Shown piece after piece: positions 1-64,000 of a stretch of DNA of 64,000 nt. The first letter of the stretch is position 1; each line of letters starts with the position of its first letter. Source of the DNA: Pyrinomonadaceae bacterium (lineage in GTDB: Bacteria; Acidobacteriota; Blastocatellia; Pyrinomonadales; Pyrinomonadaceae); assembly GCA_014534425.1 (NCBI GenBank), contig JACVRN010000008.1, positions 1 to 64,000 on the forward strand, written 5' to 3'. The translations under genes were made by a program, and so were the position numbers. Below the pieces are notes generated by a model, which searched no databases, was not told the origin of the DNA, and saw nothing but the letters and a program-made list of their open reading frames with translations.

Positions 1-30
1 CTCGAACCCCCAACCTCTTCCTTGTAAGGG
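1..30. repeat. Distal attachment site (displaced tRNA-Val 3' fragment, partial)
   Basis: These 30 bases are identical to the T-arm through anticodon-loop part of the tRNA-Val gene at 15685-15714. To the right the sequence stops matching any tRNA. The repeat probably runs further left, outside the window. This is what remains of the original tRNA 3' end after a tRNA-targeting integrase has acted. Confidence 0.85.
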
Positions 31-109
31 GTATCCATTCCCACAAACAGCCCACTTATCAAAGCTTTTCCATTCTACTGATTTTCGCTTCTCTGTCAAA
101 CCGCCGCTT

Positions 110-141
110 CTACCTTTGAAAAGGTAGATGAAAAGGTAGAT
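110..141. repeat. Twin 12-bp repeats, likely arm-type recombinase sites (left end)
   Basis: Two tandem copies of GAAAAGGTAGAT occupy 118-129 and 130-141. The first copy also closes an inverted repeat at 110-127, CTACCTTT then GA then AAAGGTAG. The identical tandem pair occurs at 15526-15549 near the other end, in the same orientation. The position, between the attachment site and the integrase start, fits integrase arm sites or excisionase sites; this role is inferred. Confidence 0.6.
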
Positions 142-163
142 GCGGCATTGAAAGGGAAGCACA

Positions 164-1300
164 ATGCCGAGAGAGCGTAAAGGCTCAATAGTTACGAAGG
201 ACGGAAAACTTTATGCGCGTGTCAGATTCAAGGATGAAAACGGGAAAGCGCGCGACATCTGGAAAAAGGCAGATAGCCGCACGGATGCAAGAAAAATCAT
301 CCGGCAGATACTACGGGAAATAGAAGCCTTAACCCCTAAGCAACTAGATGCCGCTAACATGACGTTTGCAGAGTTAGCGAGTCATTACCTTGAGTATTAC
401 TTGCAACCTGCGGTCTATGTTGGCGATAAAAAGGTGTCTGGCGTGCGCTCATTAGTGACGGCTCGAACGGTTGTTAAGCCGCTTGTTGCACATTTCGGCA
501 GCCATCGCCTTAAATCCATTACATACGGTCAAATCCGAAGCTATAAGCAGATGCGTTTACAAACACCCACACGTCAAGGCGGACAGCGCAGTATTGCATC
601 CATCAATAGGGAACTCGGACAACTGCGGCGCATGTTTCGTATAGCTGTACGTGAACAGTGGATGCCGCGCAATCCGTTCTCAGAAGGTGATGCGCTGATT
701 AGCTTGAATGATGAAAACCAAAGGACGCGCATCTTGAGTTTTGATGAAGAAGCCAGATTGCTTGCGGCGATTGACAAATACCCACAGCGTACACATATCA
801 AAGGCATGGTTCTAATTGCGTTAGATTGTGCGTTGCGTCGCGGCGAAATCTTCACTCTGCGATGGTCTGATATTGACTTTGAGAGCCGAACAATTACTTT
901 GCGGGCTTTCAACTGCAAGACAGCCCGTAGCAGAGTCGTTGCTATGACAAGCCGCGTCTATCTATGGCTCTTGCGGTGGCGTGAAAATATGGCGGGAGAG
1001 AATATACAGGTCTTTAACGTCAAGGTAACAATCAAGACGGCATGGACAAAGATTTGTTGTGAAGCTGGCATAGATGACTTCCATTTCCACGATTGCCGAG
1101 CGACTTGCATAACTCGGATGTTGCGCGCGGGCTTGTCCGTGCCGGAAGTCTCCCGTATATCCGGTCACAGTACCCTTACTGCTTTTTACAGATACGCCCG
1201 CGTAAATGAAGAAACGCAGTTCCGAGCGGCTTCTGCGCTGGACGCTTATCTTGCTCAATCAGCCGCAACACAAGCTACAAGCACAGAGCTAATCCACTAA
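164..1300 (+). CDS. Tyrosine recombinase (integrase) of the element
   Basis: This is a 378-residue phage-type tyrosine recombinase that would integrate and excise the element at tRNA-Val. An N-terminal arm-binding region (about 1-60) and a SAM-like core-binding domain (about 65-170) precede the catalytic domain. All catalytic residues can be placed: Arg225 in ALRRGE, Lys252, His309 and Arg312 in HDCR, His335 in SGHS and Tyr344 in FYRYAR. The ATG at 164 follows a purine-rich GGGAAG stretch. The gene lies about 130 bp from the left attachment site and reads inwards. A clear intrinsic terminator follows at 1325-1360. The sequence appears intact. Family assignment is secure, and the link to this att pair is inferred from position. 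Confidence 0.95.
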   Translation: MPRERKGSIVTKDGKLYARVRFKDENGKARDIWKKADSRTDARKIIRQILREIEALTPKQLDAANMTFAELASHYLEYYLQPAVYVGDKKVSGVRSLVTARTVVKPLVAHFGSHRLKSITYGQIRSYKQMRLQTPTRQGGQRSIASINRELGQLRRMFRIAVREQWMPRNPFSEGDALISLNDENQRTRILSFDEEARLLAAIDKYPQRTHIKGMVLIALDCALRRGEIFTLRWSDIDFESRTITLRAFNCKTARSRVVAMTSRVYLWLLRWRENMAGENIQVFNVKVTIKTAWTKICCEAGIDDFHFHDCRATCITRMLRAGLSVPEVSRISGHSTLTAFYRYARVNEETQFRAASALDAYLAQSAATQATSTELIH

Positions 1301-1324
1301 GCAAAACGCTAAAACAGAAGCGGG

Positions 1325-1360
1325 GAGTCAGCCTTTAATCATGGCTGGCTCTTTCTCTTT
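1325..1360 (+). terminator. Intrinsic terminator after the integrase
   Basis: A 9-bp stem (GAGTCAGCC with GGCTGGCTC, one G-U pair) encloses a 9-nt loop and is followed by a T-rich tail. It lies 25 bp after the integrase stop codon. Confidence 0.8.
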
Positions 1361-1791
1361 CTGGCATACCCGTTGCTATGAACATAGGTATTTTCTCTCT
1401 GCTTACAGCCTATCAAAACCCTCTATCATTGGCACGCAAACTGCATAACAGTAAGTGTAGTCGAGAACATTAGCAAAATCGAAAGGCGTCCAAAAATTGA
1501 TGCCTTTCGGAAGCTAAATTCAAGCTAAAACTAAAATTAGTTCGGAAAAAGAAACGCCTGTTTCTGGCGTTATGGCGAAGCATTGCTTGGATGATTAGCA
1601 CGATTTACAAGCAAATTGCGGCACGGTAGTTGCTCTAGTCAAAGTGACAATTTCAGGTGCGATAGGATAGGTGAAAACGACCAGTACGCTTCTACTTAAA
1701 ACCTGATGCACGTTGCTGATGAAGGCATAGCATTGTCTTTGTCGGCTCACTCAAAAATCAAAACAATACAAAGGACGATGAAAGGTTAGAT
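1361..1791. other. Intergenic region with two hairpins
   Basis: No convincing gene is seen. At 1480-1509 an 11-bp stem (CGAAAGGCGTC against GATGCCTTTCG) encloses CAAAAATT. At 1553-1571 a smaller hairpin pairs AACGCC with GGCGTT. The rest is A+T-rich and leads to the start of the primase-like gene. It could hold its promoter, an origin or a small RNA; nothing in the sequence decides between these. Confidence 0.4.
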
Positions 1792-3537
1792 ATGTCTAAT
1801 CAGGCGATACCTATGTCTGATTCACTCTTACATGATTTTTCGGATGGAGCAGAAGCTATCCGCGCTCTGCAACGAGTCTGCGGATTCCAATACAACCACG
1901 ACACTATCATGCTTGCCTGTCTTGCTGCGGCGCGCGAGCATGGAAGCAATGAGTTCTATGCTAGTTATGCCGAGCTTGGTGCGCGTATGTGTAGTGAAGT
2001 ACAGCCCTATAAGAACTGCATGACGAAAGAAGAACGGGATAACCGCAGACGTGCATTACAGGAGCGATTCAAGCGGGCGTACAGAAGCCTAGAGATAGAC
2101 CAAAAACTTACAGGCTTATCGTTTGTAACTGTAGAGTGCGGCGGATACAGGAACGGACGTAACAAAAAGTCTTTGGTTCAGGTTGATGTTGATTCAGTGA
2201 CTCGCACGATTGAACTTGCTCGACAATCAAAAGACTTTGCAACTTACCGCATACGCTGTTTTGAACGCGCAGCATCACAGGTGCGTGATGAAAAGCCGCG
2301 CCAATATATCGAGCCTGCTGTATTTCCAATCGGGCGCAAGCTACGAAGTCCAGAAGCCCGCATCAGCGACATAAAACGCTGTGGAAGCTGCATGGAAACT
2401 TACGCACGGCGGCTATATCAATATGCGGTTGAGGATAACCTACCTAGAGATAGGATAGACGAGTTGAAAGAGTGCCTGAAACAAAGAATAGACATTTGCT
2501 TTGCTGATAACTTTCCCATTCAGTTAGAAGATGGAAAGGTACATGAATCTGTCCCCTATACTAATAATAATACGGGGGTTAATCCGTGTACCCTTGAAGA
2601 AACTGAACAGATTGAGAACCTTTCGCCCCGTGTCACTCCTAATGATTCGCAGGATGAAGCATTGATGAATGACAGGGGGGCAGATGAAAGCCCGCTTGAT
2701 ACTGCGATGCTCGCGCTTGATGTAGTCGCATCAATAGGCGCATCGCGGTTCAACGTGATTTTGATTAATGATGCTGCGAAAGAAAAGGAAGTCCTGACTA
2801 GAACAGTCGCCACGTTAGAGCAAGTAAAGGCAAATTTCTCAGCATGGCTTGAACGCAGCGAGCGCGAGCAAAAGAGCTTGGTAGTAGATATGAAGCCGAA
2901 CGGTCAGCGCATTATTCAGGTTGATGAAGCAAACGCAGAAGTGATGAAGCTGCTTGCGCCAGTCTCGTTTATGACAGTAGAGACGAGCGATGGCAACGGG
3001 CAAGTATGGCTTGCTTTGCCCGAAGGCTTGAGCGATTCAGAGATTGCGGATGCTAAAGAGCGCCTGTTTGTTGTGTTGAAAGCGAAGGGAGCAAACAAGG
3101 GCGCTTCGGGCGGTCTGCGTTGGGCAGGTACGTGCAACTTCAAGCCTGAGCGAAAGAGAGCAGACGGCACTTATCCGCGCGTCAGATTGCTTGATTACAA
3201 GGACGGGCGCACCGTTACAACCTATGAATTAGATGCGCTCGGTTTACTCTCAGAACCGCAGCCAAAGTTTAGACCAAAGCTAGCAAGTAAGCGCCCGCGA
3301 GCTAAACGCGCGCCATCATACGAGTACACTATGAAATGCGTGCGCCGCAAGCCTAATGGAGAAGTTGACCGGAGCGGCGTTGATGTTCTGTATGCCGTGA
3401 CCTGTCTTAATTGGGGATTCAGTGAATCTGAAACGGTAGATTTGCTGAAAGAGAAATCGGGCAAGGCTCAAAATCGAAAAGACGATTATGCCGAAAATGT
3501 AGTGGCGTATGCGAGCAAGCAGGCACAGCTTTCTTAG
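1792..3537 (+). CDS. Putative primase-like replication protein of the element
   Basis: This is a 581-residue protein. The C-terminal half contains RWAGTCNFKP (near residue 440), which resembles the conserved RxPGxxNxK block of RepB-type archaeo-eukaryotic primases of plasmids and integrative elements. The last 75 residues (LNWGFSESETVDLLKEKSGKA and on) resemble the PriCT-type helical domain that follows such primases. The N-terminal third looks like a winged-helix replication-initiator region and a middle acidic linker has low complexity; these are impressions, not matches. The ATG at 1792 follows AAAGG. It would start replication of the excised circle. The next gene is 42 bp downstream on the same strand. 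Function is inferred from two weak motifs. Confidence 0.5.
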   Translation: MSNQAIPMSDSLLHDFSDGAEAIRALQRVCGFQYNHDTIMLACLAAAREHGSNEFYASYAELGARMCSEVQPYKNCMTKEERDNRRRALQERFKRAYRSLEIDQKLTGLSFVTVECGGYRNGRNKKSLVQVDVDSVTRTIELARQSKDFATYRIRCFERAASQVRDEKPRQYIEPAVFPIGRKLRSPEARISDIKRCGSCMETYARRLYQYAVEDNLPRDRIDELKECLKQRIDICFADNFPIQLEDGKVHESVPYTNNNTGVNPCTLEETEQIENLSPRVTPNDSQDEALMNDRGADESPLDTAMLALDVVASIGASRFNVILINDAAKEKEVLTRTVATLEQVKANFSAWLERSEREQKSLVVDMKPNGQRIIQVDEANAEVMKLLAPVSFMTVETSDGNGQVWLALPEGLSDSEIADAKERLFVVLKAKGANKGASGGLRWAGTCNFKPERKRADGTYPRVRLLDYKDGRTVTTYELDALGLLSEPQPKFRPKLASKRPRAKRAPSYEYTMKCVRRKPNGEVDRSGVDVLYAVTCLNWGFSESETVDLLKEKSGKAQNRKDDYAENVVAYASKQAQLS

Positions 3538-3579
3538 ACTATCGTGTGAATAACAGGATGAAAGGAATCAACAAAGAAA

Positions 3580-4101
3580 ATGGCAACTAGGGAGAATGAG
3601 CTTTTCAACAGATACAGGAACGCCGCAGAGACGCGCCCGCGATTAAAAGAACTGCGAGCCAAGCTACTCGAAATAGGCGGTGATGAAATTGTCTGCCCAC
3701 TCGATTTTGACCAGCTAGACGATGATTTAGACAACATCCTAGACAGAGGCGTAATTTGGAAAAAATGGCGCGTGCGTATGTGGGAAGGAGTAGAGAGCCA
3801 GTGTCACACGAACTCTATTCTCCTGTGGACTGTTAAGCCTGATGATATGCGAATAGCTACAGGGTTCGCGCTCTCGCCTGATGGACTCTGGCGGCAGCAC
3901 AGTTGGTGCGTGTCTAAAGATAAGCGGCGGGTATATGAGACAACAGTACGCCGTACCATTTACTACGGCTATGTGCTGACAGAGCGCGAAAGCCTAATGC
4001 GGTTCAAGAGTATCCTTCCGCGCGAAATGCGCCATCACTTCAAGAGCGGCTGGAATATGGAGAACTTGCGGCAGTTCCGGCACGCGCTTAAAGTGGCTTG
4101 A
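3580..4101 (+). CDS. Hypothetical protein of the element, possible Cys-His fold
   Basis: I do not recognise this 173-residue protein. It has a charged helical N-terminus (1-60) and then a compact domain with conserved-looking blocks: SQCHTNS, TGFALSPDGLWRQHSW and a basic stretch ending RTIYYGY. A Cys-His step followed about 40 residues later by a His in QHSW could be a papain-like Cys/His pair, but that is speculation. There is no signal peptide or membrane segment. The gene follows the primase-like gene by 42 bp and is probably co-transcribed, so it may serve element maintenance. Confidence 0.6.
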   Translation: MATRENELFNRYRNAAETRPRLKELRAKLLEIGGDEIVCPLDFDQLDDDLDNILDRGVIWKKWRVRMWEGVESQCHTNSILLWTVKPDDMRIATGFALSPDGLWRQHSWCVSKDKRRVYETTVRRTIYYGYVLTERESLMRFKSILPREMRHHFKSGWNMENLRQFRHALKVA

Positions 4102-4476
4102 AATGCTCAAAACAGCCCGCGTATGCCGCTTCTGATATTCACTCGGAAGAAAACCAAAGTGATAGCAAAAACTTTTGACGCCCTTATGTCTCTAAACGCC
4201 GAAAAATAGAAGGTTTATGGCTGAAATTCGTTCTTTTTAGTGCGAAAAACACCATTCACTTTTGGTATTCATTAATCCTCACTTTGAGCCATCATTCATG
4301 CGTTGTCGTTGATGGTCTGAAACTGTAGGAAACATGGTTTAACATGGTTGTACCCCGAAGGTCATGCTTTCGACCCTGCTCAGCCGCAAGTAAGCGTGAC
4401 CCCGTGACCTTGAAATGATTTCAACCCCTATGGCTATCCTCTTCTTGCACACAACAGCACCCAATATCCAGCCACA
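4102..4476. other. Intergenic region with short direct repeats and a palindrome
   Basis: No gene is supported. Two tandem copies of AACATGGTT(T/G) lie at 4331-4350. A second tandem pair, CGTGACCC and CGTGACCT, is near 4395-4410. A perfect odd palindrome, TGAAAT-G-ATTTCA, lies at 4411-4423. The cluster of small repeats beside the replication-type genes could be operators or initiator-binding iterons. No transcription signal is clear. Confidence 0.4.
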
Positions 4477-4842
4477 CTATTTTCTTGCGCTCTTAGATTT
4501 GGATAAGAGAATAGCCAAGACCAAGAGAAGTATTCCACCACAACACCACCCTGCACCCACATTTTGCCCGCCTGTTTCAATCCACCTGATGTCAGACCCT
4601 ACGCGGTGAATATCGGAAATGGTAGGCTGTTCGCTAACAAAATAAGCGATACACATTACTCCGGCGATAGTGAGAATTACTGACACTATCGTTAAGTCCT
4701 TTTTTCTTTTACTTCTCTCCTTATCAGTAAACGATGGTGATGGCTTTGGCGGATTAAGGACAAAATCAAATCCACAATTCCGGCATTTAGAATCTGAATC
4801 CGCGCAAGGATAGTTACAGTTAGGGCAAGGTGAAGAAGGCAT
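4477..4842 (-). CDS. Small zinc-ribbon membrane protein
   Basis: The 121-residue product starts with a rubredoxin-like zinc ribbon, CPNCNYPC then CRNCGF (two CxxC pairs, residues 6-23), followed by a Pro/Ser linker and a Lys-rich stretch. Two hydrophobic segments follow, at about 51-69 and 97-113. A cytosolic ribbon and a hairpin membrane anchor would be the simplest topology. Such zinc-ribbon/TM proteins are common accessory genes without a defined role. The gene is isolated on the minus strand of the element and has an ATG start. Confidence 0.65.
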   Translation of the reverse strand: MPSSPCPNCNYPCADSDSKCRNCGFDFVLNPPKPSPSFTDKERSKRKKDLTIVSVILTIAGVMCIAYFVSEQPTISDIHRVGSDIRWIETGGQNVGAGWCCGGILLLVLAILLSKSKSARK

Positions 4843-4987
4843 GACGATTATCGCGGCTCTCTGCTATGCTTACGCTCTGTTCGTTTGACAATGCCTATGC
4901 GTAATGTGGCGCTGCATCGTCTGTAATGATTACCGCTCGGAAATCAGCATTAAGGTTTCCGGCGAAACAAAATTGCGATGCAATAAT

Positions 4988-5003
4988 AAAGTCAAATGAC
5001 TTT
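4988..5003. promoter_or_regulatory. Palindromic operator-like site before the XRE gene
   Basis: AAAGTCA and TGACTTT are perfect 7-bp arms separated by AA. The site lies about 50 bp before the XRE regulator start, a usual place for autoregulation by such repressors. The binding partner is inferred. Confidence 0.4.
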
Positions 5004-5052
5004 AGCGGCAAGATAGAATTAGCTGTTGCTATGTCGGGAGGAAACTTCTGAC

Positions 5053-5367
5053 ATGGGGACAGCACGACGACCTAAGCCGAAGCATTTAGCCGAAAAGCTA
5101 TTGCATATTCGCCTTGCGTTGAACCTTTCGCAGAATGATTTGATTAAGCGTTTAGATTTCGAGAAGGAACTTGTGCAGGGGACAATTTCAACTTATGAAC
5201 TTGGCAAGCGCGAGCCATCATTACCGCTTTTACTTCGCTATGCTCGTTTGGCTGGCGTGTGCGTTGATATACTGATTGATGATGAGCTTGAATTACCCGC
5301 GAAACTTCCAACTACCCCAACTCACAAAGTTCCTGTGCGATTGTTTAGGGTTAAGCGCAGTCGTTAA
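5053..5367 (+). CDS. XRE-family HTH regulator
   Basis: This is a Cro/CI-type DNA-binding protein of 104 residues. The helix-turn-helix spans about residues 9-65: LAEKLLHIRLALNLSQNDL, then a recognition region around GTISTYELGKREPSL and LLRYARLAGV. The C-terminal tail is basic and ends KRSR. The ORF track begins at a TTG at 5026, but the ATG at 5053 has a GGGAGG ribosome site 11 nt upstream and removes a non-conserved leader, so I prefer it. A 16-bp palindrome lies upstream. It probably controls the element's own genes; the targets are unknown. Confidence 0.85.
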   Translation: MGTARRPKPKHLAEKLLHIRLALNLSQNDLIKRLDFEKELVQGTISTYELGKREPSLPLLLRYARLAGVCVDILIDDELELPAKLPTTPTHKVPVRLFRVKRSR

Positions 5368-5410
5368 TTAGTCCACAGTTGTTATAAGGTATAGGTAACA
5401 CAAACAGTCC

Positions 5411-6763
5411 TTACTTAGTGTGAGCTTTACGGCGGCGTTTGGCAGGAATCCTTAAGGGAAGCAAGTCTTTATGTCTCTTCTCTATAAGATAGATTAACCT
5501 TTGATGTGAGACACCTAGCATTCTGGCGGCGTATGTCACGCTGCCCTCTGATGTGATGAGTGCTCGCTTTATTAGTTGGTGTTCATGGCGTTGCATCTCT
5601 TCAACCAACGAGTTTGAAGCGGGAGTCTTTGATTTACGAGGACTCAGATGCTCTCCTAACTCTTCCATGAGAATCAGTGCAGCTTTCCCCGCATACTCAA
5701 GCGCACCCGCCTGCTGTGCTACTTCAATAGCGTGTTGAAGTGTGGCGTATGCCTGACTGTAGAAGCGTAGCCGTGCTAGTGCTGTCCCGTGAGTTATTAA
5801 AGCTTCTGCTAATAAATCTTGGCGACCGCCTTGCTCAAGTGTCATCACAGAAGCACGCGCCGTCTTTTCAGCTTCCGCATTGCGACCTTCAGCGAGAAAG
5901 ATACGAGCGTGAGTTTCCTGAAATCGAGCAAGGGTGCTTTTATCTTTAAGACTCGATAAGATGCGGCACGCGCGCCCTACGTGTTCGTGCGCAGCTTTGA
6001 AGTCTCCTGCTTTGAAATAGAGATAACCGAGATTATTTTCGACGTTAGCGCGATAGCTCTTGTGTCCGGCTTGCTCAAAATAATAGCTTGCGGCTGCATA
6101 CTCTACAAAAGCGCGGTCTGTATAATCTTCTCGGTTCTCTACCTTGCCCATGTTCTCTAAAAGATTAGCGAGGTTATTATGATAACTGCCCTTTAATGTG
6201 GGGTTAGTGATTTTCTCGAAAAGGGGCGCGTTATCAATTAGGATTTTATACTCTTCATTCAAACGATTAGTGGAATGTTCTACAATGGCGAGGCGAAGCA
6301 AAGCTTTAGCTTTTAACTCATCATCCGTCTTGAGTCTTGGAAACAACTCTTTAAGTATGATGCGGGCTTCATCGTAATCGCCAGCACGCCAGTAGCACAG
6401 AGCAGCTTCTATCTGCGCCTCTAATACCTTTTCTCTGTTTTTAAGAGACTCAAAGAGAGAGATGCTTTCGCTCAAGAGATTCTTAGCCGTTTCCTGTGCG
6501 CTTGCAATCTTGTACTTATAACCAATCAAGCCTGTCAGAACGCCAGCACGCAATAAGACTTCTGCGGCTATGCCGGGGGCTAATCCTTCAAGCTTTGGAT
6601 AATCACCAATGCGTTGCCAAAACTCACTCATCGCTTGGCGCGCGTCTTCATACTCTCCCTTGTCTTCAAATCCTCTTGCCAGTTGACAGCGAATTTCTGC
6701 CCGTTGGTTAAGGCTTAGTGTCGGATTTTCCAGTTGTCTCAAGAGTGAGGGCAGCAAAGTCAT
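5411..6763 (-). CDS. TPR-repeat regulator with C-terminal Fis-type HTH
   Basis: The 450-residue protein has a long array of TPR-like helix pairs over about residues 1-370 (for example NLANLLENMGKVE, ENNLGYLYFKAGDFKAA). A C-terminal Fis-type helix-turn-helix follows at about 395-435: HQLIKRALITSEGSVTYAA and RMLGVSHQRLIYLIEK, with a basic KRRRK tail. It has no signal peptide and no kinase or receiver domain. In RNPP regulators of Firmicutes, TPR arrays bind small peptides and steer an attached HTH. Here the order is TPR first and HTH last, and the divergent neighbour encodes a small secreted peptide. A peptide-sensing role is attractive but unproven. The start ATG follows AAAGG in the message. 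Confidence 0.8.
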   Translation of the reverse strand: MTLLPSLLRQLENPTLSLNQRAEIRCQLARGFEDKGEYEDARQAMSEFWQRIGDYPKLEGLAPGIAAEVLLRAGVLTGLIGYKYKIASAQETAKNLLSESISLFESLKNREKVLEAQIEAALCYWRAGDYDEARIILKELFPRLKTDDELKAKALLRLAIVEHSTNRLNEEYKILIDNAPLFEKITNPTLKGSYHNNLANLLENMGKVENREDYTDRAFVEYAAASYYFEQAGHKSYRANVENNLGYLYFKAGDFKAAHEHVGRACRILSSLKDKSTLARFQETHARIFLAEGRNAEAEKTARASVMTLEQGGRQDLLAEALITHGTALARLRFYSQAYATLQHAIEVAQQAGALEYAGKAALILMEELGEHLSPRKSKTPASNSLVEEMQRHEHQLIKRALITSEGSVTYAARMLGVSHQRLIYLIEKRHKDLLPLRIPAKRRRKAHTK

Positions 6764-6939
6764 GGAAGATAAGCCTTTCGAGGTGACTGCAAAAAATGTT
6801 GCTTAATCGCCCGCCATAATAAACGGACGCTCGCACCCTTGCAAGAAAAGTTCAAAGCTGGTCTATTGCTTCTTGCAAAAAATTTTACACGCGGCTTTGC
6901 TTGCAAAATTTTTTGCGAGCATCCATTAGGAGAAACAGA
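6764..6939. promoter_or_regulatory. Divergent control region with repeated TTGCAA-type sites
   Basis: A 15-bp inverted repeat with one mismatch joins 6872-6886 (CTTGCAAAAAATTTT) to 6905-6919 (AAAATTTTTTGCGAG). Related half-sites occur at 6787-6798 (CTGCAAAAAATG) and 6838-6850 (CTTGCAAGAAAAG). The array fills the gap between the TPR/HTH gene and the secreted peptide gene and ends about 20 bp before the latter's start. Its layout suits an operator for the HTH regulator, or a leader hairpin; the sequence alone does not separate these. Confidence 0.55.
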
Positions 6940-7185
6940 ATGAAAAACTTACGTCAACTCTTCGCGGGGCTTGTCCTGACATTAGCCCTGACTTCTACTG
7001 CTTTTGCTGGTCAGGTAGAGTGTCCCGGCATTACTCAAGACCCGCCGCCGCAACAAGAATCTGTAGCTGGCGACATACAAAATGGAGTCACAGGTGACTT
7101 GCCGAACGGAGGTCAGTCAATAAATACAGATGCGACGACATTGACCATGCTAGAGCTAATCTTAGTCACGCTGTCAGTGGTCTAA
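6940..7185 (+). CDS. Short secreted peptide precursor
   Basis: The ORF track starts at a TTG (6901), but the ATG at 6940 has an AGGAG site about 7 nt upstream and gives a clean signal peptide: MKNLRQLFAGLVLTLALTST followed by AFAGQ. The precursor has 81 residues. The mature part is about 58 residues, with one Cys, a PPPQQ stretch, Gly/Asn/Asp-rich segments and a hydrophobic C-terminal end (LTMLELILVTLSVV). I recall similar small exported proteins in other Acidobacteriota, but no function. It is transcribed divergently from the TPR/HTH regulator across a repeat-rich gap. It may be a signal peptide precursor, a bacteriocin-like peptide or a small envelope protein. Confidence 0.75.
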   Translation: MKNLRQLFAGLVLTLALTSTAFAGQVECPGITQDPPPQQESVAGDIQNGVTGDLPNGGQSINTDATTLTMLELILVTLSVV

Positions 7186-7400
7186 TTGAATCCTCTAGTT
7201 AGAGACTGTATTAAGCTGCGGTGATTACCTCACGCGCGGCTACGGTGTGGTGTGTGTTATCAGGCAATATGCTTTGAGTTTGCCAAAGGCATAATTCCCT
7301 TTGTTAGATTTGCCTGCGAAGTTGCCGAGTAAGCCGAGGCACAAAGATTAGTTATCGGAATAGTTCACCGAAGCTTTAACACCAAAAACATCAGTTCACC

Positions 7401-8051
7401 TCAACCTCGTAGTTCCTTTTTCCTTGCGAGAATACGCAAACTGCTAAGTTTGGCATCTAAAACGGCTCGCACAAACTCTGGGCGCGTGTCTCCATCGAAC
7501 GTTGGGAGAACTCTTTTTGCAATCCAGTCCCCAAAGGTAGGATGTTGCAGATTCCTTCGTTCTAAAATACCCCGTCCACTAACTATTGTTGGTAACTGTT
7601 CTCCGCGAGGGTATATCTCAAGCACTTTGGGATGCTGCATCAGTGCCCTCATGTCTAAAACCTGTTCAAGTAATCTGTCGCGCTTACTTGGGGGTAAGCT
7701 CTCAACCTTGCCAAGTTTTGCTTGAACTAAGGTTGCTTTACTTACTACATCTTCATTTGGTAGTGAAATCAAAGTCACTACTGAGAAATCTGCGCCAGAC
7801 CATCGCTCTGCTGAACCACGACCAACCGATGTGACGACCACCCCCTGAAATTTCACATGCACACTATCATCTTCATATTCAAACCCATGCAACTGTTGAA
7901 TCATTGCTGGTGTAAAGTTCGGCTCATTGCCGTAGTTAGAAAAATCAACCCGAAGCAATGCCTCATTAATAGACTCCCTTAAATGCTCTTTCGTCTCTCG
8001 CGGGAAGTAAAGAGGATGCGTCATTTCTAATTGATAGACTTTCTCCAACAC
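7401..8051 (-). CDS. PD-(D/E)XK nuclease-like protein beside the type III R-M genes
   Basis: The 216-residue protein shows a pattern typical of PD-(D/E)XK folds: ERWSGADFSVVTLISL followed by KATLVQAKLG. An acidic residue precedes a GAD turn, and then comes a hydrophobic strand ending QAK. The helical C-terminus has no recognisable domain. It lies 67 bp after the Res gene on the same strand and is probably transcribed with it. It could be an extra nuclease or a specificity/regulatory factor of the restriction system. The predicted start is GTG; an ATG nine codons later is an alternative. Short direct repeats (CGAGTAAGCCGA) flank the gene. Confidence 0.55.
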   Translation of the reverse strand: MLEKVYQLEMTHPLYFPRETKEHLRESINEALLRVDFSNYGNEPNFTPAMIQQLHGFEYEDDSVHVKFQGVVVTSVGRGSAERWSGADFSVVTLISLPNEDVVSKATLVQAKLGKVESLPPSKRDRLLEQVLDMRALMQHPKVLEIYPRGEQLPTIVSGRGILERRNLQHPTFGDWIAKRVLPTFDGDTRPEFVRAVLDAKLSSLRILARKKELRG

Positions 8052-8118
8052 GGACTCATCTCACAGTCTTGAGTCATGTGTCGAGTAAGCCGAAGTATAA
8101 GCGAGCCAAAGATAGGTC

Positions 8119-11100
8119 TCAGGCTTGTTGTGAGAGCCATAAGAGTTCACGTTCAAGCATCTGAGGGTCGTGACAAACCCGGAAATCCCATTTGCCGAGT
8201 TGTCCCCAATTGTTCACCGCAGAAACCCAACGTTGTGCTGCTTGGTGTTTAGCAAGGTCTTGCTCGTTCTCGAAACCTTTAATTTCGAGTATTAAAGTCA
8301 CGCTGTTCTTTAATCTAACTAAGAAGTCAGGTGTGTAGGCATGGCTCACGGCGAAAAAATCGTAAGGTATCGTAAATTCCAAATGGTCATTGCGGGCATA
8401 GAAATCTACGATGTTATGTTGTGCTGCTTGCTCTAGCCTGAACGCGGCGGACTGCTCCCACGTTGATGTATCGGCAGTGACTTGGTTAATATGACTTCGG
8501 ATTGTGTGAAAACAAGGGCGAGTAGTCTTGAAGTCAACTTGCGATGTTGAGCCAATGGATTTATAGCGATTCAAAATCGGCAGCAAAGGTGGCTCACCTT
8601 TTTCATCATTTGGTTCAATGGCATCAGACAGACGCTCGACTGTTTGTGTGACATACCTTTCTAAACCCAATTCACAGGGATTGCAGCCATGAAAATTTAC
8701 CTTCCTACTAACATATTCTTCGACTATTCTAAGCACTTGAGGAAAGAGTTGATGGCGAGATTGCATAGTTAGTTTAGGCTTCCCACTACCAATGCCTTCC
8801 GTTAGACGTATAATTACCTGACGAGCAATTTCAAACTTGATTGTCTGCAAGTGATTGCTGTCGTAAAAAGCCTCCCGGTCTTGTAGCGCAGTGTCAAACC
8901 CTCCACCAGCATGTGGAGTACCAAGTTGATAACCAACTTGTGGTTTCACGAATACAGCCGTTGGCGTGTCTGCAGGTTCAAGCATGAGCGGTTGCATCCC
9001 GGCTATATCTGCCTTAATTAGATTAGACCTTAGAGCGAAAGCATAGCCTTCTACGATAGGAAATCGAATCTCGAACTGCTTACGCTCTTGCAAAGCACGA
9101 ACATGGTTCTTTGGCTTATCTTCCGGTGCTGGCTTTGTCGTTTCACGTCCCTTGAATGGAATAACAGAAAAGGGTACGCCATAGACATCTACATACTCCT
9201 CCGTGAGCAGACCTGTCTTTGGGTCGGGCGTGTAATCAATTCGGCGCAAGCCGCGCCCTACTACCTGTTCACAGAGCAGTTGGCTACCAAAGGCTCTAAG
9301 TCCGAAAATGTGTGTGACATTGTTAGCGTCCCATCCTTCCGAAAGCATTTGTACTGATACAACGCAGCGTACTTTTTCGCCGGGCTTACCGGGCTTGCCC
9401 ACCGTTGCCACGATTTCACGTAACGCTTCGGCAACTTCGCGACGATTCGCGTTCGGGTCTTCGCTCTCAGCCTCAGCCAATAGCTTAGAATCTATGCGAA
9501 GTGTAGAACGATAATTCTCTGTGTTGGCGAACTCTGGGAACAATTTGCTTGAACCATAAACCGTTTTAAGCCGCGTCTTGCGCCCTTTACCTTTTTTTCC
9601 ATTACTGTCCTCAACTGGTGCTATTTCAATTGTCTCTTCGCCGGATATGTTTCTATAGAAAAGTTCAGCGATGTCTGTGTTATCGCAGACAACAATCATT
9701 ACGGGCGGTGTGGTCTCTTTGTCGGGTAATGCTTGTTCAATATACGAATAACGTTCTTTCCATTGACTTGCCAGAGTAATAAGAGCGTCTTGTGATTCAC
9801 GCCAGACAACTTCGGGTTTCGGCTTGCCACCTGGTAGCTTCTCGCCTGGCTGTAACCGCTCAGTAATATATTTCCATAAAGCGAAGTATTTAGGCTCTGG
9901 TCGCCCGGTTGTATCGCTTACGGGCAGGCGAGGAATTTTAGTTATGCCTGATTCGATAGCATCAACTAATCCAAAGTCGCTAACTAACCAGGGGAACGGT
10001 GAGCCTTCAATGTAGCCGCTACCTTGTAAGTAAAAAGGCGTTGCTGACAAATCAACACAGAACTTAATACCACATGCTTGGTTTATTTTATCCAGTCCAG
10101 AAATCCATACTGTCGCCTCTTCACGGTCAGCTATTTGTTCTGCCGATAACTTCTCAGTTGGCGCGACTGGCGCGGGGCGGTAAGCATGGTGGGCTTCATC
10201 ATTAAAGACCATAACGGGCGCGCGGTCATAAAGGTCGCCAAGTACCCGCCGGGCAAATGCGTCGGAACTTTCTTCACCCTTGTTCACAATGGCGTAAGAT
10301 TTGCCGCCCTCAACTTTTTCACTCTCTGGCGCGAACAAATGCCAGTTAGTTACTAGCACCTTGCCCTTTTTGACTTCTGGCATTAGTTGTGAAGGCACAA
10401 TATCGAAAGCAGCATAGTAATTATCTTCGGAATCGGTACGTAAGACTTGCAGCCTTTCCTTAATTGTCAGATTTGGGCAAATAATAAGCGTCGCTTGCGG
10501 AAAACGCTCATCGCCAGGGACGCGCCCGCGATTGCAAAAAGCCCATGCAACGAGCATAGCCATTACAACGGTCTTACCGCTACCTGTCGCCATCTTGCTA
10601 CCCATACGCATAAGTGGCGACAATCCAACTTCATTAGGTAAATCAACCAACTTCGGGAAGTATCTTGGAAGCGCCTCTGTAACGAAAGATGGTTTCTCAC
10701 CTTTACGCAAGCGATGATAATCATCCACACTCAATTTCGGCGTCCATCGTAATCGTTTGCCAGAAGCAAGAATTTCAGTTAGGTAAATAATGGTTTCAAC
10801 AGCTTCGCGCTGACAAAAGAAAAGGCGGCGCGGTCTGTCCTCCCGTGCCCAATGAGCAAGCAACGTCTTTGTTGTCTGCGTTGCTCCTTCATAGTTAGCA
10901 TTTCGCCAACGCTTTACATCTTCGCGCAGGGCATTGACGAGCGGTAAATCATCACTACTTTCTTGAGCAAATAGAGTTCCTTGTGCCGTTCCAGTCCGCT
11001 CTGTCTTATACCAATAACTTGCGGGTCGCCGTCCCGGATTTCGATACGCTTCGCCAGTGTTCTCATCATAAAGCCAATGCTCATTAGGCTTGCTATAAGG

Positions 11101-11163
11101 CGAGCAGAGAATCGGTTTATTGACGGCTTGAATAGGAAGTTGCTGTTGATTAGGTGTAACCAT
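8119..11163 (-). CDS. Type III restriction enzyme, Res subunit
   Basis: The 1014-residue product is a superfamily 2 helicase with an endonuclease domain, matching the usual length for type III Res subunits. Walker A MATGSGKT is near residue 195. Walker B is FNDEAHH, motif III LSATPF and motif VI-like QVVGRGLRR. The C-terminal nuclease has TPDFLVRL followed by LILEIKG, a PD-(D/E)XK signature. With the Mod subunit it would cut unmodified DNA after ATP-driven sensing of two sites. Its start overlaps the Mod stop in a TAATG arrangement, so translation is coupled. All key motifs are intact and it is probably active. Confidence 0.93.
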   Translation of the reverse strand: MVTPNQQQLPIQAVNKPILCSPYSKPNEHWLYDENTGEAYRNPGRRPASYWYKTERTGTAQGTLFAQESSDDLPLVNALREDVKRWRNANYEGATQTTKTLLAHWAREDRPRRLFFCQREAVETIIYLTEILASGKRLRWTPKLSVDDYHRLRKGEKPSFVTEALPRYFPKLVDLPNEVGLSPLMRMGSKMATGSGKTVVMAMLVAWAFCNRGRVPGDERFPQATLIICPNLTIKERLQVLRTDSEDNYYAAFDIVPSQLMPEVKKGKVLVTNWHLFAPESEKVEGGKSYAIVNKGEESSDAFARRVLGDLYDRAPVMVFNDEAHHAYRPAPVAPTEKLSAEQIADREEATVWISGLDKINQACGIKFCVDLSATPFYLQGSGYIEGSPFPWLVSDFGLVDAIESGITKIPRLPVSDTTGRPEPKYFALWKYITERLQPGEKLPGGKPKPEVVWRESQDALITLASQWKERYSYIEQALPDKETTPPVMIVVCDNTDIAELFYRNISGEETIEIAPVEDSNGKKGKGRKTRLKTVYGSSKLFPEFANTENYRSTLRIDSKLLAEAESEDPNANRREVAEALREIVATVGKPGKPGEKVRCVVSVQMLSEGWDANNVTHIFGLRAFGSQLLCEQVVGRGLRRIDYTPDPKTGLLTEEYVDVYGVPFSVIPFKGRETTKPAPEDKPKNHVRALQERKQFEIRFPIVEGYAFALRSNLIKADIAGMQPLMLEPADTPTAVFVKPQVGYQLGTPHAGGGFDTALQDREAFYDSNHLQTIKFEIARQVIIRLTEGIGSGKPKLTMQSRHQLFPQVLRIVEEYVSRKVNFHGCNPCELGLERYVTQTVERLSDAIEPNDEKGEPPLLPILNRYKSIGSTSQVDFKTTRPCFHTIRSHINQVTADTSTWEQSAAFRLEQAAQHNIVDFYARNDHLEFTIPYDFFAVSHAYTPDFLVRLKNSVTLILEIKGFENEQDLAKHQAAQRWVSAVNNWGQLGKWDFRVCHDPQMLERELLWLSQQA

Positions 11164-14100
11164 TAGCGTGAGCCTCCGCCATTGGTCAAACGATGCACGC
11201 TCATAACTTCATTGCCACGCGGGTCAATTACTTTTACTGCTGCGCGCTTATGCTTACCTGCTGCAAATGGATGTGAAACTTTACCGCTTAATGATGTAAA
11301 GAAGTCTTCGCTAATTGTTCCTTTTAACGCACGGGCAATTTTGTCCCACGCGCTCTTATCAGGAAAGAATGCTTGCGTGATACAGAAGGTACGCCCGTCG
11401 TAATCTGTATCTAAAAACCACGCTGCAACCTTATCGGCGCTTGTGGGAAGGATTGTGTTATCAACCGGATTGTAGATGTCCACGCCTTGCATTTCGATTT
11501 CATATAATCCATCCCTTGTCTTCCGTAGCGCAGTACGCGGATTTCCGAACACAGTGAAGATTTGGCTATTGTGCGCCTCTTTTAACAAATCGCCCATATT
11601 GACATCAGGGCTAATGGCGGCAGTATGACAGCGAACAGACGGGTTTGGGTCATCTTGGATAACTGCTTGCGCGGTGGCATCGAAACTGAACCCTGCAAAA
11701 ACAAGTTCATCATATCCCCGGCGGCTCGCCATGCGTATAGCATTCTCTACCTGATACGCTGTCACCGCGCCGTATTGCGCTCCGAAAGAGACAGCGACTC
11801 TTCGGCTCTTTCCATCATCTGTAATCCACTCACCCTCTGCGTGGATAAATTCCCCGCCCGGCAATGGTTCTAAGCGCGAGAATTTGATTATCTTGTTGTT
11901 GAGAAAGCGAACTCCACTGACATACAGTAACCGTAGCATCTTGTCGTGATATGCTTCGGCATTCGTAGGCTCATCTATTGCTGGTGACTGATATTCGCCT
12001 TCTTCTCCAAACGTTGGTAGTTTTTCCTGCTCATCGGATATTGACGAGTCAGTATCAAGAGACTCTTCGGCAGGCATTATCGCTTCTATCGTGAATGCGC
12101 CGGATACACGCGGAACGCTACGTACAATTTCAGGTTGGTCAACTAAATCTACCTGTTCCGCATTAGCAGCAAGACTAGCATTGACCTCAGCCATTTTTGC
12201 CTGCCACACTGTTCTATAATCCTGAAGCGCAGCTTTTAGCTTCGGCGTCCAATCTTCATCCACGTCGAATGGTACTTCCCATTCTTTCCACTCCTCTTTT
12301 GGTAATATCCAACGTCTCTCATCGGCATCAGTAACAGCCCGCTTACCGAATTGTTTTTCTTTTACTTTAAGTTTGGTTGATAGTTTTGAGCGTAATTCTG
12401 GCGAGACAGTTTGTAGTGCCGCATTTAGTTTTTTTAGTTTCTCATCTAGGACTGGTTGATGTTTAGCAAAAATCGCATCTAACGCCACGTTGTTAGCGAT
12501 TGAAGACGTAGTTATGCGCGGAACAGTTTTATAGACGAAGCCCTGCGCCGGATTGTACGCCCCATTGCTGCTCTGAGCGTTTATGCTTTTGACTTGGTAA
12601 AATGGAAAGCTCGCTGTAAGAAGCCTTTGACGAGCAATTGCAAGTGCAACCCGACTAGAGTCAATTGTAATCCAGCGCCGTCCCCATTGTTCTGCTACAA
12701 AAGCAGTTGTGCCTGAACCACAAGTTGGGTCTATCACAAGGTCTCCAGGATTAGTAGTCATCAATAAGCATCGTTCAATAATTTTCGTATTTGTTTGAAC
12801 AACATAGAGTGGTTTGGCAGCACCACCGAGAGCGTCCCACCAATTAGTGAGTTCCTTATAGCCAAAATCAGAAGTATATCTACGAAATGCAATCTGATTT
12901 CCGCCAACATACAAACGACCCGCCTGTGCGATTCTGTCCATACCTGAAAATTGTCCCGCAGGCGCAATCGCCGTATGTTTCCAACAATTGCCTTTAGCAA
13001 TGCCAGGGTCAAACTCTCGTCCTTCAAAAGTGAGTTTAACGCTCTGATTTTTCCTAGTGCCTCCTGCCGTAGTATTTTCACACTTAAATATACGAGCATT
13101 GTGAAATTCTTTCTGAAAACTCTCTATGTCCTCTGAGTAGTCATTACCAGCAGCCGCAAGTTCAGCGAATGTAGCAACACTGCCGTTCTCAAACTGAATC
13201 CATCTGAATGTATCTATAAGGTCAGAAGAGATAGGGTTTGCTTCATAGAGTTTCTTGATTGTCTTTAATGCTTTAACCTTATTCTTGGTGTGCCAAATTA
13301 GATAATCGTTTACCGCCTCAAGGGATTCTCCCTTCTGTCCGCCTTTCTTCTTCAATAAAATTGTTACGATAAAATTCTCCGCGCCAAATACTTCATCCAT
13401 AACACACCGCACGCGGTGCAGATTTTCGTCCGAAATCTGAACGAAGATACTACCCGTATCAGTAAGCAATTCTTTCGCTAATATCAAACGGTCGCGTAAA
13501 TAAGCCAAATATGAATGTATTCCTAGCGTCCATGTGTCACGGTAAGCCTTAACCATTTCTGGCTCGCGGGTTAAATCTCTATCCTTATCCGTAACATCGC
13601 GTTTACCAATTTCCGGTTGGAAATTCGACGCGAACTTGATTCCATACGGAGGGTCAAAGTAAATCATCTGAACCTTACCTGCTAAATCTTCTCGCCGTGC
13701 GAGGCTTGCCATGACTTGCAGGCTATCGCCCAAAATCATCCGGTTCGACCATTCAACATCATGTTCATAAAACCGGACAGCTTCGTGATATGGCTGTTGC
13801 GGGTCAGCATACATTCCACGTACTTCATCATCAAATAACCCACGGCGCACATCTTGTCGTTTGGCTAGTTCAATAATGGCACGGGCTGATACACGCTCAT
13901 GAATATGCAGCGCCACAGGGTCAACCGTGAACCCTTTTGCCTCACGCTTGCTCGCCCATTCTAGCCAGGGTTCATATCGGCGTAATGCTTCTGCTAAAGT
14001 GTTTACTTCTTCGGCTGTTAATTCTCTCTGTCGTGCAGTCTGCAACAGTTCAGGTAGTACGTCGGCACTACCCGTCTCATCAAAGCGCAGTATTGGCGGC

Positions 14101-14252
14101 AGGTGTGGGTTATAGGTGTAATTTGCCTTTGAGACATCGCGCAGTTTACCTTGCGCGGCAAGACCAGCAGGCGGATTGTTTTTTCGTTTGGCGTCGTGGC
14201 GATAGTCGCGCACCGACGCGTCCGCCGTTTGGGGGGCTTTACGTCGTGTCAT
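11163..14252 (-). CDS. Type III DNA methyltransferase, Mod subunit
   Basis: This is a beta-class adenine methyltransferase of about 1029 residues that would recognise and methylate the target sequence and guide Res. The catalytic motif IV, YFDPPYG, is near residue 200. The cofactor motif I comes later, DPTCGSGTTAF, near 510, which defines the beta order. The central and C-terminal parts hold target recognition and long helical segments. The track starts at GTG 14261, but the ATG at 14252 has GGGAGAGG 8 nt upstream and is preferred. It is the first gene of the Mod-Res-nuclease operon. The product is longer than classic Mod proteins, mainly at both ends. Confidence 0.92.
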   Translation of the reverse strand: MTRRKAPQTADASVRDYRHDAKRKNNPPAGLAAQGKLRDVSKANYTYNPHLPPILRFDETGSADVLPELLQTARQRELTAEEVNTLAEALRRYEPWLEWASKREAKGFTVDPVALHIHERVSARAIIELAKRQDVRRGLFDDEVRGMYADPQQPYHEAVRFYEHDVEWSNRMILGDSLQVMASLARREDLAGKVQMIYFDPPYGIKFASNFQPEIGKRDVTDKDRDLTREPEMVKAYRDTWTLGIHSYLAYLRDRLILAKELLTDTGSIFVQISDENLHRVRCVMDEVFGAENFIVTILLKKKGGQKGESLEAVNDYLIWHTKNKVKALKTIKKLYEANPISSDLIDTFRWIQFENGSVATFAELAAAGNDYSEDIESFQKEFHNARIFKCENTTAGGTRKNQSVKLTFEGREFDPGIAKGNCWKHTAIAPAGQFSGMDRIAQAGRLYVGGNQIAFRRYTSDFGYKELTNWWDALGGAAKPLYVVQTNTKIIERCLLMTTNPGDLVIDPTCGSGTTAFVAEQWGRRWITIDSSRVALAIARQRLLTASFPFYQVKSINAQSSNGAYNPAQGFVYKTVPRITTSSIANNVALDAIFAKHQPVLDEKLKKLNAALQTVSPELRSKLSTKLKVKEKQFGKRAVTDADERRWILPKEEWKEWEVPFDVDEDWTPKLKAALQDYRTVWQAKMAEVNASLAANAEQVDLVDQPEIVRSVPRVSGAFTIEAIMPAEESLDTDSSISDEQEKLPTFGEEGEYQSPAIDEPTNAEAYHDKMLRLLYVSGVRFLNNKIIKFSRLEPLPGGEFIHAEGEWITDDGKSRRVAVSFGAQYGAVTAYQVENAIRMASRRGYDELVFAGFSFDATAQAVIQDDPNPSVRCHTAAISPDVNMGDLLKEAHNSQIFTVFGNPRTALRKTRDGLYEIEMQGVDIYNPVDNTILPTSADKVAAWFLDTDYDGRTFCITQAFFPDKSAWDKIARALKGTISEDFFTSLSGKVSHPFAAGKHKRAAVKVIDPRGNEVMSVHRLTNGGGSR

Positions 14253-14471
14253 TAGCGTCACCTCTCCCTGTCTTGCTCACCACAAGAATGTTCAAAGACA
14301 AGAAATTTAGAGAGTCAAACTGTTATGTATTCTCTGGTTTGATAATTACAGCTTGCCGAAGTTAAGGCGGGCGATAGAGCATGAGCCATGCCTTACGCTG
14401 GCAAACCTTATCATCCGACCGAAGTGAAGAGCAAGGCTATCAGCGTACAGTTATTAGTGACTCAGACTGTC

Positions 14472-14696
14472 TCATTTTCCCTCTATTCGGGGTCTCCCCG
14501 GTTGACCTTGCTCATAACTCTCGATTTCACTCCTGTACACAAGCGAACGACCGCCAACATTGACCGAACGGATACGCCCGCGCCTTACTAAATCCTGAAT
14601 TGCTGCTCTTGTTACTCCGCGTAAGCGCGCCGCCTCTGCCTGACTGATTAAATCCGACATATCGTTTGACTCCTGCTCTTCTTTTTTCTTTGCCAT
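14472..14696 (-). CDS. Excisionase-like HTH protein
   Basis: This is a small (74 residues) MerR/excisionase-type winged-helix protein: [20 protein letters not shown], then [20 protein letters not shown], the usual HTH-17 pattern with a beta-wing. Proteins like this act as recombination directionality factors or small repressors. The track starts at TTG 14717; I prefer ATG 14696, with AAGGA upstream. It sits about 1 kb from the right attachment site, where an excisionase would be useful, and is divergent from a strong sigma-70 promoter that it could control. Confidence 0.7.
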
Positions 14697-14710
14697 TACA
14701 AACAAATTCC

Positions 14711-14739
14711 TTGACAAGTAATAGTGATTGCATTAAAAT
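14711..14739 (+). promoter_or_regulatory. Sigma-70 promoter for the SWIM protein gene
   Basis: A perfect TTGACA at 14711-14716 and TAAAAT at 14734-14739 are separated by 17 bp and point towards the gene starting at 14791. The -35 box overlaps the upstream region of the excisionase-like gene, so that protein may regulate this promoter. Confidence 0.75.
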
Positions 14740-14790
14740 CCTATCATTCCGAAAGGGATAAATCAAGATAAAGTTCACAGGAGAGACAAA

Positions 14791-15060
14791 GTGATAGAAC
14801 TCAAGAGCAAAGAGCAGATGGCGAAGGCAATCAAGCGTGCGCGTCAACTCAAACCTTTCGTGCGCGTGCGCGGCTTTCGCTGGTATGAAGTCCAGTCCAG
14901 CCGTAGCGAAGAAATCTACACCATCCATTTCTACAAAGAAGGCAAGCGCAGGCTTGGCGAGTGTAACTGTAAAGGCGCGCAGCGTGGTTATGTTTGTTAT
15001 CACTTAGCCGCAAGCGCAGCCGTGCATATCGGTATAACTTCCATGCGGAAAGCCGCATAA
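14791..15060 (+). CDS. SWIM zinc-finger miniprotein
   Basis: The 89-residue protein carries a SWIM-type zinc finger: CNC followed by CYH (CxCxnCxH) at about residues 58-72, preceded by a basic KAIKRARQLKPFVRVR region. SWIM fingers bind nucleic acid or partner proteins and usually occur inside larger proteins such as SWI2/SNF2 ATPases. Here it is nearly alone. The start is GTG at 14791 with AGGAGAG 5 nt upstream. The gene follows a strong promoter and precedes another small gene by 80 bp. Its role on the element is unknown. Confidence 0.7.
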   Translation: MIELKSKEQMAKAIKRARQLKPFVRVRGFRWYEVQSSRSEEIYTIHFYKEGKRRLGECNCKGAQRGYVCYHLAASAAVHIGITSMRKAA

Positions 15061-15140
15061 ATGGAAACGGAGAGGTAGGTGCTGGAACACTCGCCTCTCC
15101 TTCAACACTCAACCTTTCAACCGTGCAGGAGAAAAATCGA

Positions 15141-15461
15141 ATGTCAGCTAAAGTTACCACCGCAAGCGAAAACAACACAACACCATTACCTGTCCGCTTC
15201 TCATTAGGGAGCATGTTCTTGACTCAGGGCGCAATCGAAGCACTTGAAGAAGCCGGACAGTCGCCAGACGAGTTTATCAGCCGTCACGTCAGACTTGAGC
15301 AAGGGGAATTGTGCGATGCTGACCACAAAGAAAACCTGTTCAGCGTTGACAAGCCTCTGCGGATTTTCAGCGCCTTTAAGACAACGCAAGGCGTTAAACT
15401 CTGGATAATCACGGAAAGCGATAGGTCAGCTACAACGATTCTGCTACCATCGGAATATTGA
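15141..15461 (+). CDS. Small hypothetical protein of the element
   Basis: This is a 106-residue soluble protein. The ATG at 15141 has AGGAG 9 nt upstream; the track's TTG start at 14994 would run through the SWIM gene in another frame and is rejected. The middle part (QGAIEALEEAGQSPDEFISRH) resembles small plasmid- and phage-borne proteins that are usually annotated only as hypothetical. The second half looks like a beta-rich domain with KLWIITESDRSATTILLP. It is probably co-transcribed with the SWIM gene. Function is unknown. Confidence 0.65.
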   Translation: MSAKVTTASENNTTPLPVRFSLGSMFLTQGAIEALEEAGQSPDEFISRHVRLEQGELCDADHKENLFSVDKPLRIFSAFKTTQGVKLWIITESDRSATTILLPSEY

Positions 15462-15525
15462 GATTTGGCGAGCCGTCTATGTTTCGCGTGGCGGTTCATT
15501 TGAAATTACACAGCCAGAGAAGCGG

Positions 15526-15549
15526 GAAAAGGTAGATGAAAAGGTAGAT
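15526..15549. repeat. Twin 12-bp repeats, likely arm-type recombinase sites (right end)
   Basis: Two tandem copies of GAAAAGGTAGAT are identical to those at 118-141 and in the same orientation. They lie about 135 bp from the right attachment core. Matching pairs at both ends of an integrated element suggest arm sites for the integrase or excisionase. Confidence 0.6.
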
Positions 15550-15578
15550 GACGGGAAAAGAGGGAAGGGAACGAGCCT

Positions 15579-15643
15579 AAAAGAAAAGAGTCGTAGCTGT
15601 TGCGAACGCTGTAAACCGTTCTAACCAACTGAACTACGACTCC
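15579..15643 (-). ncRNA. tRNA-Asp-like 5' remnant forming a terminator hairpin
   Basis: On the minus strand, 24 nt after the tRNA-Val CCA, there is a tRNA-like 5' half: GGAGTCG, TA, then a D-arm GTTC...GAAC with AGTTGGTTA. It resembles tRNA-Asp. It is too short for a tRNA (56 nt) and has no T-arm. Its end CTACGACTC pairs perfectly over 9 bp with GAGTCGTAG and is followed by a T-rich run (TTTTCTTTT). The result looks like an intrinsic terminator built on a tRNA remnant. It lies on the element side of the attachment core. Confidence 0.55.
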
Positions 15644-15667
15644 GCAGGAAAATTAAATTTTCAATCG

Positions 15668-15742
15668 TGGTAGGCACGGAGGGACTCGAACCCCCAACCT
15701 CTTCCTTGTAAGGGAAGCCGTCTACCATTGACGTACGTGCCT
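15668..15742 (-). tRNA. tRNA-Val (UAC anticodon)
   Basis: A complete 75-nt cloverleaf can be drawn: acceptor AGGCACG with CGTGCCT, D-arm CGTC/GACG, anticodon stem CTTCC/GGAAG with loop CTTACAA (anticodon UAC), T-stem GGGGG/CCCTC with loop TTCGAGT, discriminator A and an encoded CCA. It is the integration target. The half from the anticodon to the 3' end (15668-15714) is supplied by the element, so the gene stays intact. Confidence 0.93.
15685..15714. repeat. Proximal attachment site within tRNA-Val
   Basis: These 30 bp are identical to positions 1-30 and run from the T-arm to the anticodon loop and stem of the tRNA. Identity stops at 15714, which marks the right boundary of the core repeat. 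Confidence 0.85.
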
Positions 15743-15750
15743 TCAAAATA

Positions 15751-15779
15751 ACTCTATGCTCAAAAAGACCGGGCGTCAG
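15751..15779 (-). promoter_or_regulatory. Possible promoter of tRNA-Val
   Basis: On the minus strand CTGACG (15774-15779) and TAGAGT (15751-15756) are 17 bp apart, with the tRNA 5' end 9 bp further on. The match to sigma-70 boxes is moderate, but spacing and position are right. Confidence 0.4.
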
Positions 15780-15905
15780 AGGCGCTTCGGTCTGACACGT
15801 CCGTTTGAAAGAGCATTCGTGACCCAGATGGCTTTGGCTTCTTCGGTAACGAATAGTCATCGTAAGAAAAGAAGCCTGGAGTGTCAAGCCGAGCGCAAGC
15901 CTTGT

Positions 15906-16190
15906 TCAGAGCAGCCAGATGGGAATCTCTGAAGGGCGCGCTTTCGTGCTCTCTTTATCCTGCGCGCTTTCTTCTACGAGCTGGCGCGCCGTCTCTGTTG
16001 CGGGGCGTTGCTGCGGTTCGCTTGCGGGGCGCTCTCGTCTTGCGCCCACGGGTTTGATGATTACCTCGTTGACCTGATCGTCCAGTCTTCCTATGACGCC
16101 CATCTGGAATGCCCTCCTTAACCTGGCCGCTTGTGCGCCTGTAATATTGAAATGGCGTTGAGGTGAATGGTAAAAAGTGAGGGGTGACAT
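15906..16190 (-). CDS. Small hypothetical protein
   Basis: This is an ORF of 94 residues if started at the ATG at 16190 (GGGGAGA lies upstream); the track starts at 16235. The first half (FNITGAQAARLRRAFQMGVIGRLD) could form helices, and the second half is rich in Glu, Arg, Gln and Pro and looks disordered. I recognise no family. It lies between tRNA-Val and the divergent VWFA gene. It may be real, but codon-level support is weak. Confidence 0.35.
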   Translation of the reverse strand: MSPLTFYHSPQRHFNITGAQAARLRRAFQMGVIGRLDDQVNEVIIKPVGARRERPASEPQQRPATETARQLVEESAQDKESTKARPSEIPIWLL

Positions 16191-16254
16191 GGAACAAAAT
16201 CGTCTCCCCGTTTTATCATTCGCTATCCGTTTCAATTCGTCCTAATGATAGTTT

Positions 16255-17520
16255 ATGACCGTGAGCAAGAATCTGGCAAATAAGGGAAGCACTGTGAGAG
16301 TGCGCGCGTGTGCGTGTTTGGCGGCAGTTATCGCTTGCCTCTGGCTGGTGACGTTTGCCGCGAGCGCTCAACAGGACAGTAAACAGCAGAGGCCGCGCAG
16401 GGTCGGACAATCCAAGCCTGCGGCGCGGCCCGCACAGACGCCGACCTCGCCTGCTCCTTCAAGTCCCACGGAGCCGGGTGAAGAGGTGAGCGAAGGCGAT
16501 GTCGTTCGCGTGGAGACTCAGCTTGTTTCAGTCCCAACCGTTGTCACGGATAGCGCGGGCCACCCGCTCGCGGGCTTAAGAGCAGAGAACTTTCGCATCT
16601 TCGAGAACGGACAGCCGCAGGCCATCTCTAACTTCGCCACCACGGAAGCGCCTTTTGAGGTCGCGTTGTTGCTGGACACTTCAGGCTCCACGCGCGCGGA
16701 CGTGCAGTTGATACGCCGTGCGGCAAGTCTCTTCATCGATTCACTGCGCGCAGGCGACCGCGTGGCAATCGTCAGCTTCAACGCCGTGCGCGAAGATAGA
16801 GACACTCTTGCGACAGTCGAAATCAAGACGCCTTTGACGAACGACCGCGCGCGGCTGCGTCTAGCGCTGGATACTGTCGGGACGAGCAACGGCACTCCCT
16901 TTTATGACGCGCTGGAGCGCATTAGCGACGAGGTCTTTCGTGAGCCACCGCGCGAAGAGGTGCGTGGACGCCGCGCCGTAGTGGCGCTGACCGACGGAGT
17001 TGATTCATCAAGCGATGCGGAGTTCTCGGAAGCTCGCGCGAGACTTCTGCGCGCGGGCGTGACCTGCTATTTCATACAGGTCAACACGGAGGATTACGTC
17101 GAAGAGCGTCTGATGCGCGACTGCACCGACTTCGGTACGCTCAGGCTCTCGCGCACGCAGTTGCAGCGCTATCGAAAGATATTCGTGCCGCGTGCGCCCG
17201 CAGGCGATTACAACAGCTTCTGCCAGATGGGACAGTTCGAGCGCATGAAGATTAGCCGTGACCTTTACAATCTCGCGCGCTCGGAGATGGTGGATTTGGC
17301 GCGCTCCTCCGGCGGCAGGGCTTTCGAGGCGGCAGATTTGCGCGACGCACGCGCGGCCTTCACAGAGGTCGCAAACGAAATAGGCACGCAGTACAGCCTT
17401 GGCTATTATCCTACGAACAAAGCGCGCGACGGACGCTTTCGAACTATCAAAGTGGAACTCAAGGGCGTTGCGCGCGGGGCGCATGTGCGCGCACGCGAAG
17501 GCTACTACGCGTCCCGGTAA
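16255..17520 (+). CDS. Secreted VWFA-related protein (acidobacterial type)
   Basis: This is a 421-residue exported protein with a von Willebrand factor A domain of the type abundant in Acidobacteriota. A signal peptide (CLAAVIACLWLVTFAASAQ) is followed by a disordered Pro/Gln-rich linker (about 42-80) and a beta-rich segment (VPTVVTDSAGHPLAGLRAEN). The VWA domain has the MIDAS motif DTSGSTRAD. A later TDGVDSSSD supplies a further metal-ligand-like block. The C-terminus (YSLGYYPTNKARDGRF) is typical of the family. The ATG at 16255 lacks a clear ribosome site; a GTG at 16294 behind AAGGGAAG is a strong alternative. It probably mediates envelope protein contacts. Confidence 0.9.
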   Translation: MTVSKNLANKGSTVRVRACACLAAVIACLWLVTFAASAQQDSKQQRPRRVGQSKPAARPAQTPTSPAPSSPTEPGEEVSEGDVVRVETQLVSVPTVVTDSAGHPLAGLRAENFRIFENGQPQAISNFATTEAPFEVALLLDTSGSTRADVQLIRRAASLFIDSLRAGDRVAIVSFNAVREDRDTLATVEIKTPLTNDRARLRLALDTVGTSNGTPFYDALERISDEVFREPPREEVRGRRAVVALTDGVDSSSDAEFSEARARLLRAGVTCYFIQVNTEDYVEERLMRDCTDFGTLRLSRTQLQRYRKIFVPRAPAGDYNSFCQMGQFERMKISRDLYNLARSEMVDLARSSGGRAFEAADLRDARAAFTEVANEIGTQYSLGYYPTNKARDGRFRTIKVELKGVARGAHVRAREGYYASR

Positions 17521-17588
17521 AATCGTCAGCCGGTAAACTCCTCCTCAGCCTTAAAAACTTTCTCCGAAGAGAAGGGAATGATTCAATT

Positions 17589-18059
17589 ATGAGCAGAAAG
17601 AAAAAGAGTTTTGCCCTGATGATGGAGCGGTTTTCGCATCAGGTTACGGTCTGGGCCGGAAGCTCCTGGGCGTTCATCATAGCCCTCAGCATCATTATCA
17701 TCTGGGGAGTGAGCGGCCCGATTTTCAAGTTCTCGGACACCTGGCAGTTGGTCATCAACACGGGCACCACGATTGTCACTTTCCTCATGGTCTTCCTCAT
17801 ACAGCGCTCGCAGAACAAAGACGCGCTTGCGATACATCTCAAGCTCAACGAGATTGTGGCGGCGCTGGAGGGTTCCAGCAACCGCTTGATTGACGTGGAA
17901 GATTTGACCGAAGCCGAAGTGCAGGTGCTGCACAAGTACTATCAGAAGCTTGCGTCGATGGCTAAGCGCGACAGCAAACTCACGCAATCGCACTCTATAG
18001 AAGAGGCGGAAGCGCATCACGAGCAGAAGCACGGAAAAAAGCGCGGCGGAAAATACTGA
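17589..18059 (+). CDS. Low-affinity iron permease family protein
   Basis: The 156-residue product has two membrane segments (about 24-45 and 52-75). A highly characteristic block follows, QLVINTGTTIVTFLMVFLIQ, then RSQNKDALAIHLKLNEIVAA, as in the low-affinity iron permease (Fet4-like) family. A charged helical C-terminus (100-156) ends in a His/Lys-rich tail. Bacterial members are half the length of yeast Fet4 and transport has rarely been shown. The gene follows the VWFA gene by about 70 bp. It converges with a hydrolase gene 17 bp away and no terminator is seen between them. Confidence 0.85.
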   Translation: MSRKKKSFALMMERFSHQVTVWAGSSWAFIIALSIIIIWGVSGPIFKFSDTWQLVINTGTTIVTFLMVFLIQRSQNKDALAIHLKLNEIVAALEGSSNRLIDVEDLTEAEVQVLHKYYQKLASMAKRDSKLTQSHSIEEAEAHHEQKHGKKRGGKY

Positions 18060-18075
18060 ATGACGCGAGACTGCT

Positions 18076-19089
18076 TTACGCTTTCGCTCTCTCTAACGAC
18101 TTAACCCTTTCCGCCTTTGCGGGCCAGCCGCCTTTGAGAAAGGTGCGTATGGCCGGGAAAACTATTTCGGGAAATTCGGCGAAGGCTTGATGAGCCGCCC
18201 CTTCAATGGTCAGGAGGCACGCGTTCGGCAACATCATAGCCCACTCGCGGCCCGCGCCGTATGGAGCGTTCCTGTCCTTCGTTCCGTGTATGGTCAAAAC
18301 AGGGATTGACACTTTGGCGACTTCAGCTTTCGAGATATTGAGGCGCTGAACGGACGTGAAGTGATACTGAAAATGTCTAGCCAGGTTGACGGGCCACTCG
18401 TTCGGCATGTCGCAGACTCCGCGCCCCAGCTTCTCAACGTTCGCAGGATTGCCCACAAGATTAAAGCGCATCAACTGCCACTGCTGCTGGCAGAACTCCT
18501 TCGGGCTGCTCTGGTCAAATCCGCTTTTACGCAACTCTTCAAGCTCTTTCAACTTCGCAGCGTCTATCACCGGCTGAGGGTCGTTCGCCGTCAGGCTCTT
18601 TGGATATTCGGTTCCGTACTTCAAAGGCACAGGCCCAAGCTGAATCAGGCGCTCAAGGTGCTGCGGGTATTTCATGGCGTAAAGAACCACGCCGAGTCCC
18701 ATGTAGGAATAGCCTACGAGGCTGAACTTTTGCAGGCGAAAGTGCTGGCGCACGCGCTCTATGTCTTCTATGTCTTCGTTAATCGTGAGCTTTGAGTTGT
18801 CCTGCACGGGCGATGAAAAGCCACGGTTGCGAGGGTCGAAGGAGATGATTGTGAATTCGTCGCTCAGTTGTTTGAAGTCGTCGAAAAGGAAGAGACGGAG
18901 CGGAACGACTACGACACGCTTGCCGCTCCCGAACTTTCTGTAATAGAGACGAAGCCCGTCTGGAATCGGCACGTAACCCTCTTCGAAGCTGCCGACGGAT
19001 TGCGGCTGTTCCTCCTGACCGCGAGCCGAATGCGGAAAGAGACCGTAAGCCAGCGCGACGAGCGACAGTATGATGACAACTCTCTTCAT
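18076..19089 (-). CDS. Exported alpha/beta hydrolase
   Basis: The 337-residue protein begins with a signal peptide (VVIILSLVALAYGLFPHSARG). The alpha/beta hydrolase fold shows the nucleophile elbow GYSYMG (Ser near 127), the strand IHGTKDRNAP carrying a likely acid Asp, and GAAHQAF with the catalytic His. An early DPRNRGFS matches the family's DxRGxGxS block. The substrate cannot be told; esterase, peptidase or lactonase activity is possible. It is convergent with the iron permease-like gene and divergent from the DUF983 gene. Confidence 0.85.
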   Translation of the reverse strand: MKRVVIILSLVALAYGLFPHSARGQEEQPQSVGSFEEGYVPIPDGLRLYYRKFGSGKRVVVVPLRLFLFDDFKQLSDEFTIISFDPRNRGFSSPVQDNSKLTINEDIEDIERVRQHFRLQKFSLVGYSYMGLGVVLYAMKYPQHLERLIQLGPVPLKYGTEYPKSLTANDPQPVIDAAKLKELEELRKSGFDQSSPKEFCQQQWQLMRFNLVGNPANVEKLGRGVCDMPNEWPVNLARHFQYHFTSVQRLNISKAEVAKVSIPVLTIHGTKDRNAPYGAGREWAMMLPNACLLTIEGAAHQAFAEFPEIVFPAIRTFLKGGWPAKAERVKSLERAKA

Positions 19090-19208
19090 TCTTCCTTCTC
19101 CGAAAACGAGCTTCTGTCTTCCCTAGTGTACATCAAAATATTGCGCCGGGGTGCAGCGCTTTCTTGCTTGGCGGCGAATAAAAGTCCTATCATTGGCGTC
19201 AAAGAATT

Positions 19209-19598
19209 GTGAAGAGAGAGCGCGACATTAAGCTTACGTTGCTACGCTGCCTGCGTCTGAGGTGTCCCGTCTGCGGCGACTCGTTAATCATTCAGTCTCC
19301 ATTCAAGATCAGGCATCATTGTCCGAGGTGTAACGCGCTCTACCAGCGAGAGGACGGGTTTTTCGTAGGGGCCATCACCATCAACGTGGTGACGACCGAA
19401 TTAATCATACTGGTTCTGTACCTGGCCTGCTTGTTTTTGCTGAGCAGCTTTCAAATGATTCTGGTTATCCTGTTCGTCGTAGGGCTTCTGTTCCCAGTGG
19501 CCTTCTATCATCACAGTTGGAGCATCTGGTTGAGCCTGGATCATCTGATTGAGCGGCTGCCGAAATACGGCGCGAGTTTGAAGGGCAAGGATAAATAG
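19209..19598 (+). CDS. DUF983 family membrane protein
   Basis: The 129-residue protein shows the family layout: LRLRCPVCGDSLIIQ and HHCPRCNALYQREDGFFVGA form a four-cysteine zinc ribbon (about 16-50), followed by two membrane helices (about 55-78 and 83-103) and HHSWSIWLSLDHLI. DUF983 members occur in many bacteria without a defined biochemical role. The start is GTG at 19209. The next gene, also zinc ribbon plus membrane, follows by 34 bp and is probably co-transcribed. Confidence 0.85.
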   Translation: MKRERDIKLTLLRCLRLRCPVCGDSLIIQSPFKIRHHCPRCNALYQREDGFFVGAITINVVTTELIILVLYLACLFLLSSFQMILVILFVVGLLFPVAFYHHSWSIWLSLDHLIERLPKYGASLKGKDK

Positions 19599-19632
19599 AC
19601 CGCGAAGGCGAAGGTCTGGAGGCGAGAGCGAT

Positions 19633-20127
19633 ATGTATTGTCCATCCTGCGGACTTCAACAAACACAGGACTTGAGATACTGCCCGCGTTGCGGAGCCAA
19701 TCTAGCGCCCATTAACCAGGAATCTCCTGCGCCGAGCCTGGTCGGGCCTATATGGGCCGTGTCCGTAGCCGTCACTCTGATTACGCTCGCGGGCTTCGGA
19801 TTCATCTTCATCTTCGCCCTGATTCTCATCAGCAAGGGCATCACGATAAACGGCTCGCCACTTCTGCTTATCATGTTCTTCCTGCTTGTGGTGCTAATCA
19901 TCGCAGTGCTTCTGTCGCGCCAGCTATCCAGGCTGCTCAGTCTTTACCACACGCCTCAGGCGCAAACGAAAAATAGCGCGAGAGCGAAAACAGGTGAATT
20001 GGCGGGAAGCGCTGCGGCCCCTCAGCTTGAAGCCGTGAGCGAGTACCCGGTCAGCGTGACCGAGAGCACAACGCGCACCTTCGAGCCTGCGCCCGGAGAC
20101 AGGCAAACGAAGCAAAATATTCCGTGA
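19633..20127 (+). CDS. Zinc-ribbon membrane protein
   Basis: The 164-residue protein starts with a CPSC...CPRCG ribbon (residues 3-21) and has two membrane segments (about 38-66 and 74-96). A Ser/Thr/Ala-rich C-terminal tail of about 65 residues is probably disordered. No enzyme motif is visible. The context with DUF983 suggests a small membrane-associated unit. Function is unknown. Confidence 0.75.
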   Translation: MYCPSCGLQQTQDLRYCPRCGANLAPINQESPAPSLVGPIWAVSVAVTLITLAGFGFIFIFALILISKGITINGSPLLLIMFFLLVVLIIAVLLSRQLSRLLSLYHTPQAQTKNSARAKTGELAGSAAAPQLEAVSEYPVSVTESTTRTFEPAPGDRQTKQNIP

Positions 20128-20433
<306 letters not shown>

Positions 20434-20808
20434 ATGTCCATGAAACTCTACGTCGGGAATCTTTCATTCCAGACGACCAACGAAGATTTGCAGCAGTTGT
20501 TTGAGCAGGCCGGAACGGTCGAGTCAGTCAACGTTATTGAAGACCGTGAAACGGGCCGCTCGCGCGGATTCGGTTTCGTAGAGATGGCGTCGAACGAAGA
20601 AGGCCAGAAGGCCATTGAGCAGTTCAACGGCAAAGAGCTTAACGGTCGCAACCTGAACGTCAACGAAGCACGCCCGCGCGAAGAGCGTGGCCCGCGTGGC
20701 GGCGGCGGCGGCGGTGGTCGCGGCGGTTTCGGTGGAAATCGCGGCGGCGGAAGACGTGACTTCGGCGGTGGCGGCGGTGGTCGTAACGACCGCTCGCCTC
20801 GCTGGTAA
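20434..20808 (+). CDS. RRM-domain RNA-binding protein with Gly-rich tail
   Basis: The 124-residue protein has a single RNA recognition motif at residues 3-82. RNP2 is LYVGNL and RNP1 is RGFGFVEM. A Gly/Arg-rich tail follows ([15 protein letters not shown] and on) and the protein ends SPRW. It belongs to the bacterial rbp group related to cyanobacterial cold-responsive RNA-binding proteins, likely RNA chaperones in the cytoplasm. The track starts at TTG 20407; ATG 20434 (or 20440) is preferred because it gives the conserved N-terminus and follows a GAGGAAGA purine stretch. A strong terminator follows. Confidence 0.92.
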
Positions 20809-20843
20809 TCCTGCAAGGAAAACCGGCGACACTTTATCCATAA

Positions 20844-20890
20844 AGCGCCTCCGGCAAACTACAGGGTTCGCCGGAGGCGCTCAAGTTTTG
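20844..20890 (+). terminator. Intrinsic terminator between the RRM gene and infA
   Basis: A perfect 12-bp stem joins AGCGCCTCCGGC (20844-20855) to GCCGGAGGCGCT (20870-20881), with a 14-nt loop and a CAAGTTTTG tail. It separates the RRM gene from infA. Confidence 0.8.
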
Positions 20891-20947
20891 TCAGTAGTGA
20901 AACGAAAGCATGCCCAGTTAAGACTTTCAAACTTAAGGAGAATTTTA

Positions 20948-21169
20948 TTGGCAAAAGAAGACCTGATTCCCGCAGAGGGCGTGGTGGTGGACAAACTGCC
21001 CAACGCTTTCTTCAAGGTAAGGATTGATGGAAGCGACCACGTAGTACTGGCCCAGATTTCCGGCAAGATGCGTAAGAACTACATACGCATCCTCGCAGGC
21101 GACCGCGTCAGCGTAGAGCTATCCCCCTACGATCTTTCAAAGGGACGCATTACTTATAGATATAAATAA
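20948..21169 (+). CDS. infA: Translation initiation factor IF-1
   Basis: This 73-residue OB-fold protein is clearly IF-1: [20 protein letters not shown], then [16 protein letters not shown] and [20 protein letters not shown] at the end. It binds the A site of the 30S subunit during initiation. The track ORF is much longer because it runs through the upstream RRM gene in another frame. The real start is TTG at 20948, with AAGGAG 7 nt upstream; no ATG exists at the conserved position. A non-AUG start on an initiation factor gene is notable. The gene is not beside ribosomal protein genes here. Confidence 0.95.
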
Positions 21170-21207
21170 CGAGTCCAGAGAGACTGGAGAGAAGAAAGAA
21201 TCTAGTT

Positions 21208-21238
21208 GACTCTCCAGACTCCCAAGACTCTCCAGACT
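21208..21238. repeat. Short direct repeat after infA
   Basis: GACTCTCCAGACT occurs at 21208-21220 and again at 21226-21238. An upstream CTGGAGAG can pair with either CTCTCCAG, so the region may form alternative terminator-like hairpins. Confidence 0.4.
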
Positions 21239-21254
21239 TAATTTAGGAGGTATG

Positions 21255-21608
21255 ATGGAGAAAGAGACTTTCAGAGTTGGCGACCGTGTGGAGAAGCTGT
21301 GTGTGGTGTGCGGCGAGGAGCGCGGTCATGTGGTAGCGTCCGTGACCAAGAGCGGGCGCATCTCGCGCGTCAGTTGCCCGCAGTGCGGCACTCGCAGTTC
21401 CTTTAAGTCGGGCACCAGAACGAGCGAGCGCGCAAGCATGAAGGCGAGCGCGCCTTATGATTGGACGCGCACGTATCGCACCGGACAGACCCTTCTGCAT
21501 CCCACCTATGGGCCGGGCGAAGTCGTTGCCGTCATTGAGCCGCAGAAGATTGACGTGCTCTTTAACGACCGCATGCGTCGTCTGATACATTCAAGGATTC
21601 AGGCATAA
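21255..21608 (+). CDS. Zinc-ribbon protein with SH3-like C-terminus
   Basis: This is a protein of about 117 residues. The N-terminal half has CVVCGEERGH and CPQCGTRSSF, a four-cysteine zinc ribbon (about 15-50). The C-terminal half (GQTLLHPTYGPGEVVAVIEP, then KIDVLFNDRMRRLIHSRI) resembles small SH3-like barrels that read HPxxGxGxV and VxFxDxxRxL, as in CarD-type or UvrD-C-terminal modules. Nucleic acid or RNA polymerase contact is possible. AGGAGG is only 1 nt from the first ATG (21252) and 4 nt from the second (21255), so the second is likelier. Confidence 0.7.
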   Translation: MEKETFRVGDRVEKLCVVCGEERGHVVASVTKSGRISRVSCPQCGTRSSFKSGTRTSERASMKASAPYDWTRTYRTGQTLLHPTYGPGEVVAVIEPQKIDVLFNDRMRRLIHSRIQA

Positions 21609-21641
21609 GCGTTTCGCCGGAAGCCGAACGCCCTTTTGTGA

Positions 21642-21714
21642 AGCCCTCGAAGGAGGGGAAAGAAGCTCTCAAGCCTTGAGAATCTTTCGCCCCTTCGAGG
21701 GCTTGTTGCTTTTT
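21642..21714 (+). terminator. Long terminator hairpin
   Basis: AGCCCTCGAAGG (21642-21653) pairs perfectly with CCTTCGAGGGCT (21692-21703), with further internal pairing (GGGGAAAGA with TCTTTCGCCCC), and is followed by TGTTGCTTTTT. It lies 34 bp after the zinc-ribbon gene. Confidence 0.75.
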
Positions 21715-21998
21715 AAGAGGCGGGAAAATAATTTAAAAGAGCCGCGCCGCCTTTTTATTTTTATGAAGACTCTCACGCGCTCATCCCTGACGAATGAAAT
21801 TCATTTTGCTTGAGATAAATTAGACACAAAAAGCGCTCAACATACGCTCACACAGGAAAATTGCACGCGCTGAAAAGGGACGCCCCCAATCGTCCAGCGA
21901 GCCGAAAGTGAAATCCCCTGCAAATAATTTTCTGATTACTCGGACACTGGTCTGATTTGAAAACGGTAAAAGTAATTTCGTTCAGGGGGAGAAATTTA
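21715..21998. other. Intergenic region before the SRPBCC gene
   Basis: This is an A+T-rich spacer without a supported ORF. It ends in CAGGGGGAGAAATTTA, which holds the ribosome site of the next gene. No repeat or convincing promoter pair stands out. Confidence 0.3.
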
Positions 21999-23024
21999 AT
22001 GGCTACTAAGAGACGGAAAACGGAAAATGGAAACGTGGGGCAGGGAGCGGGCGGGGTGCTGAAGAATCTGAGCGCGGAGCAATTGGCGCGCGGCCTGGGC
22101 TGGTTCAGCATAGGGCTTGGCCTAGCAGAGTTTCTTGCTCCACGCGCGATTGCGCGCATCTCCGGCGTCAAAGGAAACACCACCTTGATTCGCTTGTTCG
22201 GGCTTCGTGAGATAGCGAGCGGCGTGGCTATTTTCGCGCAGGATAGCAGGACGGGCAAACCTGCGGAAGCCGTGTGGGCCAGGGTTGCGGGAGATGCGCT
22301 GGACTTGGCTTGCCTGGGCGCGGCCTTCGCCTCGCCTGATTCAGAGAAGGGCAAGGTCGCTTTCGCCACGGCGAACGTGCTCACGGTGACGGCGCTTGAC
22401 GTTATCTGCGCGCAGGCGCTCAGCAGCAAGGACGCTACGACAACAACAGCAGGAGGTACAAGCCAGGTGAGAAAGAGCCTGATAATCAATCGCGCGCCCG
22501 AAGAGCTTTACCGGTTCTGGCGCAACTTCGAGAACCTGCCGCGCTTCATGCAGCATCTTGAATCAGTGCAGGTGTTGGATGAAAGACGCTCGCATTGGGT
22601 GGCGAAAGCGCCTGCGGGAACTTCGGTCGAGTGGGACGCAGAGATTACAGAAGACCGTCCGAACGAGCTTATTTCATGGCGCTCTCTGGAAGGCGCGGAC
22701 GTGGATAATTCCGGCACGGTTCACTTCACACGCGCGCCCGGAGGACGCGGCACGATTGTCAAAGTAGACCTCGGTTACAATCCGCCAGGCGAAGTCATTG
22801 GCCGAGCCGTAGCCAAGCTCTTCGGCGAAGAGCCTGGCGCTCAGGCGCTTGAATCCATGCGCTGCCTGAAGCAGTTGATGGAGGCTGGCGAAGTCATTCT
22901 TTCGGACGGAACGGTCTGGGACAACGGATTGCTCACGCAGCGCCCCGCGCAACCCGTCGAGAGAGGCGAGCTTGGAGAGGCGCAGAGTGTGAACACCAGC
23001 CGCGCCGCGTCGTCTCGATCCTGA
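21999..23024 (+). CDS. Membrane-segment plus SRPBCC (cyclase/dehydrase-like) protein
   Basis: The 341-residue protein has two parts. The N-terminal 150 residues contain several hydrophobic, Gly/Ala-rich segments ([20 protein letters not shown] and [19 protein letters not shown]) like small membrane DUF proteins. Residues about 155-300 form an SRPBCC or polyketide-cyclase-type domain: [20 protein letters not shown], then [19 protein letters not shown]. The track's TTG start (21957) is replaced by ATG 21999 with GGGGGAG upstream. It precedes a zinc alcohol dehydrogenase by 50 bp, a pairing I recall from stress-related clusters. The ligand is unknown. Confidence 0.8.
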
Positions 23025-23073
23025 AGCGTGTCCGGCTCGGAAACAATGGCTAATTCTTAAAGGGGGGAACGTA

Positions 23074-24246
23074 ATGAGAGCAAACTGTTGGTACGGTAAA
23101 CAGGACGTGAGGGTTGAGCAGGTGCCCGACCCGAAAATTTTGAACCGGCGCGATGCTATAGTCAAAATCAGTTCGACGGCCATCTGCGGCTCAGACCTGC
23201 ATCTTTATAACGGCTTCATGCCCACAATGGAGAAGGGCGACATCCTCGGCCACGAGTTCATGGGAGAGCTTGTCGAGGTTGGCCCGGATGTTAAGAACCG
23301 CAAAGTCGGAGACCGTGTGGTGGTCTCCTTTCCTATCTCCTGCGGCAACTGCTTCTTCTGCCAACAAGAGTTGTATACGCTCTGCGAAAACTCTAACCCG
23401 AACGCGTGGATGGCGGAGAAGATGTTCGGCCATAGCCCTTGCGGCATCTACGGCTACTCGCATTTGACGGGCGGCTTCGCGGGCGGGCAAGCCGAATACG
23501 CTCGCGTGCCGTTTGCTGACGTGGGCACTTTGAAAGTCCCGGAAGAAATGCCGGACGAGCAGGTTTTGTTTCTCTCGGACATCTTTCCCACGGGCTACAT
23601 GGGCGCGGAGATGTGCGACATACGCCCGGGCGATACGATTGCCGTCTGGGGCTGTGGCCCCGTTGGACAGTTCGCCATGGCTAGCGCCTATCTTTTAGGA
23701 GCCGAGCGAGTGATAGGCATAGACCGTTTTCCCGAACGCCTTCGTATGGCGCGAGAGGGAGCAAAGGCCGAGACCATCAACTACGAAGAGCAGAACGTCT
23801 ATGACGCTCTGATGGAGATGACGGGCGGGCGCGGGCCTGACGCCTGCATAGACGCGGTCGGATTGGAAGCGCACGGAGGCCACGGAATCGTCTACGCCTA
23901 TGACCGTGCGAAGCAGGCTTTGATGTCGGAGACGGACAGGCCCATAGCCCTGCGCGAAGCCATCATGGCCTGCCGCAACGGCGGAACGGTCTCCGTCATA
24001 GGCGTCTACGGCGGATTGATAGACAAGTTTCCTATGGGGTCTTTCATGAACCGCTCTCTGACCATGAGGACAGGCCAGTGCCACGTTCAGCGTTACTGGG
24101 GCAAGCTGCTTGAGCGAATCGAGCGAGGCGAGATAGACCCCTCGTTCGTCATCACGCACCGCATGAGACTGGACGACGCGCCGCACGGCTTCGACATCTT
24201 CACCAACAAAGAGGATAACTGCATCAAGATAGTCATGAAGCCCTGA
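23074..24246 (+). CDS. Zinc-dependent alcohol/formaldehyde dehydrogenase-like
   Basis: This is a 390-residue medium-chain dehydrogenase/reductase. The catalytic zinc site shows CGSDLH and GHEFMGE; the structural zinc site shows [15 protein letters not shown] (four cysteines). The cofactor fold has GCGPVGQFA followed by IDRFPERL, where the Asp suggests NAD rather than NADP. The length and the insert near GLEAHG resemble the glutathione-independent formaldehyde dehydrogenase group. It likely detoxifies aldehydes or alcohols in the cytosol. It is probably co-transcribed with the SRPBCC gene and ends at a bidirectional terminator. Confidence 0.9.
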
Positions 24247-24261
24247 AGCTGACGGGCCGAG

Positions 24262-24302
24262 AAATAGTAGGGGCAGGGTTCGTCACGGCCCCTACTATTT
24301 TG
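24262..24302. terminator. Bidirectional terminator
   Basis: AAATAGTAGGGGC (24262-24274) and GCCCCTACTATTT (24288-24300) are perfect 13-bp arms with A/T runs on both sides. It sits between convergent genes and overlaps the last codons of the permease gene. Its GTAGGGGCAGGG core resembles the repeat at 27109. Confidence 0.8.
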
Positions 24303-25704
24303 CCTGTCTTCGGCTCAGCTTAAAAAAGAAGTAGACCGGGAGACCTAGCGCAATCAGCAACAGCCCGACGGCGGATTCTATGGGGCTTGTCTGGATTGTG
24401 TTGATGACGAGCCACGCGGCTCCGAGTACGGAGAGAAGCGGCACCACTGGATAGCCCAGTGTCCTGTAAGGTCGCCGCGCTTCCGGCATCTTTCGGCGCA
24501 GGACGAAGACCGCTATCGCCGTGACTCCGTAAAAAAGCCAGAGGGCGAATATCGAATAGGTCGTCAGTTGGTCGAACGTTCCCGAAAGCGCCAGCACGCT
24601 CGCCCACACGGCCTGAAACAGAATAGCCCACACGGGCACATGACTGCTTGAACTAACCTTCCCCAGTCTTGAAAAGAAGAGTCCGTCTCTCGCCATTGCA
24701 TAGGGCACACGCGCCGTCCCCAAGATTACGGCATTCAAAGAGCCTGCAATCGAAACGACGAAAGCTATTGAAATCAGCCCTAGTCCGAGCGAGCCTGAGA
24801 ACGTCTGCACGGCTTTCGCAGCGACGGGCATAGCGTCTGGGTGCGCGCTTGAGTTAGATGTCGTGACTTCGCTCACGGGCAGCGCGTAGAAGTAGGAGAG
24901 ATTAGTCAGCACGTAAACGAGCATCACCGCGAGCATGCCGAAGATTAATGCGCGCGGCACGTTGCGCTCCGGGTTGCGAACTTCGCCCGCGACTATGGGC
25001 AGCGAGTACCAACCGCTATAAGCCCAAGATGCCGCAATCATCCCCGCGCCGAATGATTGCACCATGCCCCACTGCGTCGCGCTGGCTGGAGCCACAAGAT
25101 TCGACCACCTAGCGCTCGGCGAGAGAAAAAAGACGCCCGCGACTATTGCAGCTATGATTAAAATTTTCGCGCCCGTCAGCACGGACTGCACGCGCCCGCC
25201 GACGGCCACGCCCAGGCAGTTGATGGCCGAGAAAAAGATTATAGCCGCGACGGCTACTACTTGCTGCAAGCCTAACTGCCAGTGAATCTCTTGGCCGAAG
25301 AGGTTAAAGTTGCGCTCGACCCACGCGCCTCCCATCGGCACGAGCGCCGAGAGAAAGATTGCGAAGCCCGTGCTGATGGCCGCGATAGCGCCGGTCGCGG
25401 CCACTGCGACCTGCATCCAGCCCCACAGAAACGCAGGCACCTCTCCGTAAGCTTTGTTCAGATAAACGTACTCGCCGCCGGTTCTGGGAAACATCGCGCC
25501 GAGTTCTGCGTAAGTGAGCGCGCCCGCAAGAGAGAGAAGGCCAGCCGCCACCCACGCCAGCATAACCAGAACGGGGCTTCCCAACTGCTGAGTCATGACG
25601 GCGGTTTTCAGGAAGACGCCGGTTCCTATGACGCCGCCCACGACTATAGAGGTCGCGTCCGTCAGCGTCAGGGCGCGCACGAGCTGCTTCTTAGGCTCAT
25701 TCAT
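24295..25704 (-). CDS. APC-family amino acid permease
   Basis: This is a 469-residue inner-membrane transporter with about 12 hydrophobic segments. The first helix carries the APC signature VVGGVIGTGVFL (unwound substrate site), followed by GALTYAELGAMFPRTGGEYVYL, the conserved TM2-TM3 block. The C-terminus is LPVYFFFKLSRR. This is a proton- or exchange-driven amino acid carrier; the exact substrate is not readable. The gene begins 14 bp after the beta-helix protein gene on the same strand, so they may be co-transcribed. Confidence 0.92.
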   Translation of the reverse strand: MNEPKKQLVRALTLTDATSIVVGGVIGTGVFLKTAVMTQQLGSPVLVMLAWVAAGLLSLAGALTYAELGAMFPRTGGEYVYLNKAYGEVPAFLWGWMQVAVAATGAIAAISTGFAIFLSALVPMGGAWVERNFNLFGQEIHWQLGLQQVVAVAAIIFFSAINCLGVAVGGRVQSVLTGAKILIIAAIVAGVFFLSPSARWSNLVAPASATQWGMVQSFGAGMIAASWAYSGWYSLPIVAGEVRNPERNVPRALIFGMLAVMLVYVLTNLSYFYALPVSEVTTSNSSAHPDAMPVAAKAVQTFSGSLGLGLISIAFVVSIAGSLNAVILGTARVPYAMARDGLFFSRLGKVSSSSHVPVWAILFQAVWASVLALSGTFDQLTTYSIFALWLFYGVTAIAVFVLRRKMPEARRPYRTLGYPVVPLLSVLGAAWLVINTIQTSPIESAVGLLLIALGLPVYFFFKLSRRQAK

Positions 25705-25718
25705 TTATGCACATGGAC

Positions 25719-27077
25719 TCACTTCTCAATCCTGCTCCCGCGAAGGGAAAGACCTATGCTGTCCGCCTGATTCCTACTATAAAGAACTCCGGGGCCGTCA
25801 ACGGCTTTCTCTGCAATCGCTCCGTCTTCTCCTGCTGCGAGCTTCGATGAAGGGTCAACGTAAATACGATTGCCTCTGACTATGCCGCTTACGTCGCCGC
25901 CTTCTATGAGGACAGCCAGGTTGGCCGTGAAGCCGCAGGAGATGACAGTGTTATTAATCATCTCGAAATTGGCCGCGCTGCTAATCTTGATGCCGTCGTA
26001 AACACGCCTTACAGTATTATCGCTCAAGTGAACGTTCGACGCGCCGTTTATCCAGATGCCTGAGCCTGCTATGTAATTTCCGCTCGCTGAGAGCAGAGCG
26101 CCCTCGATTCTATTATTCGTCACGTACACAGGGCCATAAGAGTTCGCGGGGATGCGGACTGTGTTCTGTACGAGTATGCCGTGCAGGACTTTTACGCCCG
26201 TGGTGTAAACGGATTTCGTCGCGTCAATAACATTCCCTCTGAATTCCAGATTGCGAATCCTGTCCTGAGGACTGTTCGGCTCAACGTCAATCGGCACACA
26301 CCCCGGCGCGTTCCTGTCGTCCTGGCCCGGACTAATCATGCGGTTATTTAAGACCTTGATATTTTCGCCGTTGACGACCGAGATATTCTGAGAAGCCACA
26401 TTCGTGAACAGGTTGTCGCTGATGAGAACGTCTCTCGCATAATTGCCATCAACGCTCGAGCCGCCCGCGTTGATGCCTATGGTCTTCGTGCCGTTGAGCC
26501 ACACGCGCTCGACCGAGCAGTTACGGCAATTCCCAAGAGAGATGGTCTGCGGCGCGGAGTTAAAGGAATTCGCAGCGCCCTTTATCTGCAAATCTGTAAT
26601 ATGAATATTGTCCGTCGTCGCTTCATTACGCAGAGAGCCGTCGTAGTTGATAATCACAGTCCATTTGTTGTACGCGGCGGAAATCTGTGCGCTCGATTCT
26701 TGCAGGACGGTGCTCGTCCCGGCGCCCATAATCTTCGAGTTCGATTTGAGACGGATAATGCCGTCCGGGCCGCTATCGATAAAAGCCGAAGGGTAAGTGC
26801 CTGCGGCGAACTTCAGTGTATGAAAGCTTGAGATAGTAACTTGCGTATCAATGCTGCCCGCTTTGCCCGCAGCAGGCGAGACCTGAATCTCCCCTGCATT
26901 ATTTCCAAGCGCGGCATCACAGGCATTTATCTTCGCGCCCAAATCATCGCCAGCCATTTTATTAGCGACACAGACGGCGGCTGCGCTCGTCGTCCTGCTG
27001 CGAGTCTGCCCGCACGCGGTCGCCGTCAACACCACCGAGATTAAAACCGACAGAATAAAGGCTGCTACTGTTTTCAT
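25719..27077 (-). CDS. Secreted right-handed beta-helix protein
   Basis: The 452-residue protein has a signal peptide (AAFILSVLISVVLTATACGQ). A pectate-lyase-superfamily style start follows (GDDLGAKINACDAALGNNAG). Then comes a parallel beta-helix of repeated short strands ending in Asn/Asp ladders, such as VLISDNLFTNVASQNISVVN, VYVTNNRIEGALL, VHLSDNTVRRVYDG and FEMINNTVISCGF. Such folds bind or cleave polysaccharides outside the cell. No catalytic set can be assigned. It lies upstream of the amino acid permease gene. Confidence 0.8.
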   Translation of the reverse strand: MKTVAAFILSVLISVVLTATACGQTRSRTTSAAAVCVANKMAGDDLGAKINACDAALGNNAGEIQVSPAAGKAGSIDTQVTISSFHTLKFAAGTYPSAFIDSGPDGIIRLKSNSKIMGAGTSTVLQESSAQISAAYNKWTVIINYDGSLRNEATTDNIHITDLQIKGAANSFNSAPQTISLGNCRNCSVERVWLNGTKTIGINAGGSSVDGNYARDVLISDNLFTNVASQNISVVNGENIKVLNNRMISPGQDDRNAPGCVPIDVEPNSPQDRIRNLEFRGNVIDATKSVYTTGVKVLHGILVQNTVRIPANSYGPVYVTNNRIEGALLSASGNYIAGSGIWINGASNVHLSDNTVRRVYDGIKISSAANFEMINNTVISCGFTANLAVLIEGGDVSGIVRGNRIYVDPSSKLAAGEDGAIAEKAVDGPGVLYSRNQADSIGLSLRGSRIEK

Positions 27078-27108
27078 AATCCAATTCCGTCCGAGAAAAA
27101 ATTAACTG

Positions 27109-27185
27109 TAGGGGGCAGGGACAAGTCCTCTGCCCACCTGTCTTTATAGAAATGACGGCGGGCATCGGACTTGTCCCTACCCCTA
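27109..27185. repeat. Imperfect inverted repeat, terminator- or REP-like
   Basis: TAGGGGGCAGGGACAAGTCC (27109-27127) faces GGACTTGTCCCTACCCCTA (27167-27185) across about 40 bp. It lies between two same-strand genes. The TAGGGG(G)CAGGG core also occurs in the terminator at 24262, so this may belong to a dispersed repeat family. Confidence 0.5.
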
Positions 27186-27200
27186 TATTATGCTGACCGC

Positions 27201-29897
27201 TCAAGGAGCAGCGAAGCGTTTACGATATTCTTCCGAATAGATAAACCCGAATATCAGATGATGTATATCTCTCGGCGGTATCCCTGCACTCGCCCTCCCA
27301 TTCGTAAACACATCCACCCAATCACTCCATCCCAAAAGATTCGGGTCATTCAAACTCGGATCCCTCCGCAGCAATGAGAAATAGAGCAGCGTCACCTCTC
27401 CTCTTGTAAAATACTTGTCATACACTACCTTCTGCTCGACAAACGCTTTCACCGTCTGTCCCACTGAGAGTGTTCCACTGGCTCTCAGGTTAATTAACTC
27501 CTGACGGCCATACTGTGTCGGCTGTCCGGGCTGTGTCGTCGCCGTCGCCGGCAGTGTCACACCTGCTGCCTGCTCCAGCTTCGTGATTAACTGTGCTGCC
27601 TCAGACGACTGCAATGAATCTCCGAAGCGATTAATAAACCCGCTCTTATTGGTGAATTCCTGTAAGTACAGGTCTAGATTCTGTTGCTGCTCGGCGACCG
27701 GGACGTTAAATGTCTTCAGGAGAGCCATATCGGGGACGAATTCCAGGTAGAGAGGGAGTCTGCCGATGCCGACCTCGTAGAGGCGGTAGATGAGGAATGC
27801 CGTGTTGGTGGACTCAGGGCTGGTAAAGAAGCCGTGTGTGACGTGAGCGCGGTCACAGCTTGGAGGAGCGCCGAGGAAACCTTTCTCTGGGCCGCAAGTG
27901 TTCAGCACATTAAGCCAGTCGTTGAAGCCTTGCTGGTCAGGTTCGCGGTCGAGGAAATCTAGATAGAGTTGGCGCACGAAGAATGCATTATTCAGATATG
28001 GATTGTTGGCTCCGGTCGTAGGCGTCTGGTCATTGTCGATGATGGTGATGGTGGCCTGTGTGACTGCGCCGAGGCTTGCGCCCACCGGATTGGATAGCTG
28101 TATGGTGAAGAACTCGTTGTTCTCAACGTACCCGTCGTTGATGATGGGGATGTCTATGGTCTTTGTAGCTTCTCCGGCAGCGAACCTCAGAGTCCCGCCT
28201 ACGAATGTGTAGTCGCAACGCTGAGAGGCCAGTCCTGTGACCTGACTGCATTCGTTGCCGCCCGATTGATCCGAAGTCATGTACTGAACGGTCGCCGCAG
28301 CCGAAGTGTCTCCGGTGCGCGTCACGTTTATGCTGAGAGAAGCGAAGCCCTGCGGAGTGTTCACCGCGCCTTCGTTGATGCTGTAGCTTGAATTGCTCAA
28401 CTCCACAAGCTTCGGCTGGTTATTAACCATCTGCCCGCCGGAGAGCGTTCCAGTCGAAGCGTTGAAGTTACTGTCGCCGCCGTATTCGGCTGTGATGGTG
28501 TGCGTGCCGACTGTTAATGATGAAGTGGTGAAGGTGGCTACGCCGCTCGCGTTCAAGGCCACGGGCGAGCCTAGATTATTAGCGCCGTCTTTGAACTGCA
28601 CAGCGCCGGTAGGAGTTCCCGAAGCCGAAGTAACGGTCGCCGTAAAGGTCACGCTCTGCCCGAAGACCGAAGGGTTAGAGGATGAAGCGACTGTCGTGGT
28701 CGTGTTGGCTTTCACCACGCCCGCAGGATACTGAATCTTGAAGACGGCGCTGCTGCCTCTTGCCAGATAATAGAGGCTGCCGTCCGGGCCTACTTTCAAA
28801 TCCACAGGCTGGTTGATGCCGGATGCAAAGTCCGACGCCGTATTGTTCGTGGTGTTGAGCAGCTTAATCCAGCCGCTACACAAATCAGCAAAGAAGTAGT
28901 TGCCAACGTACGCGGCAGGGAATTGAACGAAGGAAGGATTATAAAAGGCTCCGCCAGCGATGGCGCAGCCTGTGATGGCGGCCCCCGTGTGACGGTAAGA
29001 GAAAATCGGCCCACGGAAACGCGGGTCGGTCGTGGGGCCTTCCGTGATGGGCCAACCGTAATTCGAGCCTACTATACCGTCGTTAATCTCTTCCCAAGTG
29101 TCCTGTCCTACGTCGTTGATGAAGAGGCGGCCCGTGCCGGGCTGGAAGGCGAACGTGAAAGGATTCCTCAACCCCAGCGCCCAGATGGCCCTGTTTTTTC
29201 CGGTCGCGGAGTTGAAGAAAGGATTGTCCGTGGGGATTGTCCCGTCCGAATTGATGCGTAGCACTTTCCCCAAGAGGTTCGTCAACGTCTGAGCGTTCGA
29301 CGGATTGGCATTCTCGCCCACGGCTATATAAAGCTTGCCGTCAGGCCCGAAGTGTATAGCGCCGCCGTTATGATTCGTGGCCGAGCTTAGATTGTCCAAC
29401 TCTAAAATCACAGTCTCGCTGCCTGCCACGGCCACGTCGCCGTTGGCTGTAAAACGGCTCACGCGATTGTGCATGGGTATAGCGCCCGTCGTGTAGTAAA
29501 CGTAGACGAAGCGGTTATTTGAAAAGTTAGGGTCGAAGGCGACTCCAAGAAGACCACGCTCGCCCGAAGGGTCTACGTTGACCGTCACAAACGGAGTCGA
29601 AAGCAGCACGCCGTTCTTGATGACGCGCAACTGCCCGTTCTGTTGACAGACGAACAAACGCCCGTCAGGAGCAAAGCTCATGGCGGTCGGGTTGGTTAAC
29701 CCGCTTGCGACCATCGTTTCAGTAAAGCCTGCGGGCAAAGTTGCGGCGTTGAGTGAAAAGAGAGTGCCCCAGAATAAAAGGAGCGCGGCGGAAAGAATGT
29801 GCCGTAAGGATGAGCGTATAAATTTACCAGGACTGTTTGTGACTGTGTGGTTCGATTGTCTAGAACTGTTTCTAACCGACTTGCTAATGCTCCCCAT
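27201..29897 (-). CDS. Secreted sugar dehydrogenase fused to Ig-like, Calx-beta and DUF4214 domains
   Basis: This is an 898-residue multidomain exported protein. After a signal segment (ILSAALLLFWGTLFSLNAA) comes a glucose/sorbosone dehydrogenase beta-propeller (about 55-385): PTAMSFAPDGRLFVCQQNG, GERGLLGVAFDPNF, NHNGGAIHFGPDGKLY. An Ig-like repeat (about 395-485) and a Calx-beta domain (about 495-625, DYTFVGGTLRFAAGEATKTI) follow. The end holds DUF4214-type segments (FFVRQLYLDFLDREPDQQGF). Members use PQQ to oxidise sugars in the periplasm or outside. The tail probably mediates surface attachment. AAGGAAG lies 5 nt before the ATG. Confidence 0.88.
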   Translation of the reverse strand: MGSISKSVRNSSRQSNHTVTNSPGKFIRSSLRHILSAALLLFWGTLFSLNAATLPAGFTETMVASGLTNPTAMSFAPDGRLFVCQQNGQLRVIKNGVLLSTPFVTVNVDPSGERGLLGVAFDPNFSNNRFVYVYYTTGAIPMHNRVSRFTANGDVAVAGSETVILELDNLSSATNHNGGAIHFGPDGKLYIAVGENANPSNAQTLTNLLGKVLRINSDGTIPTDNPFFNSATGKNRAIWALGLRNPFTFAFQPGTGRLFINDVGQDTWEEINDGIVGSNYGWPITEGPTTDPRFRGPIFSYRHTGAAITGCAIAGGAFYNPSFVQFPAAYVGNYFFADLCSGWIKLLNTTNNTASDFASGINQPVDLKVGPDGSLYYLARGSSAVFKIQYPAGVVKANTTTTVASSSNPSVFGQSVTFTATVTSASGTPTGAVQFKDGANNLGSPVALNASGVATFTTSSLTVGTHTITAEYGGDSNFNASTGTLSGGQMVNNQPKLVELSNSSYSINEGAVNTPQGFASLSINVTRTGDTSAAATVQYMTSDQSGGNECSQVTGLASQRCDYTFVGGTLRFAAGEATKTIDIPIINDGYVENNEFFTIQLSNPVGASLGAVTQATITIIDNDQTPTTGANNPYLNNAFFVRQLYLDFLDREPDQQGFNDWLNVLNTCGPEKGFLGAPPSCDRAHVTHGFFTSPESTNTAFLIYRLYEVGIGRLPLYLEFVPDMALLKTFNVPVAEQQQNLDLYLQEFTNKSGFINRFGDSLQSSEAAQLITKLEQAAGVTLPATATTQPGQPTQYGRQELINLRASGTLSVGQTVKAFVEQKVVYDKYFTRGEVTLLYFSLLRRDPSLNDPNLLGWSDWVDVFTNGRASAGIPPRDIHHLIFGFIYSEEYRKRFAAP

Positions 29898-30038
29898 GCT
29901 TGTCTTCCTTTTCTCACAAATATCCCTAAGGAGGGGATGTCGCTATATAAAATTGAGGGAGACATCAGGGCAGTGGGGACATTCCAGCACTACTCTTGAT
30001 AACTGTCAAATACAAAATTGCGGGTGCATACTGATGGT

Positions 30039-33000
30039 CTAAAACTGTAGCTTCACTGCGAGTTGAACCGAGCGCGGGCCGCCTATCTGGTAAAGCGGGC
30101 TTAAGCCCCCGTTGACGCCTCCGGTGCCGAGGCTCTTGCCCAACATCTGAATTGACTGGCCGAAGAGGTTGCTGCCGAGGTCTGTGATGGGGTCTCCGAA
30201 ATTCGGATGGTTGAGCAGGTTGAAAAACTCCGCACGCAGTTGAAGATTTACTCTTTCGGCAAGATTAATCTGACGACGCAGAGCGAAATCTAGCTGTGAG
30301 AAGCCGAAGCCCCTGAGCGCATTTCGTCTTAAAGTCCCCTGACGGCCTGCGGGGATGATGAAAGCGTCTCTATTGATGCGCCTTCCGCCCGCCGACGCAG
30401 GGTCTTCGATGTAGAGCGGAGCGCCTTCGACCAGGTCGGGCCTGCGGGCTTCGACCAGGTCGCCAAGGATGAGGTCTGTTCTCAAAAACACGTTGAGCGG
30501 CGTGGCCGTGCGCGCCCTGAAGATGGCATCGACCGACCAGTTGCGAAGAAGCGCGCGTGATAGATGGCCGCCGCGCTTTAAAAGTAGCGGGACGTTATAC
30601 GAGAGCGCGGCTGTGAAAGAATGGCGCACGTCGAAGTTCGACGGCCCGCGCTCCTGCTCGGGCTTTATGTCTCTGAAAAAGTTTGTAGACGAATCATCCG
30701 AGTCGTCGTCAACCGAGCGCGCCCAGGTGTAGGAAGCCTGCAACTGCAAACCTTTTGTCATGCGGCGCTGCAACTGCGCCTGAAGCGCCTGGTAGTTTGA
30801 GGACGCGGTGTTGCTGACGACGCGCAGGACTGTAAACTTAGGATTGGGATTGAGGACAGCAGTTTCGCGCAGCAGGCGATGACCGACCGCGCCCACGTAA
30901 GAGATGGCGAGCGTTTGCTGCGAGCCTAAGGGCTGTTCGACGGTCGCGTTCCACTGCACTGTGTACGGAAGCTTGAGGCGCGGATCGAAGGCGTAGATGG
31001 TGTTGAAGGGAGGCTCAAGATTAAGCTCTGGCGGGCGTGCCGCGTCCGGCGGAAGCGGAAACAGAGTGCCTATCATCGTGCGGCTGCGCGCAAAGGGAAA
31101 GACGCTTCCGAAGCTTGCGCTCGCCTGGCTGTTGCCAAGGTCATAGAAGATGCCGGTGCCGCCGCGTATCACTGTGCCTGCGCTCTGTGACAACTGGTAC
31201 GCCATCCCGACTCGCGGCGCGAAGTTGTAGTAGGTAGTCTTCCAGAGCGCCTTGCCGCGCGGCGCTAAATCAATCTCAGCATTGTTGCCGCCCGTAGCGC
31301 TGATGATTGTGCCAAGGTCGTCGAAGTCTATGCCCTGAACTGTGAACGGAGGATTGCCGTTGCTCTCTGCCGGAGGAGGGTTTACTTCCCATCGCAGGCC
31401 GTAGGTTAAAGCGAGCTTGGGCGTGACCTGCCATGTGTCCTGCGCGAAGGCCGAGAAGTTTGTGAACAAGGGGTGGCGCGCTCCTGCTTCGGCGGAGATT
31501 TGAATTTGAAACGGTTGACCGTTGAGCGCTGCGCCCACGCCGTTGGTGTTGCCATTTCCCAGGATTACAGACTGCGAATATGTCAGTGGCCTGTAGGTCG
31601 GAGAGAGCCTGCGGTAATCTACGCCGAGCTTGATTTGATGCTGGCCTCGTATGACGGAGAGGGTGTCTATGAAATTCAACTGCGTCTGACTGTTGTCGGC
31701 TATCTTGCCGGAGCCGAAGTTCGAGTTCAGCCCGCCGCGCAGGATGAATTGAAAGCCTGAAGTCTCAGTGTCCGCAAACGGCGGGAAGAGAAGCGAGGCT
31801 GGCGGCACGACCGCCCCGCCGAAATCGTCCAGCGTGAGAAAGGTGCTCCCCGTCGCGCGGCTCCAATTAACGCGCAGGTCGTTGAAGACGGCTTGCGTGA
31901 TGCTTTGCGCGGTGCCTGCCGTGAAGGTTTGAGTCTTAAAGAAAGTGTGGTTGAGCGTGTTCAGGCTCTGAGCGTTGAAGCCAGGAAGACTTATGCCGCC
32001 GCGCTGCACAGTCTCGGACGGCGCGTTGTTATAGCGAGCGAAAACAGTCATGCGCTTACTGGCTGTAAAATCCACGCGTATGCTAGTGGCGTTCAAACTT
32101 GAAGGGTCGGAATAGCTGGCTGCAAATTCCGCGAAGCCGTTCTGGAAGTCCGCGCCGTTCGGCAAGGGAAAGGCCGAAAGAAGCGGCCTGAACTGAAGAG
32201 GGGCTTGCAAACGAGAGGCTGCGCTTGGAACTTCCGTGACGGCGAACTGCGGCTGCCTCAGGCGCAGCCCCTCGTAAGAAAAGAAGAAGAAGGCTCGGTC
32301 GCGCGCCAAGGGGCCGCCGACTACGCCGCCGAAATCATTCTGCCTGAGAGCGCCTTTGCCGAGGCCGCGACTGTTGGCAAAGAAGTCGTTGGCATCGAGC
32401 CTGTCGTTGCGTAAGTAGTCAAAGACGGTTCCGTGGAAGGCGTTCGTGCCGGAGCGCGTCACGATTGAGACCTGCGCGCCGGGCGTGCGCCCGAACTCAG
32501 GCGCGTAAGATGAAGTGAAGATGCGAAACTCTTCGAGCGCCTCGGTCGAGACGAGGTTGTTGGTGCCGCCCAATGTAGTCAGCGCAGGGAGCGCTCCCGT
32601 GGCGGCCTGCCCTGGCGCAAGGCTCGCGTTGACGCCCATGTTGGCGCTCACGCCGTCAATCATAAAATAGTTGGCGTTGGCTCGTTGACCGTTGACGCTG
32701 AACTGTCCCTGCTCGTTGAAGGTCGCTTTTGTCAAAACCGTTCCGGGCGCAAGCTCGAACAGAGATTGAAAGCCGCGCCCGTTGAGCGGCAGGTTTTCCA
32801 CCAACTGCCGGTTGACTACGGTTGCGACCGACAGCCCTTGCTGCGTCACGGAATCCTCGCCCTTGACGGTCACGGTCTCGCCTATCTCTCCGACCTTGAG
32901 TTTTATCTTGAGCGCCAGTTGGTCGCCCGTGTTGAGCGTCACGTTGCGAACTTCAAGTGTGCTGAAGCCCGTGCGCTGCGCCGTCACGTTATAGCTTCCG

Positions 33001-33275
33001 GGCGGCAGAAGCGGGACGACGTAATAGCCGGAGTCATCCGTGGTGGCGTGGCGCTCAAGCGCCGTGCTCAAGTTTAAGAGAGTGATGTTAACTGAAGGAA
33101 TAACTGCACCGGCCTCGTCCGTCACAGTCCCGCTCAGAGTTGCCATGTAAACTTGAGCGTAAGCTGTGCCGGTAATCGTGTCGAAGTGTGAGGAGCCTGC
33201 GGCGACAACCAGAGAGATTGCCGCCGCCAGGATTAAAAGATGCTTTCGGATAGCTCTGTGCTTGCGCGAGGCCAT
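30039..33275 (-). CDS. TonB-dependent receptor, Oar-like
   Basis: This is a 1078-residue outer-membrane protein of the large acidobacterial carboxypeptidase-regulatory-like/TonB type. A signal peptide (to about 40) precedes the CarboxypepD_reg-like domain (MATLSGTVTDEAGAVIPSVN, YYVVPLLPPGSYNV). A plug domain (about 130-260, with VENLPLNGRGFQSL) and a long beta-barrel follow, ending in an aromatic-terminated strand, VQLAVKLQF. It would import a large ligand, perhaps an oligosaccharide. The small barrel protein gene lies 28 bp upstream and is probably in the same transcript. Confidence 0.92.
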   Translation of the reverse strand: MASRKHRAIRKHLLILAAAISLVVAAGSSHFDTITGTAYAQVYMATLSGTVTDEAGAVIPSVNITLLNLSTALERHATTDDSGYYVVPLLPPGSYNVTAQRTGFSTLEVRNVTLNTGDQLALKIKLKVGEIGETVTVKGEDSVTQQGLSVATVVNRQLVENLPLNGRGFQSLFELAPGTVLTKATFNEQGQFSVNGQRANANYFMIDGVSANMGVNASLAPGQAATGALPALTTLGGTNNLVSTEALEEFRIFTSSYAPEFGRTPGAQVSIVTRSGTNAFHGTVFDYLRNDRLDANDFFANSRGLGKGALRQNDFGGVVGGPLARDRAFFFFSYEGLRLRQPQFAVTEVPSAASRLQAPLQFRPLLSAFPLPNGADFQNGFAEFAASYSDPSSLNATSIRVDFTASKRMTVFARYNNAPSETVQRGGISLPGFNAQSLNTLNHTFFKTQTFTAGTAQSITQAVFNDLRVNWSRATGSTFLTLDDFGGAVVPPASLLFPPFADTETSGFQFILRGGLNSNFGSGKIADNSQTQLNFIDTLSVIRGQHQIKLGVDYRRLSPTYRPLTYSQSVILGNGNTNGVGAALNGQPFQIQISAEAGARHPLFTNFSAFAQDTWQVTPKLALTYGLRWEVNPPPAESNGNPPFTVQGIDFDDLGTIISATGGNNAEIDLAPRGKALWKTTYYNFAPRVGMAYQLSQSAGTVIRGGTGIFYDLGNSQASASFGSVFPFARSRTMIGTLFPLPPDAARPPELNLEPPFNTIYAFDPRLKLPYTVQWNATVEQPLGSQQTLAISYVGAVGHRLLRETAVLNPNPKFTVLRVVSNTASSNYQALQAQLQRRMTKGLQLQASYTWARSVDDDSDDSSTNFFRDIKPEQERGPSNFDVRHSFTAALSYNVPLLLKRGGHLSRALLRNWSVDAIFRARTATPLNVFLRTDLILGDLVEARRPDLVEGAPLYIEDPASAGGRRINRDAFIIPAGRQGTLRRNALRGFGFSQLDFALRRQINLAERVNLQLRAEFFNLLNHPNFGDPITDLGSNLFGQSIQMLGKSLGTGGVNGGLSPLYQIGGPRSVQLAVKLQF

Positions 33276-33303
33276 ACTGCTTTCAGTGTCCCGTGGGTTC
33301 TTC

Positions 33304-34023
33304 TCAGAATCGAAAAGCTATGCTGATGCTCCCCTGAAGATTATGAGTCGTTTCGGCTGGCGGTGTCACTACCACGCCGGCAGGAAAGACTGTGGAAGGA
33401 AGCAGGATTCCTCTATCCCCTATGCGGGAGATTGTGTCTCCAGCATCGAAGCGAACAATCGTCCTCTTCGAAGGGTAAAACTCTATGACGCCGCCTATGT
33501 CTAAAGCAAAGCGCGTCTCGCGGCCCCGTACTTCATTAAAACATCCTACGGGCGGCGGGAATACGGCTATACACACTCCGCCGTTCGGTACGAAATTGTC
33601 TACGCGCGTGCTTATAAAACCGGGCCGGGCTTTACCGAATATGCCGAACTTATCGAAGCGCTGGCCGACCTTGACGCCAGCCAAAAGCTCTATCTCCTGC
33701 CCGTCGAGACGGCGCTCCTGCGGAAAGAAGTTGACTTCGGCTTCCACGGCCACGTTGTTATTGAAGTTGTAGCCTATCCTGCCGCCGAAGCCCGCAGTCG
33801 TCTCGCGCGTGCGCTCTATGTTCACAACTTCAGGGCATGGCGGCACCAGGCAGGCAACGGTCATAGTTGAGCCTCGCACACTAGAGACGCTGAGAAGAGA
33901 GAACTGCGCGCCCACTTCGAACTTGCGCTCGTCCGTATTGCCAGATTGTGCGAAGACCTGTAGAGCGTCCCCGAAGAGCAGCGCGGAGCACGCTATGAAA
34001 AGTAAGAATCCCTTCTTGAGCAT
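33304..34023 (-). CDS. Outer-membrane beta-barrel protein
   Basis: The 239-residue protein has a signal peptide (GFLLFIACSALLFGDALQVFA) and an OmpA-like eight-stranded barrel pattern: RKFEVGAQFSLLSV, GFGGRIGYNFNNNVAVEAEVNFFP, ALDIGGVIEFYPSKRTIVRFD. It ends GSISIAFRF with a terminal Phe for BAM recognition. A strong AGGAGGA ribosome site precedes the ATG. It is upstream of and co-directional with the TonB receptor gene (28 bp). A loop with three Cys residues (CLVPPCPE and another) is unusual. Ligand unknown. Confidence 0.85.
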   Translation of the reverse strand: MLKKGFLLFIACSALLFGDALQVFAQSGNTDERKFEVGAQFSLLSVSSVRGSTMTVACLVPPCPEVVNIERTRETTAGFGGRIGYNFNNNVAVEAEVNFFPQERRLDGQEIELLAGVKVGQRFDKFGIFGKARPGFISTRVDNFVPNGGVCIAVFPPPVGCFNEVRGRETRFALDIGGVIEFYPSKRTIVRFDAGDTISRIGDRGILLPSTVFPAGVVVTPPAETTHNLQGSISIAFRF

Positions 34024-34061
34024 AAATATTCCTCCTGAGTCAAAAAGATAAAAGACGGCTT

Positions 34062-34083
34062 GAGGCCCGCGCCGGGGGGCCTC
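34062..34083 (-). terminator. Terminator after the sigma/anti-sigma fusion gene
   Basis: On the minus strand GAGGCCC and GGGCCTC form a 7-bp G+C stem about 10 nt after the fusion gene's stop codon. It is followed, after 9 nt, by TCTTTTATCTTTTT. Confidence 0.55.
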
Positions 34084-34092
34084 TCACGCAAT

Positions 34093-37089
34093 CTACTTTT
34101 GATATGCGCCCTGAATAGTTATAGCCAGCCGCTCGGCAGTGATTAGCTGTCGCCAGAATGCGCGAGACTTGATGGCGGACGCGCTGCTGTTGCTGCCTCC
34201 TCCGGCAGAGATGGTGAACGCAGAGCGCACGGCTTCGTCATTCATGTAGCTCAACTGAAGCAGCCGCTCGGACGCCTGCCGGATGTCCGTCTCCTTCAAA
34301 GCTTCGGGCGCGGCATCGTCCACACCGCCGAAGACCGAGCGCAACTCTTGCCTGAGCGCAGAGACTTCGCGCTGGTAAGCGAGCGCGTGCTCACGCACCA
34401 TAGCAATCCATTTAGCGCGTGCCTCGGGCGCGAGTGCCTGAAGCTCTTCCGCCGAAAATCTTCCGGCGAGACGCTTGAGCGCGGAGGCGTGCAGGAGCGC
34501 CTGGCGCGAACGATTCATGACGCGGTTGCTGTAACGGTCTATCTCTTCTTCAACGGCTGCATCGCCCACCACGCGCCCACTAAAATATGCGCGCAGTTCC
34601 GCGTATGCCGGGATTCGATTATTCGGAACCACAACCTCGCGCTCTGTGACGTTCGGCTTTCTGGATTTGTCCTGCTGGTTGCGTACGGCTTCGCCGATTG
34701 TTGCGACCTCGACCCTGACGGCAGGGTTATTGATTATCGGAGAGAGGGCGCGAAGAATCTCTTCCTTGCGCCCCTCCGACTCGACGAGAGCCTCGACGCG
34801 TAGCTGTCCTCCTGCGGTTCGCGCCATGCTCACCTGTTCGCCGAGATTCGCTTTAATACGGTTGAGCAGGTAGGTGACTTCAATCTCAAGCTCAGGCGAC
34901 GCCACTGCGGACGAAGCTTCGGGCGCTGGAGAAGTGGAGTCCTTCAAGCCGTCCTGAGCCTTCGGCTTATCCGTCTCTTTTCTGTCGGAAGGCGAGTTGA
35001 GTTCTGCATCAGGGATGAAGAAAGAGCGGCCAACGTGGCTCTTCGGATATTTTTCGAAAAGCTCTTCTCCGAAGCGGTACTCGTGGCGCGACCCTTCGCG
35101 CTCTATAACAAGCTTCTGCCCGATTGCTCGCAGGTCGCTCTGTCTGAGCGTCAGCGACGCGGACACAAGCGATACAGAATCGCTTCTCTGCGCGCGGCTC
35201 ATTTCGATGACGTACGCGCCAGCCTCTTCTCTGACAGACAGTCCCGCGCTGTTTCCCACGAGCGCCGAAAAATCTTTCGCAGATGCTTCGAGCCGCCACA
35301 ACTCGCCCGTCTCAAGCAGAGCCTTTGCGACCAAAGACGGCGCGGCTCGCTCCTGCGGCTCGTCTCCGTGCTGGTAAACGGTGCTAGTGCCGTTCGTCCT
35401 TATCCATTCGCCCGCGATTAAGTTGCCCTGCTCGTCGTACACGCGCCGCGCCGTCAATTCTCTGGCCGCGCTCTGCCACACCTCTATGCGGTTTCTGGCA
35501 ATCAGGCGAGTCCCGTTATCTCCCCACTCTTCGAACCTTAGACGGCGATGAAAGACCATCTCCGCGTTACCAGAGCGCTTCTCTTCCGCCGCGATTGAGC
35601 TTTGAAGGAGCGACGCCGCGTTTGTCTCTGGCGCACGCATCTTCAGAAAGACGAGCGCGCCTATGAGTAGAAGAGCCAGCGCCGCAGTGACCAGCCCCGG
35701 CCACAGTCGCAAACGTGTGCCGACGAAGCGCCGCCAAGCATCCTTCAGAAATGCGGCGAAGCCCACGTGCGCGTCAGCCTCTTGAGTGTTCACAGGCCGA
35801 CGAGCTTCATCAACGGCTGCCTGTCCGGTTAGCTCTTCCGATAATTCTTCTGCGAGAGCCTCCGCTTTCATGAGCGGGTCGTGATAGGTCGTGTGAAGGG
35901 TCGGCCATTTGTTGTCGAACGAAAGGGTCAGTTCCAGAGAGCGCCCGTCGCTCAATTCCACACGCGTAGGCTGGCGGACTGCGCCTGCGGGCGGAGGCTC
36001 AACATTGAGGAAGAAGAGGCGCACGTCCTGTTCGCTGCACACCTCTACAAAGCCCACGCCCTCCGCAATGCTGATGTCAAGCGTCTGCTCCGTCAACTCC
36101 GAATTGATTCTCTGCGAGCCAAGGATGAAACCGTTGACCAGAAAATATAGCTCCTGCGGCCTGTGCTCGTAGACCTCTCTTGCGCGCCTGCGGTATTTAT
36201 TGAAATGCTCATCGCCGCCACGCTTGTCTCTGCCACGCGCGCCTTTCCCCTTCGGCGCAGAATCCTTTCCAATCATGTCCGGCGGGTGGCGCTCGTTAAG
36301 AGAAGAGAGGCCAAGCAGGGAATTGACAGTTTCAAGACAGGCGCGGCAACTCACAATATGCGCCAGTTGCTTGACGGATAGTTGAGCCGCGTCGTCGCGC
36401 TTGTAAATCCGCTCAAGCTCTGCGCGCTCCAAACAATCGCCCTCTCTTGAATTGAAAATCATGCGGCGCAACTCGCTCAAAAAGTCGCCGGTGCCCTGTA
36501 TGCTGCGCGCTTCTGTGATTTCAGGCGGAGCGCCGTTTATGAATCTCAGCCGCGTGGGGTCGTCCAGGTAGAAGCGCGCTTCGTTGCGCGCGATTCTCAG
36601 CCGCTCGTCCACGGCGCGTCGATTGGTTTTAACTACGCGAGCGATTTCCGAAGGATAGTAGCCGTGAAAGAAGCGAAGGATAAGGATGCTTGCGGCGCGT
36701 GCAGTCTCTTTGCGAACGCAACTGTAATGGCAGACGCGGCGCAAGTCTTCCTGCACCTGAAGCTGCTCGATTGAGCCTACAACGCGCAGCGCCAACTCAA
36801 TCGTGTCATATTCAAAGACGGATAGCTGCTGCAAGCGGCTGCGCGAAGCACGTCGTTCCTGCGAGAGGTGTAAATTTCGCAGCACGTTATACAAATATCC
36901 TTCTAGATTTGTGATGCTGTTTATGTCGGGGCGGGCGACCGTGAAGTGTATGAAAGCCTCTTGAACAATATCTTCGGCCTTCTCCTGGTCTTTTTCGGTC
37001 AAGCGTAGCGCCCAGGAGCGCAACTCTGCGTAGCGCTCTATAAAGATGTCTTCATGGCTTGTGGCGACCGGACGAGGTTTCAGCATCAT
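34093..37089 (-). CDS. ECF sigma factor fused to anti-sigma and membrane-spanning sensor
   Basis: This is a 998-residue fusion. Residues about 15-75 are sigma region 2 (ERYAELRSWALRL, EDIVQEAFIHF) and about 115-170 region 4 (ILILRFFHGYYPSEIARVV). A zinc-binding anti-sigma-like HxxxCxxC motif, HIVSCRAC, is near 244. A basic linker and a FecR-like beta region follow, then one membrane helix (about 463-484, LVTAALALLLIGALVFLKM) and a 500-residue extracytoplasmic part. Normally sigma and anti-sigma are separate proteins. The track starts at GTG 37155; ATG 37089 behind GGGAAG is preferred. Release by proteolysis would be expected, with a CHAT protease and a trypsin-like protease nearby; that link is inferred. 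Confidence 0.85.
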   Translation of the reverse strand: MMLKPRPVATSHEDIFIERYAELRSWALRLTEKDQEKAEDIVQEAFIHFTVARPDINSITNLEGYLYNVLRNLHLSQERRASRSRLQQLSVFEYDTIELALRVVGSIEQLQVQEDLRRVCHYSCVRKETARAASILILRFFHGYYPSEIARVVKTNRRAVDERLRIARNEARFYLDDPTRLRFINGAPPEITEARSIQGTGDFLSELRRMIFNSREGDCLERAELERIYKRDDAAQLSVKQLAHIVSCRACLETVNSLLGLSSLNERHPPDMIGKDSAPKGKGARGRDKRGGDEHFNKYRRRAREVYEHRPQELYFLVNGFILGSQRINSELTEQTLDISIAEGVGFVEVCSEQDVRLFFLNVEPPPAGAVRQPTRVELSDGRSLELTLSFDNKWPTLHTTYHDPLMKAEALAEELSEELTGQAAVDEARRPVNTQEADAHVGFAAFLKDAWRRFVGTRLRLWPGLVTAALALLLIGALVFLKMRAPETNAASLLQSSIAAEEKRSGNAEMVFHRRLRFEEWGDNGTRLIARNRIEVWQSAARELTARRVYDEQGNLIAGEWIRTNGTSTVYQHGDEPQERAAPSLVAKALLETGELWRLEASAKDFSALVGNSAGLSVREEAGAYVIEMSRAQRSDSVSLVSASLTLRQSDLRAIGQKLVIEREGSRHEYRFGEELFEKYPKSHVGRSFFIPDAELNSPSDRKETDKPKAQDGLKDSTSPAPEASSAVASPELEIEVTYLLNRIKANLGEQVSMARTAGGQLRVEALVESEGRKEEILRALSPIINNPAVRVEVATIGEAVRNQQDKSRKPNVTEREVVVPNNRIPAYAELRAYFSGRVVGDAAVEEEIDRYSNRVMNRSRQALLHASALKRLAGRFSAEELQALAPEARAKWIAMVREHALAYQREVSALRQELRSVFGGVDDAAPEALKETDIRQASERLLQLSYMNDEAVRSAFTISAGGGSNSSASAIKSRAFWRQLITAERLAITIQGAYQK

Positions 37090-37182
37090 TCGCGCTTCCC
37101 GGCTTAGACCATTTAGGTTCCTACAATATAAAGACGCACGGAATTTCTCAATCACACGCCAAAATTCTCAAATCTAGCGGCA

Positions 37183-37219
37183 GCGTTACGTTTCTACTGA
37201 GAAAAGCCACTCACGGGTG
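37183..37219 (+). promoter_or_regulatory. Shared regulon motif, copy A
   Basis: GCGTTACGTTT starts a 37-bp block ending AAAGCCACTCACGGGTG. The same layout occurs at 38013, 38888 and 45266. It lies about 60 bp before the first secreted protein gene. It may be an ECF sigma promoter with the two blocks as -35 and -10 elements; this is inferred. Confidence 0.5.
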
Positions 37220-37222
37220 TAA

Positions 37223-37249
37223 GCACGAAACCGGTAGCGGGTCTCGTGC
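37223..37249 (+). promoter_or_regulatory. Leader hairpin, copy A
   Basis: GCACGAAACC and GGTCTCGTGC form a 10-bp stem with one mismatch in the leader of the first secreted protein gene. A near-identical hairpin is at 38053-38079. Confidence 0.45.
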
Positions 37250-37275
37250 AAAATTTGGATTCTCAGGAGGACGTA

Positions 37276-37887
37276 ATGTCGAGAAAACTCAAGGCGCTGA
37301 AGGCGCTGTTCGCATCGGTCGTGATGGTTGTTGCCGCGTCTGCGGCGATGGGTCAACTGGATAAAATAAAGCCGGTTGGTGTTAAGCCCACCCTGGGGTG
37401 CTGCAAATGTCTGGGAGGAACAAACACGCTTGACCTCAGCACAGTAAGCTCAAACAATTGGACTGTGAATGGTAGTCCGGCAATTTTCCTGACAGCGATT
37501 CACCCGCTCTGGAATATTAACCCGGGGCCAGCCAAGTGGATTTCGAGCGCGGCAACGGGCGGTACCGGCACCATGCCTGCCGGGCCTTACGAATACAGAT
37601 TGGAATTCGTGGTTCCGGCCTGCTCGATTGAACAGAAAGTTACCTTGAGCGGAAACTACGGCGGTGACGACGATGTGCAAGTCTTTCTGGATAACGCGCT
37701 GATCTCGCAATGCGTTGGAGGCTGGTGCTTCAATACCCCTAAGAAAACTCTGCCAACCTTCAGCACTGCTGTCGGCTCCGGCTCGCATGTCCTGAGAGTC
37801 AGGGTCGTCAACGGCAGCCCCAGCCCTTCCGGCATGTTCGTCAACGCGAAACTGAGCGGCACCTGTACAAGCCAGCCTACGAAATAA
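37276..37887 (+). CDS. Secreted beta-rich protein of unknown function
   Basis: The 203-residue protein starts at ATG 37276 (CAGGAGG upstream). It has a signal peptide KALFASVVMVVAASAAMGQ. The mature part is beta-rich with aromatic and Gly/Asn turns, GNYGGDDDVQVFLDNALISQC and SGSHVLRVRVVNGSPSPSGM, like galactose-binding or PEP-CTERM-like jelly-roll domains. Six cysteines (CCKC at the mature N-terminus, plus later ones) suggest disulfides or a metal site. Its promoter, leader and signal-peptide coding region are nearly the same as those of the next gene, but the mature proteins are unrelated. Function unknown. Confidence 0.75.
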   Translation: MSRKLKALKALFASVVMVVAASAAMGQLDKIKPVGVKPTLGCCKCLGGTNTLDLSTVSSNNWTVNGSPAIFLTAIHPLWNINPGPAKWISSAATGGTGTMPAGPYEYRLEFVVPACSIEQKVTLSGNYGGDDDVQVFLDNALISQCVGGWCFNTPKKTLPTFSTAVGSGSHVLRVRVVNGSPSPSGMFVNAKLSGTCTSQPTK

Positions 37888-37918
37888 CGAAGAGAGACAA
37901 ACAAAGTCCCGCTCAATC

Positions 37919-37953
37919 AAAAGTCCCATGTCTATTCCTGACATGGGACTTTT
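37919..37953 (+). terminator. Intrinsic terminator
   Basis: AAAAGTCCCATGTC and GACATGGGACTTTT are perfect 14-bp arms with a 7-nt loop. The A/T ends let it act in both directions. Confidence 0.85.
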
Positions 37954-38012
37954 CCATGCAGGAACCTTGCTCGCCTGCTCTCTGGAATACCTGGAAAATA
38001 GTTTGGCGACGG

Positions 38013-38049
38013 GCGTTACGTTTCTTCAGGGGAAAGTCACACATAGATG
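38013..38049 (+). promoter_or_regulatory. Shared regulon motif, copy B
   Basis: GCGTTACGTTT begins a 37-bp block ending AAAGTCACACATAGATG. It lies 58 bp before the second secreted protein gene, in register with copy A. Confidence 0.5.
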
Positions 38050-38052
38050 CAA

Positions 38053-38079
38053 GCACGAAACCGAAATTGAGTCTCGTGC
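38053..38079 (+). promoter_or_regulatory. Leader hairpin, copy B
   Basis: GCACGAAAC pairs with GTCTCGTGC (one mismatch), matching the hairpin at 37223. The loop differs while the stem is kept, which hints at a structural role. Confidence 0.45.
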
Positions 38080-38106
38080 AAAATTCAAGTTTCTCAGGAG
38101 GACGTA

Positions 38107-38793
38107 ATGTCAGGAAAACTCAACGCGCTGAAGGCGCTGTTCGCATTTGCCGTGCTGGCCGTTATAGTCTCTACAGCAACGGCACAGACTTCAAGGGGCA
38201 ACGCGCAGGGGCGCAGGAACACAATCAGAGCAGCCGTCGTGGCAATCAAGAGAGACGATAGACTGCAACTTGCGGGAGAGAAAGAAAGGTTGATTGCCGC
38301 CATGCAAACCGCTCTTAACAGTACAAGGGAGGGCGGAGTGGTCACGGACATTAAGATTCTCTCTTTTGAAAAGGCCAGCTACCTTGCGGTCTTGATTGAA
38401 AAGCAGGGCACGCTGTATCTGCCGCTTGAGCCTTCGGGCGACGGCTTTGCGGGAATATATTACGTCGGGGACGAAAAATATCTTTACTGCGCTTCGGGCG
38501 GATGCTCGTCCTGCAAGCTGGTGATGACAGGCCAGAACGTTTTAACGGGACAGACAGGGCCGCGCTGCGAGTGCGACGCCGTGACTAATCAAGGGCCTAC
38601 GACAAAGTGTGAATTGAGGCCGCGACTTTACGTCAACAAGCTTGTAGCTTCGTTCAACGATGAGCTTCTAGCCATAGGATTTGAAGAGGCGAATCCCTCT
38701 GCGAACGAACCCGAAAAAACCAACAAGGGTGCGATGCCCGCGCTTGAAGTCTCGCCCGGACGACCCGGCCCAATCAAGCGACCGAACAAGTAA
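38107..38793 (+). CDS. Secreted hypothetical protein with Cys cluster
   Basis: The 228-residue protein has a signal peptide (KALFAFAVLAVIVSTATAQ) almost identical at the DNA level to that of the previous gene. The mature N-terminal part is a basic alpha/beta region (residues 30-110). Cysteines cluster at 140-180 (YCASGGCSSCKL, GPRCECD), possibly a metal or disulfide knot. A Pro-rich tail ends RPGPIKRPNK. No family is recognised. The gene has its own copy of the shared motif and leader hairpin. Confidence 0.75.
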   Translation: MSGKLNALKALFAFAVLAVIVSTATAQTSRGNAQGRRNTIRAAVVAIKRDDRLQLAGEKERLIAAMQTALNSTREGGVVTDIKILSFEKASYLAVLIEKQGTLYLPLEPSGDGFAGIYYVGDEKYLYCASGGCSSCKLVMTGQNVLTGQTGPRCECDAVTNQGPTTKCELRPRLYVNKLVASFNDELLAIGFEEANPSANEPEKTNKGAMPALEVSPGRPGPIKRPNK

Positions 38794-38887
38794 CTATCAT
38801 TCCTTGAGCTTAAAGCTCAGGAGCCGTCGGAGGCCCCTCACCGGCCTCTGGCTACTGCAAACCATTGCATTGGTAAAAACCCTCGCG

Positions 38888-38923
38888 GCGTGACGTTCCT
38901 TCTCGAAAAGTCACATTCAGATG
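38888..38923 (+). promoter_or_regulatory. Shared regulon motif, copy C
   Basis: GCGTGACGTTC followed by AAAGTCACATTCAGATG repeats the two-block layout of copies A and B with two changes in the first block and 1 bp shorter spacing. It lies about 120 bp before the third secreted protein gene. Confidence 0.45.
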
Positions 38924-39042
38924 AATGAACAACTTGTCGGCTAAGGATTCACCCCTAGCTGTCCCGCACAGATGAAGCTATCCAAACGTGCGGCGCAAAA
39001 ATCCTCTAGATAGCGCTGACCCTCAGAGAAAGGAGATTCGAA

Positions 39043-39906
39043 ATGAGAGCATACAGATCAAGTAGAACAAGACCGTTGATTGCTTTAACAGCCCTGGTGA
39101 TGCTCGTCGCGTCGGTGGGCGTCGCTCAGGAACGCCCTGCCACGCCTGGGCCGCAGATGGCGCCGCGACAGACTGAAGGCATAGACCTACAGGCAGAACA
39201 GTACAGAAGGGTATCCACCGTGACACCGAGCGTCACGGAGAGAATCAATGCCAGCGCTGCGAACGTCCGCAACCTTCAAAATATCCTGCTTCGCGTAGAG
39301 GGAGGAAAATATCTGAAGGAACAAGATGCTAAAGAGTTGGAGACGAGCATGAACACCGTTGCACAGGACTTGTACGCGGCCTTTAATGACGCGGTCCAGC
39401 AAGCCGAAGCGGCGGCAAAGTCCGAGGGAAAGAGTGGAGGCACTGCGAACCTGTTGGCCTTTGAGCGAGACGTGGAAGAACAGTTGGTATCAATCCAGAA
39501 GGTCGAGTCAGGGCTTAAGAATATCCAGAGGCAGGTCGAAATCAAGACCTACAAGCTTGAACCGGCTTTTAGACCCGACCTGGCTCCGAACCTCAACCAG
39601 CTAGAACTCAAACAGTTCGGAGAGTTCAGCCATTACGGTTCATATAAAGAGAACTCCGCAGGCTCTTTTGTGAAGCCCTGGTGCGGCAATCCCGCTAACG
39701 CTGCGATGCCTAAGACCGTCGCGCCCTGCGTTTCGCCTTGCTGGAACAAACAATGGGGCGCGTGCCTGACCTGCATTCTTTCAAAGGCACCGTCGGTCGT
39801 AGGCTCCTATAACGCGTTTCAGTCATGCTGGAATAATGCTAAGGCCCCTTGGAAAGCGGTCAAGCAGGCGGGTTGTCTGAGTTCGTTCGTATACGTGCTG
39901 GCCTAA
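39043..39906 (+). CDS. Secreted helical protein with Cys-rich C-terminus
   Basis: The 287-residue protein has a signal peptide (LIALTALVMLVASVGVAQ). A long helical, probably coiled-coil region follows (about 60-185: NASAANVRNLQNILLRVEGG, ERDVEEQLVSIQKVESGLKN). The C-terminal domain of about 80 residues has eight cysteines, for example PCVSPCWNKQWGACLTCIL and QSCWNNAKAPW. The GAAAGGAGA site before the ATG is good. It shares the upstream motif with its two neighbours, so the three exported proteins may act together, perhaps as a signal or structural layer. Function unknown. Confidence 0.75.
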   Translation: MRAYRSSRTRPLIALTALVMLVASVGVAQERPATPGPQMAPRQTEGIDLQAEQYRRVSTVTPSVTERINASAANVRNLQNILLRVEGGKYLKEQDAKELETSMNTVAQDLYAAFNDAVQQAEAAAKSEGKSGGTANLLAFERDVEEQLVSIQKVESGLKNIQRQVEIKTYKLEPAFRPDLAPNLNQLELKQFGEFSHYGSYKENSAGSFVKPWCGNPANAAMPKTVAPCVSPCWNKQWGACLTCILSKAPSVVGSYNAFQSCWNNAKAPWKAVKQAGCLSSFVYVLA

Positions 39907-39964
39907 GCAGCCAACTAAGGTCAGAACGTGTTAGAGGGCCGTCGGTTCAGGCCCTTACAAAATT

Positions 39965-40016
39965 AAGTAATAGTAACCAGCCGGACGATAAGCTCTAGCC
40001 GTCCGGCTGATTACTT
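39965..40016 (+). terminator. Hairpin, probable terminator
   Basis: CAGCCGGACG (39978-39987) pairs with CGTCCGGCTG (40000-40009), and outer AAGTAAT pairs with ATTACTT. The stem is strong but lacks a T tail, so termination is likely but not certain. Confidence 0.5.
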
Positions 40017-40119
40017 CGGCTGCACGCGCTCCTGATAAAAATTCTGAGTATCAAACCTCCTGCAATTGCGCTATTCTGTCGCTGAATTTTCCGACCGCTC
40101 AGACCAAGGCCATCTGCCT

Positions 40120-40674
40120 ATGCCTGACACCAAGGTGAAAAAAGAAGTAACACGGGAAAATTTTGCGAGCTTTCTGGCATGGCTCAGTCCTGATGATGCC
40201 CGTGCGGGCGAAGAGTACGAGCGCCTGCGCTTTCGGCTCTACACCTTTTTCTCACAGCGCCGTTGCAGGTTTTCCGAAGAGTTGACGGACGAAACTATCA
40301 ACCGCGTGATTCTGAAAATCGGTGAAGAGCAGATAGAAAACAAGCTGGCATATTGTTACGGCGTGGCGAGGAATGTCTTCAGGGAATCCTTGAGGAAAGA
40401 GCGCGAGCATCTGGACATTGACGAGGTGGCAATCGCCGCGAGCGCCCCCGAAGAGAAGAGCTTTTCAAGAGAGTGCCTGGACAAATGCCTCGCGGAGCTT
40501 TCGCCTGAGAGCCGCAGTCTTATCCTTGATTACTTCTCCGAAGTCAGGCAGGCGAAGATTGATCTTCATCGCCGCATCTCGGAAAAGCTTGAGATGTCGC
40601 AGACGGCCCTGCGTATGCGAGTCATGCGAATCAAGAAGAACCTGAAGCTGTGCGTGCACGAATGCATGAGCTAA
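40120..40674 (+). CDS. ECF-type sigma factor
   Basis: The protein has 184 residues from ATG 40120; the track begins at a TTG 54 bp earlier. The N-terminal half reads as sigma region 2 (EEYERLRFRLYTFFSQRRC, ELTDETINRVILKI, AYCYGVARNVFRESLRKE). The C-terminal half is region 4 (CLAELSPESRSLILDYFSEV, EKLEMSQTALRMRVMRIKKN). It would direct RNA polymerase to a small regulon, perhaps the promoters carrying the shared GCGTTACGTTT motif. It heads an operon with a membrane TPR protein, a CHAT protease and a zinc-ribbon protein, the usual place for a sigma factor and its membrane regulator. Confidence 0.85.
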   Translation: MPDTKVKKEVTRENFASFLAWLSPDDARAGEEYERLRFRLYTFFSQRRCRFSEELTDETINRVILKIGEEQIENKLAYCYGVARNVFRESLRKEREHLDIDEVAIAASAPEEKSFSRECLDKCLAELSPESRSLILDYFSEVRQAKIDLHRRISEKLEMSQTALRMRVMRIKKNLKLCVHECMS

Positions 40675-40730
40675 AAAACTCGGAGTTACATAACGCCCGA
40701 TAATGACACAATAAATTGGGGCGGCGAATT

Positions 40731-41993
40731 TTGATAGACGAATCCTTAAAGAGCGAAAAGACAGTCCGCGAGTACCTTCTGGGCAGAGTTTCCGACGAAG
40801 CCACGCTCGAAGGGCTTGAGGAACTGTTGTTCACGGATGAAGAGTTCTGCTCCGAGGTAGAGCTTGTGGAAGACTCTCTCATAAATGATTACGTGCTGGG
40901 GCGCATGACGGAAGCGGACGCCGCGAGTTTTAGCGCGACGCTCGCGGACAATCCAGAGAGACGTTTCAAGCTGGAACTGACGGAGGCTTTGAGAGAGAAG
41001 GCTCTGGCAGAGAAGCCCGAAGTTCTGGAAGCCGGGCCGTCATTCTTCGCATCGCTGAAAGCCTTCTTCCGCCAGCCCAAGATGATAGCAACGTTCGCCG
41101 TCCTGCTCATCGCCGCGCTCGTTTCAGTCGTTTACCTGACCAGCAGAAGAAGCAGCAGCACAGGCGCGGACGATCTTGCGGAGTTGCGCCAGATTTATCA
41201 GAAGGAGCGGCCCACGGAGACGCGCATCGCGGAGTTCGGTTACGCGCCCGCAGGCGAGCTACGCGGCGAGCCGGAAGAGAGAGACAGGAGCCGCCTGCGC
41301 CGCATAGAGAACAGTCTGATAGAGGCCACGGAAAAGAGTCCCGGCGCACGGACGCATCACTCGCTAGGCGTCTTTTATCTCACGCAGCGCAAGTACACGG
41401 ACGCTATCAGGGAATTCGAGAGCGCGCTGAAATTTGACGCCAGCAGCGCGAAGATTCACAACGATCTGGGCGCGGCATATTTTGAACTGGCGAAGTCGGG
41501 CGGCAAAGAGAAGAGGCTGGAGAACCTTGGGCGTGCCCTGGAAGAGTTCACGAAGGCAACAGAGTTGGACGGCAATCTCCTTGAGGCGCTTTTTAACAGG
41601 TCGCTGGCGCTACAGGAGTTGCGATTGCCGCGAGAGGCGAAGGAATCGTGGGCGCTCTACTTGCAGAAGGATTCGTCTTCGCCGTGGGCCGAAGAGGCGC
41701 GCAGGCAGATGGCACGGCTCGAAAGCGAGCAGACGCTCTTCAAGACTCCCGAACAGGTCTTGGAAGATTTCCTGGCGGCTTACCGCAACCGTGACGACGC
41801 TCGCGCGCAGAAGATTCATAATGAGACGAAGGGCTTGTTAAAGGAAGCCGCAGTCCCGCTTCAACTCTCGAAGAGATACTTGCTGGCGAAGCGTCAGGGG
41901 GCAGAGCCGGAGGCCAGGGAGAGCCTGGACGCGCTCGCCTACATAGGCAGTTTCGAGCAGTCGCAATCGGACGAGTTTTTTTTTCTGAGTTAG
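40731..41993 (+). CDS. Membrane anti-sigma-like TPR protein, 5' part of a frameshifted gene
   Basis: The protein has 420 residues; the start is probably TTG 40731 (the track uses TTG 40716). The first 90 residues (SEKTVREYLLGRVSDEATLE, DSLINDYVLGRMTEAD) resemble the cytosolic domain of anti-sigma-like regulators. One membrane helix follows (about 118-138), then TPR repeats outside (THHSLGVFYLTQRKYTDAIR, KIHNDLGAAYFELAKSGG). The frame ends just after nine T residues at 41976-41984. The -1 frame is open across this point and continues into the CHAT gene. A slip would give one protein of about 1176 residues. Confidence 0.8.
   Translation: MIDESLKSEKTVREYLLGRVSDEATLEGLEELLFTDEEFCSEVELVEDSLINDYVLGRMTEADAASFSATLADNPERRFKLELTEALREKALAEKPEVLEAGPSFFASLKAFFRQPKMIATFAVLLIAALVSVVYLTSRRSSSTGADDLAELRQIYQKERPTETRIAEFGYAPAGELRGEPEERDRSRLRRIENSLIEATEKSPGARTHHSLGVFYLTQRKYTDAIREFESALKFDASSAKIHNDLGAAYFELAKSGGKEKRLENLGRALEEFTKATELDGNLLEALFNRSLALQELRLPREAKESWALYLQKDSSSPWAEEARRQMARLESEQTLFKTPEQVLEDFLAAYRNRDDARAQKIHNETKGLLKEAAVPLQLSKRYLLAKRQGAEPEARESLDALAYIGSFEQSQSDEFFFLS
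41976..41984 (+). other. T9 slippery run at the junction of the TPR and CHAT frames
   Basis: In the upstream frame the codons are GAG TTT TTT TTT CTG AGT TAG. One extra T, or a -1 slip, gives TCT GAG TTA GCC and an open frame to the end of the CHAT gene. Nine identical bases are enough for polymerase slippage in many bacteria; assembly error is the alternative. Confidence 0.6.
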
Positions 41994-42037
41994 CCGGATT
42001 TTACGCAGGCGTCGGCGCGGATAAGATTGAAGGGCTG

Positions 42038-44260
42038 TTGCAGGCCAGGGAAGTTCTTGAAAGCGGGCACCGCTTCGTCAAGCAGGACGATTACGCGAAG
42101 GCCATCTCGGAGTTTGAAAAAAGCCGTGACCTCTTCGCAAAGCTCGGCGACGGGGCCGAAGCAGGCTTGGCGGAGAATTGGGCGGTTCAATTCCTGCCGG
42201 ACGTGGCGAAGTTTGAAGAAGGTCGTCGTCGTCTAGCGGCCATCATCGAATCGGCTAGGACTCTTAAATTCAAAGTCCTGATTGCGCCCGCCTATTACTG
42301 GCTAGGCATCAGCGATTATCGTCAGAACAACCTTTCGCAGTCGAACAAGAATTTAAAGACTGCTTTGCGACTGGCCGAAGCCTCGCGCAATGTCATAGAG
42401 ACTCATCACGCGCAGGAAGCGTTGGCCCGTAACTATTCCAGACTTGGCGAGCTTGAGACGGCGCTCCTTTACGCAAGCGAGCAACTTCCCGACCGAGAGC
42501 TTTATTACCAGAACATTAATCAAACCCTGCGAGACCAGAGCACGCTCGCGGCCCTTTCGCTCAGGCTGAAATTCTTCTCGACCTCCCTGAGCTTCTCAAA
42601 AGAGGCGCTGAGCCGCATTCGGGAGATGTCGCCCGCGAGCATCCGGGTCAATCAGAATTTGCGAAACATGGTGAACGCAGCCGCCGCGAAAGGAGATTTC
42701 GAAGCCGCATTGAACTACGCTAACGAATCAAAACAGTTGACCGTAGGGCGCGAGCAGAGCGCAGAGAATGTGCAGACCGCCGCAGAAATCTACCTGCTGC
42801 TCGCGGACTTGAAGAGCCGTATGAAAGACTGCAACGCGGCCCTCACGGATTACGACAAAGCGCTTGAGCTTTACGCTCGGGTGCCGGAGCTTACGGTCGG
42901 CTCGTATCAGATTCACAAGGGCAGGCTCTTCTGCTTTCAGCAGCTTAATCGTCAGGAAGATTTCTCAGCAGAGCTTAGGACTGTCTTGAAACTGTCGGAA
43001 GAGTATCGCGCAACGATTCGTGAGGACAGCTTGCGTCAGACATTCTTCGCCAGCGAGCAGGATGTGTTTGACGTGGCGATTGACAATGCCATAAGCGCGC
43101 GGGATGCGCGCGGCGCTTTTGCCTTCGTGGAAGAGTCAAGGTCGCGCTCGCTGCTGGACTTTGTAGAATCGGACAGGCCGATTGCGGAACTCGAAAAGAC
43201 TTTCGGCGCGGTGGCCCGTCCCCTCTCGCTCGCGGAGATACAGGCGCGGCTGCCGGAGAAGTTGCAGCTAATCGAATACGCTGTGCTGCCCAACAGGCTG
43301 GCCGTATGGGTCGTCTCGAAGACCCGTTTTGATTTCATCGAAAAGGCTATCACGTCGGACGAGTTGGAAAAGAAGATAGTCGCTTATCAATCTGCGGTCG
43401 TCGGGAAAGCGCCTGCGCCGGAAGTCAGGCAACAGGCGAAAGAGCTTTACGAGATTCTGATTCCGCAGGGGCTGGACGCAGGAAAACAGATTTGCGTTGT
43501 TGCGAACAAGTCGCTTCATCAGCTTTCGTTCGCCTCGCTCGTCTCGCCGTCGGGAAAATACCTGCTGGAAGATTTCGTCTTGTCCTATTCGCCAAGCGCT
43601 TCCGTTCTGGTGGTAGCAACGGAGAACGCGCTCAAGCGTGAGCAGGCCAGGAACGAGAATCTTCTCAGCATTGGCAATCCCGATTTTGACCGCGAAGAGA
43701 ATCCGAATCTTGCGGACTTGCAGGCCGCAGAATCGGAAGCCAAGACGATTGCAGCAAGTTACCGTAACTCATTAGAACTCATCGGCACAGAAGCCACGAA
43801 GGAAAAGTTTCTGCTTAACTTTGGTAACTCGGAGGTGATTCACTTCGCGGGCCACTTCGTAGCCAACCGTCAATCGCCGGGTAATTCAAAGCTGCTCTTT
43901 GCGGGCGGCGACCTGCGCTCGTCCGAACTCGGCGGCTACAAATTGCCGCGCGCGAAGCTCGTAGTGCTGTCGGCCTGCGAGACTGCGTTCGAACGTTACG
44001 ACAAGAGCGAAGGCGCAATAGGCGTGGCTAGAACTTTCCTGGCGCTCGGCGCTCCACTGGTCGTCGCAAGCCAATGGAAAGTTGATTCGGAGCCGACTAG
44101 GGATTTGATGGTCGCCTTCCATCGCAACCGTAAAGAGAAAGGCTTGAGCACAGCCGAGAGCCTCAGGCTCGCGCAGCTTGAGGTCTTGAGCAGAGACAGA
44201 ACCGCCGCGCCCTTTTACTGGGCCGCGTTCTCGCTGATAGGCGGTTACAGCAACTACTGA
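42038..44260 (+). CDS. TPR-CHAT caspase-like protease, 3' part of a frameshifted gene
   Basis: The predicted 740 residues begin at a TTG with only a weak GAAGGG site, but the frame is open back to the T9 run. The N-terminal 350 residues are TPR repeats continuing the upstream gene (DDYAKAISEFEKSRDLFAKL). The C-terminal 300 residues form a CHAT domain, a clan CD protease related to caspases. The catalytic His is in IHFAGHF (His606) and Cys in LSACET (Cys647). CHAT proteases act in regulated proteolysis and in conflict systems such as the gRAMP-associated Csx29. It is encoded with an ECF sigma factor, so cleavage of a regulator is a plausible role. Confidence 0.88.
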   Translation: MQAREVLESGHRFVKQDDYAKAISEFEKSRDLFAKLGDGAEAGLAENWAVQFLPDVAKFEEGRRRLAAIIESARTLKFKVLIAPAYYWLGISDYRQNNLSQSNKNLKTALRLAEASRNVIETHHAQEALARNYSRLGELETALLYASEQLPDRELYYQNINQTLRDQSTLAALSLRLKFFSTSLSFSKEALSRIREMSPASIRVNQNLRNMVNAAAAKGDFEAALNYANESKQLTVGREQSAENVQTAAEIYLLLADLKSRMKDCNAALTDYDKALELYARVPELTVGSYQIHKGRLFCFQQLNRQEDFSAELRTVLKLSEEYRATIREDSLRQTFFASEQDVFDVAIDNAISARDARGAFAFVEESRSRSLLDFVESDRPIAELEKTFGAVARPLSLAEIQARLPEKLQLIEYAVLPNRLAVWVVSKTRFDFIEKAITSDELEKKIVAYQSAVVGKAPAPEVRQQAKELYEILIPQGLDAGKQICVVANKSLHQLSFASLVSPSGKYLLEDFVLSYSPSASVLVVATENALKREQARNENLLSIGNPDFDREENPNLADLQAAESEAKTIAASYRNSLELIGTEATKEKFLLNFGNSEVIHFAGHFVANRQSPGNSKLLFAGGDLRSSELGGYKLPRAKLVVLSACETAFERYDKSEGAIGVARTFLALGAPLVVASQWKVDSEPTRDLMVAFHRNRKEKGLSTAESLRLAQLEVLSRDRTAAPFYWAAFSLIGGYSNY

Positions 44261-44261
44261 G

Positions 44262-45245
44262 ATGATACGCACCTGCCCAAAATGCCTGGACTACTACGCG
44301 GACGAAGCGCTCATGTTCTGCCTCACGGACGGCGCGCCGCTCGTCGCGGTCGATCCGCAGAGCGACGCCTGGCGCGAGGGCGTGCGCGTCATCGAAGAGA
44401 AAGAGAACCGGCTCAGCAGACAGGAAAGAAAGCGAAAGTGGCGGCGAGGTTTAATGCGTGCGGCGACGATGCTTTTGACGGCTATGGTCTTGTTCGTCAT
44501 AGTCATGAACGGCGTCGTCTATCTCAACCCTAAGCCGGAAGAGGAAGGCGCTCAGGACGAGCCTTTGGCTAAGAACGCGACCGACGAGCCGAACGCTCCT
44601 TCTCCAAAGAGCATTCCGGGCAAAGAGGCTCCGGCGAAATGGTCTACCGTCACGCCGCAACCGACCGCGACTCCAATCGCAACAGAAGTAATCGCCCCGA
44701 CACCGCGTCCGACTCCGTTTCAGACGCCCGCGCAAACTCCTACACCATTCCCGACACAGACGCCCTGGTCTGACGCTACGCCAAGACCAACCGCAACTCC
44801 AATCACAATAACAATAGTTACAGCGACACCAACGCCGACTCCCGTGTGGACGCAAACGCCCGTTTTGTCATCACCGCCGCCGCCAACTCCTACGCCTACG
44901 GTAACTCAGAGACCTGCGGAGACGACTTGCTCTGACGCAGACAGAGCGCGCGAGAGGGAGACCATCATCAGTAGTTACGGCGGCAGGTGGCGGCGCAACA
45001 TCGAAGGCGAGCGCCAGAAAATCATAGCCGAGAACGCGCCCGACGGTGCCGCAAACGCCGAGGCCGTTTTAGGTGAGATTGAATACGCGACCACCTTCAT
45101 TATGTCTTGCCGTTCGGCTGCGGTCATTCTCAGGTACGTGTGGCAGGTCAGGACGAACTTCAACGGGAAGATAACATCACGGCCTATCGCCAAGAGTAAA
45201 AGGGTCGTCTGCACTAAAGTCGCAGGGGTTTGGCTCTGTCGCTGA
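44262..45245 (+). CDS. Zinc-ribbon membrane protein with Pro/Thr-rich stalk
   Basis: The 327-residue protein has an N-terminal ribbon (MIRTCPKCLDYYADEALMFC, then LTDGAPL), common in acidobacterial signalling proteins. It then has a basic stretch, one membrane helix (about 66-88) and a long Pro/Thr repeat stalk (about 120-225, for example TPTPFPTQTPW). A C-terminal domain of about 90 residues has three Cys. The topology is probably ribbon in the cytosol, stalk and domain outside. It begins 1 nt after the CHAT stop codon, so translation is coupled and the two products may work together. Confidence 0.8.
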   Translation: MIRTCPKCLDYYADEALMFCLTDGAPLVAVDPQSDAWREGVRVIEEKENRLSRQERKRKWRRGLMRAATMLLTAMVLFVIVMNGVVYLNPKPEEEGAQDEPLAKNATDEPNAPSPKSIPGKEAPAKWSTVTPQPTATPIATEVIAPTPRPTPFQTPAQTPTPFPTQTPWSDATPRPTATPITITIVTATPTPTPVWTQTPVLSSPPPPTPTPTVTQRPAETTCSDADRARERETIISSYGGRWRRNIEGERQKIIAENAPDGAANAEAVLGEIEYATTFIMSCRSAAVILRYVWQVRTNFNGKITSRPIAKSKRVVCTKVAGVWLCR

Positions 45246-45265
45246 GCGCGATTTTTCATCAGGCA

Positions 45266-45302
45266 GCGTTACGTTTAGCCTGCAAGACCGCACTCTAAGA
45301 TG
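45266..45302 (+). promoter_or_regulatory. Shared regulon motif, copy D
   Basis: GCGTTACGTTT begins a 37-bp block ending GACCGCACTCTAAGATG, the same length as copies A and B. It lies 38 bp before the start of the two-gene protease operon. Confidence 0.5.
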
Positions 45303-45340
45303 AAAGCTTTTCCAGGAACGATTATGACAGGAGAACAATT

Positions 45341-46195
45341 ATGTCTATCAAAGAAAGTTCAGCCACAGCGCTCGTCAGATTCACGGGCCTCGGCATCATC
45401 TGCTTCAACAAAGAGCTTGGGCGCGGCGAGGTCGCGGCCATACGCGACGACAAACACGCTTTGAGCATCAGAATTCAGCGCCCCGTCTTTCAGGAAGGAA
45501 CCGGCAGCGACCACGTTGCCTATAGCGACATAGCGACTTACGAGAAGCTTCCGAAGGAAGAGGTGGAGATTGAAATTAAGGCCGCCGACAGGCCCGCCAT
45601 AGAAGGCTATGAAATTTATCAAAGCGGAGAGTTTGACAGGCTAGGCTCGGCGGACACCAAAGACTTTCGCTGGCTCGTGAGGATGGAATCTCTGCACGGC
45701 AACGGCGACGCGCTTCTCAACCCCACGGGGCAACCGCGCCACCCTTTGACGAAAATATACATAGGCAACGGACTCTTCTACACACAGAAGCTAGACACGA
45801 ATCTCTTCTTTGAAAAGGTGGAAGTGGACGCGAGCGGGCGTCGCCGCGAGCCGCAAGCCTTCGGCAACGTAGGCGAAACTATGGGCGTCAAGATAGAGGC
45901 CGAAGAGGTCAGCTTTACCATTCGCATAGGCGGCAGGGAAGAGTCGCACACGCTCAAGCGCATAGAGGGCCTGCCCTTCAGAATCGAAATCAAGAACATG
46001 GACTATAGCGGGAGCGGCGTTTACAGCGACATGGAAGATTACTACGGTTATCTGGCAAGCCCGGACGGCACGCGCGTAGACTTAAGCCCTGTCGTAGAAG
46101 AGACGGCAGCCAAAGGCGGCTCTGTAAATCAAGTGGACTTCTGCCACCCGATTGTTTCCGACCTGTCGTCCATAGATAAGCTCTCAGAGCCATGA
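45341..46195 (+). CDS. Hypothetical partner of the trypsin-like protease
   Basis: The 284-residue soluble protein has no signal peptide or membrane helix. AGGAGA precedes the ATG. The N-terminal half begins ATALVRFTGLGIICFNKELG and later contains RWLVRMESLHG; the second half is a beta-rich domain (VGETMGVKIEAEEVSFTIRI, VYSDMEDYYGYLASPDGTRV). I recognise no family. Its stop codon overlaps the start of the protease gene (ATGA), so the pair is translationally coupled. Effector, substrate and inhibitor roles are all open. Confidence 0.75.
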   Translation: MSIKESSATALVRFTGLGIICFNKELGRGEVAAIRDDKHALSIRIQRPVFQEGTGSDHVAYSDIATYEKLPKEEVEIEIKAADRPAIEGYEIYQSGEFDRLGSADTKDFRWLVRMESLHGNGDALLNPTGQPRHPLTKIYIGNGLFYTQKLDTNLFFEKVEVDASGRRREPQAFGNVGETMGVKIEAEEVSFTIRIGGREESHTLKRIEGLPFRIEIKNMDYSGSGVYSDMEDYYGYLASPDGTRVDLSPVVEETAAKGGSVNQVDFCHPIVSDLSSIDKLSEP

Positions 46196-47475
46196 TATTT
46201 TTCGCGCTGGAAAGACACCTGATCTGGTCGCGCCCGAACGGCAACGGCGGCGTCACTACCCTTTATTACTACGACGAAATAACCTGGGTAGTGACCGCGC
46301 TCTTGCTAGCCTGGCTGACATGGCTCCTCGTTCGCAGGTACAGGCGCTCGCTCGCGCTCAGGCGTCCACGCCGCCGCACGGATTACGGTCTGCTCAAACG
46401 AATCATCAAACTCAAAGACGAGTTAAGCTCGCGTTATCTCAGGCTTGGTTTCTCCGCGAACATACACGCCATAGGGATAGGGCGAACCGATGACGACAGC
46501 GCCTATTGCATACAGGTTTTCGTCTCGGACGCGAATCAGGAGTTGTGGCCGGGCGCAGGCGCTGCGACACTACCCGCCAGTTACGGCGGCGTTCCGCTCG
46601 TCCTCATAGAAACGGCTCCGGCAATTTTTTTGTCGGACGCGGATTTCAGTTCGCTTGCGGCGAGTGAACATTACTCGAACGGAATTCGTGGGCCGCAGGA
46701 AGTGATAATCGGAGGAATCAGTGGCGCGAACACCAACCTGAGCGGCCAGAGCGGAACCATAGGCTATTTCTGCACGCGCAAAAGTCGTTGGTCTAGACGA
46801 AAAGAGATTCACCTGCTGAGCAACTCGCACGTCTTCGCAGACCTCAGAAAGACGACCGTCGACGCAAGCGACCTGATAATGCAGCCCAGTCCGGGCGAGC
46901 CTGCGAGCAATCGTCCCATAGCGGCGCTGGTAAACTTTTCCGCGCTCAGGTTCGATGCCGACATAAAGGAGCCGAACCACGTTGACGCAGCCATAGCCAA
47001 ACTGTGGGACACGCATCGTCACAAAGGCGTAATCCCCCTGATAGGAGCTGTCAAAGGCTACGTGCCGAAGAAGGAGATTCAGGTGGGCGAGGCCGCGCGC
47101 AAGTTCGGGCGAACTACTGGCTACACGGAAGGGAGCGTCTTCTCAATCTACCTTGATATCTGGATACGCTACGACCGCACCGCCCAGTCGGCATTTTTCA
47201 AGAACCAAGTGTTGATTAAACCCAGGCTGCCGGAATTTACAAAATTCGTGAGCAAGGGCGATAGCGGCTCTTTGGTCGTTGACGCTGAACAACACGCGCT
47301 CGGCCTGATTTTCGCCGGAACGCCCGACCCGCCTAAGCCCTCACAGGTTTCGCCCGACACTACGCCAGAGAATGATGCGGCCACGGATAATCTGAAAAGA
47401 ATCGAAAGCTACGGCGTGGCGAATCCCATCAGTGACGTTCTTGAGCGGCTCAATATTGAGTTGCTTGAGGCTTGA
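46192..47475 (+). CDS. Membrane-anchored trypsin-like serine protease
   Basis: The 427-residue protein has one N-terminal membrane helix (about 29-47) and then a basic stretch. The protease core has a readable triad: His213 in LSNSHVFAD, Asp265 in NHVDAAIAKL and Ser358 in SKGDSGSLVVD. This chymotrypsin-fold arrangement is like that of Nal1-type or conflict-associated bacterial trypsins. By the positive-inside rule the core is probably cytosolic, because the basic KR-rich stretch follows the helix. It is coupled with the upstream gene of unknown function. The 3' end overlaps the convergent DUF418 gene by 26 bp. Confidence 0.85.
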   Translation: MIFFALERHLIWSRPNGNGGVTTLYYYDEITWVVTALLLAWLTWLLVRRYRRSLALRRPRRRTDYGLLKRIIKLKDELSSRYLRLGFSANIHAIGIGRTDDDSAYCIQVFVSDANQELWPGAGAATLPASYGGVPLVLIETAPAIFLSDADFSSLAASEHYSNGIRGPQEVIIGGISGANTNLSGQSGTIGYFCTRKSRWSRRKEIHLLSNSHVFADLRKTTVDASDLIMQPSPGEPASNRPIAALVNFSALRFDADIKEPNHVDAAIAKLWDTHRHKGVIPLIGAVKGYVPKKEIQVGEAARKFGRTTGYTEGSVFSIYLDIWIRYDRTAQSAFFKNQVLIKPRLPEFTKFVSKGDSGSLVVDAEQHALGLIFAGTPDPPKPSQVSPDTTPENDAATDNLKRIESYGVANPISDVLERLNIELLEA

Positions 47476-48694
47476 GCCGTAGACTGAGGCGCTTGCCGTA
47501 TGTGAGTTGTCGCCAAATCCACTCCATAGGCCCGTAGCTGAAATACTTCAGCCACAACGCGCTCATGAATATCTGAAAGAGAAAGATGGCGAGCGCAATC
47601 AGTGTAGACACGCCCGCACCGAATCTTCCGAACTGGCCGAAACCGAAGCCGTAAAAAATAGAGACGCAGATAATCGTTTGCAGTAAATAGTTGGTCAGCG
47701 CCATGCGCCCTACCGGAGCCAGTAAGGAGAGCAGCCTGCGCCACATCGCTCTTTGCCACAGCACTGCGACCAGGGCGACAATGAAGAGCGCCAGCGCAGG
47801 GACGCCGAAGGCATACGCGACGACGCCCGCGATTCCGGCAGGCGACGGCGGCAAAGGCGCTTCCGTTCCCGCCAGCGCCGCGAAAGCTATGTTGCCGACC
47901 AGACCTAAAACGAGTGTGTATACAAAGAGGCGTCGAATGAAGGGCTGATGACTTGAGAGATTCTGAAAGTACCCGCGCCGGTACGCGTAAAAGCCCAGCA
48001 GGAACATCGCCAGGATTTTCGGCAGACGCATCTCCAAAATCAAACTCGCGTACCTGCCCACGATATATTGCCGGTTGTAGCCCGTGATTATTTGCAGGTA
48101 GCTGCTTTGCGGAACCGTTTTGACCGCGTTGTTCCACATCTCAAGCTGCGCTGCATCCAGCTTCGCAGTTACTTCAGGCGGGACGAAGGCTACGAACAAA
48201 ACGTAAAGCAGAACGTAGCTCAGTATAGGAATCAACATCAGTACGAACGCCCACTTGAGCAGCGCAGTGTCCGTCTTCCTGCGAAACAGTATGAGCAGAA
48301 AACCCATCAAGGCGTAGATGCTCAGGATGTCACCGGCCCAAAGCAGATAGGCGTGAACGAGACCTATGACGAGCAGCCAGAACAGCCGCCGCTTGAAGAG
48401 CGAGGCTTTTGTGTCGCCGCGTTCTGCGGCCCGCGCTATCTGCAAAGCAAAGCCGAAGCCGAACAGAAAGGAGAAGATTGAATAGAACTTGCCTTCTACA
48501 AAAAAGTGAACCAGAAAATGCGTGAGCTGGTCTGCGAAAGGAGTTTGCCGGGCGAGCGATTGAGGCATCATCCCGTAACCGGAAAACCACTGCATGTTGC
48601 CTATAAGAATGCCGCAGACGGCCAACCCGCGCAGCACGTCCACAACCTCTATGCGCTCGCGCAGGGAAATCGGATTAATCTGACTTTTAGACAT
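47450..48694 (-). CDS. DUF418 family membrane protein
   Basis: The 414-residue protein has about ten hydrophobic segments and the family hallmarks: IEVVDVLRGLAVCGILIGNM at the start, FFVEGKFYSIFSFLFGFGFA, and a C-terminal YLLQTIICVSIFYGFGFG block with FLFQIFMSALWLKYFSYGPM. DUF418 proteins are acyltransferase-like membrane proteins of unknown substrate. Its start overlaps the DUF4386 gene's end by 8 bp, so the two form an operon. Its 3' end overlaps the convergent protease gene. Confidence 0.9.
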   Translation of the reverse strand: MSKSQINPISLRERIEVVDVLRGLAVCGILIGNMQWFSGYGMMPQSLARQTPFADQLTHFLVHFFVEGKFYSIFSFLFGFGFALQIARAAERGDTKASLFKRRLFWLLVIGLVHAYLLWAGDILSIYALMGFLLILFRRKTDTALLKWAFVLMLIPILSYVLLYVLFVAFVPPEVTAKLDAAQLEMWNNAVKTVPQSSYLQIITGYNRQYIVGRYASLILEMRLPKILAMFLLGFYAYRRGYFQNLSSHQPFIRRLFVYTLVLGLVGNIAFAALAGTEAPLPPSPAGIAGVVAYAFGVPALALFIVALVAVLWQRAMWRRLLSLLAPVGRMALTNYLLQTIICVSIFYGFGFGQFGRFGAGVSTLIALAIFLFQIFMSALWLKYFSYGPMEWIWRQLTYGKRLSLRLKPQATQY

Positions 48695-49409
48695 GATTCA
48701 CTTTTTGTTCGGGCTGCTGTTCTCTCGCGCCCATTATCAAAAGCCAGAGGATGGTCGGGATACCTCCGAGCGCGCCGAGCGACATGGCTAAGCGTGTGAG
48801 CATCAAAGGATAAAATTGTGGAATCAAGAATTTCGTGTAGACGTTGATTGCGAATCCTACGCCCATGATTATCAGCAGCACGCCCAGAATCTTCGGGAGG
48901 AACCTGGACTTGAGGACTAACAAGCCGAATGAAATATATAGAGGCGTCCAGAATATCTCAATGAGTCCCTGCCCGACGCTGTTGTTCAATCTGATAAATA
49001 TCATCGCCATAGCACTGAGTTGTTCGGGAGTGAAAGCCTTCAGGTAATCGGCCCCGCTCAAGACCAGCAAGGCTCCGAAATTATTGAGCGCATTAACGAC
49101 AGCTATGCCGACAGTCAGCATGGCAGAAGCCAATAGCACTCTTGCCAGCACTCTATTTACTTCCTTAAATAGCTGGTACAGGGCCAGGGCGAAGAAAAAC
49201 AGTAAGACCTGTGATAAGAGATTACTGACGACGGCGGCCCGGAATAGAAACTCGGAGGACATTATGTTAGCGGCAGTCGCCGCCGCGTCTCCGGCCACGA
49301 TTACCTTAGACCGGACATAAGAGAGGCCGAAGCCTCCGGCCAGTGTTGACAGAAAATAAAGTAGACCCGCGAATCTTGCTCTCTGCCTGAGCGAATAATT
49401 TGAGTTCAT
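48687..49409 (-). CDS. DUF4386 family membrane protein
   Basis: The 240-residue protein starts at ATG 49409, behind GGGAAAGG; the track's earlier start (49472) adds a leader that does not fit the family. It has six hydrophobic segments, with YSLRQRARFAGLLYFLSTLA at the start and FWTPLYISFGLLVLKSRFLP near the end, typical of DUF4386. The family is usually unassigned. It is co-transcribed with the DUF418 gene. Confidence 0.85.
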   Translation of the reverse strand: MNSNYSLRQRARFAGLLYFLSTLAGGFGLSYVRSKVIVAGDAAATAANIMSSEFLFRAAVVSNLLSQVLLFFFALALYQLFKEVNRVLARVLLASAMLTVGIAVVNALNNFGALLVLSGADYLKAFTPEQLSAMAMIFIRLNNSVGQGLIEIFWTPLYISFGLLVLKSRFLPKILGVLLIIMGVGFAINVYTKFLIPQFYPLMLTRLAMSLGALGGIPTILWLLIMGAREQQPEQKVNHV

Positions 49410-49449
49410 CTCGGATAGCCTTTCCCTGATAAAGACAGGACTACACCTA

Positions 49450-49469
49450 CTGATGGGCAGACCCATCAG
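49450..49469. other. Small hairpin
   Basis: CTGATGGG and CCCATCAG are perfect 8-bp arms with loop CAGA between the lipase gene and the DUF4386 gene. There is no T tail. It could be a processing site or a weak terminator. Confidence 0.35.
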
Positions 49470-49591
49470 CAACAGGCTACAGCAGCATGCGGAATTTAAT
49501 TAGTAATGAGGACTGCTAACTGCGCGCATCCTACAGCAGAGCGCCGCCAGCAGTCTGCCACTTCTACGAGCGACGGAGTAAATATGTTCCT

Positions 49592-50713
49592 TTAATCGGG
49601 ACACTCTGTCGGAATGGCTGTGCCCGTCAGCAGGTCGTAGTACATAGCCCCGTGATGTTGCCAGAAGAAGTCTTTGGCATCGCAAGGATTTGTGCCCGGA
49701 ACACCCAGGAGACTATAAGGCGCTCCGCAGCCTGTAAAGTTGAGCGTCAATAAAAGATTGGGCAGGACGGGTTTGAAATCATCCGTCTGTGCGCTCTGCG
49801 GAATCTGCTTGGTCAGCACTTTCTCCTGAAACTCTGCGCTCGTGAATACCTGCCTCAGCGCATCCATCTTCGACAGGTGCTTCGATGCTTGGGCCAGCGC
49901 GATACTGTCTTTCAGGTTGTTGACTGACTGAGTGACGTTCGCAAGCGCTGCTGAGTTTTCGAGCAGCACGCTGAGCGGGTTGGGTGTGTTGATGTCGGAT
50001 GGCAGTTCCAATGTGAGCGGTGCCTGTGGAACCCAGTCCTGGCTGTTGTTGACGGTGTAGGCGAGACCTGCGTTGCCCGCGACCGAATTGTAATCGTAAC
50101 CGTACAGGTCATTGCCAGGCTTCGGCTGAGCGAAGACATACGTTTTATAGTTGTACATGGTGCCGAAGAGATTCACATTGTCCAGGGACAAATAGTTGAG
50201 ATAGGAACGACAGAGCGTGGCTATGGCTGCTCCCTGACTGTGGCCCGCTATAAAGATGTCGCTGCCGGGGAGGATGCCCTGTTCCACCAACTGCCAGATA
50301 ATACCCTTGCTCGGCCAGTACATCAGTATGAACATGGCTAGGGTAAAGCCCAAGTGGACTCCGGCATTTGTGTTATTCTTCGCCGCCAGTTGATAGTCAA
50401 GAGAGTAAGTGGTGCCGCCCAGAGTAAATCCTATAGATGCGTTCGCCGGTATCATCACCGACAGAAGGTCGTCGATGATACTTCCAGCCGCGTAGATGGT
50501 GCCCCTGATGAGAATGGCATACTGGCCCTGCGAATTGGATGCTAGCTGCCACCTGTTATCAAAGGGGCCTATCTGCTGCGAGTCGTAAATAATATTCCAG
50601 CCAGAAGGCCACGGCGGTTGTGTCAGAGGCGGCGGCGTCGTGCCTTCCAGAGCCGCGAGCATAGCTAGAAGCGGCTCGGCTTCGGTCGAATTGAATCCGG
50701 GTGTGAATGCCAT
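49592..50713 (-). CDS. Class 3 lipase-like alpha/beta hydrolase
   Basis: The 373-residue protein contains the lipase nucleophile elbow IFIAGHSQGAAIATL (GHSQG, Ser near 159), preceded by fold features of fungal lipase-like (class 3) enzymes. An Asp in NNSQDWVPQAP and a late His are candidates for the rest of the triad. No signal peptide is seen. It would hydrolyse lipid esters; the exact substrate is unknown. It follows the VioB-like gene by 65 bp on the same strand and is probably in that operon. Confidence 0.82.
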   Translation of the reverse strand: MAFTPGFNSTEAEPLLAMLAALEGTTPPPLTQPPWPSGWNIIYDSQQIGPFDNRWQLASNSQGQYAILIRGTIYAAGSIIDDLLSVMIPANASIGFTLGGTTYSLDYQLAAKNNTNAGVHLGFTLAMFILMYWPSKGIIWQLVEQGILPGSDIFIAGHSQGAAIATLCRSYLNYLSLDNVNLFGTMYNYKTYVFAQPKPGNDLYGYDYNSVAGNAGLAYTVNNSQDWVPQAPLTLELPSDINTPNPLSVLLENSAALANVTQSVNNLKDSIALAQASKHLSKMDALRQVFTSAEFQEKVLTKQIPQSAQTDDFKPVLPNLLLTLNFTGCGAPYSLLGVPGTNPCDAKDFFWQHHGAMYYDLLTGTAIPTECPD

Positions 50714-50778
50714 AAAATTTTCTCCTTTGCAGGTTAAACAGTTAATCCAACCACTGAAATCAAATTACTCTTTACGTC

Positions 50779-53490
50779 TTACTGCGGAGGCGGAAGCTGA
50801 AAGGATGGGCCTGCGGTCGTGCCGTCCAGACCCGAAGGAGTTTGCATAAGCTGTCGCGCGACTACGCTCAGGGAGTACATAGTGCCGATTGCCTGATTCA
50901 GATAACCCGGCTCGCCGTTGAAGGTTCTGTGCAGGCCGTTCAGCAACGCTTGATACGTCTCGGCAAACTGGTCGGAGAGAAGTCGTGCGCGAGAGCCTGG
51001 CTTAAAGAACGCCGTGTCCGGGTCATCCATCATGGGCCAGATTCCGTCGGGGTCGAACGGAATCGGCGCTCCGGTATATGAATAGCCCGCTTTGCTGCGG
51101 ACTATGCGACGGCCCCTCACTATCTCTGCAAACTTATAGTAGTGGGCAAGCTCTCGGTCTGTGTCGTCCGGGTCAAGAGGCGAAGCGCCTTCGCCCTGCT
51201 CCTTAATCTCGTCAATGGCCGCGACTGCGTCCTCAAGGCTAGTGATGACGTAGAGTTTGCCCGTGCCTGTCCAGTCTGAGACCTGCCGCTCCGCGTGGCC
51301 GAAAGATATTTTGCCCGCGTTCGCCAAATCCGCGAGCGAGCGCTTAATCTCGTCATAGAACCAGCCGATGGTAAACAACTGCGGGTCAACGGGGTCTGTG
51401 GGGCGCACGTGCCTGTTGACAGGCTCTATTGTCACGGCAGGCTGCTCTATGGACATGAAGACATCTCGAATCTGTTGAATCGAGCAGCGACGCAGCCGCA
51501 CTTGAAGCCCTGCGCGCAGGCCGCCCGGAAGCGGGCCAGGATAGCGCGGCACAAAGCCCGGATAGCCTATTCGCGGCTCGCCGCCGAGTGAGACTATCAA
51601 GTTTGAAACGAGCGCCATGTGCAGCATCTCTTCTATGACGACGCTGCGAATCAACTCCGCGGCCTCCGTGTTTGTCCCCTGCTTGATGCTGTAGAGCGCG
51701 CACAGGTACGGCGGGATGGTAGAGTGCTCAAGCTCCACCGCCTGCTGTAAAGCAATAAAGAGGTCTTCGACCGAATCTATCTGCATGTAGAGCGGGCGCT
51801 CCAGCCACTTGCGTATCATCTCTCGCTTCGATGTTGAAAGGTCGCGCGTGACGGGCATGTAGTTTGGGTCTGTGACGGGCGTGTCGAAGACATTCTTGAG
51901 GATGGCGCGGCGGCCAATCACGCTCGCGTAGTCTGCTAAATCGACAATCGGACGCATCACTGGATAGAGGTTGGCGTATTGTTGAAATATTGGCTGCACG
52001 TCATGAAGCCACGTTGGCTGTTCCGGCACGTTGTAGCCTGACCAGACAAGCGCGTTCAATATCTGGCTGGGATTCTGAACGCTGCCCACGGGAGGCGGCG
52101 CACTGCCGAGCGCGTAAGTCACGCCGTAAACCTGCCCGTCAATGTACTCGCGCGGGTCGCCGGGGTCTCCGGCAGTGAGTTGAAGCTCGTATGTGCCGTC
52201 GGTGTTCGTCTGAAACTGCGTGTCGAAGAGAAGAGCTTTTTCGGGCACGCCGACTTTCGCTGGCCCCGGAATCGGCCCCTGAGATACTTGCTGCGCCATC
52301 TGCGTAGGGTCATAGCCCAAGCTAACCTGAGCATTGCTCATACGCTTGCCGTAAGCAGTAGCATAGAACGTGGTGCTTTTCTTATCGCCCGGATTGAGCC
52401 GGAAGACGAACTTGTCTGCGCGCAGCCATGTGCCGTTGGAGCTTTCGGCCAAGAGCGGCAGAAACCCCTGCGGGTAATTGTTGCTCCATTGCACTATGCC
52501 GAGCGGAGTCTTTTCGACATCCGCCAATTGTGAATCGGTCAAACGAAAAGAGACTATCCCAGCCGTCTCCTCGTACCAGCCGGAATCCCTGTACTCGACT
52601 TCGCCTATCAGAACCGGCGCGCCGTTTGCGGGCAGCATGGCAAGATAAAGCTGGCCCATATCCGCCAACGCGCCGCCAGCCGATTGCGTAGGCAGGCTAT
52701 TACCCAAATCCAGCGAGAGGATGCTGCCGTCTATCTCGACGTACGCGGTGTTGAGCGGCGGCTGCGGCGGCGGTTGCACGGACGGCAGAGCGCGACCGGC
52801 TATGAAGTGCGCTGGCTCGTCGTCCGTGTGCAGCCCAATCGCGCCGACCACTCGGCCAAAAGTAAATTGCTCCGAAGTGGAGTCGTCGTTATAGCCGTCC
52901 ACGTTAAAACGTATGCTGAGCTTCTCAGGCGGCTGGCCGCCTACGAGTAGCTCTTGAAGAAAGCGCGAGCCGTCGCCGCCTGCTTTGGCCCACACAATGT
53001 CGTGCAGCACGCTCTGATAAAAAGCGCCGAAGAAAGAGTCGGGCTGCCCGCCCGGAAAGCGAACCCAGATGTCCGCGAAGGGCGCGACCTTAAAGCGGCT
53101 GCGAAAAATGTTGTTGCGCCGCGTGCCGCCCAGAAGCACGTTGAAGCCCCAGATTTCCGAGACCATCTGTTGCTCGGAATCAAGGTCTACGAGCTTTCCC
53201 TCTACGCGCGAGTCCGTGTCGTTGACGGGCGCGCCGACCAGAGGGTCAACGTGCGGGTCGTCGCAGGCTGTTCCGTCGCCGTAGACGACCTGTCGCACAG
53301 TGCAGTTGCGAAAGCGCCACGCGCCTGTGCCAGCAGGATTCCACCAGCCGTTCGACGCGCCGCGTCCCGGCAACTGGTAATTGGATTGAAAGTCGCTTGA
53401 GTCGAAATGCTCCGGGTCGTTGTTGACCGTCGAAGGGTCTGCCTGAAACTGTCCTGCGAAGATAAGGCGGGGCGTCTTCAGATAGCTCAC
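50779..53490 (-). CDS. VioB/RebD-like protein with ferritin-like domain
   Basis: This 903-residue protein is close to VioB (about 1000 residues) in size and layout. The first 400 residues start LKTPRLIFAGQFQADPSTVN, as in VioB-type proteins. A ferritin-like domain lies at about 577-780: AVELEHSTIPPYLCALYSIK, then VVIEEMLHMALVSNLIVSLGG, giving an E, ExxH iron-site pattern. VioB and RebD join two indole imine molecules in bisindole biosynthesis. No VioA-type amino acid oxidase is visible here, so the chemistry may differ. It is likely co-transcribed with the lipase. Confidence 0.8.
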   Translation of the reverse strand: MSYLKTPRLIFAGQFQADPSTVNNDPEHFDSSDFQSNYQLPGRGASNGWWNPAGTGAWRFRNCTVRQVVYGDGTACDDPHVDPLVGAPVNDTDSRVEGKLVDLDSEQQMVSEIWGFNVLLGGTRRNNIFRSRFKVAPFADIWVRFPGGQPDSFFGAFYQSVLHDIVWAKAGGDGSRFLQELLVGGQPPEKLSIRFNVDGYNDDSTSEQFTFGRVVGAIGLHTDDEPAHFIAGRALPSVQPPPQPPLNTAYVEIDGSILSLDLGNSLPTQSAGGALADMGQLYLAMLPANGAPVLIGEVEYRDSGWYEETAGIVSFRLTDSQLADVEKTPLGIVQWSNNYPQGFLPLLAESSNGTWLRADKFVFRLNPGDKKSTTFYATAYGKRMSNAQVSLGYDPTQMAQQVSQGPIPGPAKVGVPEKALLFDTQFQTNTDGTYELQLTAGDPGDPREYIDGQVYGVTYALGSAPPPVGSVQNPSQILNALVWSGYNVPEQPTWLHDVQPIFQQYANLYPVMRPIVDLADYASVIGRRAILKNVFDTPVTDPNYMPVTRDLSTSKREMIRKWLERPLYMQIDSVEDLFIALQQAVELEHSTIPPYLCALYSIKQGTNTEAAELIRSVVIEEMLHMALVSNLIVSLGGEPRIGYPGFVPRYPGPLPGGLRAGLQVRLRRCSIQQIRDVFMSIEQPAVTIEPVNRHVRPTDPVDPQLFTIGWFYDEIKRSLADLANAGKISFGHAERQVSDWTGTGKLYVITSLEDAVAAIDEIKEQGEGASPLDPDDTDRELAHYYKFAEIVRGRRIVRSKAGYSYTGAPIPFDPDGIWPMMDDPDTAFFKPGSRARLLSDQFAETYQALLNGLHRTFNGEPGYLNQAIGTMYSLSVVARQLMQTPSGLDGTTAGPSFQLPPPQ

Positions 53491-53855
53491 TTTTTCTCTC
53501 CTTTAAGAGCGTGGCTTTGATGAAAGTTGCGGGTAAGTTGCAGTCTGCACGGGCGATGATAGAGTCGAAGTCAAAGCCGGACAGACGGAAAAGGCGATTG
53601 GCTGTAAAAGCCCGTCTCGGCAAGACGGGCCGGACAAAGATGCTGTTGAACGCGTGGCAGATTATCGCTGCCCGACCTCGTCTGTCAATCAAAATTCTTT
53701 CGCTCGCCGCACGATATTCCTCGACAATCCGGCATACGCTTGCTTACACTCCGTTACAGTTCTTAAGGGTTTTAAGGTTTTGGTCTTGATTCCATTCATT
53801 TGCCAGAGGCTTCTGGCTGGCCTTCAACCGTGTGAGAGTTCAAACAAGGCTTCTG
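53491..53855. other. Divergent intergenic region
   Basis: This separates the VioB-like gene from the TonB receptor gene. A perfect 8-bp hairpin GCCCGTCT/AGACGGGC (53610-53630) lies about 120 bp upstream of the VioB-like gene and is followed on the minus strand by TTTT, so it could be a leader attenuator. The short ORFs drawn here are not convincing. Confidence 0.35.
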
Positions 53856-56663
53856 ATGATGAATCGCCGTCGCTTCTTTCACATAGCAAGCTGCGTTCTG
53901 CTGCTATTACTGCTTCTGCTCAACCCCGTGCGAGGCGCGGCGCAATCAAGGGCTGTCATTAACGGCACCGTCACAGACCAGAACGGCGCGTTCATCCCAA
54001 ATGCGGAAGTCCGACTGCTGAGCCTGGACGGTGTACGGCTCTACGAGACGCGCACGGACTCCGGCGGCAAATATCAATTGAAGGAGTTGCCCACAGGCTC
54101 ATTTCAACTTACGGTGACGAGCGCAGGCTTTGCTGTCATCCCGCGCAGCATCACGCTTCGCGCATCTTCAATCGTCACGGAAGACTTCACGCTCGCGCCC
54201 GCCGTAGTCACAGGCACCATCACCGTCACAGCCGGGAAGGGAAGCGAGCGTGCGGCGGTCTACACGCCGGAGTCCATCACCGTCACAGACTCGCTGCAAA
54301 TAGAGGAGCGCAGACCGCGCTCTACGCTGCAAGCGATTGAAAGAGCGCCGAACCTGACAGGGATAAATTCCAACCCCGCGCTTGAAAGACCACGCTTGCG
54401 CGGGCTGGCTTCAAATCGTCTCTTAATCATCGTGGACGGCGAGCGGCTCAACAACGTGCGTAGCGACCCATTGTCCGGCGTAGCAGTAGGCGTGATTGAT
54501 GTCACACAGCTTGAATCGGCTGAGGTCACAAGCGGCGGCTCAAGCCTCTACGGCTCGGATGCCATAGGCGGCATCATCAATCTCATCACCAGAGCGCCCG
54601 TGCGCGCAGACGGCGCTTCATCTTTAAGCCTGCGCTTCGACGGCAATCTGTACGGCAACGGCCCTTTCCGCAGAGGCGCAGTCGGCTTGAGCTTTTCCGC
54701 GCGAAAGGTTGCGGCGCGCGTGAGCGGTGCGCTCTTTCGCGGAAGCAACTACAGCGCTGGCAATCGCAGTATCTCTCTGGAAGACGTGGTGAGCGCAGGG
54801 AGATTTTTGAACGAGATGGGCAACGCCACGGGTAACAACGTAGCGCGCACCTACGCCGTGTGGAGTTTGCCAGCCGGAGCGGAAATTCTTAACGGCCAGT
54901 CGCAGGGCTTCAATCATCAATTAGACCTCTGGCTCTTTCCAACGGTTAACGAGAGCGTTCGCTATAGACAGTTGAACAGCCAGCATAAAAAACTCGGCTT
55001 CCCGTTCATCGCGCCGCCCTTTGACCAACGCAATCAGTTCAACGGCTTTCGCCGCCTGGACAAGTACAGCGTCAGGTACGAGGGGCGCAAACCCGATTCG
55101 CGCCTGTCCAGGCTGGCGGGCGGCTTCTACTGGCAGAAGTATTCTTTCGACGACGGGACTATAACTTCTCCTATTCAGATTGGGAGCAGTTGGGATTTTG
55201 TAGCCTCGCCGCTACAGCCACAGCTTCTCGTTCCGTTTCTCACAGGACGGCCTTCTGTTTTCACTGCGGGGAATTTCACGGACGGCAAGAACTCCGTCAC
55301 CTCATATTCTTTCGACGCGCAGGCGAGCTTCACTCCGGCGCGCGGGCTGTTGATTACAACCGGCGCTGCTTACCTGAAGGACTCTTCAAAAGACGAGTTC
55401 ACGCGCACCGATTTTGTGCAGAACCGGACGACCGGCGGCAGAGCCAGCAACCCGGATTCCGACTACAGAAACCTCGGCTGGTTCAACCTCGTAGAGTATG
55501 AGCCTCGCGCCTGGCTGCGACTGGTAGGCGGACTGAGAGTTGATAACTGGAGAACCGAGGCGAAGGTGACGAGCGGTTTTCCCATAGGAGCCGAGTCCGC
55601 GATTCTTCAATCCTCGCTCACGAATCTGGCGGCCAATCCAGGCCCCATCAACCTTGAAGGAACCAATGGTCTGCTGGATTTAATAGCAGGCACGCGCGGC
55701 ATCAGCACTAGCAGAACCATCGTCACAGGCAACATCGGCGCGGTCTTGAGGCTTCCAGGCGGCTTCAATCCTTATCTCAGGTGGAGCAACAGCTATCGTG
55801 AGCCGGGAATTACGGAGCGATATATCCTGCGGGATTTCGGAGACCCGACTTTCAGCGTGCTGGTGATTCCGAACACGGCTTTGAAGCCTGAGCGCGGGCG
55901 GCTGTTTGAAGCGGGTCTCAAAGCTCAGCGCACGCGCTGGAGTGCGAGCCTTGGTTACTTCGACAACAGGCTGGAAGATTTCATACGCTCTGTCTTCGCA
56001 GACCCCATCTTCGTGGCCGCCAACCCTGGCGCGGGCCTTAATCCCATCTCGCCCTTCTTCCCCTTTCATGGCGTGCTTTACGTGCAGCGCACCAACACCG
56101 CGCGGGCGCGAATTCGCGGCTTCGAGATGGAATATGAAGTGAGGCTGCCGCTCTCCCGCCTCGGTCTCATCACACCCTTCGGGACGCTCGGAGCATTGAA
56201 GGGTTCTAACCTCACGCCCGACGAAGATACTCTGACCTTAATCAGACAGTTCTATAATAGAGATGACACGCCCGTCAGGCTCACGGGCACGGAGCAGGAC
56301 GCGCCGCTTTCAAACATCACGCCGCTTAGAGCGATTTTCGGTGCGCGCTTCGACAGCCGCAGCCGCAGATGGTTCGGAGAATACGAGGCGCGCTATCAGG
56401 CCAGAGTCACGCGCGCAGACCCGCTTGATTTGACTTCAACCATCTCAACGCAGTACGGCACGCTCGCCAGTCTCAGCCCCTTCACCCGTCAGAGCGTGCG
56501 ACTCGGTTACAACTACAACCGCGAAAGCTATCGCGCCACCTTCACCATCGGCCTCGAAAACCTGACCGACCGCTTCTACTTCGAGCATTTCCAGACAGCA
56601 CCCGCGCCCGGACGCTCCCTGCTCTTCGGCACGACAATAGAGCTATTCAACCTTCTACGCTGA
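53856..56663 (+). CDS. TonB-dependent receptor
   Basis: The protein has about 935 residues from ATG 53856 (the track starts at GTG 53832). A signal peptide (CVLLLLLLLNPVRGAAQ) precedes a carboxypeptidase-regulatory-like domain (VINGTVTDQNGAFIPNAEVR). A classical plug domain follows (PRLRGLASNRLLIIVDGERL, then YGSDAIGGIINLIT), then a barrel with FENLTDRF-like ends (IGLENLTDRFYFEHFQTAPA). The intact plug resembles siderophore/heme or vitamin receptors more than the Oar type at 30039. It lies between two ferritin-like genes, which points to iron or an iron-binding product; this is inferred. Confidence 0.92.
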   Translation: MMNRRRFFHIASCVLLLLLLLLNPVRGAAQSRAVINGTVTDQNGAFIPNAEVRLLSLDGVRLYETRTDSGGKYQLKELPTGSFQLTVTSAGFAVIPRSITLRASSIVTEDFTLAPAVVTGTITVTAGKGSERAAVYTPESITVTDSLQIEERRPRSTLQAIERAPNLTGINSNPALERPRLRGLASNRLLIIVDGERLNNVRSDPLSGVAVGVIDVTQLESAEVTSGGSSLYGSDAIGGIINLITRAPVRADGASSLSLRFDGNLYGNGPFRRGAVGLSFSARKVAARVSGALFRGSNYSAGNRSISLEDVVSAGRFLNEMGNATGNNVARTYAVWSLPAGAEILNGQSQGFNHQLDLWLFPTVNESVRYRQLNSQHKKLGFPFIAPPFDQRNQFNGFRRLDKYSVRYEGRKPDSRLSRLAGGFYWQKYSFDDGTITSPIQIGSSWDFVASPLQPQLLVPFLTGRPSVFTAGNFTDGKNSVTSYSFDAQASFTPARGLLITTGAAYLKDSSKDEFTRTDFVQNRTTGGRASNPDSDYRNLGWFNLVEYEPRAWLRLVGGLRVDNWRTEAKVTSGFPIGAESAILQSSLTNLAANPGPINLEGTNGLLDLIAGTRGISTSRTIVTGNIGAVLRLPGGFNPYLRWSNSYREPGITERYILRDFGDPTFSVLVIPNTALKPERGRLFEAGLKAQRTRWSASLGYFDNRLEDFIRSVFADPIFVAANPGAGLNPISPFFPFHGVLYVQRTNTARARIRGFEMEYEVRLPLSRLGLITPFGTLGALKGSNLTPDEDTLTLIRQFYNRDDTPVRLTGTEQDAPLSNITPLRAIFGARFDSRSRRWFGEYEARYQARVTRADPLDLTSTISTQYGTLASLSPFTRQSVRLGYNYNRESYRATFTIGLENLTDRFYFEHFQTAPAPGRSLLFGTTIELFNLLR

Positions 56664-56684
56664 TAAGAGCGGGTGACGGGTGCT

Positions 56685-57575
56685 TTATAAAAGCGGTATT
56701 TCCCATGAGCCGCGTAGGTAGGCGCAGAGGGCGTCGCCGTCCCAGCCTCCCATCCAGAAGCGCAGGGGCCAGGGTCGCGTCTCGTCGCCGCCCAGAGCGT
56801 TGCGGTAAACGTGCCCGTTGACATCTATGTCCCATCCTTCCAGTTGCAGCGCGAGCGTGTAGGCGCGACGGTCAATCGGGCGCTCGTTCCAACTTCCCTG
56901 AGACAGGTTCCACCACTGCTCGACTATCTTGAGTTGCTCAATGCGCGTTTCGAGCGCCGCCTGCTCCGTCTTGTCTTTCGTCTCCTTCAGCAGAGCCTCA
57001 AGACTCTTGCGCCGCTCTTTGCGATTCTCTATGAGCGACTTGTTCGACGCGTCGGGCAGTCCCGTGGCGGCTGCTACCTCCGGCGAGTTTGTGACGAAGC
57101 GTTTGGGCTGTCGCCGCAGGAGCATCTGCGAGTCTGCTTCCCACTGTGGCATCTGGGGGTTGGCAGGATTGAGCCAGTCCTCGCGCTCAAGCAGAACGTC
57201 GCCGTTGTCTTCGGCGGACACGCGCACGCGCAAAGGGTCTATGATGAACATGTCGTTGCGAACCAGCATGCCGTTGTGCTCAAGAATCTGAGCGTCAACG
57301 AAAGCTACACGCGCGCCCACAAGGTCAGGTCGTGAGTTGCCGTCCTGCGTTGCGCGCCGCACGGTCACGCCGACCCTCGGCACCTTCTGGTTAGAAGGGC
57401 CGAAGTTGCGCTGCCATACTCCAGGCTCGTCCGGCTGTAAATGAATCTTCGCATCAAAGTCAGGCTCGCCCGCGAGCGCGAAAGTGTAGCCGCTCACACC
57501 TCGCAACTCGTCCGTGGGGTCGGGGTCTGTCGCCATACGCATTTGAAAGTAACCTTCAAACTCCAGCCTTAGCAT
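56685..57575 (-). CDS. Hypothetical protein coupled to the ferritin-like gene
   Basis: The 296-residue soluble protein is not recognised. It begins MLRLEFEGYFQMRMATDPDP, has a beta-rich first half (DFDAKIHLQPDEPGVWQRNF), a charged helical segment (NRKERRKSLEALLKETKDKT) and a Trp-rich C-terminal part (RPWPLRFWMGGWDGDALCAY). It begins 7 nt after the ferritin-like gene's stop and is surely co-transcribed with it. It may be a partner or maturation factor. Confidence 0.75.
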   Translation of the reverse strand: MLRLEFEGYFQMRMATDPDPTDELRGVSGYTFALAGEPDFDAKIHLQPDEPGVWQRNFGPSNQKVPRVGVTVRRATQDGNSRPDLVGARVAFVDAQILEHNGMLVRNDMFIIDPLRVRVSAEDNGDVLLEREDWLNPANPQMPQWEADSQMLLRRQPKRFVTNSPEVAAATGLPDASNKSLIENRKERRKSLEALLKETKDKTEQAALETRIEQLKIVEQWWNLSQGSWNERPIDRRAYTLALQLEGWDIDVNGHVYRNALGGDETRPWPLRFWMGGWDGDALCAYLRGSWEIPLL

Positions 57576-57582
57576 CTCTCCC

Positions 57583-59067
57583 TTACACCTCCGTCGTGCG
57601 GCCTATGTTGAGCCAGTTTTCCTGCCAGTCCAAAGCCAACCGCTCCATGTTCTGCCGCAGGTAATCCAGGCGCTGCCAGATAAGCGAATGCTTTCCTTCT
57701 CCCGTGCGCTGGCCCGGCAGGTCAAGCCAGGGGTCGCCCATCTTCGTGACGCGATTGAAGCCTTTTACCAACTCGTCCAGCCGCTCCTGAAAGAGCGTCC
57801 ACGTCGCGTCCAAATCAGGAAAGAGAATCACGTCACCCGATAGCTCAAAGCCCGGCCCCGCATTGCCTGCCTTGTCATCGAAGGCTGGTATCTCCGTCAG
57901 AATCTCCGCCAACGGGCGCACGAACATAGTCATAAACGGGAAGAAGGCCGCGTCCATCAAGGCATCGGTCTGCTCCCTGGTTTTCACCTGATCGCTGTAG
58001 AGATAGAGCAGCAGCAGTAGCATCACCTCGTAACAACGGTTGAAGAGCTTTGCCACCTCAAGCGTGTGCTCGTTCTTGATGAGCGAGACTTCGTTCCTGG
58101 GGCACACGTCCGGCTGCCAAACCGTCATGGGATTACGCACCACGGGACGCGCAGCCTTGCTGCCCAGATGATGCTCCTGCATCTCTTCGCGTATGCGCGT
58201 GAAGATGCAGAAGTGCGTGTTCGGCAGGTAAGAAGGCGGCACGCGTATGCCTTCGCCCTGCTCTACTATCATACGAATCGCCTGGCGTGCGCTCGCCAAA
58301 TCCGTCACGCCTATGATGTCCAGCCCGTATTGGTTGAGGTCGTTCATGGTGCCGTGCTGCGGGCTGCTGGGGCCGCCGTAGATTTGATTCACCAGATTGC
58401 CTACGAAGAGATTGCGCTCGCCCATAGTCTGACTGAGACGCTCGAAGCCGAGCGTAATCTTCTGGTAGAGTTCCTGAACCGACTCGTAGCCTATGCCGTA
58501 CAACTGGTCTATGTGCGGCGCGCCCTTCATCAACTCGCTTCCAACGGGCGCTGTGATTTTAGCTGCGACCTCCGCGCGGCCTGCGGCCTTCTCCTGCTCC
58601 CGCTTGCACCACTGTATGGCCTTCTTCTGGTCTACAGGCTCGACCACCTCTTTGTTCGTCGGCTTTGAAAGCTTCGGCGGATGCGTTATCTCGTCGGGCG
58701 CTTCAAAGCGCTGGAAGCGCTCAATGGTATCAAGGTCACAGCGCGTCAGTGCCAGCTTGATGTCCGCCCTGCCGTAGTAATCAAGACGCTGCGGCATGTT
58801 AGGGCGCGAGAAGGAAGGCGTGCCGCCTATGGCCGAGAGCAGGTTCAGGGCCAGCCCCAGATGCTCCATCTCCTGCCGCGCCACCAGCGTAATCAAAGAG
58901 GCCCAACGCCGCACGCGCTCTAATTGGTCGGGCGCGAGGCCCTCGTAAGGATAGCGTTTAAGCGAATAGGCTGCGAAGAGATACTGCGCCATCAGCCCGT
59001 GCTCAAGCTCCGACGCCAGCCGCAGAGCATCTATCAACTCAGCACGACTCGAAATCTCTCGTTCCAT
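57583..59067 (-). CDS. Ferritin-like domain protein (VioB-related)
   Basis: The protein has 494 residues from ATG 59067, which has GAAGGAG upstream; the track's start at 59154 adds a non-conserved leader. The ferritin-like domain starts at once: ELIDALRLASELEHGLMAQY, then VARQEMEHLGLALNLLSAIGG, the same E, ExxH pattern as in the VioB-like protein at 50779. The N-terminal VioB-type half is absent. The C-terminal 250 residues are helical and unassigned. It is the first gene of an operon with the 296-residue protein. Confidence 0.82.
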   Translation of the reverse strand: MEREISSRAELIDALRLASELEHGLMAQYLFAAYSLKRYPYEGLAPDQLERVRRWASLITLVARQEMEHLGLALNLLSAIGGTPSFSRPNMPQRLDYYGRADIKLALTRCDLDTIERFQRFEAPDEITHPPKLSKPTNKEVVEPVDQKKAIQWCKREQEKAAGRAEVAAKITAPVGSELMKGAPHIDQLYGIGYESVQELYQKITLGFERLSQTMGERNLFVGNLVNQIYGGPSSPQHGTMNDLNQYGLDIIGVTDLASARQAIRMIVEQGEGIRVPPSYLPNTHFCIFTRIREEMQEHHLGSKAARPVVRNPMTVWQPDVCPRNEVSLIKNEHTLEVAKLFNRCYEVMLLLLLYLYSDQVKTREQTDALMDAAFFPFMTMFVRPLAEILTEIPAFDDKAGNAGPGFELSGDVILFPDLDATWTLFQERLDELVKGFNRVTKMGDPWLDLPGQRTGEGKHSLIWQRLDYLRQNMERLALDWQENWLNIGRTTEV

Positions 59068-59475
59068 GCGCGGACTCCTTCCGAACAGGATTCGACCGAG
59101 GAGGACTGGATTATATGCTCTCTGATTAACTGTTCGGAAGGAAAATTTCTGCAAAGTCTCTTAAAGACGCAAAAAGGACGAAACGCCCGCACTGGCGAGC
59201 GATTCGTCCTCTAATTGAAAAGCTCCAATGAGCACCTCACAGTACCATGTGTGAAGTATCAAAGCTTATAACACGGCGCTTGAGGGTTGCGTTGTCATCC
59301 GGCTGACATCAAAGTGCCCGTTCCGTTGTTGGCTGCCATGAGCCGACAGCAGGTGACGATTACGATGGAATTTTCGTCGCCAAGGCGTCTTGCGCTACAA
59401 GCGGGGAAGGCCCCCGGCTGTCAACATTGACGCCCTGCGTTCGTACCTTGAAGAAATCTCTTGAACGCCGAACCT
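59068..59475. other. Intergenic region
   Basis: No gene is supported; the minus-strand ORF at 59360-59623 mostly shadows the thioredoxin gene. A hairpin at 59175-59210 pairs AGGACGAA with TTCGTCCT around a 20-nt loop. The segment should hold the promoter of the ferritin-like operon and the 3' end of the thioredoxin operon transcript. Confidence 0.35.
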
Positions 59476-60099
59476 TTAATCGCCGGACGGCTCGGCCAGC
59501 AGCTTTTCTATAGCGTTCTCCATCTCGCCGTACATGCCTTCGCCTATGTGTATGAAGCGCACGCGCCCCTTCTTGTCCAGAATCACAGTGGTCGGCCAGG
59601 CCTTGATGCCGAAGGCACGCCACGTTTCGTATTCGTTATCCGTCACCACGGGATAACGAATCCCAAGGGAACGGACTTCGCGGCGAACGTTCTGCTCCTC
59701 CTTTTCATGGTCGAACTCAGGCGAGTGTACGCCTACGATGGTTAACCCCTTCTCTCTATAACTCGCGTCCCAACGCTTCAGCGTGGGCAGCGTGTTGCGG
59801 CAGTTGTAACAGCCGAACGTCCAGAAATCCAGAACCACCACGCGCCCGCGCAAATCTTCAAGCTTCATAGGCTCGGAATTTATCCAGATGCCTTCGGAGA
59901 GCGCGGGCGCTTTGACGGCCCTTTGCGCGGGGATTAAGACATCACGTTTGGCTTCCGCCTGCGCCTGCTCGCCCGCGTCGGGCGTTTGAGCAAGTAACAG
60001 GTCGCCCGTCCCCTTATGAATAGAGCGGCCTGTGATGACCAGAAGAAGTATTACGGCCACTGCCCCCAGGATTGTTAACAAGAGAGTTTTCTGCTTCAT
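59476..60099 (-). CDS. Membrane-anchored thioredoxin-like protein
   Basis: The 207-residue protein has one N-terminal membrane anchor (about 7-23). A TlpA/DipZ-type thioredoxin domain follows: LRGRVVVLDFWTFGCYNCRN, with the active-site CxxC as CYNC, then GVHSPEFDHEKEE, and the cis-Pro in AWPTTVIL. It would reduce or exchange disulfides in the periplasm. It overlaps the end of the HAF-repeat gene by 4 bp (ATGA) and is translated after it. The cysteine-rich exported proteins of this genome are possible clients. Confidence 0.9.
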   Translation of the reverse strand: MKQKTLLLTILGAVAVILLLVITGRSIHKGTGDLLLAQTPDAGEQAQAEAKRDVLIPAQRAVKAPALSEGIWINSEPMKLEDLRGRVVVLDFWTFGCYNCRNTLPTLKRWDASYREKGLTIVGVHSPEFDHEKEEQNVRREVRSLGIRYPVVTDNEYETWRAFGIKAWPTTVILDKKGRVRFIHIGEGMYGEMENAIEKLLAEPSGD

Positions 60100-61376
60100 G
60101 CGTTGCGCCCTTTTAGAGCAGACATTATAGCAGACCCTTCATGGAACAATCGTGACACGGGCTTCGGCGTCGTTGTAGGCTCTGGCACAGGCGTCGGCGT
60201 TGGTTTAGTCAGGGGCATGCTCGAACGCTTGCGCCACAGCACGGCGACTGTCGTGCCGTCGGGTCTCTGCGCCATGCCGACTATGTTTCCGAGAGCGTCT
60301 ATGTCGTAGGCTATGGAACTGCCCCGGCTGAACTCCGCAGGAAGCAGCGAGTGTAAATCCAGAACACTTTCAGCCGTGCCCGACCAGCGCAGTGCGTGTG
60401 ACTGGCTGCCGGTCGCGGGAGTGCTGCCGGAGCCTACCTGATTCACTCCGTTCGTCGCCCACGCAACGGTCGTAACGTAACCGGCTGGATGAAGGCTGAC
60501 GGCGCTCTGGGCGGTGCCGTGCCACAGCATTGCACGACTGTAGCCGTCGCCGCTCGTGTTGAATGCATAGCCGACTTGCTCGTCACCGCTAACGCCTTCT
60601 GCAAAGGAATGAGTGAAGCCCGCAGGATGCAGCACGACTACGCTCGAAGCTGTGCCTGACCAGAGCAGGGCGCGGTAGGGCGCATTATTAGAAGAGGTGC
60701 GGAAGTAACCGTTTCCTACCTGTCGATTGCCGTCCGTGTCCTGTGCGTAACTGCGCTCGCAGCCTATGCCGGAAGGGTGTAAGTCAACGACGCTCTGCGC
60801 CGAGCCTCGCCAGAGCGCTGCGTGCTCTACGATGATTCGCTCATAAGAGGTATAGAAGTAGTAGTTAATGTTGCCGACTTGCTGACCGCCCGCCGCAGCC
60901 CTGGCGATGGAGTCAGTCCAATTGCCGGAAGGGTGCAGGTCAACGTAGCTGTTGGCGCTACTCTGCCACAACAGGGCGTGTCGGCTGAAAGCGGTCGGCG
61001 CGCCCTGCCCGTATCCGACCTGTCGCTGCCCGTCAGTGTCCAGCGCCGCAGAGTAACGGAAGTCAGGCGGATTCAAGTCGACGGCAGCCGCGCCGTCCTG
61101 CGACCAGAGAACAGCATGAGTTTCATCCGGTCTAGGCGCGCCGCTAATGCGTCCCGTGCCTGCGGCTTGCCCTGCTCCGACGCCCTGACACGAAGAGTTG
61201 GTTAATAATGCAGGCGCGGGCAGTAAGACCACTTCATACTCTGTAGCCTGCGCGCTCAGGTCAGAGGGCCGGATTTGAGAATGATAACGCGCGCCGGATA
61301 AAAGCAGGACGGAGCAGATGAGCAAAAACGAAACTCTCTTTTTACAGAGAGCAGATGGCGGATTCATGCTTCGCAT
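60096..61376 (-). CDS. Secreted HAF-repeat-like protein
   Basis: The 426-residue protein has a signal sequence (VSFLLICSVLLLSGARYHSQ) and six or seven repeats of about 45 residues. Each contains an AxLWxGxAxSxVxLHPxG pattern (HALLWQSSANSYVDLHPSGN, RALLWSGTASSVVVLHPAGF) and a GxxQVG turn. This resembles HAF or beta-propeller-like exported proteins. The end is a Pro/Thr stalk (PTPTPVPEPTTTPKP) and a short tail. Function unknown; it may be a surface adhesin. It is the first gene of a pair with the thioredoxin-like protein. Confidence 0.75.
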   Translation of the reverse strand: MRSMNPPSALCKKRVSFLLICSVLLLSGARYHSQIRPSDLSAQATEYEVVLLPAPALLTNSSCQGVGAGQAAGTGRISGAPRPDETHAVLWSQDGAAAVDLNPPDFRYSAALDTDGQRQVGYGQGAPTAFSRHALLWQSSANSYVDLHPSGNWTDSIARAAAGGQQVGNINYYFYTSYERIIVEHAALWRGSAQSVVDLHPSGIGCERSYAQDTDGNRQVGNGYFRTSSNNAPYRALLWSGTASSVVVLHPAGFTHSFAEGVSGDEQVGYAFNTSGDGYSRAMLWHGTAQSAVSLHPAGYVTTVAWATNGVNQVGSGSTPATGSQSHALRWSGTAESVLDLHSLLPAEFSRGSSIAYDIDALGNIVGMAQRPDGTTVAVLWRKRSSMPLTKPTPTPVPEPTTTPKPVSRLFHEGSAIMSALKGRNA

Positions 61377-61465
61377 CTTTCATTAAAGCAGTGCTTAGCC
61401 GGATTGTAGGGCGCACCCCTTTGGGTAGTAGGTCAATTTGGGATTGAGGTTGGTGGAAGGTGCGA

Positions 61466-61551
61466 TTCACCACAGAGGCACAGAGTAATCACAGAGGATT
61501 GAATCTCAACTCTCTGTGCTATCTCTGAGAACTCTGTACCTCTGTGGTGAA
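61466..61551. repeat. Hairpin-type dispersed repeat
   Basis: TTCACCACAGAGGCACAGAG (61466-61485) faces CTCTGTACCTCTGTGGTGAA (61532-61551), complementary except one position, with smaller internal CACAGAG/CTCTGTG pairs. Palindromes of this CACAGAG type occur in multiple copies in various environmental bacteria; I know this by recall only. It sits between the HAF-repeat and haloperoxidase genes. Confidence 0.6.
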
Positions 61552-61616
61552 AACCAATTCTCATTACTCTCAACTTCAAATTGAACCACTATCCCTCTTT
61601 TAGACTCGGACTATCT

Positions 61617-63884
61617 TTACGTGCGCTTGGCACCGATGCCTGTGCGTCTCCTGCCTCTGAAGTCCGTGAACGAGAACCCCGCGAAGGGTTCGTTGTAGTT
61701 ATAACCGTAGTCTTGCAGTAATTGAACCGCGAAGTCTTCTCCGAGCAGCATTGAAGCTGTGTAGTCGCTGCGCCAATGCACCCCCGCCCAATCGCGCCCC
61801 AGAGCTATGTTCGAGGCGAGCTTATCCAACTCTCCTCCGACGGTCAGTTGGTTATAGCCAGGCCCCGTGTAGCTCACTAGATTACCGTTGGCATCCGTCT
61901 GGTACACGGGAGTCGGAATAACTGCCTGGTCGTTGAAGAAGGCTTTGAGGATGGTCGCAGCCGCGCCCGCGAGCGTCGCGTGTCCGGCGGTGAACGAAGG
62001 ATGTATGGGCGAGCCTTCCGGGTAAGCCTGCGGCAGGAAGTAGTTGCCTCCCGTCTGCGTCGCTATACGCGGCAGGGCCGTAGAGTTATTAATCGCGCTG
62101 TTGATGGGATATGGCTTGATTCCCTTGAGCGTGAAATGAACCCTTCCGGCATACTCCTCCGGGCGCAGGCGGCGATGCACGAACCACTTCTGATACCAGG
62201 TGCCTTTGTGCGCGACGTACGCCACCTTGTTCAAGAGCGCAACGATGTGCGTCGGCCCGAAAGTGACAAAGCCCTCCTGCGTACAGTTGTTATTGTACGG
62301 ATTGTTCGGATCGAAAGGTATGCCGAGTCCTCCGCCGTCCAGCCGCATGGCATCCGGCACCATCAATATCAACCACAGCGCATTCCAGTAGGCTTGAGTG
62401 ATGGCATCAACCTGCACGTAACTTGTTATGTCGCGCGCGTTCGTGATTCGGCGACGCAGTTGAAGAAGCGCAGGCGGCGCAGGCATGCAGCCTCTCTGAA
62501 CAAAGAACCAGTCGTTCTGGTTCGTCATGTAGTTCTGCGCCGCAAGCGGCTGAATCATGTTGAAGATGGTCTGCCTGCCGTATGGAATGTCGCGTATGAG
62601 AAACTGCGATAGGTAAGGCCCTGTCAAGTCGCCGCGCGTAAAGCCTCGAAAGATTGTGCGCGGCGTAATGTTGTTGTAGGGGCCTGGGATTTGTCCGAGC
62701 GGCGTCATGGGATCTGTCGGAAATCCGCGCGGTTGCAGTCGCGGAGTTCTTCCCGGAGGAACGACTTCATACTGCGGCAAGCCTGCATACCATTTGTATC
62801 TGGTATTCAAATCCGCGACCGCCGCCGCGATGGTTGAGTCTGTGTCGTAGGAGATGAACGGAACGTCTCGCGCCAAGTCCATCCAGTACAACTCGACAGC
62901 CTCCGCAGCCTCGTCCGCGCTGGCAAAAGTCGGGGCCGGATTTGTTGCCAGTTGGTGCGAGTCTATGCCTTCCAAGTCATAAGCCAACCCGCCCTGTGGA
63001 TTGACCAGACGACGCTGCATGCCTACGGCGCTCAGCGTGCCCAGGCTGCTCAGGCGTGCCGTCTCTTCCTGCGGTACGTTGATTGACTTAGCGTTAGCTG
63101 CGGCCTGTTGATCCGCGCTCTCCTGGCTGGCCGTCTGAACAGGGCCGTCGTAGAGAGCGGCCTGGTCAGAAGCAGAGAGTTCGTTATACGTCGAGCTATC
63201 GGCTTCTGTCTGAGCATTAGGAACCGCCGACTCGTCCTGATAGTACACGTCGCTGTAACTGTACGTGTCCGTCGTCGATTCCGACATCGTCGTATCATAC
63301 TTACTGGCGCTGTTGCAGGGCACGCATCCCAGAGGAATCGCATTGAAGTCCGAAGGATTTCCAGTTCTCACAGCCCTGAGCAGGGCGCAATAAGCTGCCG
63401 GGTCAACTTCGCCAAGGTTGTTAATCTTAGCCAGCCCCTTGGTAAAGCTGCCTATGAAATACTGGTTTCTGTAGAGCGTTTCGTCGCCGTTGCAAGGGTG
63501 CGGCGGAATGCCCTGGATGCGTTCGTAAATGGCCGCCTCGACGCGTCTGGACAATGAAGTGTTGGCGCGTTGCGTGGGCGTCTGAAGCTCTATATCGCAG
63601 CCGGTGGTGCAACTGGTGGTGTATGTAGTTTCGCCCGTATCATCAGCAGGCATGACGGCTGTCTGCGACTTAATGAGTTTCGGAACGCCCAGAACGCTTG
63701 CGGCCACGGCGGCGGCAGTCACCTTGCCGAGGAAGGAGCGACGACTGCGAGAAATTGCCGGTTGCTCTTTCTCGTTCTCGTCAATCGTCGCGTGATTGCG
63801 CCTCAGTTCATCTTCGCGGTAAGTGGGGCACTGTTGCTTTTTACGGTTTGATGCGCCATGCGCGTTTTTCGATTTTTTCTTCAT
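61617..63884 (-). CDS. TAT-exported vanadium-dependent haloperoxidase
   Basis: The 755-residue protein has a twin-arginine signal (SRRSFLGKVTAAAVAASVLG, about 46-70). The vanadate site is clear in the C-terminal 200 residues: KWFVHRRLRPEEY (Lys near 566), HPSFTAGHATLAGA (catalytic His near 635) and LGRDWAGVHWRSD (vanadate-linking His near 703), as in bromoperoxidases. It oxidises halides with peroxide to hypohalous acid. A Ser/Thr/Tyr/Asp-rich insert (about 205-260) and a run of Cys-containing segments in the N-terminal half are unusual. Export through TAT means folding and metal loading before secretion. It seems to be monocistronic. Confidence 0.92.
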   Translation of the reverse strand: MKKKSKNAHGASNRKKQQCPTYREDELRRNHATIDENEKEQPAISRSRRSFLGKVTAAAVAASVLGVPKLIKSQTAVMPADDTGETTYTTSCTTGCDIELQTPTQRANTSLSRRVEAAIYERIQGIPPHPCNGDETLYRNQYFIGSFTKGLAKINNLGEVDPAAYCALLRAVRTGNPSDFNAIPLGCVPCNSASKYDTTMSESTTDTYSYSDVYYQDESAVPNAQTEADSSTYNELSASDQAALYDGPVQTASQESADQQAAANAKSINVPQEETARLSSLGTLSAVGMQRRLVNPQGGLAYDLEGIDSHQLATNPAPTFASADEAAEAVELYWMDLARDVPFISYDTDSTIAAAVADLNTRYKWYAGLPQYEVVPPGRTPRLQPRGFPTDPMTPLGQIPGPYNNITPRTIFRGFTRGDLTGPYLSQFLIRDIPYGRQTIFNMIQPLAAQNYMTNQNDWFFVQRGCMPAPPALLQLRRRITNARDITSYVQVDAITQAYWNALWLILMVPDAMRLDGGGLGIPFDPNNPYNNNCTQEGFVTFGPTHIVALLNKVAYVAHKGTWYQKWFVHRRLRPEEYAGRVHFTLKGIKPYPINSAINNSTALPRIATQTGGNYFLPQAYPEGSPIHPSFTAGHATLAGAAATILKAFFNDQAVIPTPVYQTDANGNLVSYTGPGYNQLTVGGELDKLASNIALGRDWAGVHWRSDYTASMLLGEDFAVQLLQDYGYNYNEPFAGFSFTDFRGRRRTGIGAKRT

Positions 63885-64000
63885 TGTCAGTCATCTCCCT
63901 TAAGGAAAAGCGTTGGTGATGACCGCACTCGCGCACTATAATGCCCCATTGTGAAGAGGCATCGTCTGCCCGCGCGCTAGTGCGGCAGTTGGTGTCATCG

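Follow-up and report, generated by a model that had tools for sequence, protein, structure and literature searches.

A single-chain ECF sigma, zinc anti-sigma and periplasmic sensor protein of Acidobacteriota and its inferred Oar-class barrel partner

The principle of a sigma factor and its anti-sigma factor joined in one chain is already known. IutY of Pseudomonas putida (ECF243) is a cell-surface-signalling (CSS) sigma/anti-sigma hybrid, encoded beside a TonB-dependent receptor and released by Prc and RseP (PMC5411451), and in ECF48/52/53 of Actinobacteria sigma, zinc finger and transmembrane (TM) segment are fused (PMC8999054, PMC5826349). The N-terminal domains of Oar-class barrels have been described as distinct from the STN domain of signalling barrels (PMC6434023). 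An earlier note on the DNA analysed here, a 64-kb stretch of an acidobacterial genome (the window), had remarked that sigma and anti-sigma, here in one protein, are normally separate; the fusion proved to be real, but its one-chain form has the precedents just named. Acidobacteriota are abundant soil bacteria. Each of their genomes carries many Oar-class barrels (about 25 in this one, of 5.4 Mb), and we found no account of how these are regulated.

Architecture of the fused protein

The gene occupies 34093..37089 on the minus strand, as do all of its parts given below, and encodes in 998 aa an ECF sigma, a zinc anti-sigma (ZAS) segment, a TM helix and a periplasmic sensor; the plus strand over 34093-37089 is interrupted by stops and holds no open frame. 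A longer frame of 1020 residues is possible from an upstream GTG at 37155. Because the homologues begin, in the alignment, at MLxPW and a predicted promoter overlaps this GTG, the start, judged from sequence, lies most likely at or beside 37089.

Sigma regions 2 and 4 lie within residues 10-176 (36562..37062). Sigma-70 region 2 (residues 20-83) is above the Pfam cut-off (E 1.2e-7) and region 4 (residues 131-168) is a weak match (Pfam E 0.067), while models of the whole ECF sigma span residues 12-172, the match to TIGR02985 (E 9.8e-14) being under that model's own curated cut-off. Regions 2 and 4 as the only sigma regions are what defines an ECF sigma, a class that admits C-terminally extended variants. 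The ZAS segment follows at residues 205-262 (36304..36477), as delimited in an alignment of 28 fused homologues, and its C219-x24-H244-x3-C248-x2-C251 conforms to the ZAS motif C/H-x~25-H-x3-C-x2-C. Across the 28 homologues H244 and C251 are invariant (28/28 each), C248 is kept in 27/28, and position 219 is Cys in 26 and His in two. Pfam zf-HC2 gave no match in the 998-aa protein itself; it does match L042 and L043, two of the split relatives. One paralogue, L033:6705-9596, whose frame is intact, has Phe in place of C248, and a second barrel lies upstream of it at 11451-14747.

A conserved cytoplasmic domain of eight beta strands (residues 298-410, 35860..36198) precedes the membrane helix. 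It is absent from Pfam and was predicted confidently (pLDDT 87); the search of its fold against the PDB gave a best E of 0.17, which is not meaningful. Of its 14 occurrences in 396 genomes of the phylum, 12 are in fused frames 937-1036 aa long, one is in a separate anti-sigma and one in a short frame. A 129-aa frame that consists of the beta domain alone, with no sigma or sensor (L150:5678-6067, G218:C1), is likely a relic. Hydropathy indicates only one TM helix, at about residues 464-482 (35644..35700), or 486-504 in the numbering of the 1020-residue GTG frame.

The periplasmic part comprises about 500 residues. Foldseek with its AlphaFold2 model matched LolA proteins (8cgm, E 1.6e-6), and the predicted structure shows a LolA/RseB-like fold for residues 488-694 (35008..35628). 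Residues 728-808 (34666..34908) are weakly assigned to a BON-like alpha/beta domain, having an alpha-beta-beta-alpha-beta order and weak BON/YscD-BON matches in Pfam, and residues 826-996 (34102..34614) are modelled by AlphaFold2 as a C-terminal helical domain. When the sequences of the beta, BON-like and LolA-like domains were compared with PDB and Pfam, no family came above cut-off. The AlphaFold2 alignments drew on the window and its related loci and were shallow, with seven sequences for the full-length model, whose overall confidence is low (pTM 0.34) and whose local confidence is good in much of the periplasmic part. Open reading frame, Pfam and the 28-homologue alignment thus agree with the earlier note in placing an ECF sigma, an HxxxCxxC motif, a membrane helix and a 500-residue outer part in one 998-residue chain. 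The beta domain, the LolA-like fold and the gene of the barrel partner had been passed over.

Homologues, split relatives and the neighbouring barrel

A search for the same architecture in other Acidobacteriota, which the earlier note had proposed, returned 28 distinct fused genes from Blastocatellia and Acidobacteriaceae, representing at least four families; this count takes once a gene that occurs twice in the 29-row alignment and includes L045, which carries a frameshift in a MAG. Seven full-length homologues belong to relatives, and more were found in the class. The phylum search added copies from another family outside the class, one of which lies in a single-contig genome of 6.4 Mb, and the cultured Edaphobacter aggregans DSM 19364 and Paracidobacterium acidisoli also have fused homologues. 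Every full-length relative that the searches found belongs to Acidobacteriota. By codon position, the identities to the G036 homologue are 0.64/0.72/0.41, and since this coding pattern holds in every 100-codon block, the sigma/anti-sigma junction included, the whole frame is, by this sequence measure, under protein-level selection.

Split relatives are of two kinds. Eight sensor-only relatives (L041, L042, L043, L112, L122, L147, L148, L149) have the sensor part behind a TM, in most cases with a separate small sigma gene directly before it and a barrel of the Oar class after it; their sigma is a different ECF, which the profile of the fused sigma misses or barely matches. At L110 and L111, ZAS, beta domain and TM form a gene of 458 aa, followed by a sigma of 195 aa and a CHAT-TPR gene. 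This sigma is related to the fused one, and the gene order is reversed, with the anti-sigma part first. As separate genes of the ZAS-beta-domain-TM segment adjoin separate sigma genes at these two loci, we take that segment to be the anti-sigma part. The two loci (L110:5739-10727 and L111:4760-9720) represent a sigma module akin to the fused one and rewired to a CHAT-TPR partner, a protein of protease fold. The split homologues were mostly rejected as a direct unfused ancestor, given their different ECF sigma; the exception is L110/L111, with their reversed order.

The earlier note had held that homologues with separate sigma and anti-sigma genes would point to an annotation or assembly fusion. 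Such homologues exist, and they are what speaks for this explanation, but with their different sigma or reversed order they do not overturn the fusion. The fused frame is found 28 separate times, in single-contig and cultured-strain genomes among others, and the coding signal runs across the sigma/anti-sigma junction. We therefore regard an artefactual joining as refuted by the 28 homologues and give it hardly any chance.

Fused and split sequences are intermingled in a tree built from the sensor part, which forces at least two changes between the fused and split states. Because the tree forces these changes and the split systems keep the barrel, sensor and barrel seem, from these sequences, to travel together across differing sigma modules. 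This is our chief ground for supposing that the sensor reads the barrel.

The barrel of the locus under study, its inferred partner or receptor, is a TonB-dependent protein at 30039..33275 (minus). It has CarboxypepD_reg (PF13620, E 6.5e-22) and OMP_b-brl_4 (PF25183, E 1.6e-158), with Plug matched slightly under its cut-off (22.1 vs 23.9 bits), and thus has the CarboxypepD_reg N-terminal domain, plug and large barrel of the Oar class; Pfam found no STN signalling domain in it, CarboxypepD_reg being the N-terminal domain instead. An Oar-class barrel gene follows the fused gene on the same strand at 28/28 loci. The two lie within 180 bp or overlap at 25/28, and at the other three, namely in the window, G036 and G009, one gene for a small outer-membrane beta-barrel protein (PF13505; 33304..34023, minus, in the window) stands between them. 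Since the window's own genome has just about 25 such barrels, chance adjacency amounts to roughly 0.5% per gene.

Downstream of the barrel, 27201..29897 (minus) encodes a secreted GSDH/Big/Calx-beta/DUF4214 protein, with glucose/sorbosone dehydrogenase-like, Ig-like, Calx-beta and DUF4214 parts, which is a possible operon member or cargo. Elsewhere in the window, a second TonB-dependent barrel with CarboxypepD_reg lies at 53832-56663 (+), with no sigma neighbour seen, and a CHAT-TPR protein is encoded at 42038-44260 (+), 5 kb from the fused gene and on the opposite strand, with a TPR gene upstream of it at 40716-41993. A search with Rfam returned only a tRNA.

Promoter and candidate target genes

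GTGGGTT-N14-GCGTCTWA is common to the upstream regions of six relatives, with a spacer of exactly constant length. Each of the six whole genomes contains a single exact match, which lies at the fused gene, and a reversed control gave zero; the same six sites had defined the pattern, so that the informative part of this result is its absence elsewhere in the six genomes. As a blind test, we scanned the window on both strands with a weight matrix built from the six sites. The top-scoring hit (14.9, against 11.6 for the runner-up) was 37158-37129, immediately before the fused gene, where CGTGTGAT-...-GCGTCTTTA (37129..37158, minus) is a probable ECF-type autoregulatory promoter. The motif is clear in near relatives only, the copies of Terriglobia and several of Blastocatellia being at background.

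Seven sites with one mismatch were present in the searched genomes, four of them upstream of genes for secreted-type DUF4214 proteins: three orthologous genes of 515 to 538 aa (G146, G034, G147) and one in G149, the frame of which is broken, probably by an assembly gap. With two mismatches the motif did not rise above the reversed-pattern control. Only 4/35 scanned upstream regions of DUF4214 genes scored; a general DUF4214 regulon was rejected because the others are at background, and any regulon would accordingly be small. In the window and in G036 and G034, DUF4214 proteins are also encoded after the barrel. They number 10-59 matches in seven genomes of the window's family, while four other genomes with the fused gene lack them, and they therefore cannot be the sole cargo or signal. 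The best reading of these sequence patterns is that the fused sigma regulates its own operon and, in relatives, one or two DUF4214 secreted-protein genes.

A proposed circuit and its relation to known systems

We think it probable that the fused protein is a one-piece CSS regulator that serves an outer-membrane barrel of the Oar class. In the resting state, the sigma domain would be held at the inner membrane by the ZAS segment of the same chain; the domains and conserved ligands are observed, and from them inhibition in cis may be inferred. The LolA-like, BON-like and helical periplasmic domains would monitor the barrel or the material it handles, as suggested by the invariant synteny and by the swapping of the sensor between sigma modules. 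On a signal, the chain would become open to cleavage, first in the periplasm and then within the membrane, two steps proposed by analogy with IutY and its Prc and RseP, and the freed sigma would transcribe its own operon from 37158-37129 and presumably, in relatives, the one or two DUF4214 genes. Proteolysis is, after IutY, probably the likeliest route of release. The two protease genes that the earlier note had placed within 12 kb were not borne out, since Pfam scans of the larger nearby ORFs gave no S1P/S2P-type protease and turned up only the CHAT-TPR protein and, further off, an alpha/beta hydrolase (18076-19089). RseP-type M50 and S41 proteases are encoded elsewhere in the genome. Counting against a CSS regulator are the barrel without the STN present in known CSS receptors, the promoter motif, clear in near relatives only, the weak match of region 4, the L033 copy without zinc ligand C248 and the low pTM of the full-length model.

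A bolder version, in which the Oar-class barrel is a genuine signal transducer and the LolA-like domain senses cargo load (here DUF4214), matching synthesis of barrel and cargo as a secretion-status sensor, we consider doubtful. Oar-class barrels have hitherto been linked to protein export, not to signalling.

Three other explanations bear on the sensor, the release step and the sigma domain. It is unlikely, in our estimate, that the protein is an envelope-stress or lipid sensor, in which stray lipid or lipoprotein would be the ligand of the LolA-like domain, and the Oar barrel would be a regulated target alone and not the source of the signal. The LolA-superfamily fold is consistent with such a role, as is the LolA-like N-terminal domain of RseB/MucB, which binds lipid A and gates anti-sigma cleavage, but the sensor keeps its Oar barrel when the sigma module differs, and the motif's apparent targets, confined to its own operon and one or two genes, do not resemble a global stress regulon. 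Quite unlikely is a switch without proteolysis, by which a conformational or zinc/redox change would act on a tethered sigma that works at the membrane or remains in the full chain. The zinc ligands are nearly invariant, and conformational switching is known in other C-terminally extended ECFs; yet TM-anchored precedents are thought to need cleavage, IutY does need it, and one intact copy dispenses with a zinc ligand. We regard as very improbable that the sigma is degenerate and initiates no transcription, the protein acting as a membrane decoy or as anti-sigma for another ECF. The weak region 4 match would fit, but different loci conserve the sigma domain well (profile E 1e-38 to 1e-87), every one of the 28 copies except the frame-shifted one from a MAG has it intact, and the gene is immediately preceded by a probable ECF-type promoter.

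If the CSS regulator reading holds, one Oar-class barrel would have a sigma switch of its own, complete in itself and with a promoter open to test, which suggests that barrels of this class can signal without an STN domain. The circuit could be tested in a cultured relative such as E. aggregans or P. acidisoli, since its regulator, promoter and barrel appear to lie in a single operon.

Among the known systems, IutY resembles the fused protein in having, in one chain, a cytoplasmic ECF sigma, one TM and a periplasmic anti-sigma/sensor part, with a TonB-dependent barrel adjoining; release of sigma by proteolysis, demonstrated for IutY, would be a further likeness. In IutY, however, the anti-sigma part is of the CSS (FecR) type, and the barrel is a siderophore receptor with STN. 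The fused protein, from another phylum, has a ZAS, a LolA-like sensor and, in the cytoplasm, an additional beta domain; the barrel beside it is of the Oar class and lacks STN. Pfam gave no match to FecR or DUF4880 in the 998 aa of the fused protein at E up to 10. SCO4117 of Streptomyces (ECF52/ECF48/ECF53) likewise combines ECF sigma, zinc-finger anti-sigma, TM and a long outer part; it is actinobacterial, its outer part is proline-rich and carbohydrate-binding, and it has no outer-membrane barrel partner, whereas here a LolA/BON-like sensor is paired with an Oar barrel and Pfam detected neither the proline-rich linker nor the carbohydrate-binding module of ECF52. In FecI-FecR-FecA and FoxI-FoxR-FoxA, sigma, inner-membrane anti-sigma and outer-membrane TonB-dependent barrel also form one module, but as three separate proteins, with a FecR fold and an STN that were not found at the fused locus. 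RpoE-RseA-RseB and AlgU-MucA-MucB share the tie between a LolA-like periplasmic domain and control of anti-sigma cleavage; RseB and MucB are separate soluble proteins, while here the LolA-like domain shares a chain with the sigma. The Oar protein of Myxococcus xanthus has the same CarboxypepD_reg N-terminal extension and plug, and is known for secretion of the protein PopC, not for sigma-factor signalling (PMC6434023). Our literature search, which covered mostly open-access papers, returned no description of an Oar-class partner for such a sigma. As far as our searches reach, the lineage, the Oar-class partner without STN, the built-in LolA-like sensor and the unnamed beta domain are new, and with them a further phylum, in which sensor and partner differ, joins those known to have single-chain sigma/anti-sigma proteins.
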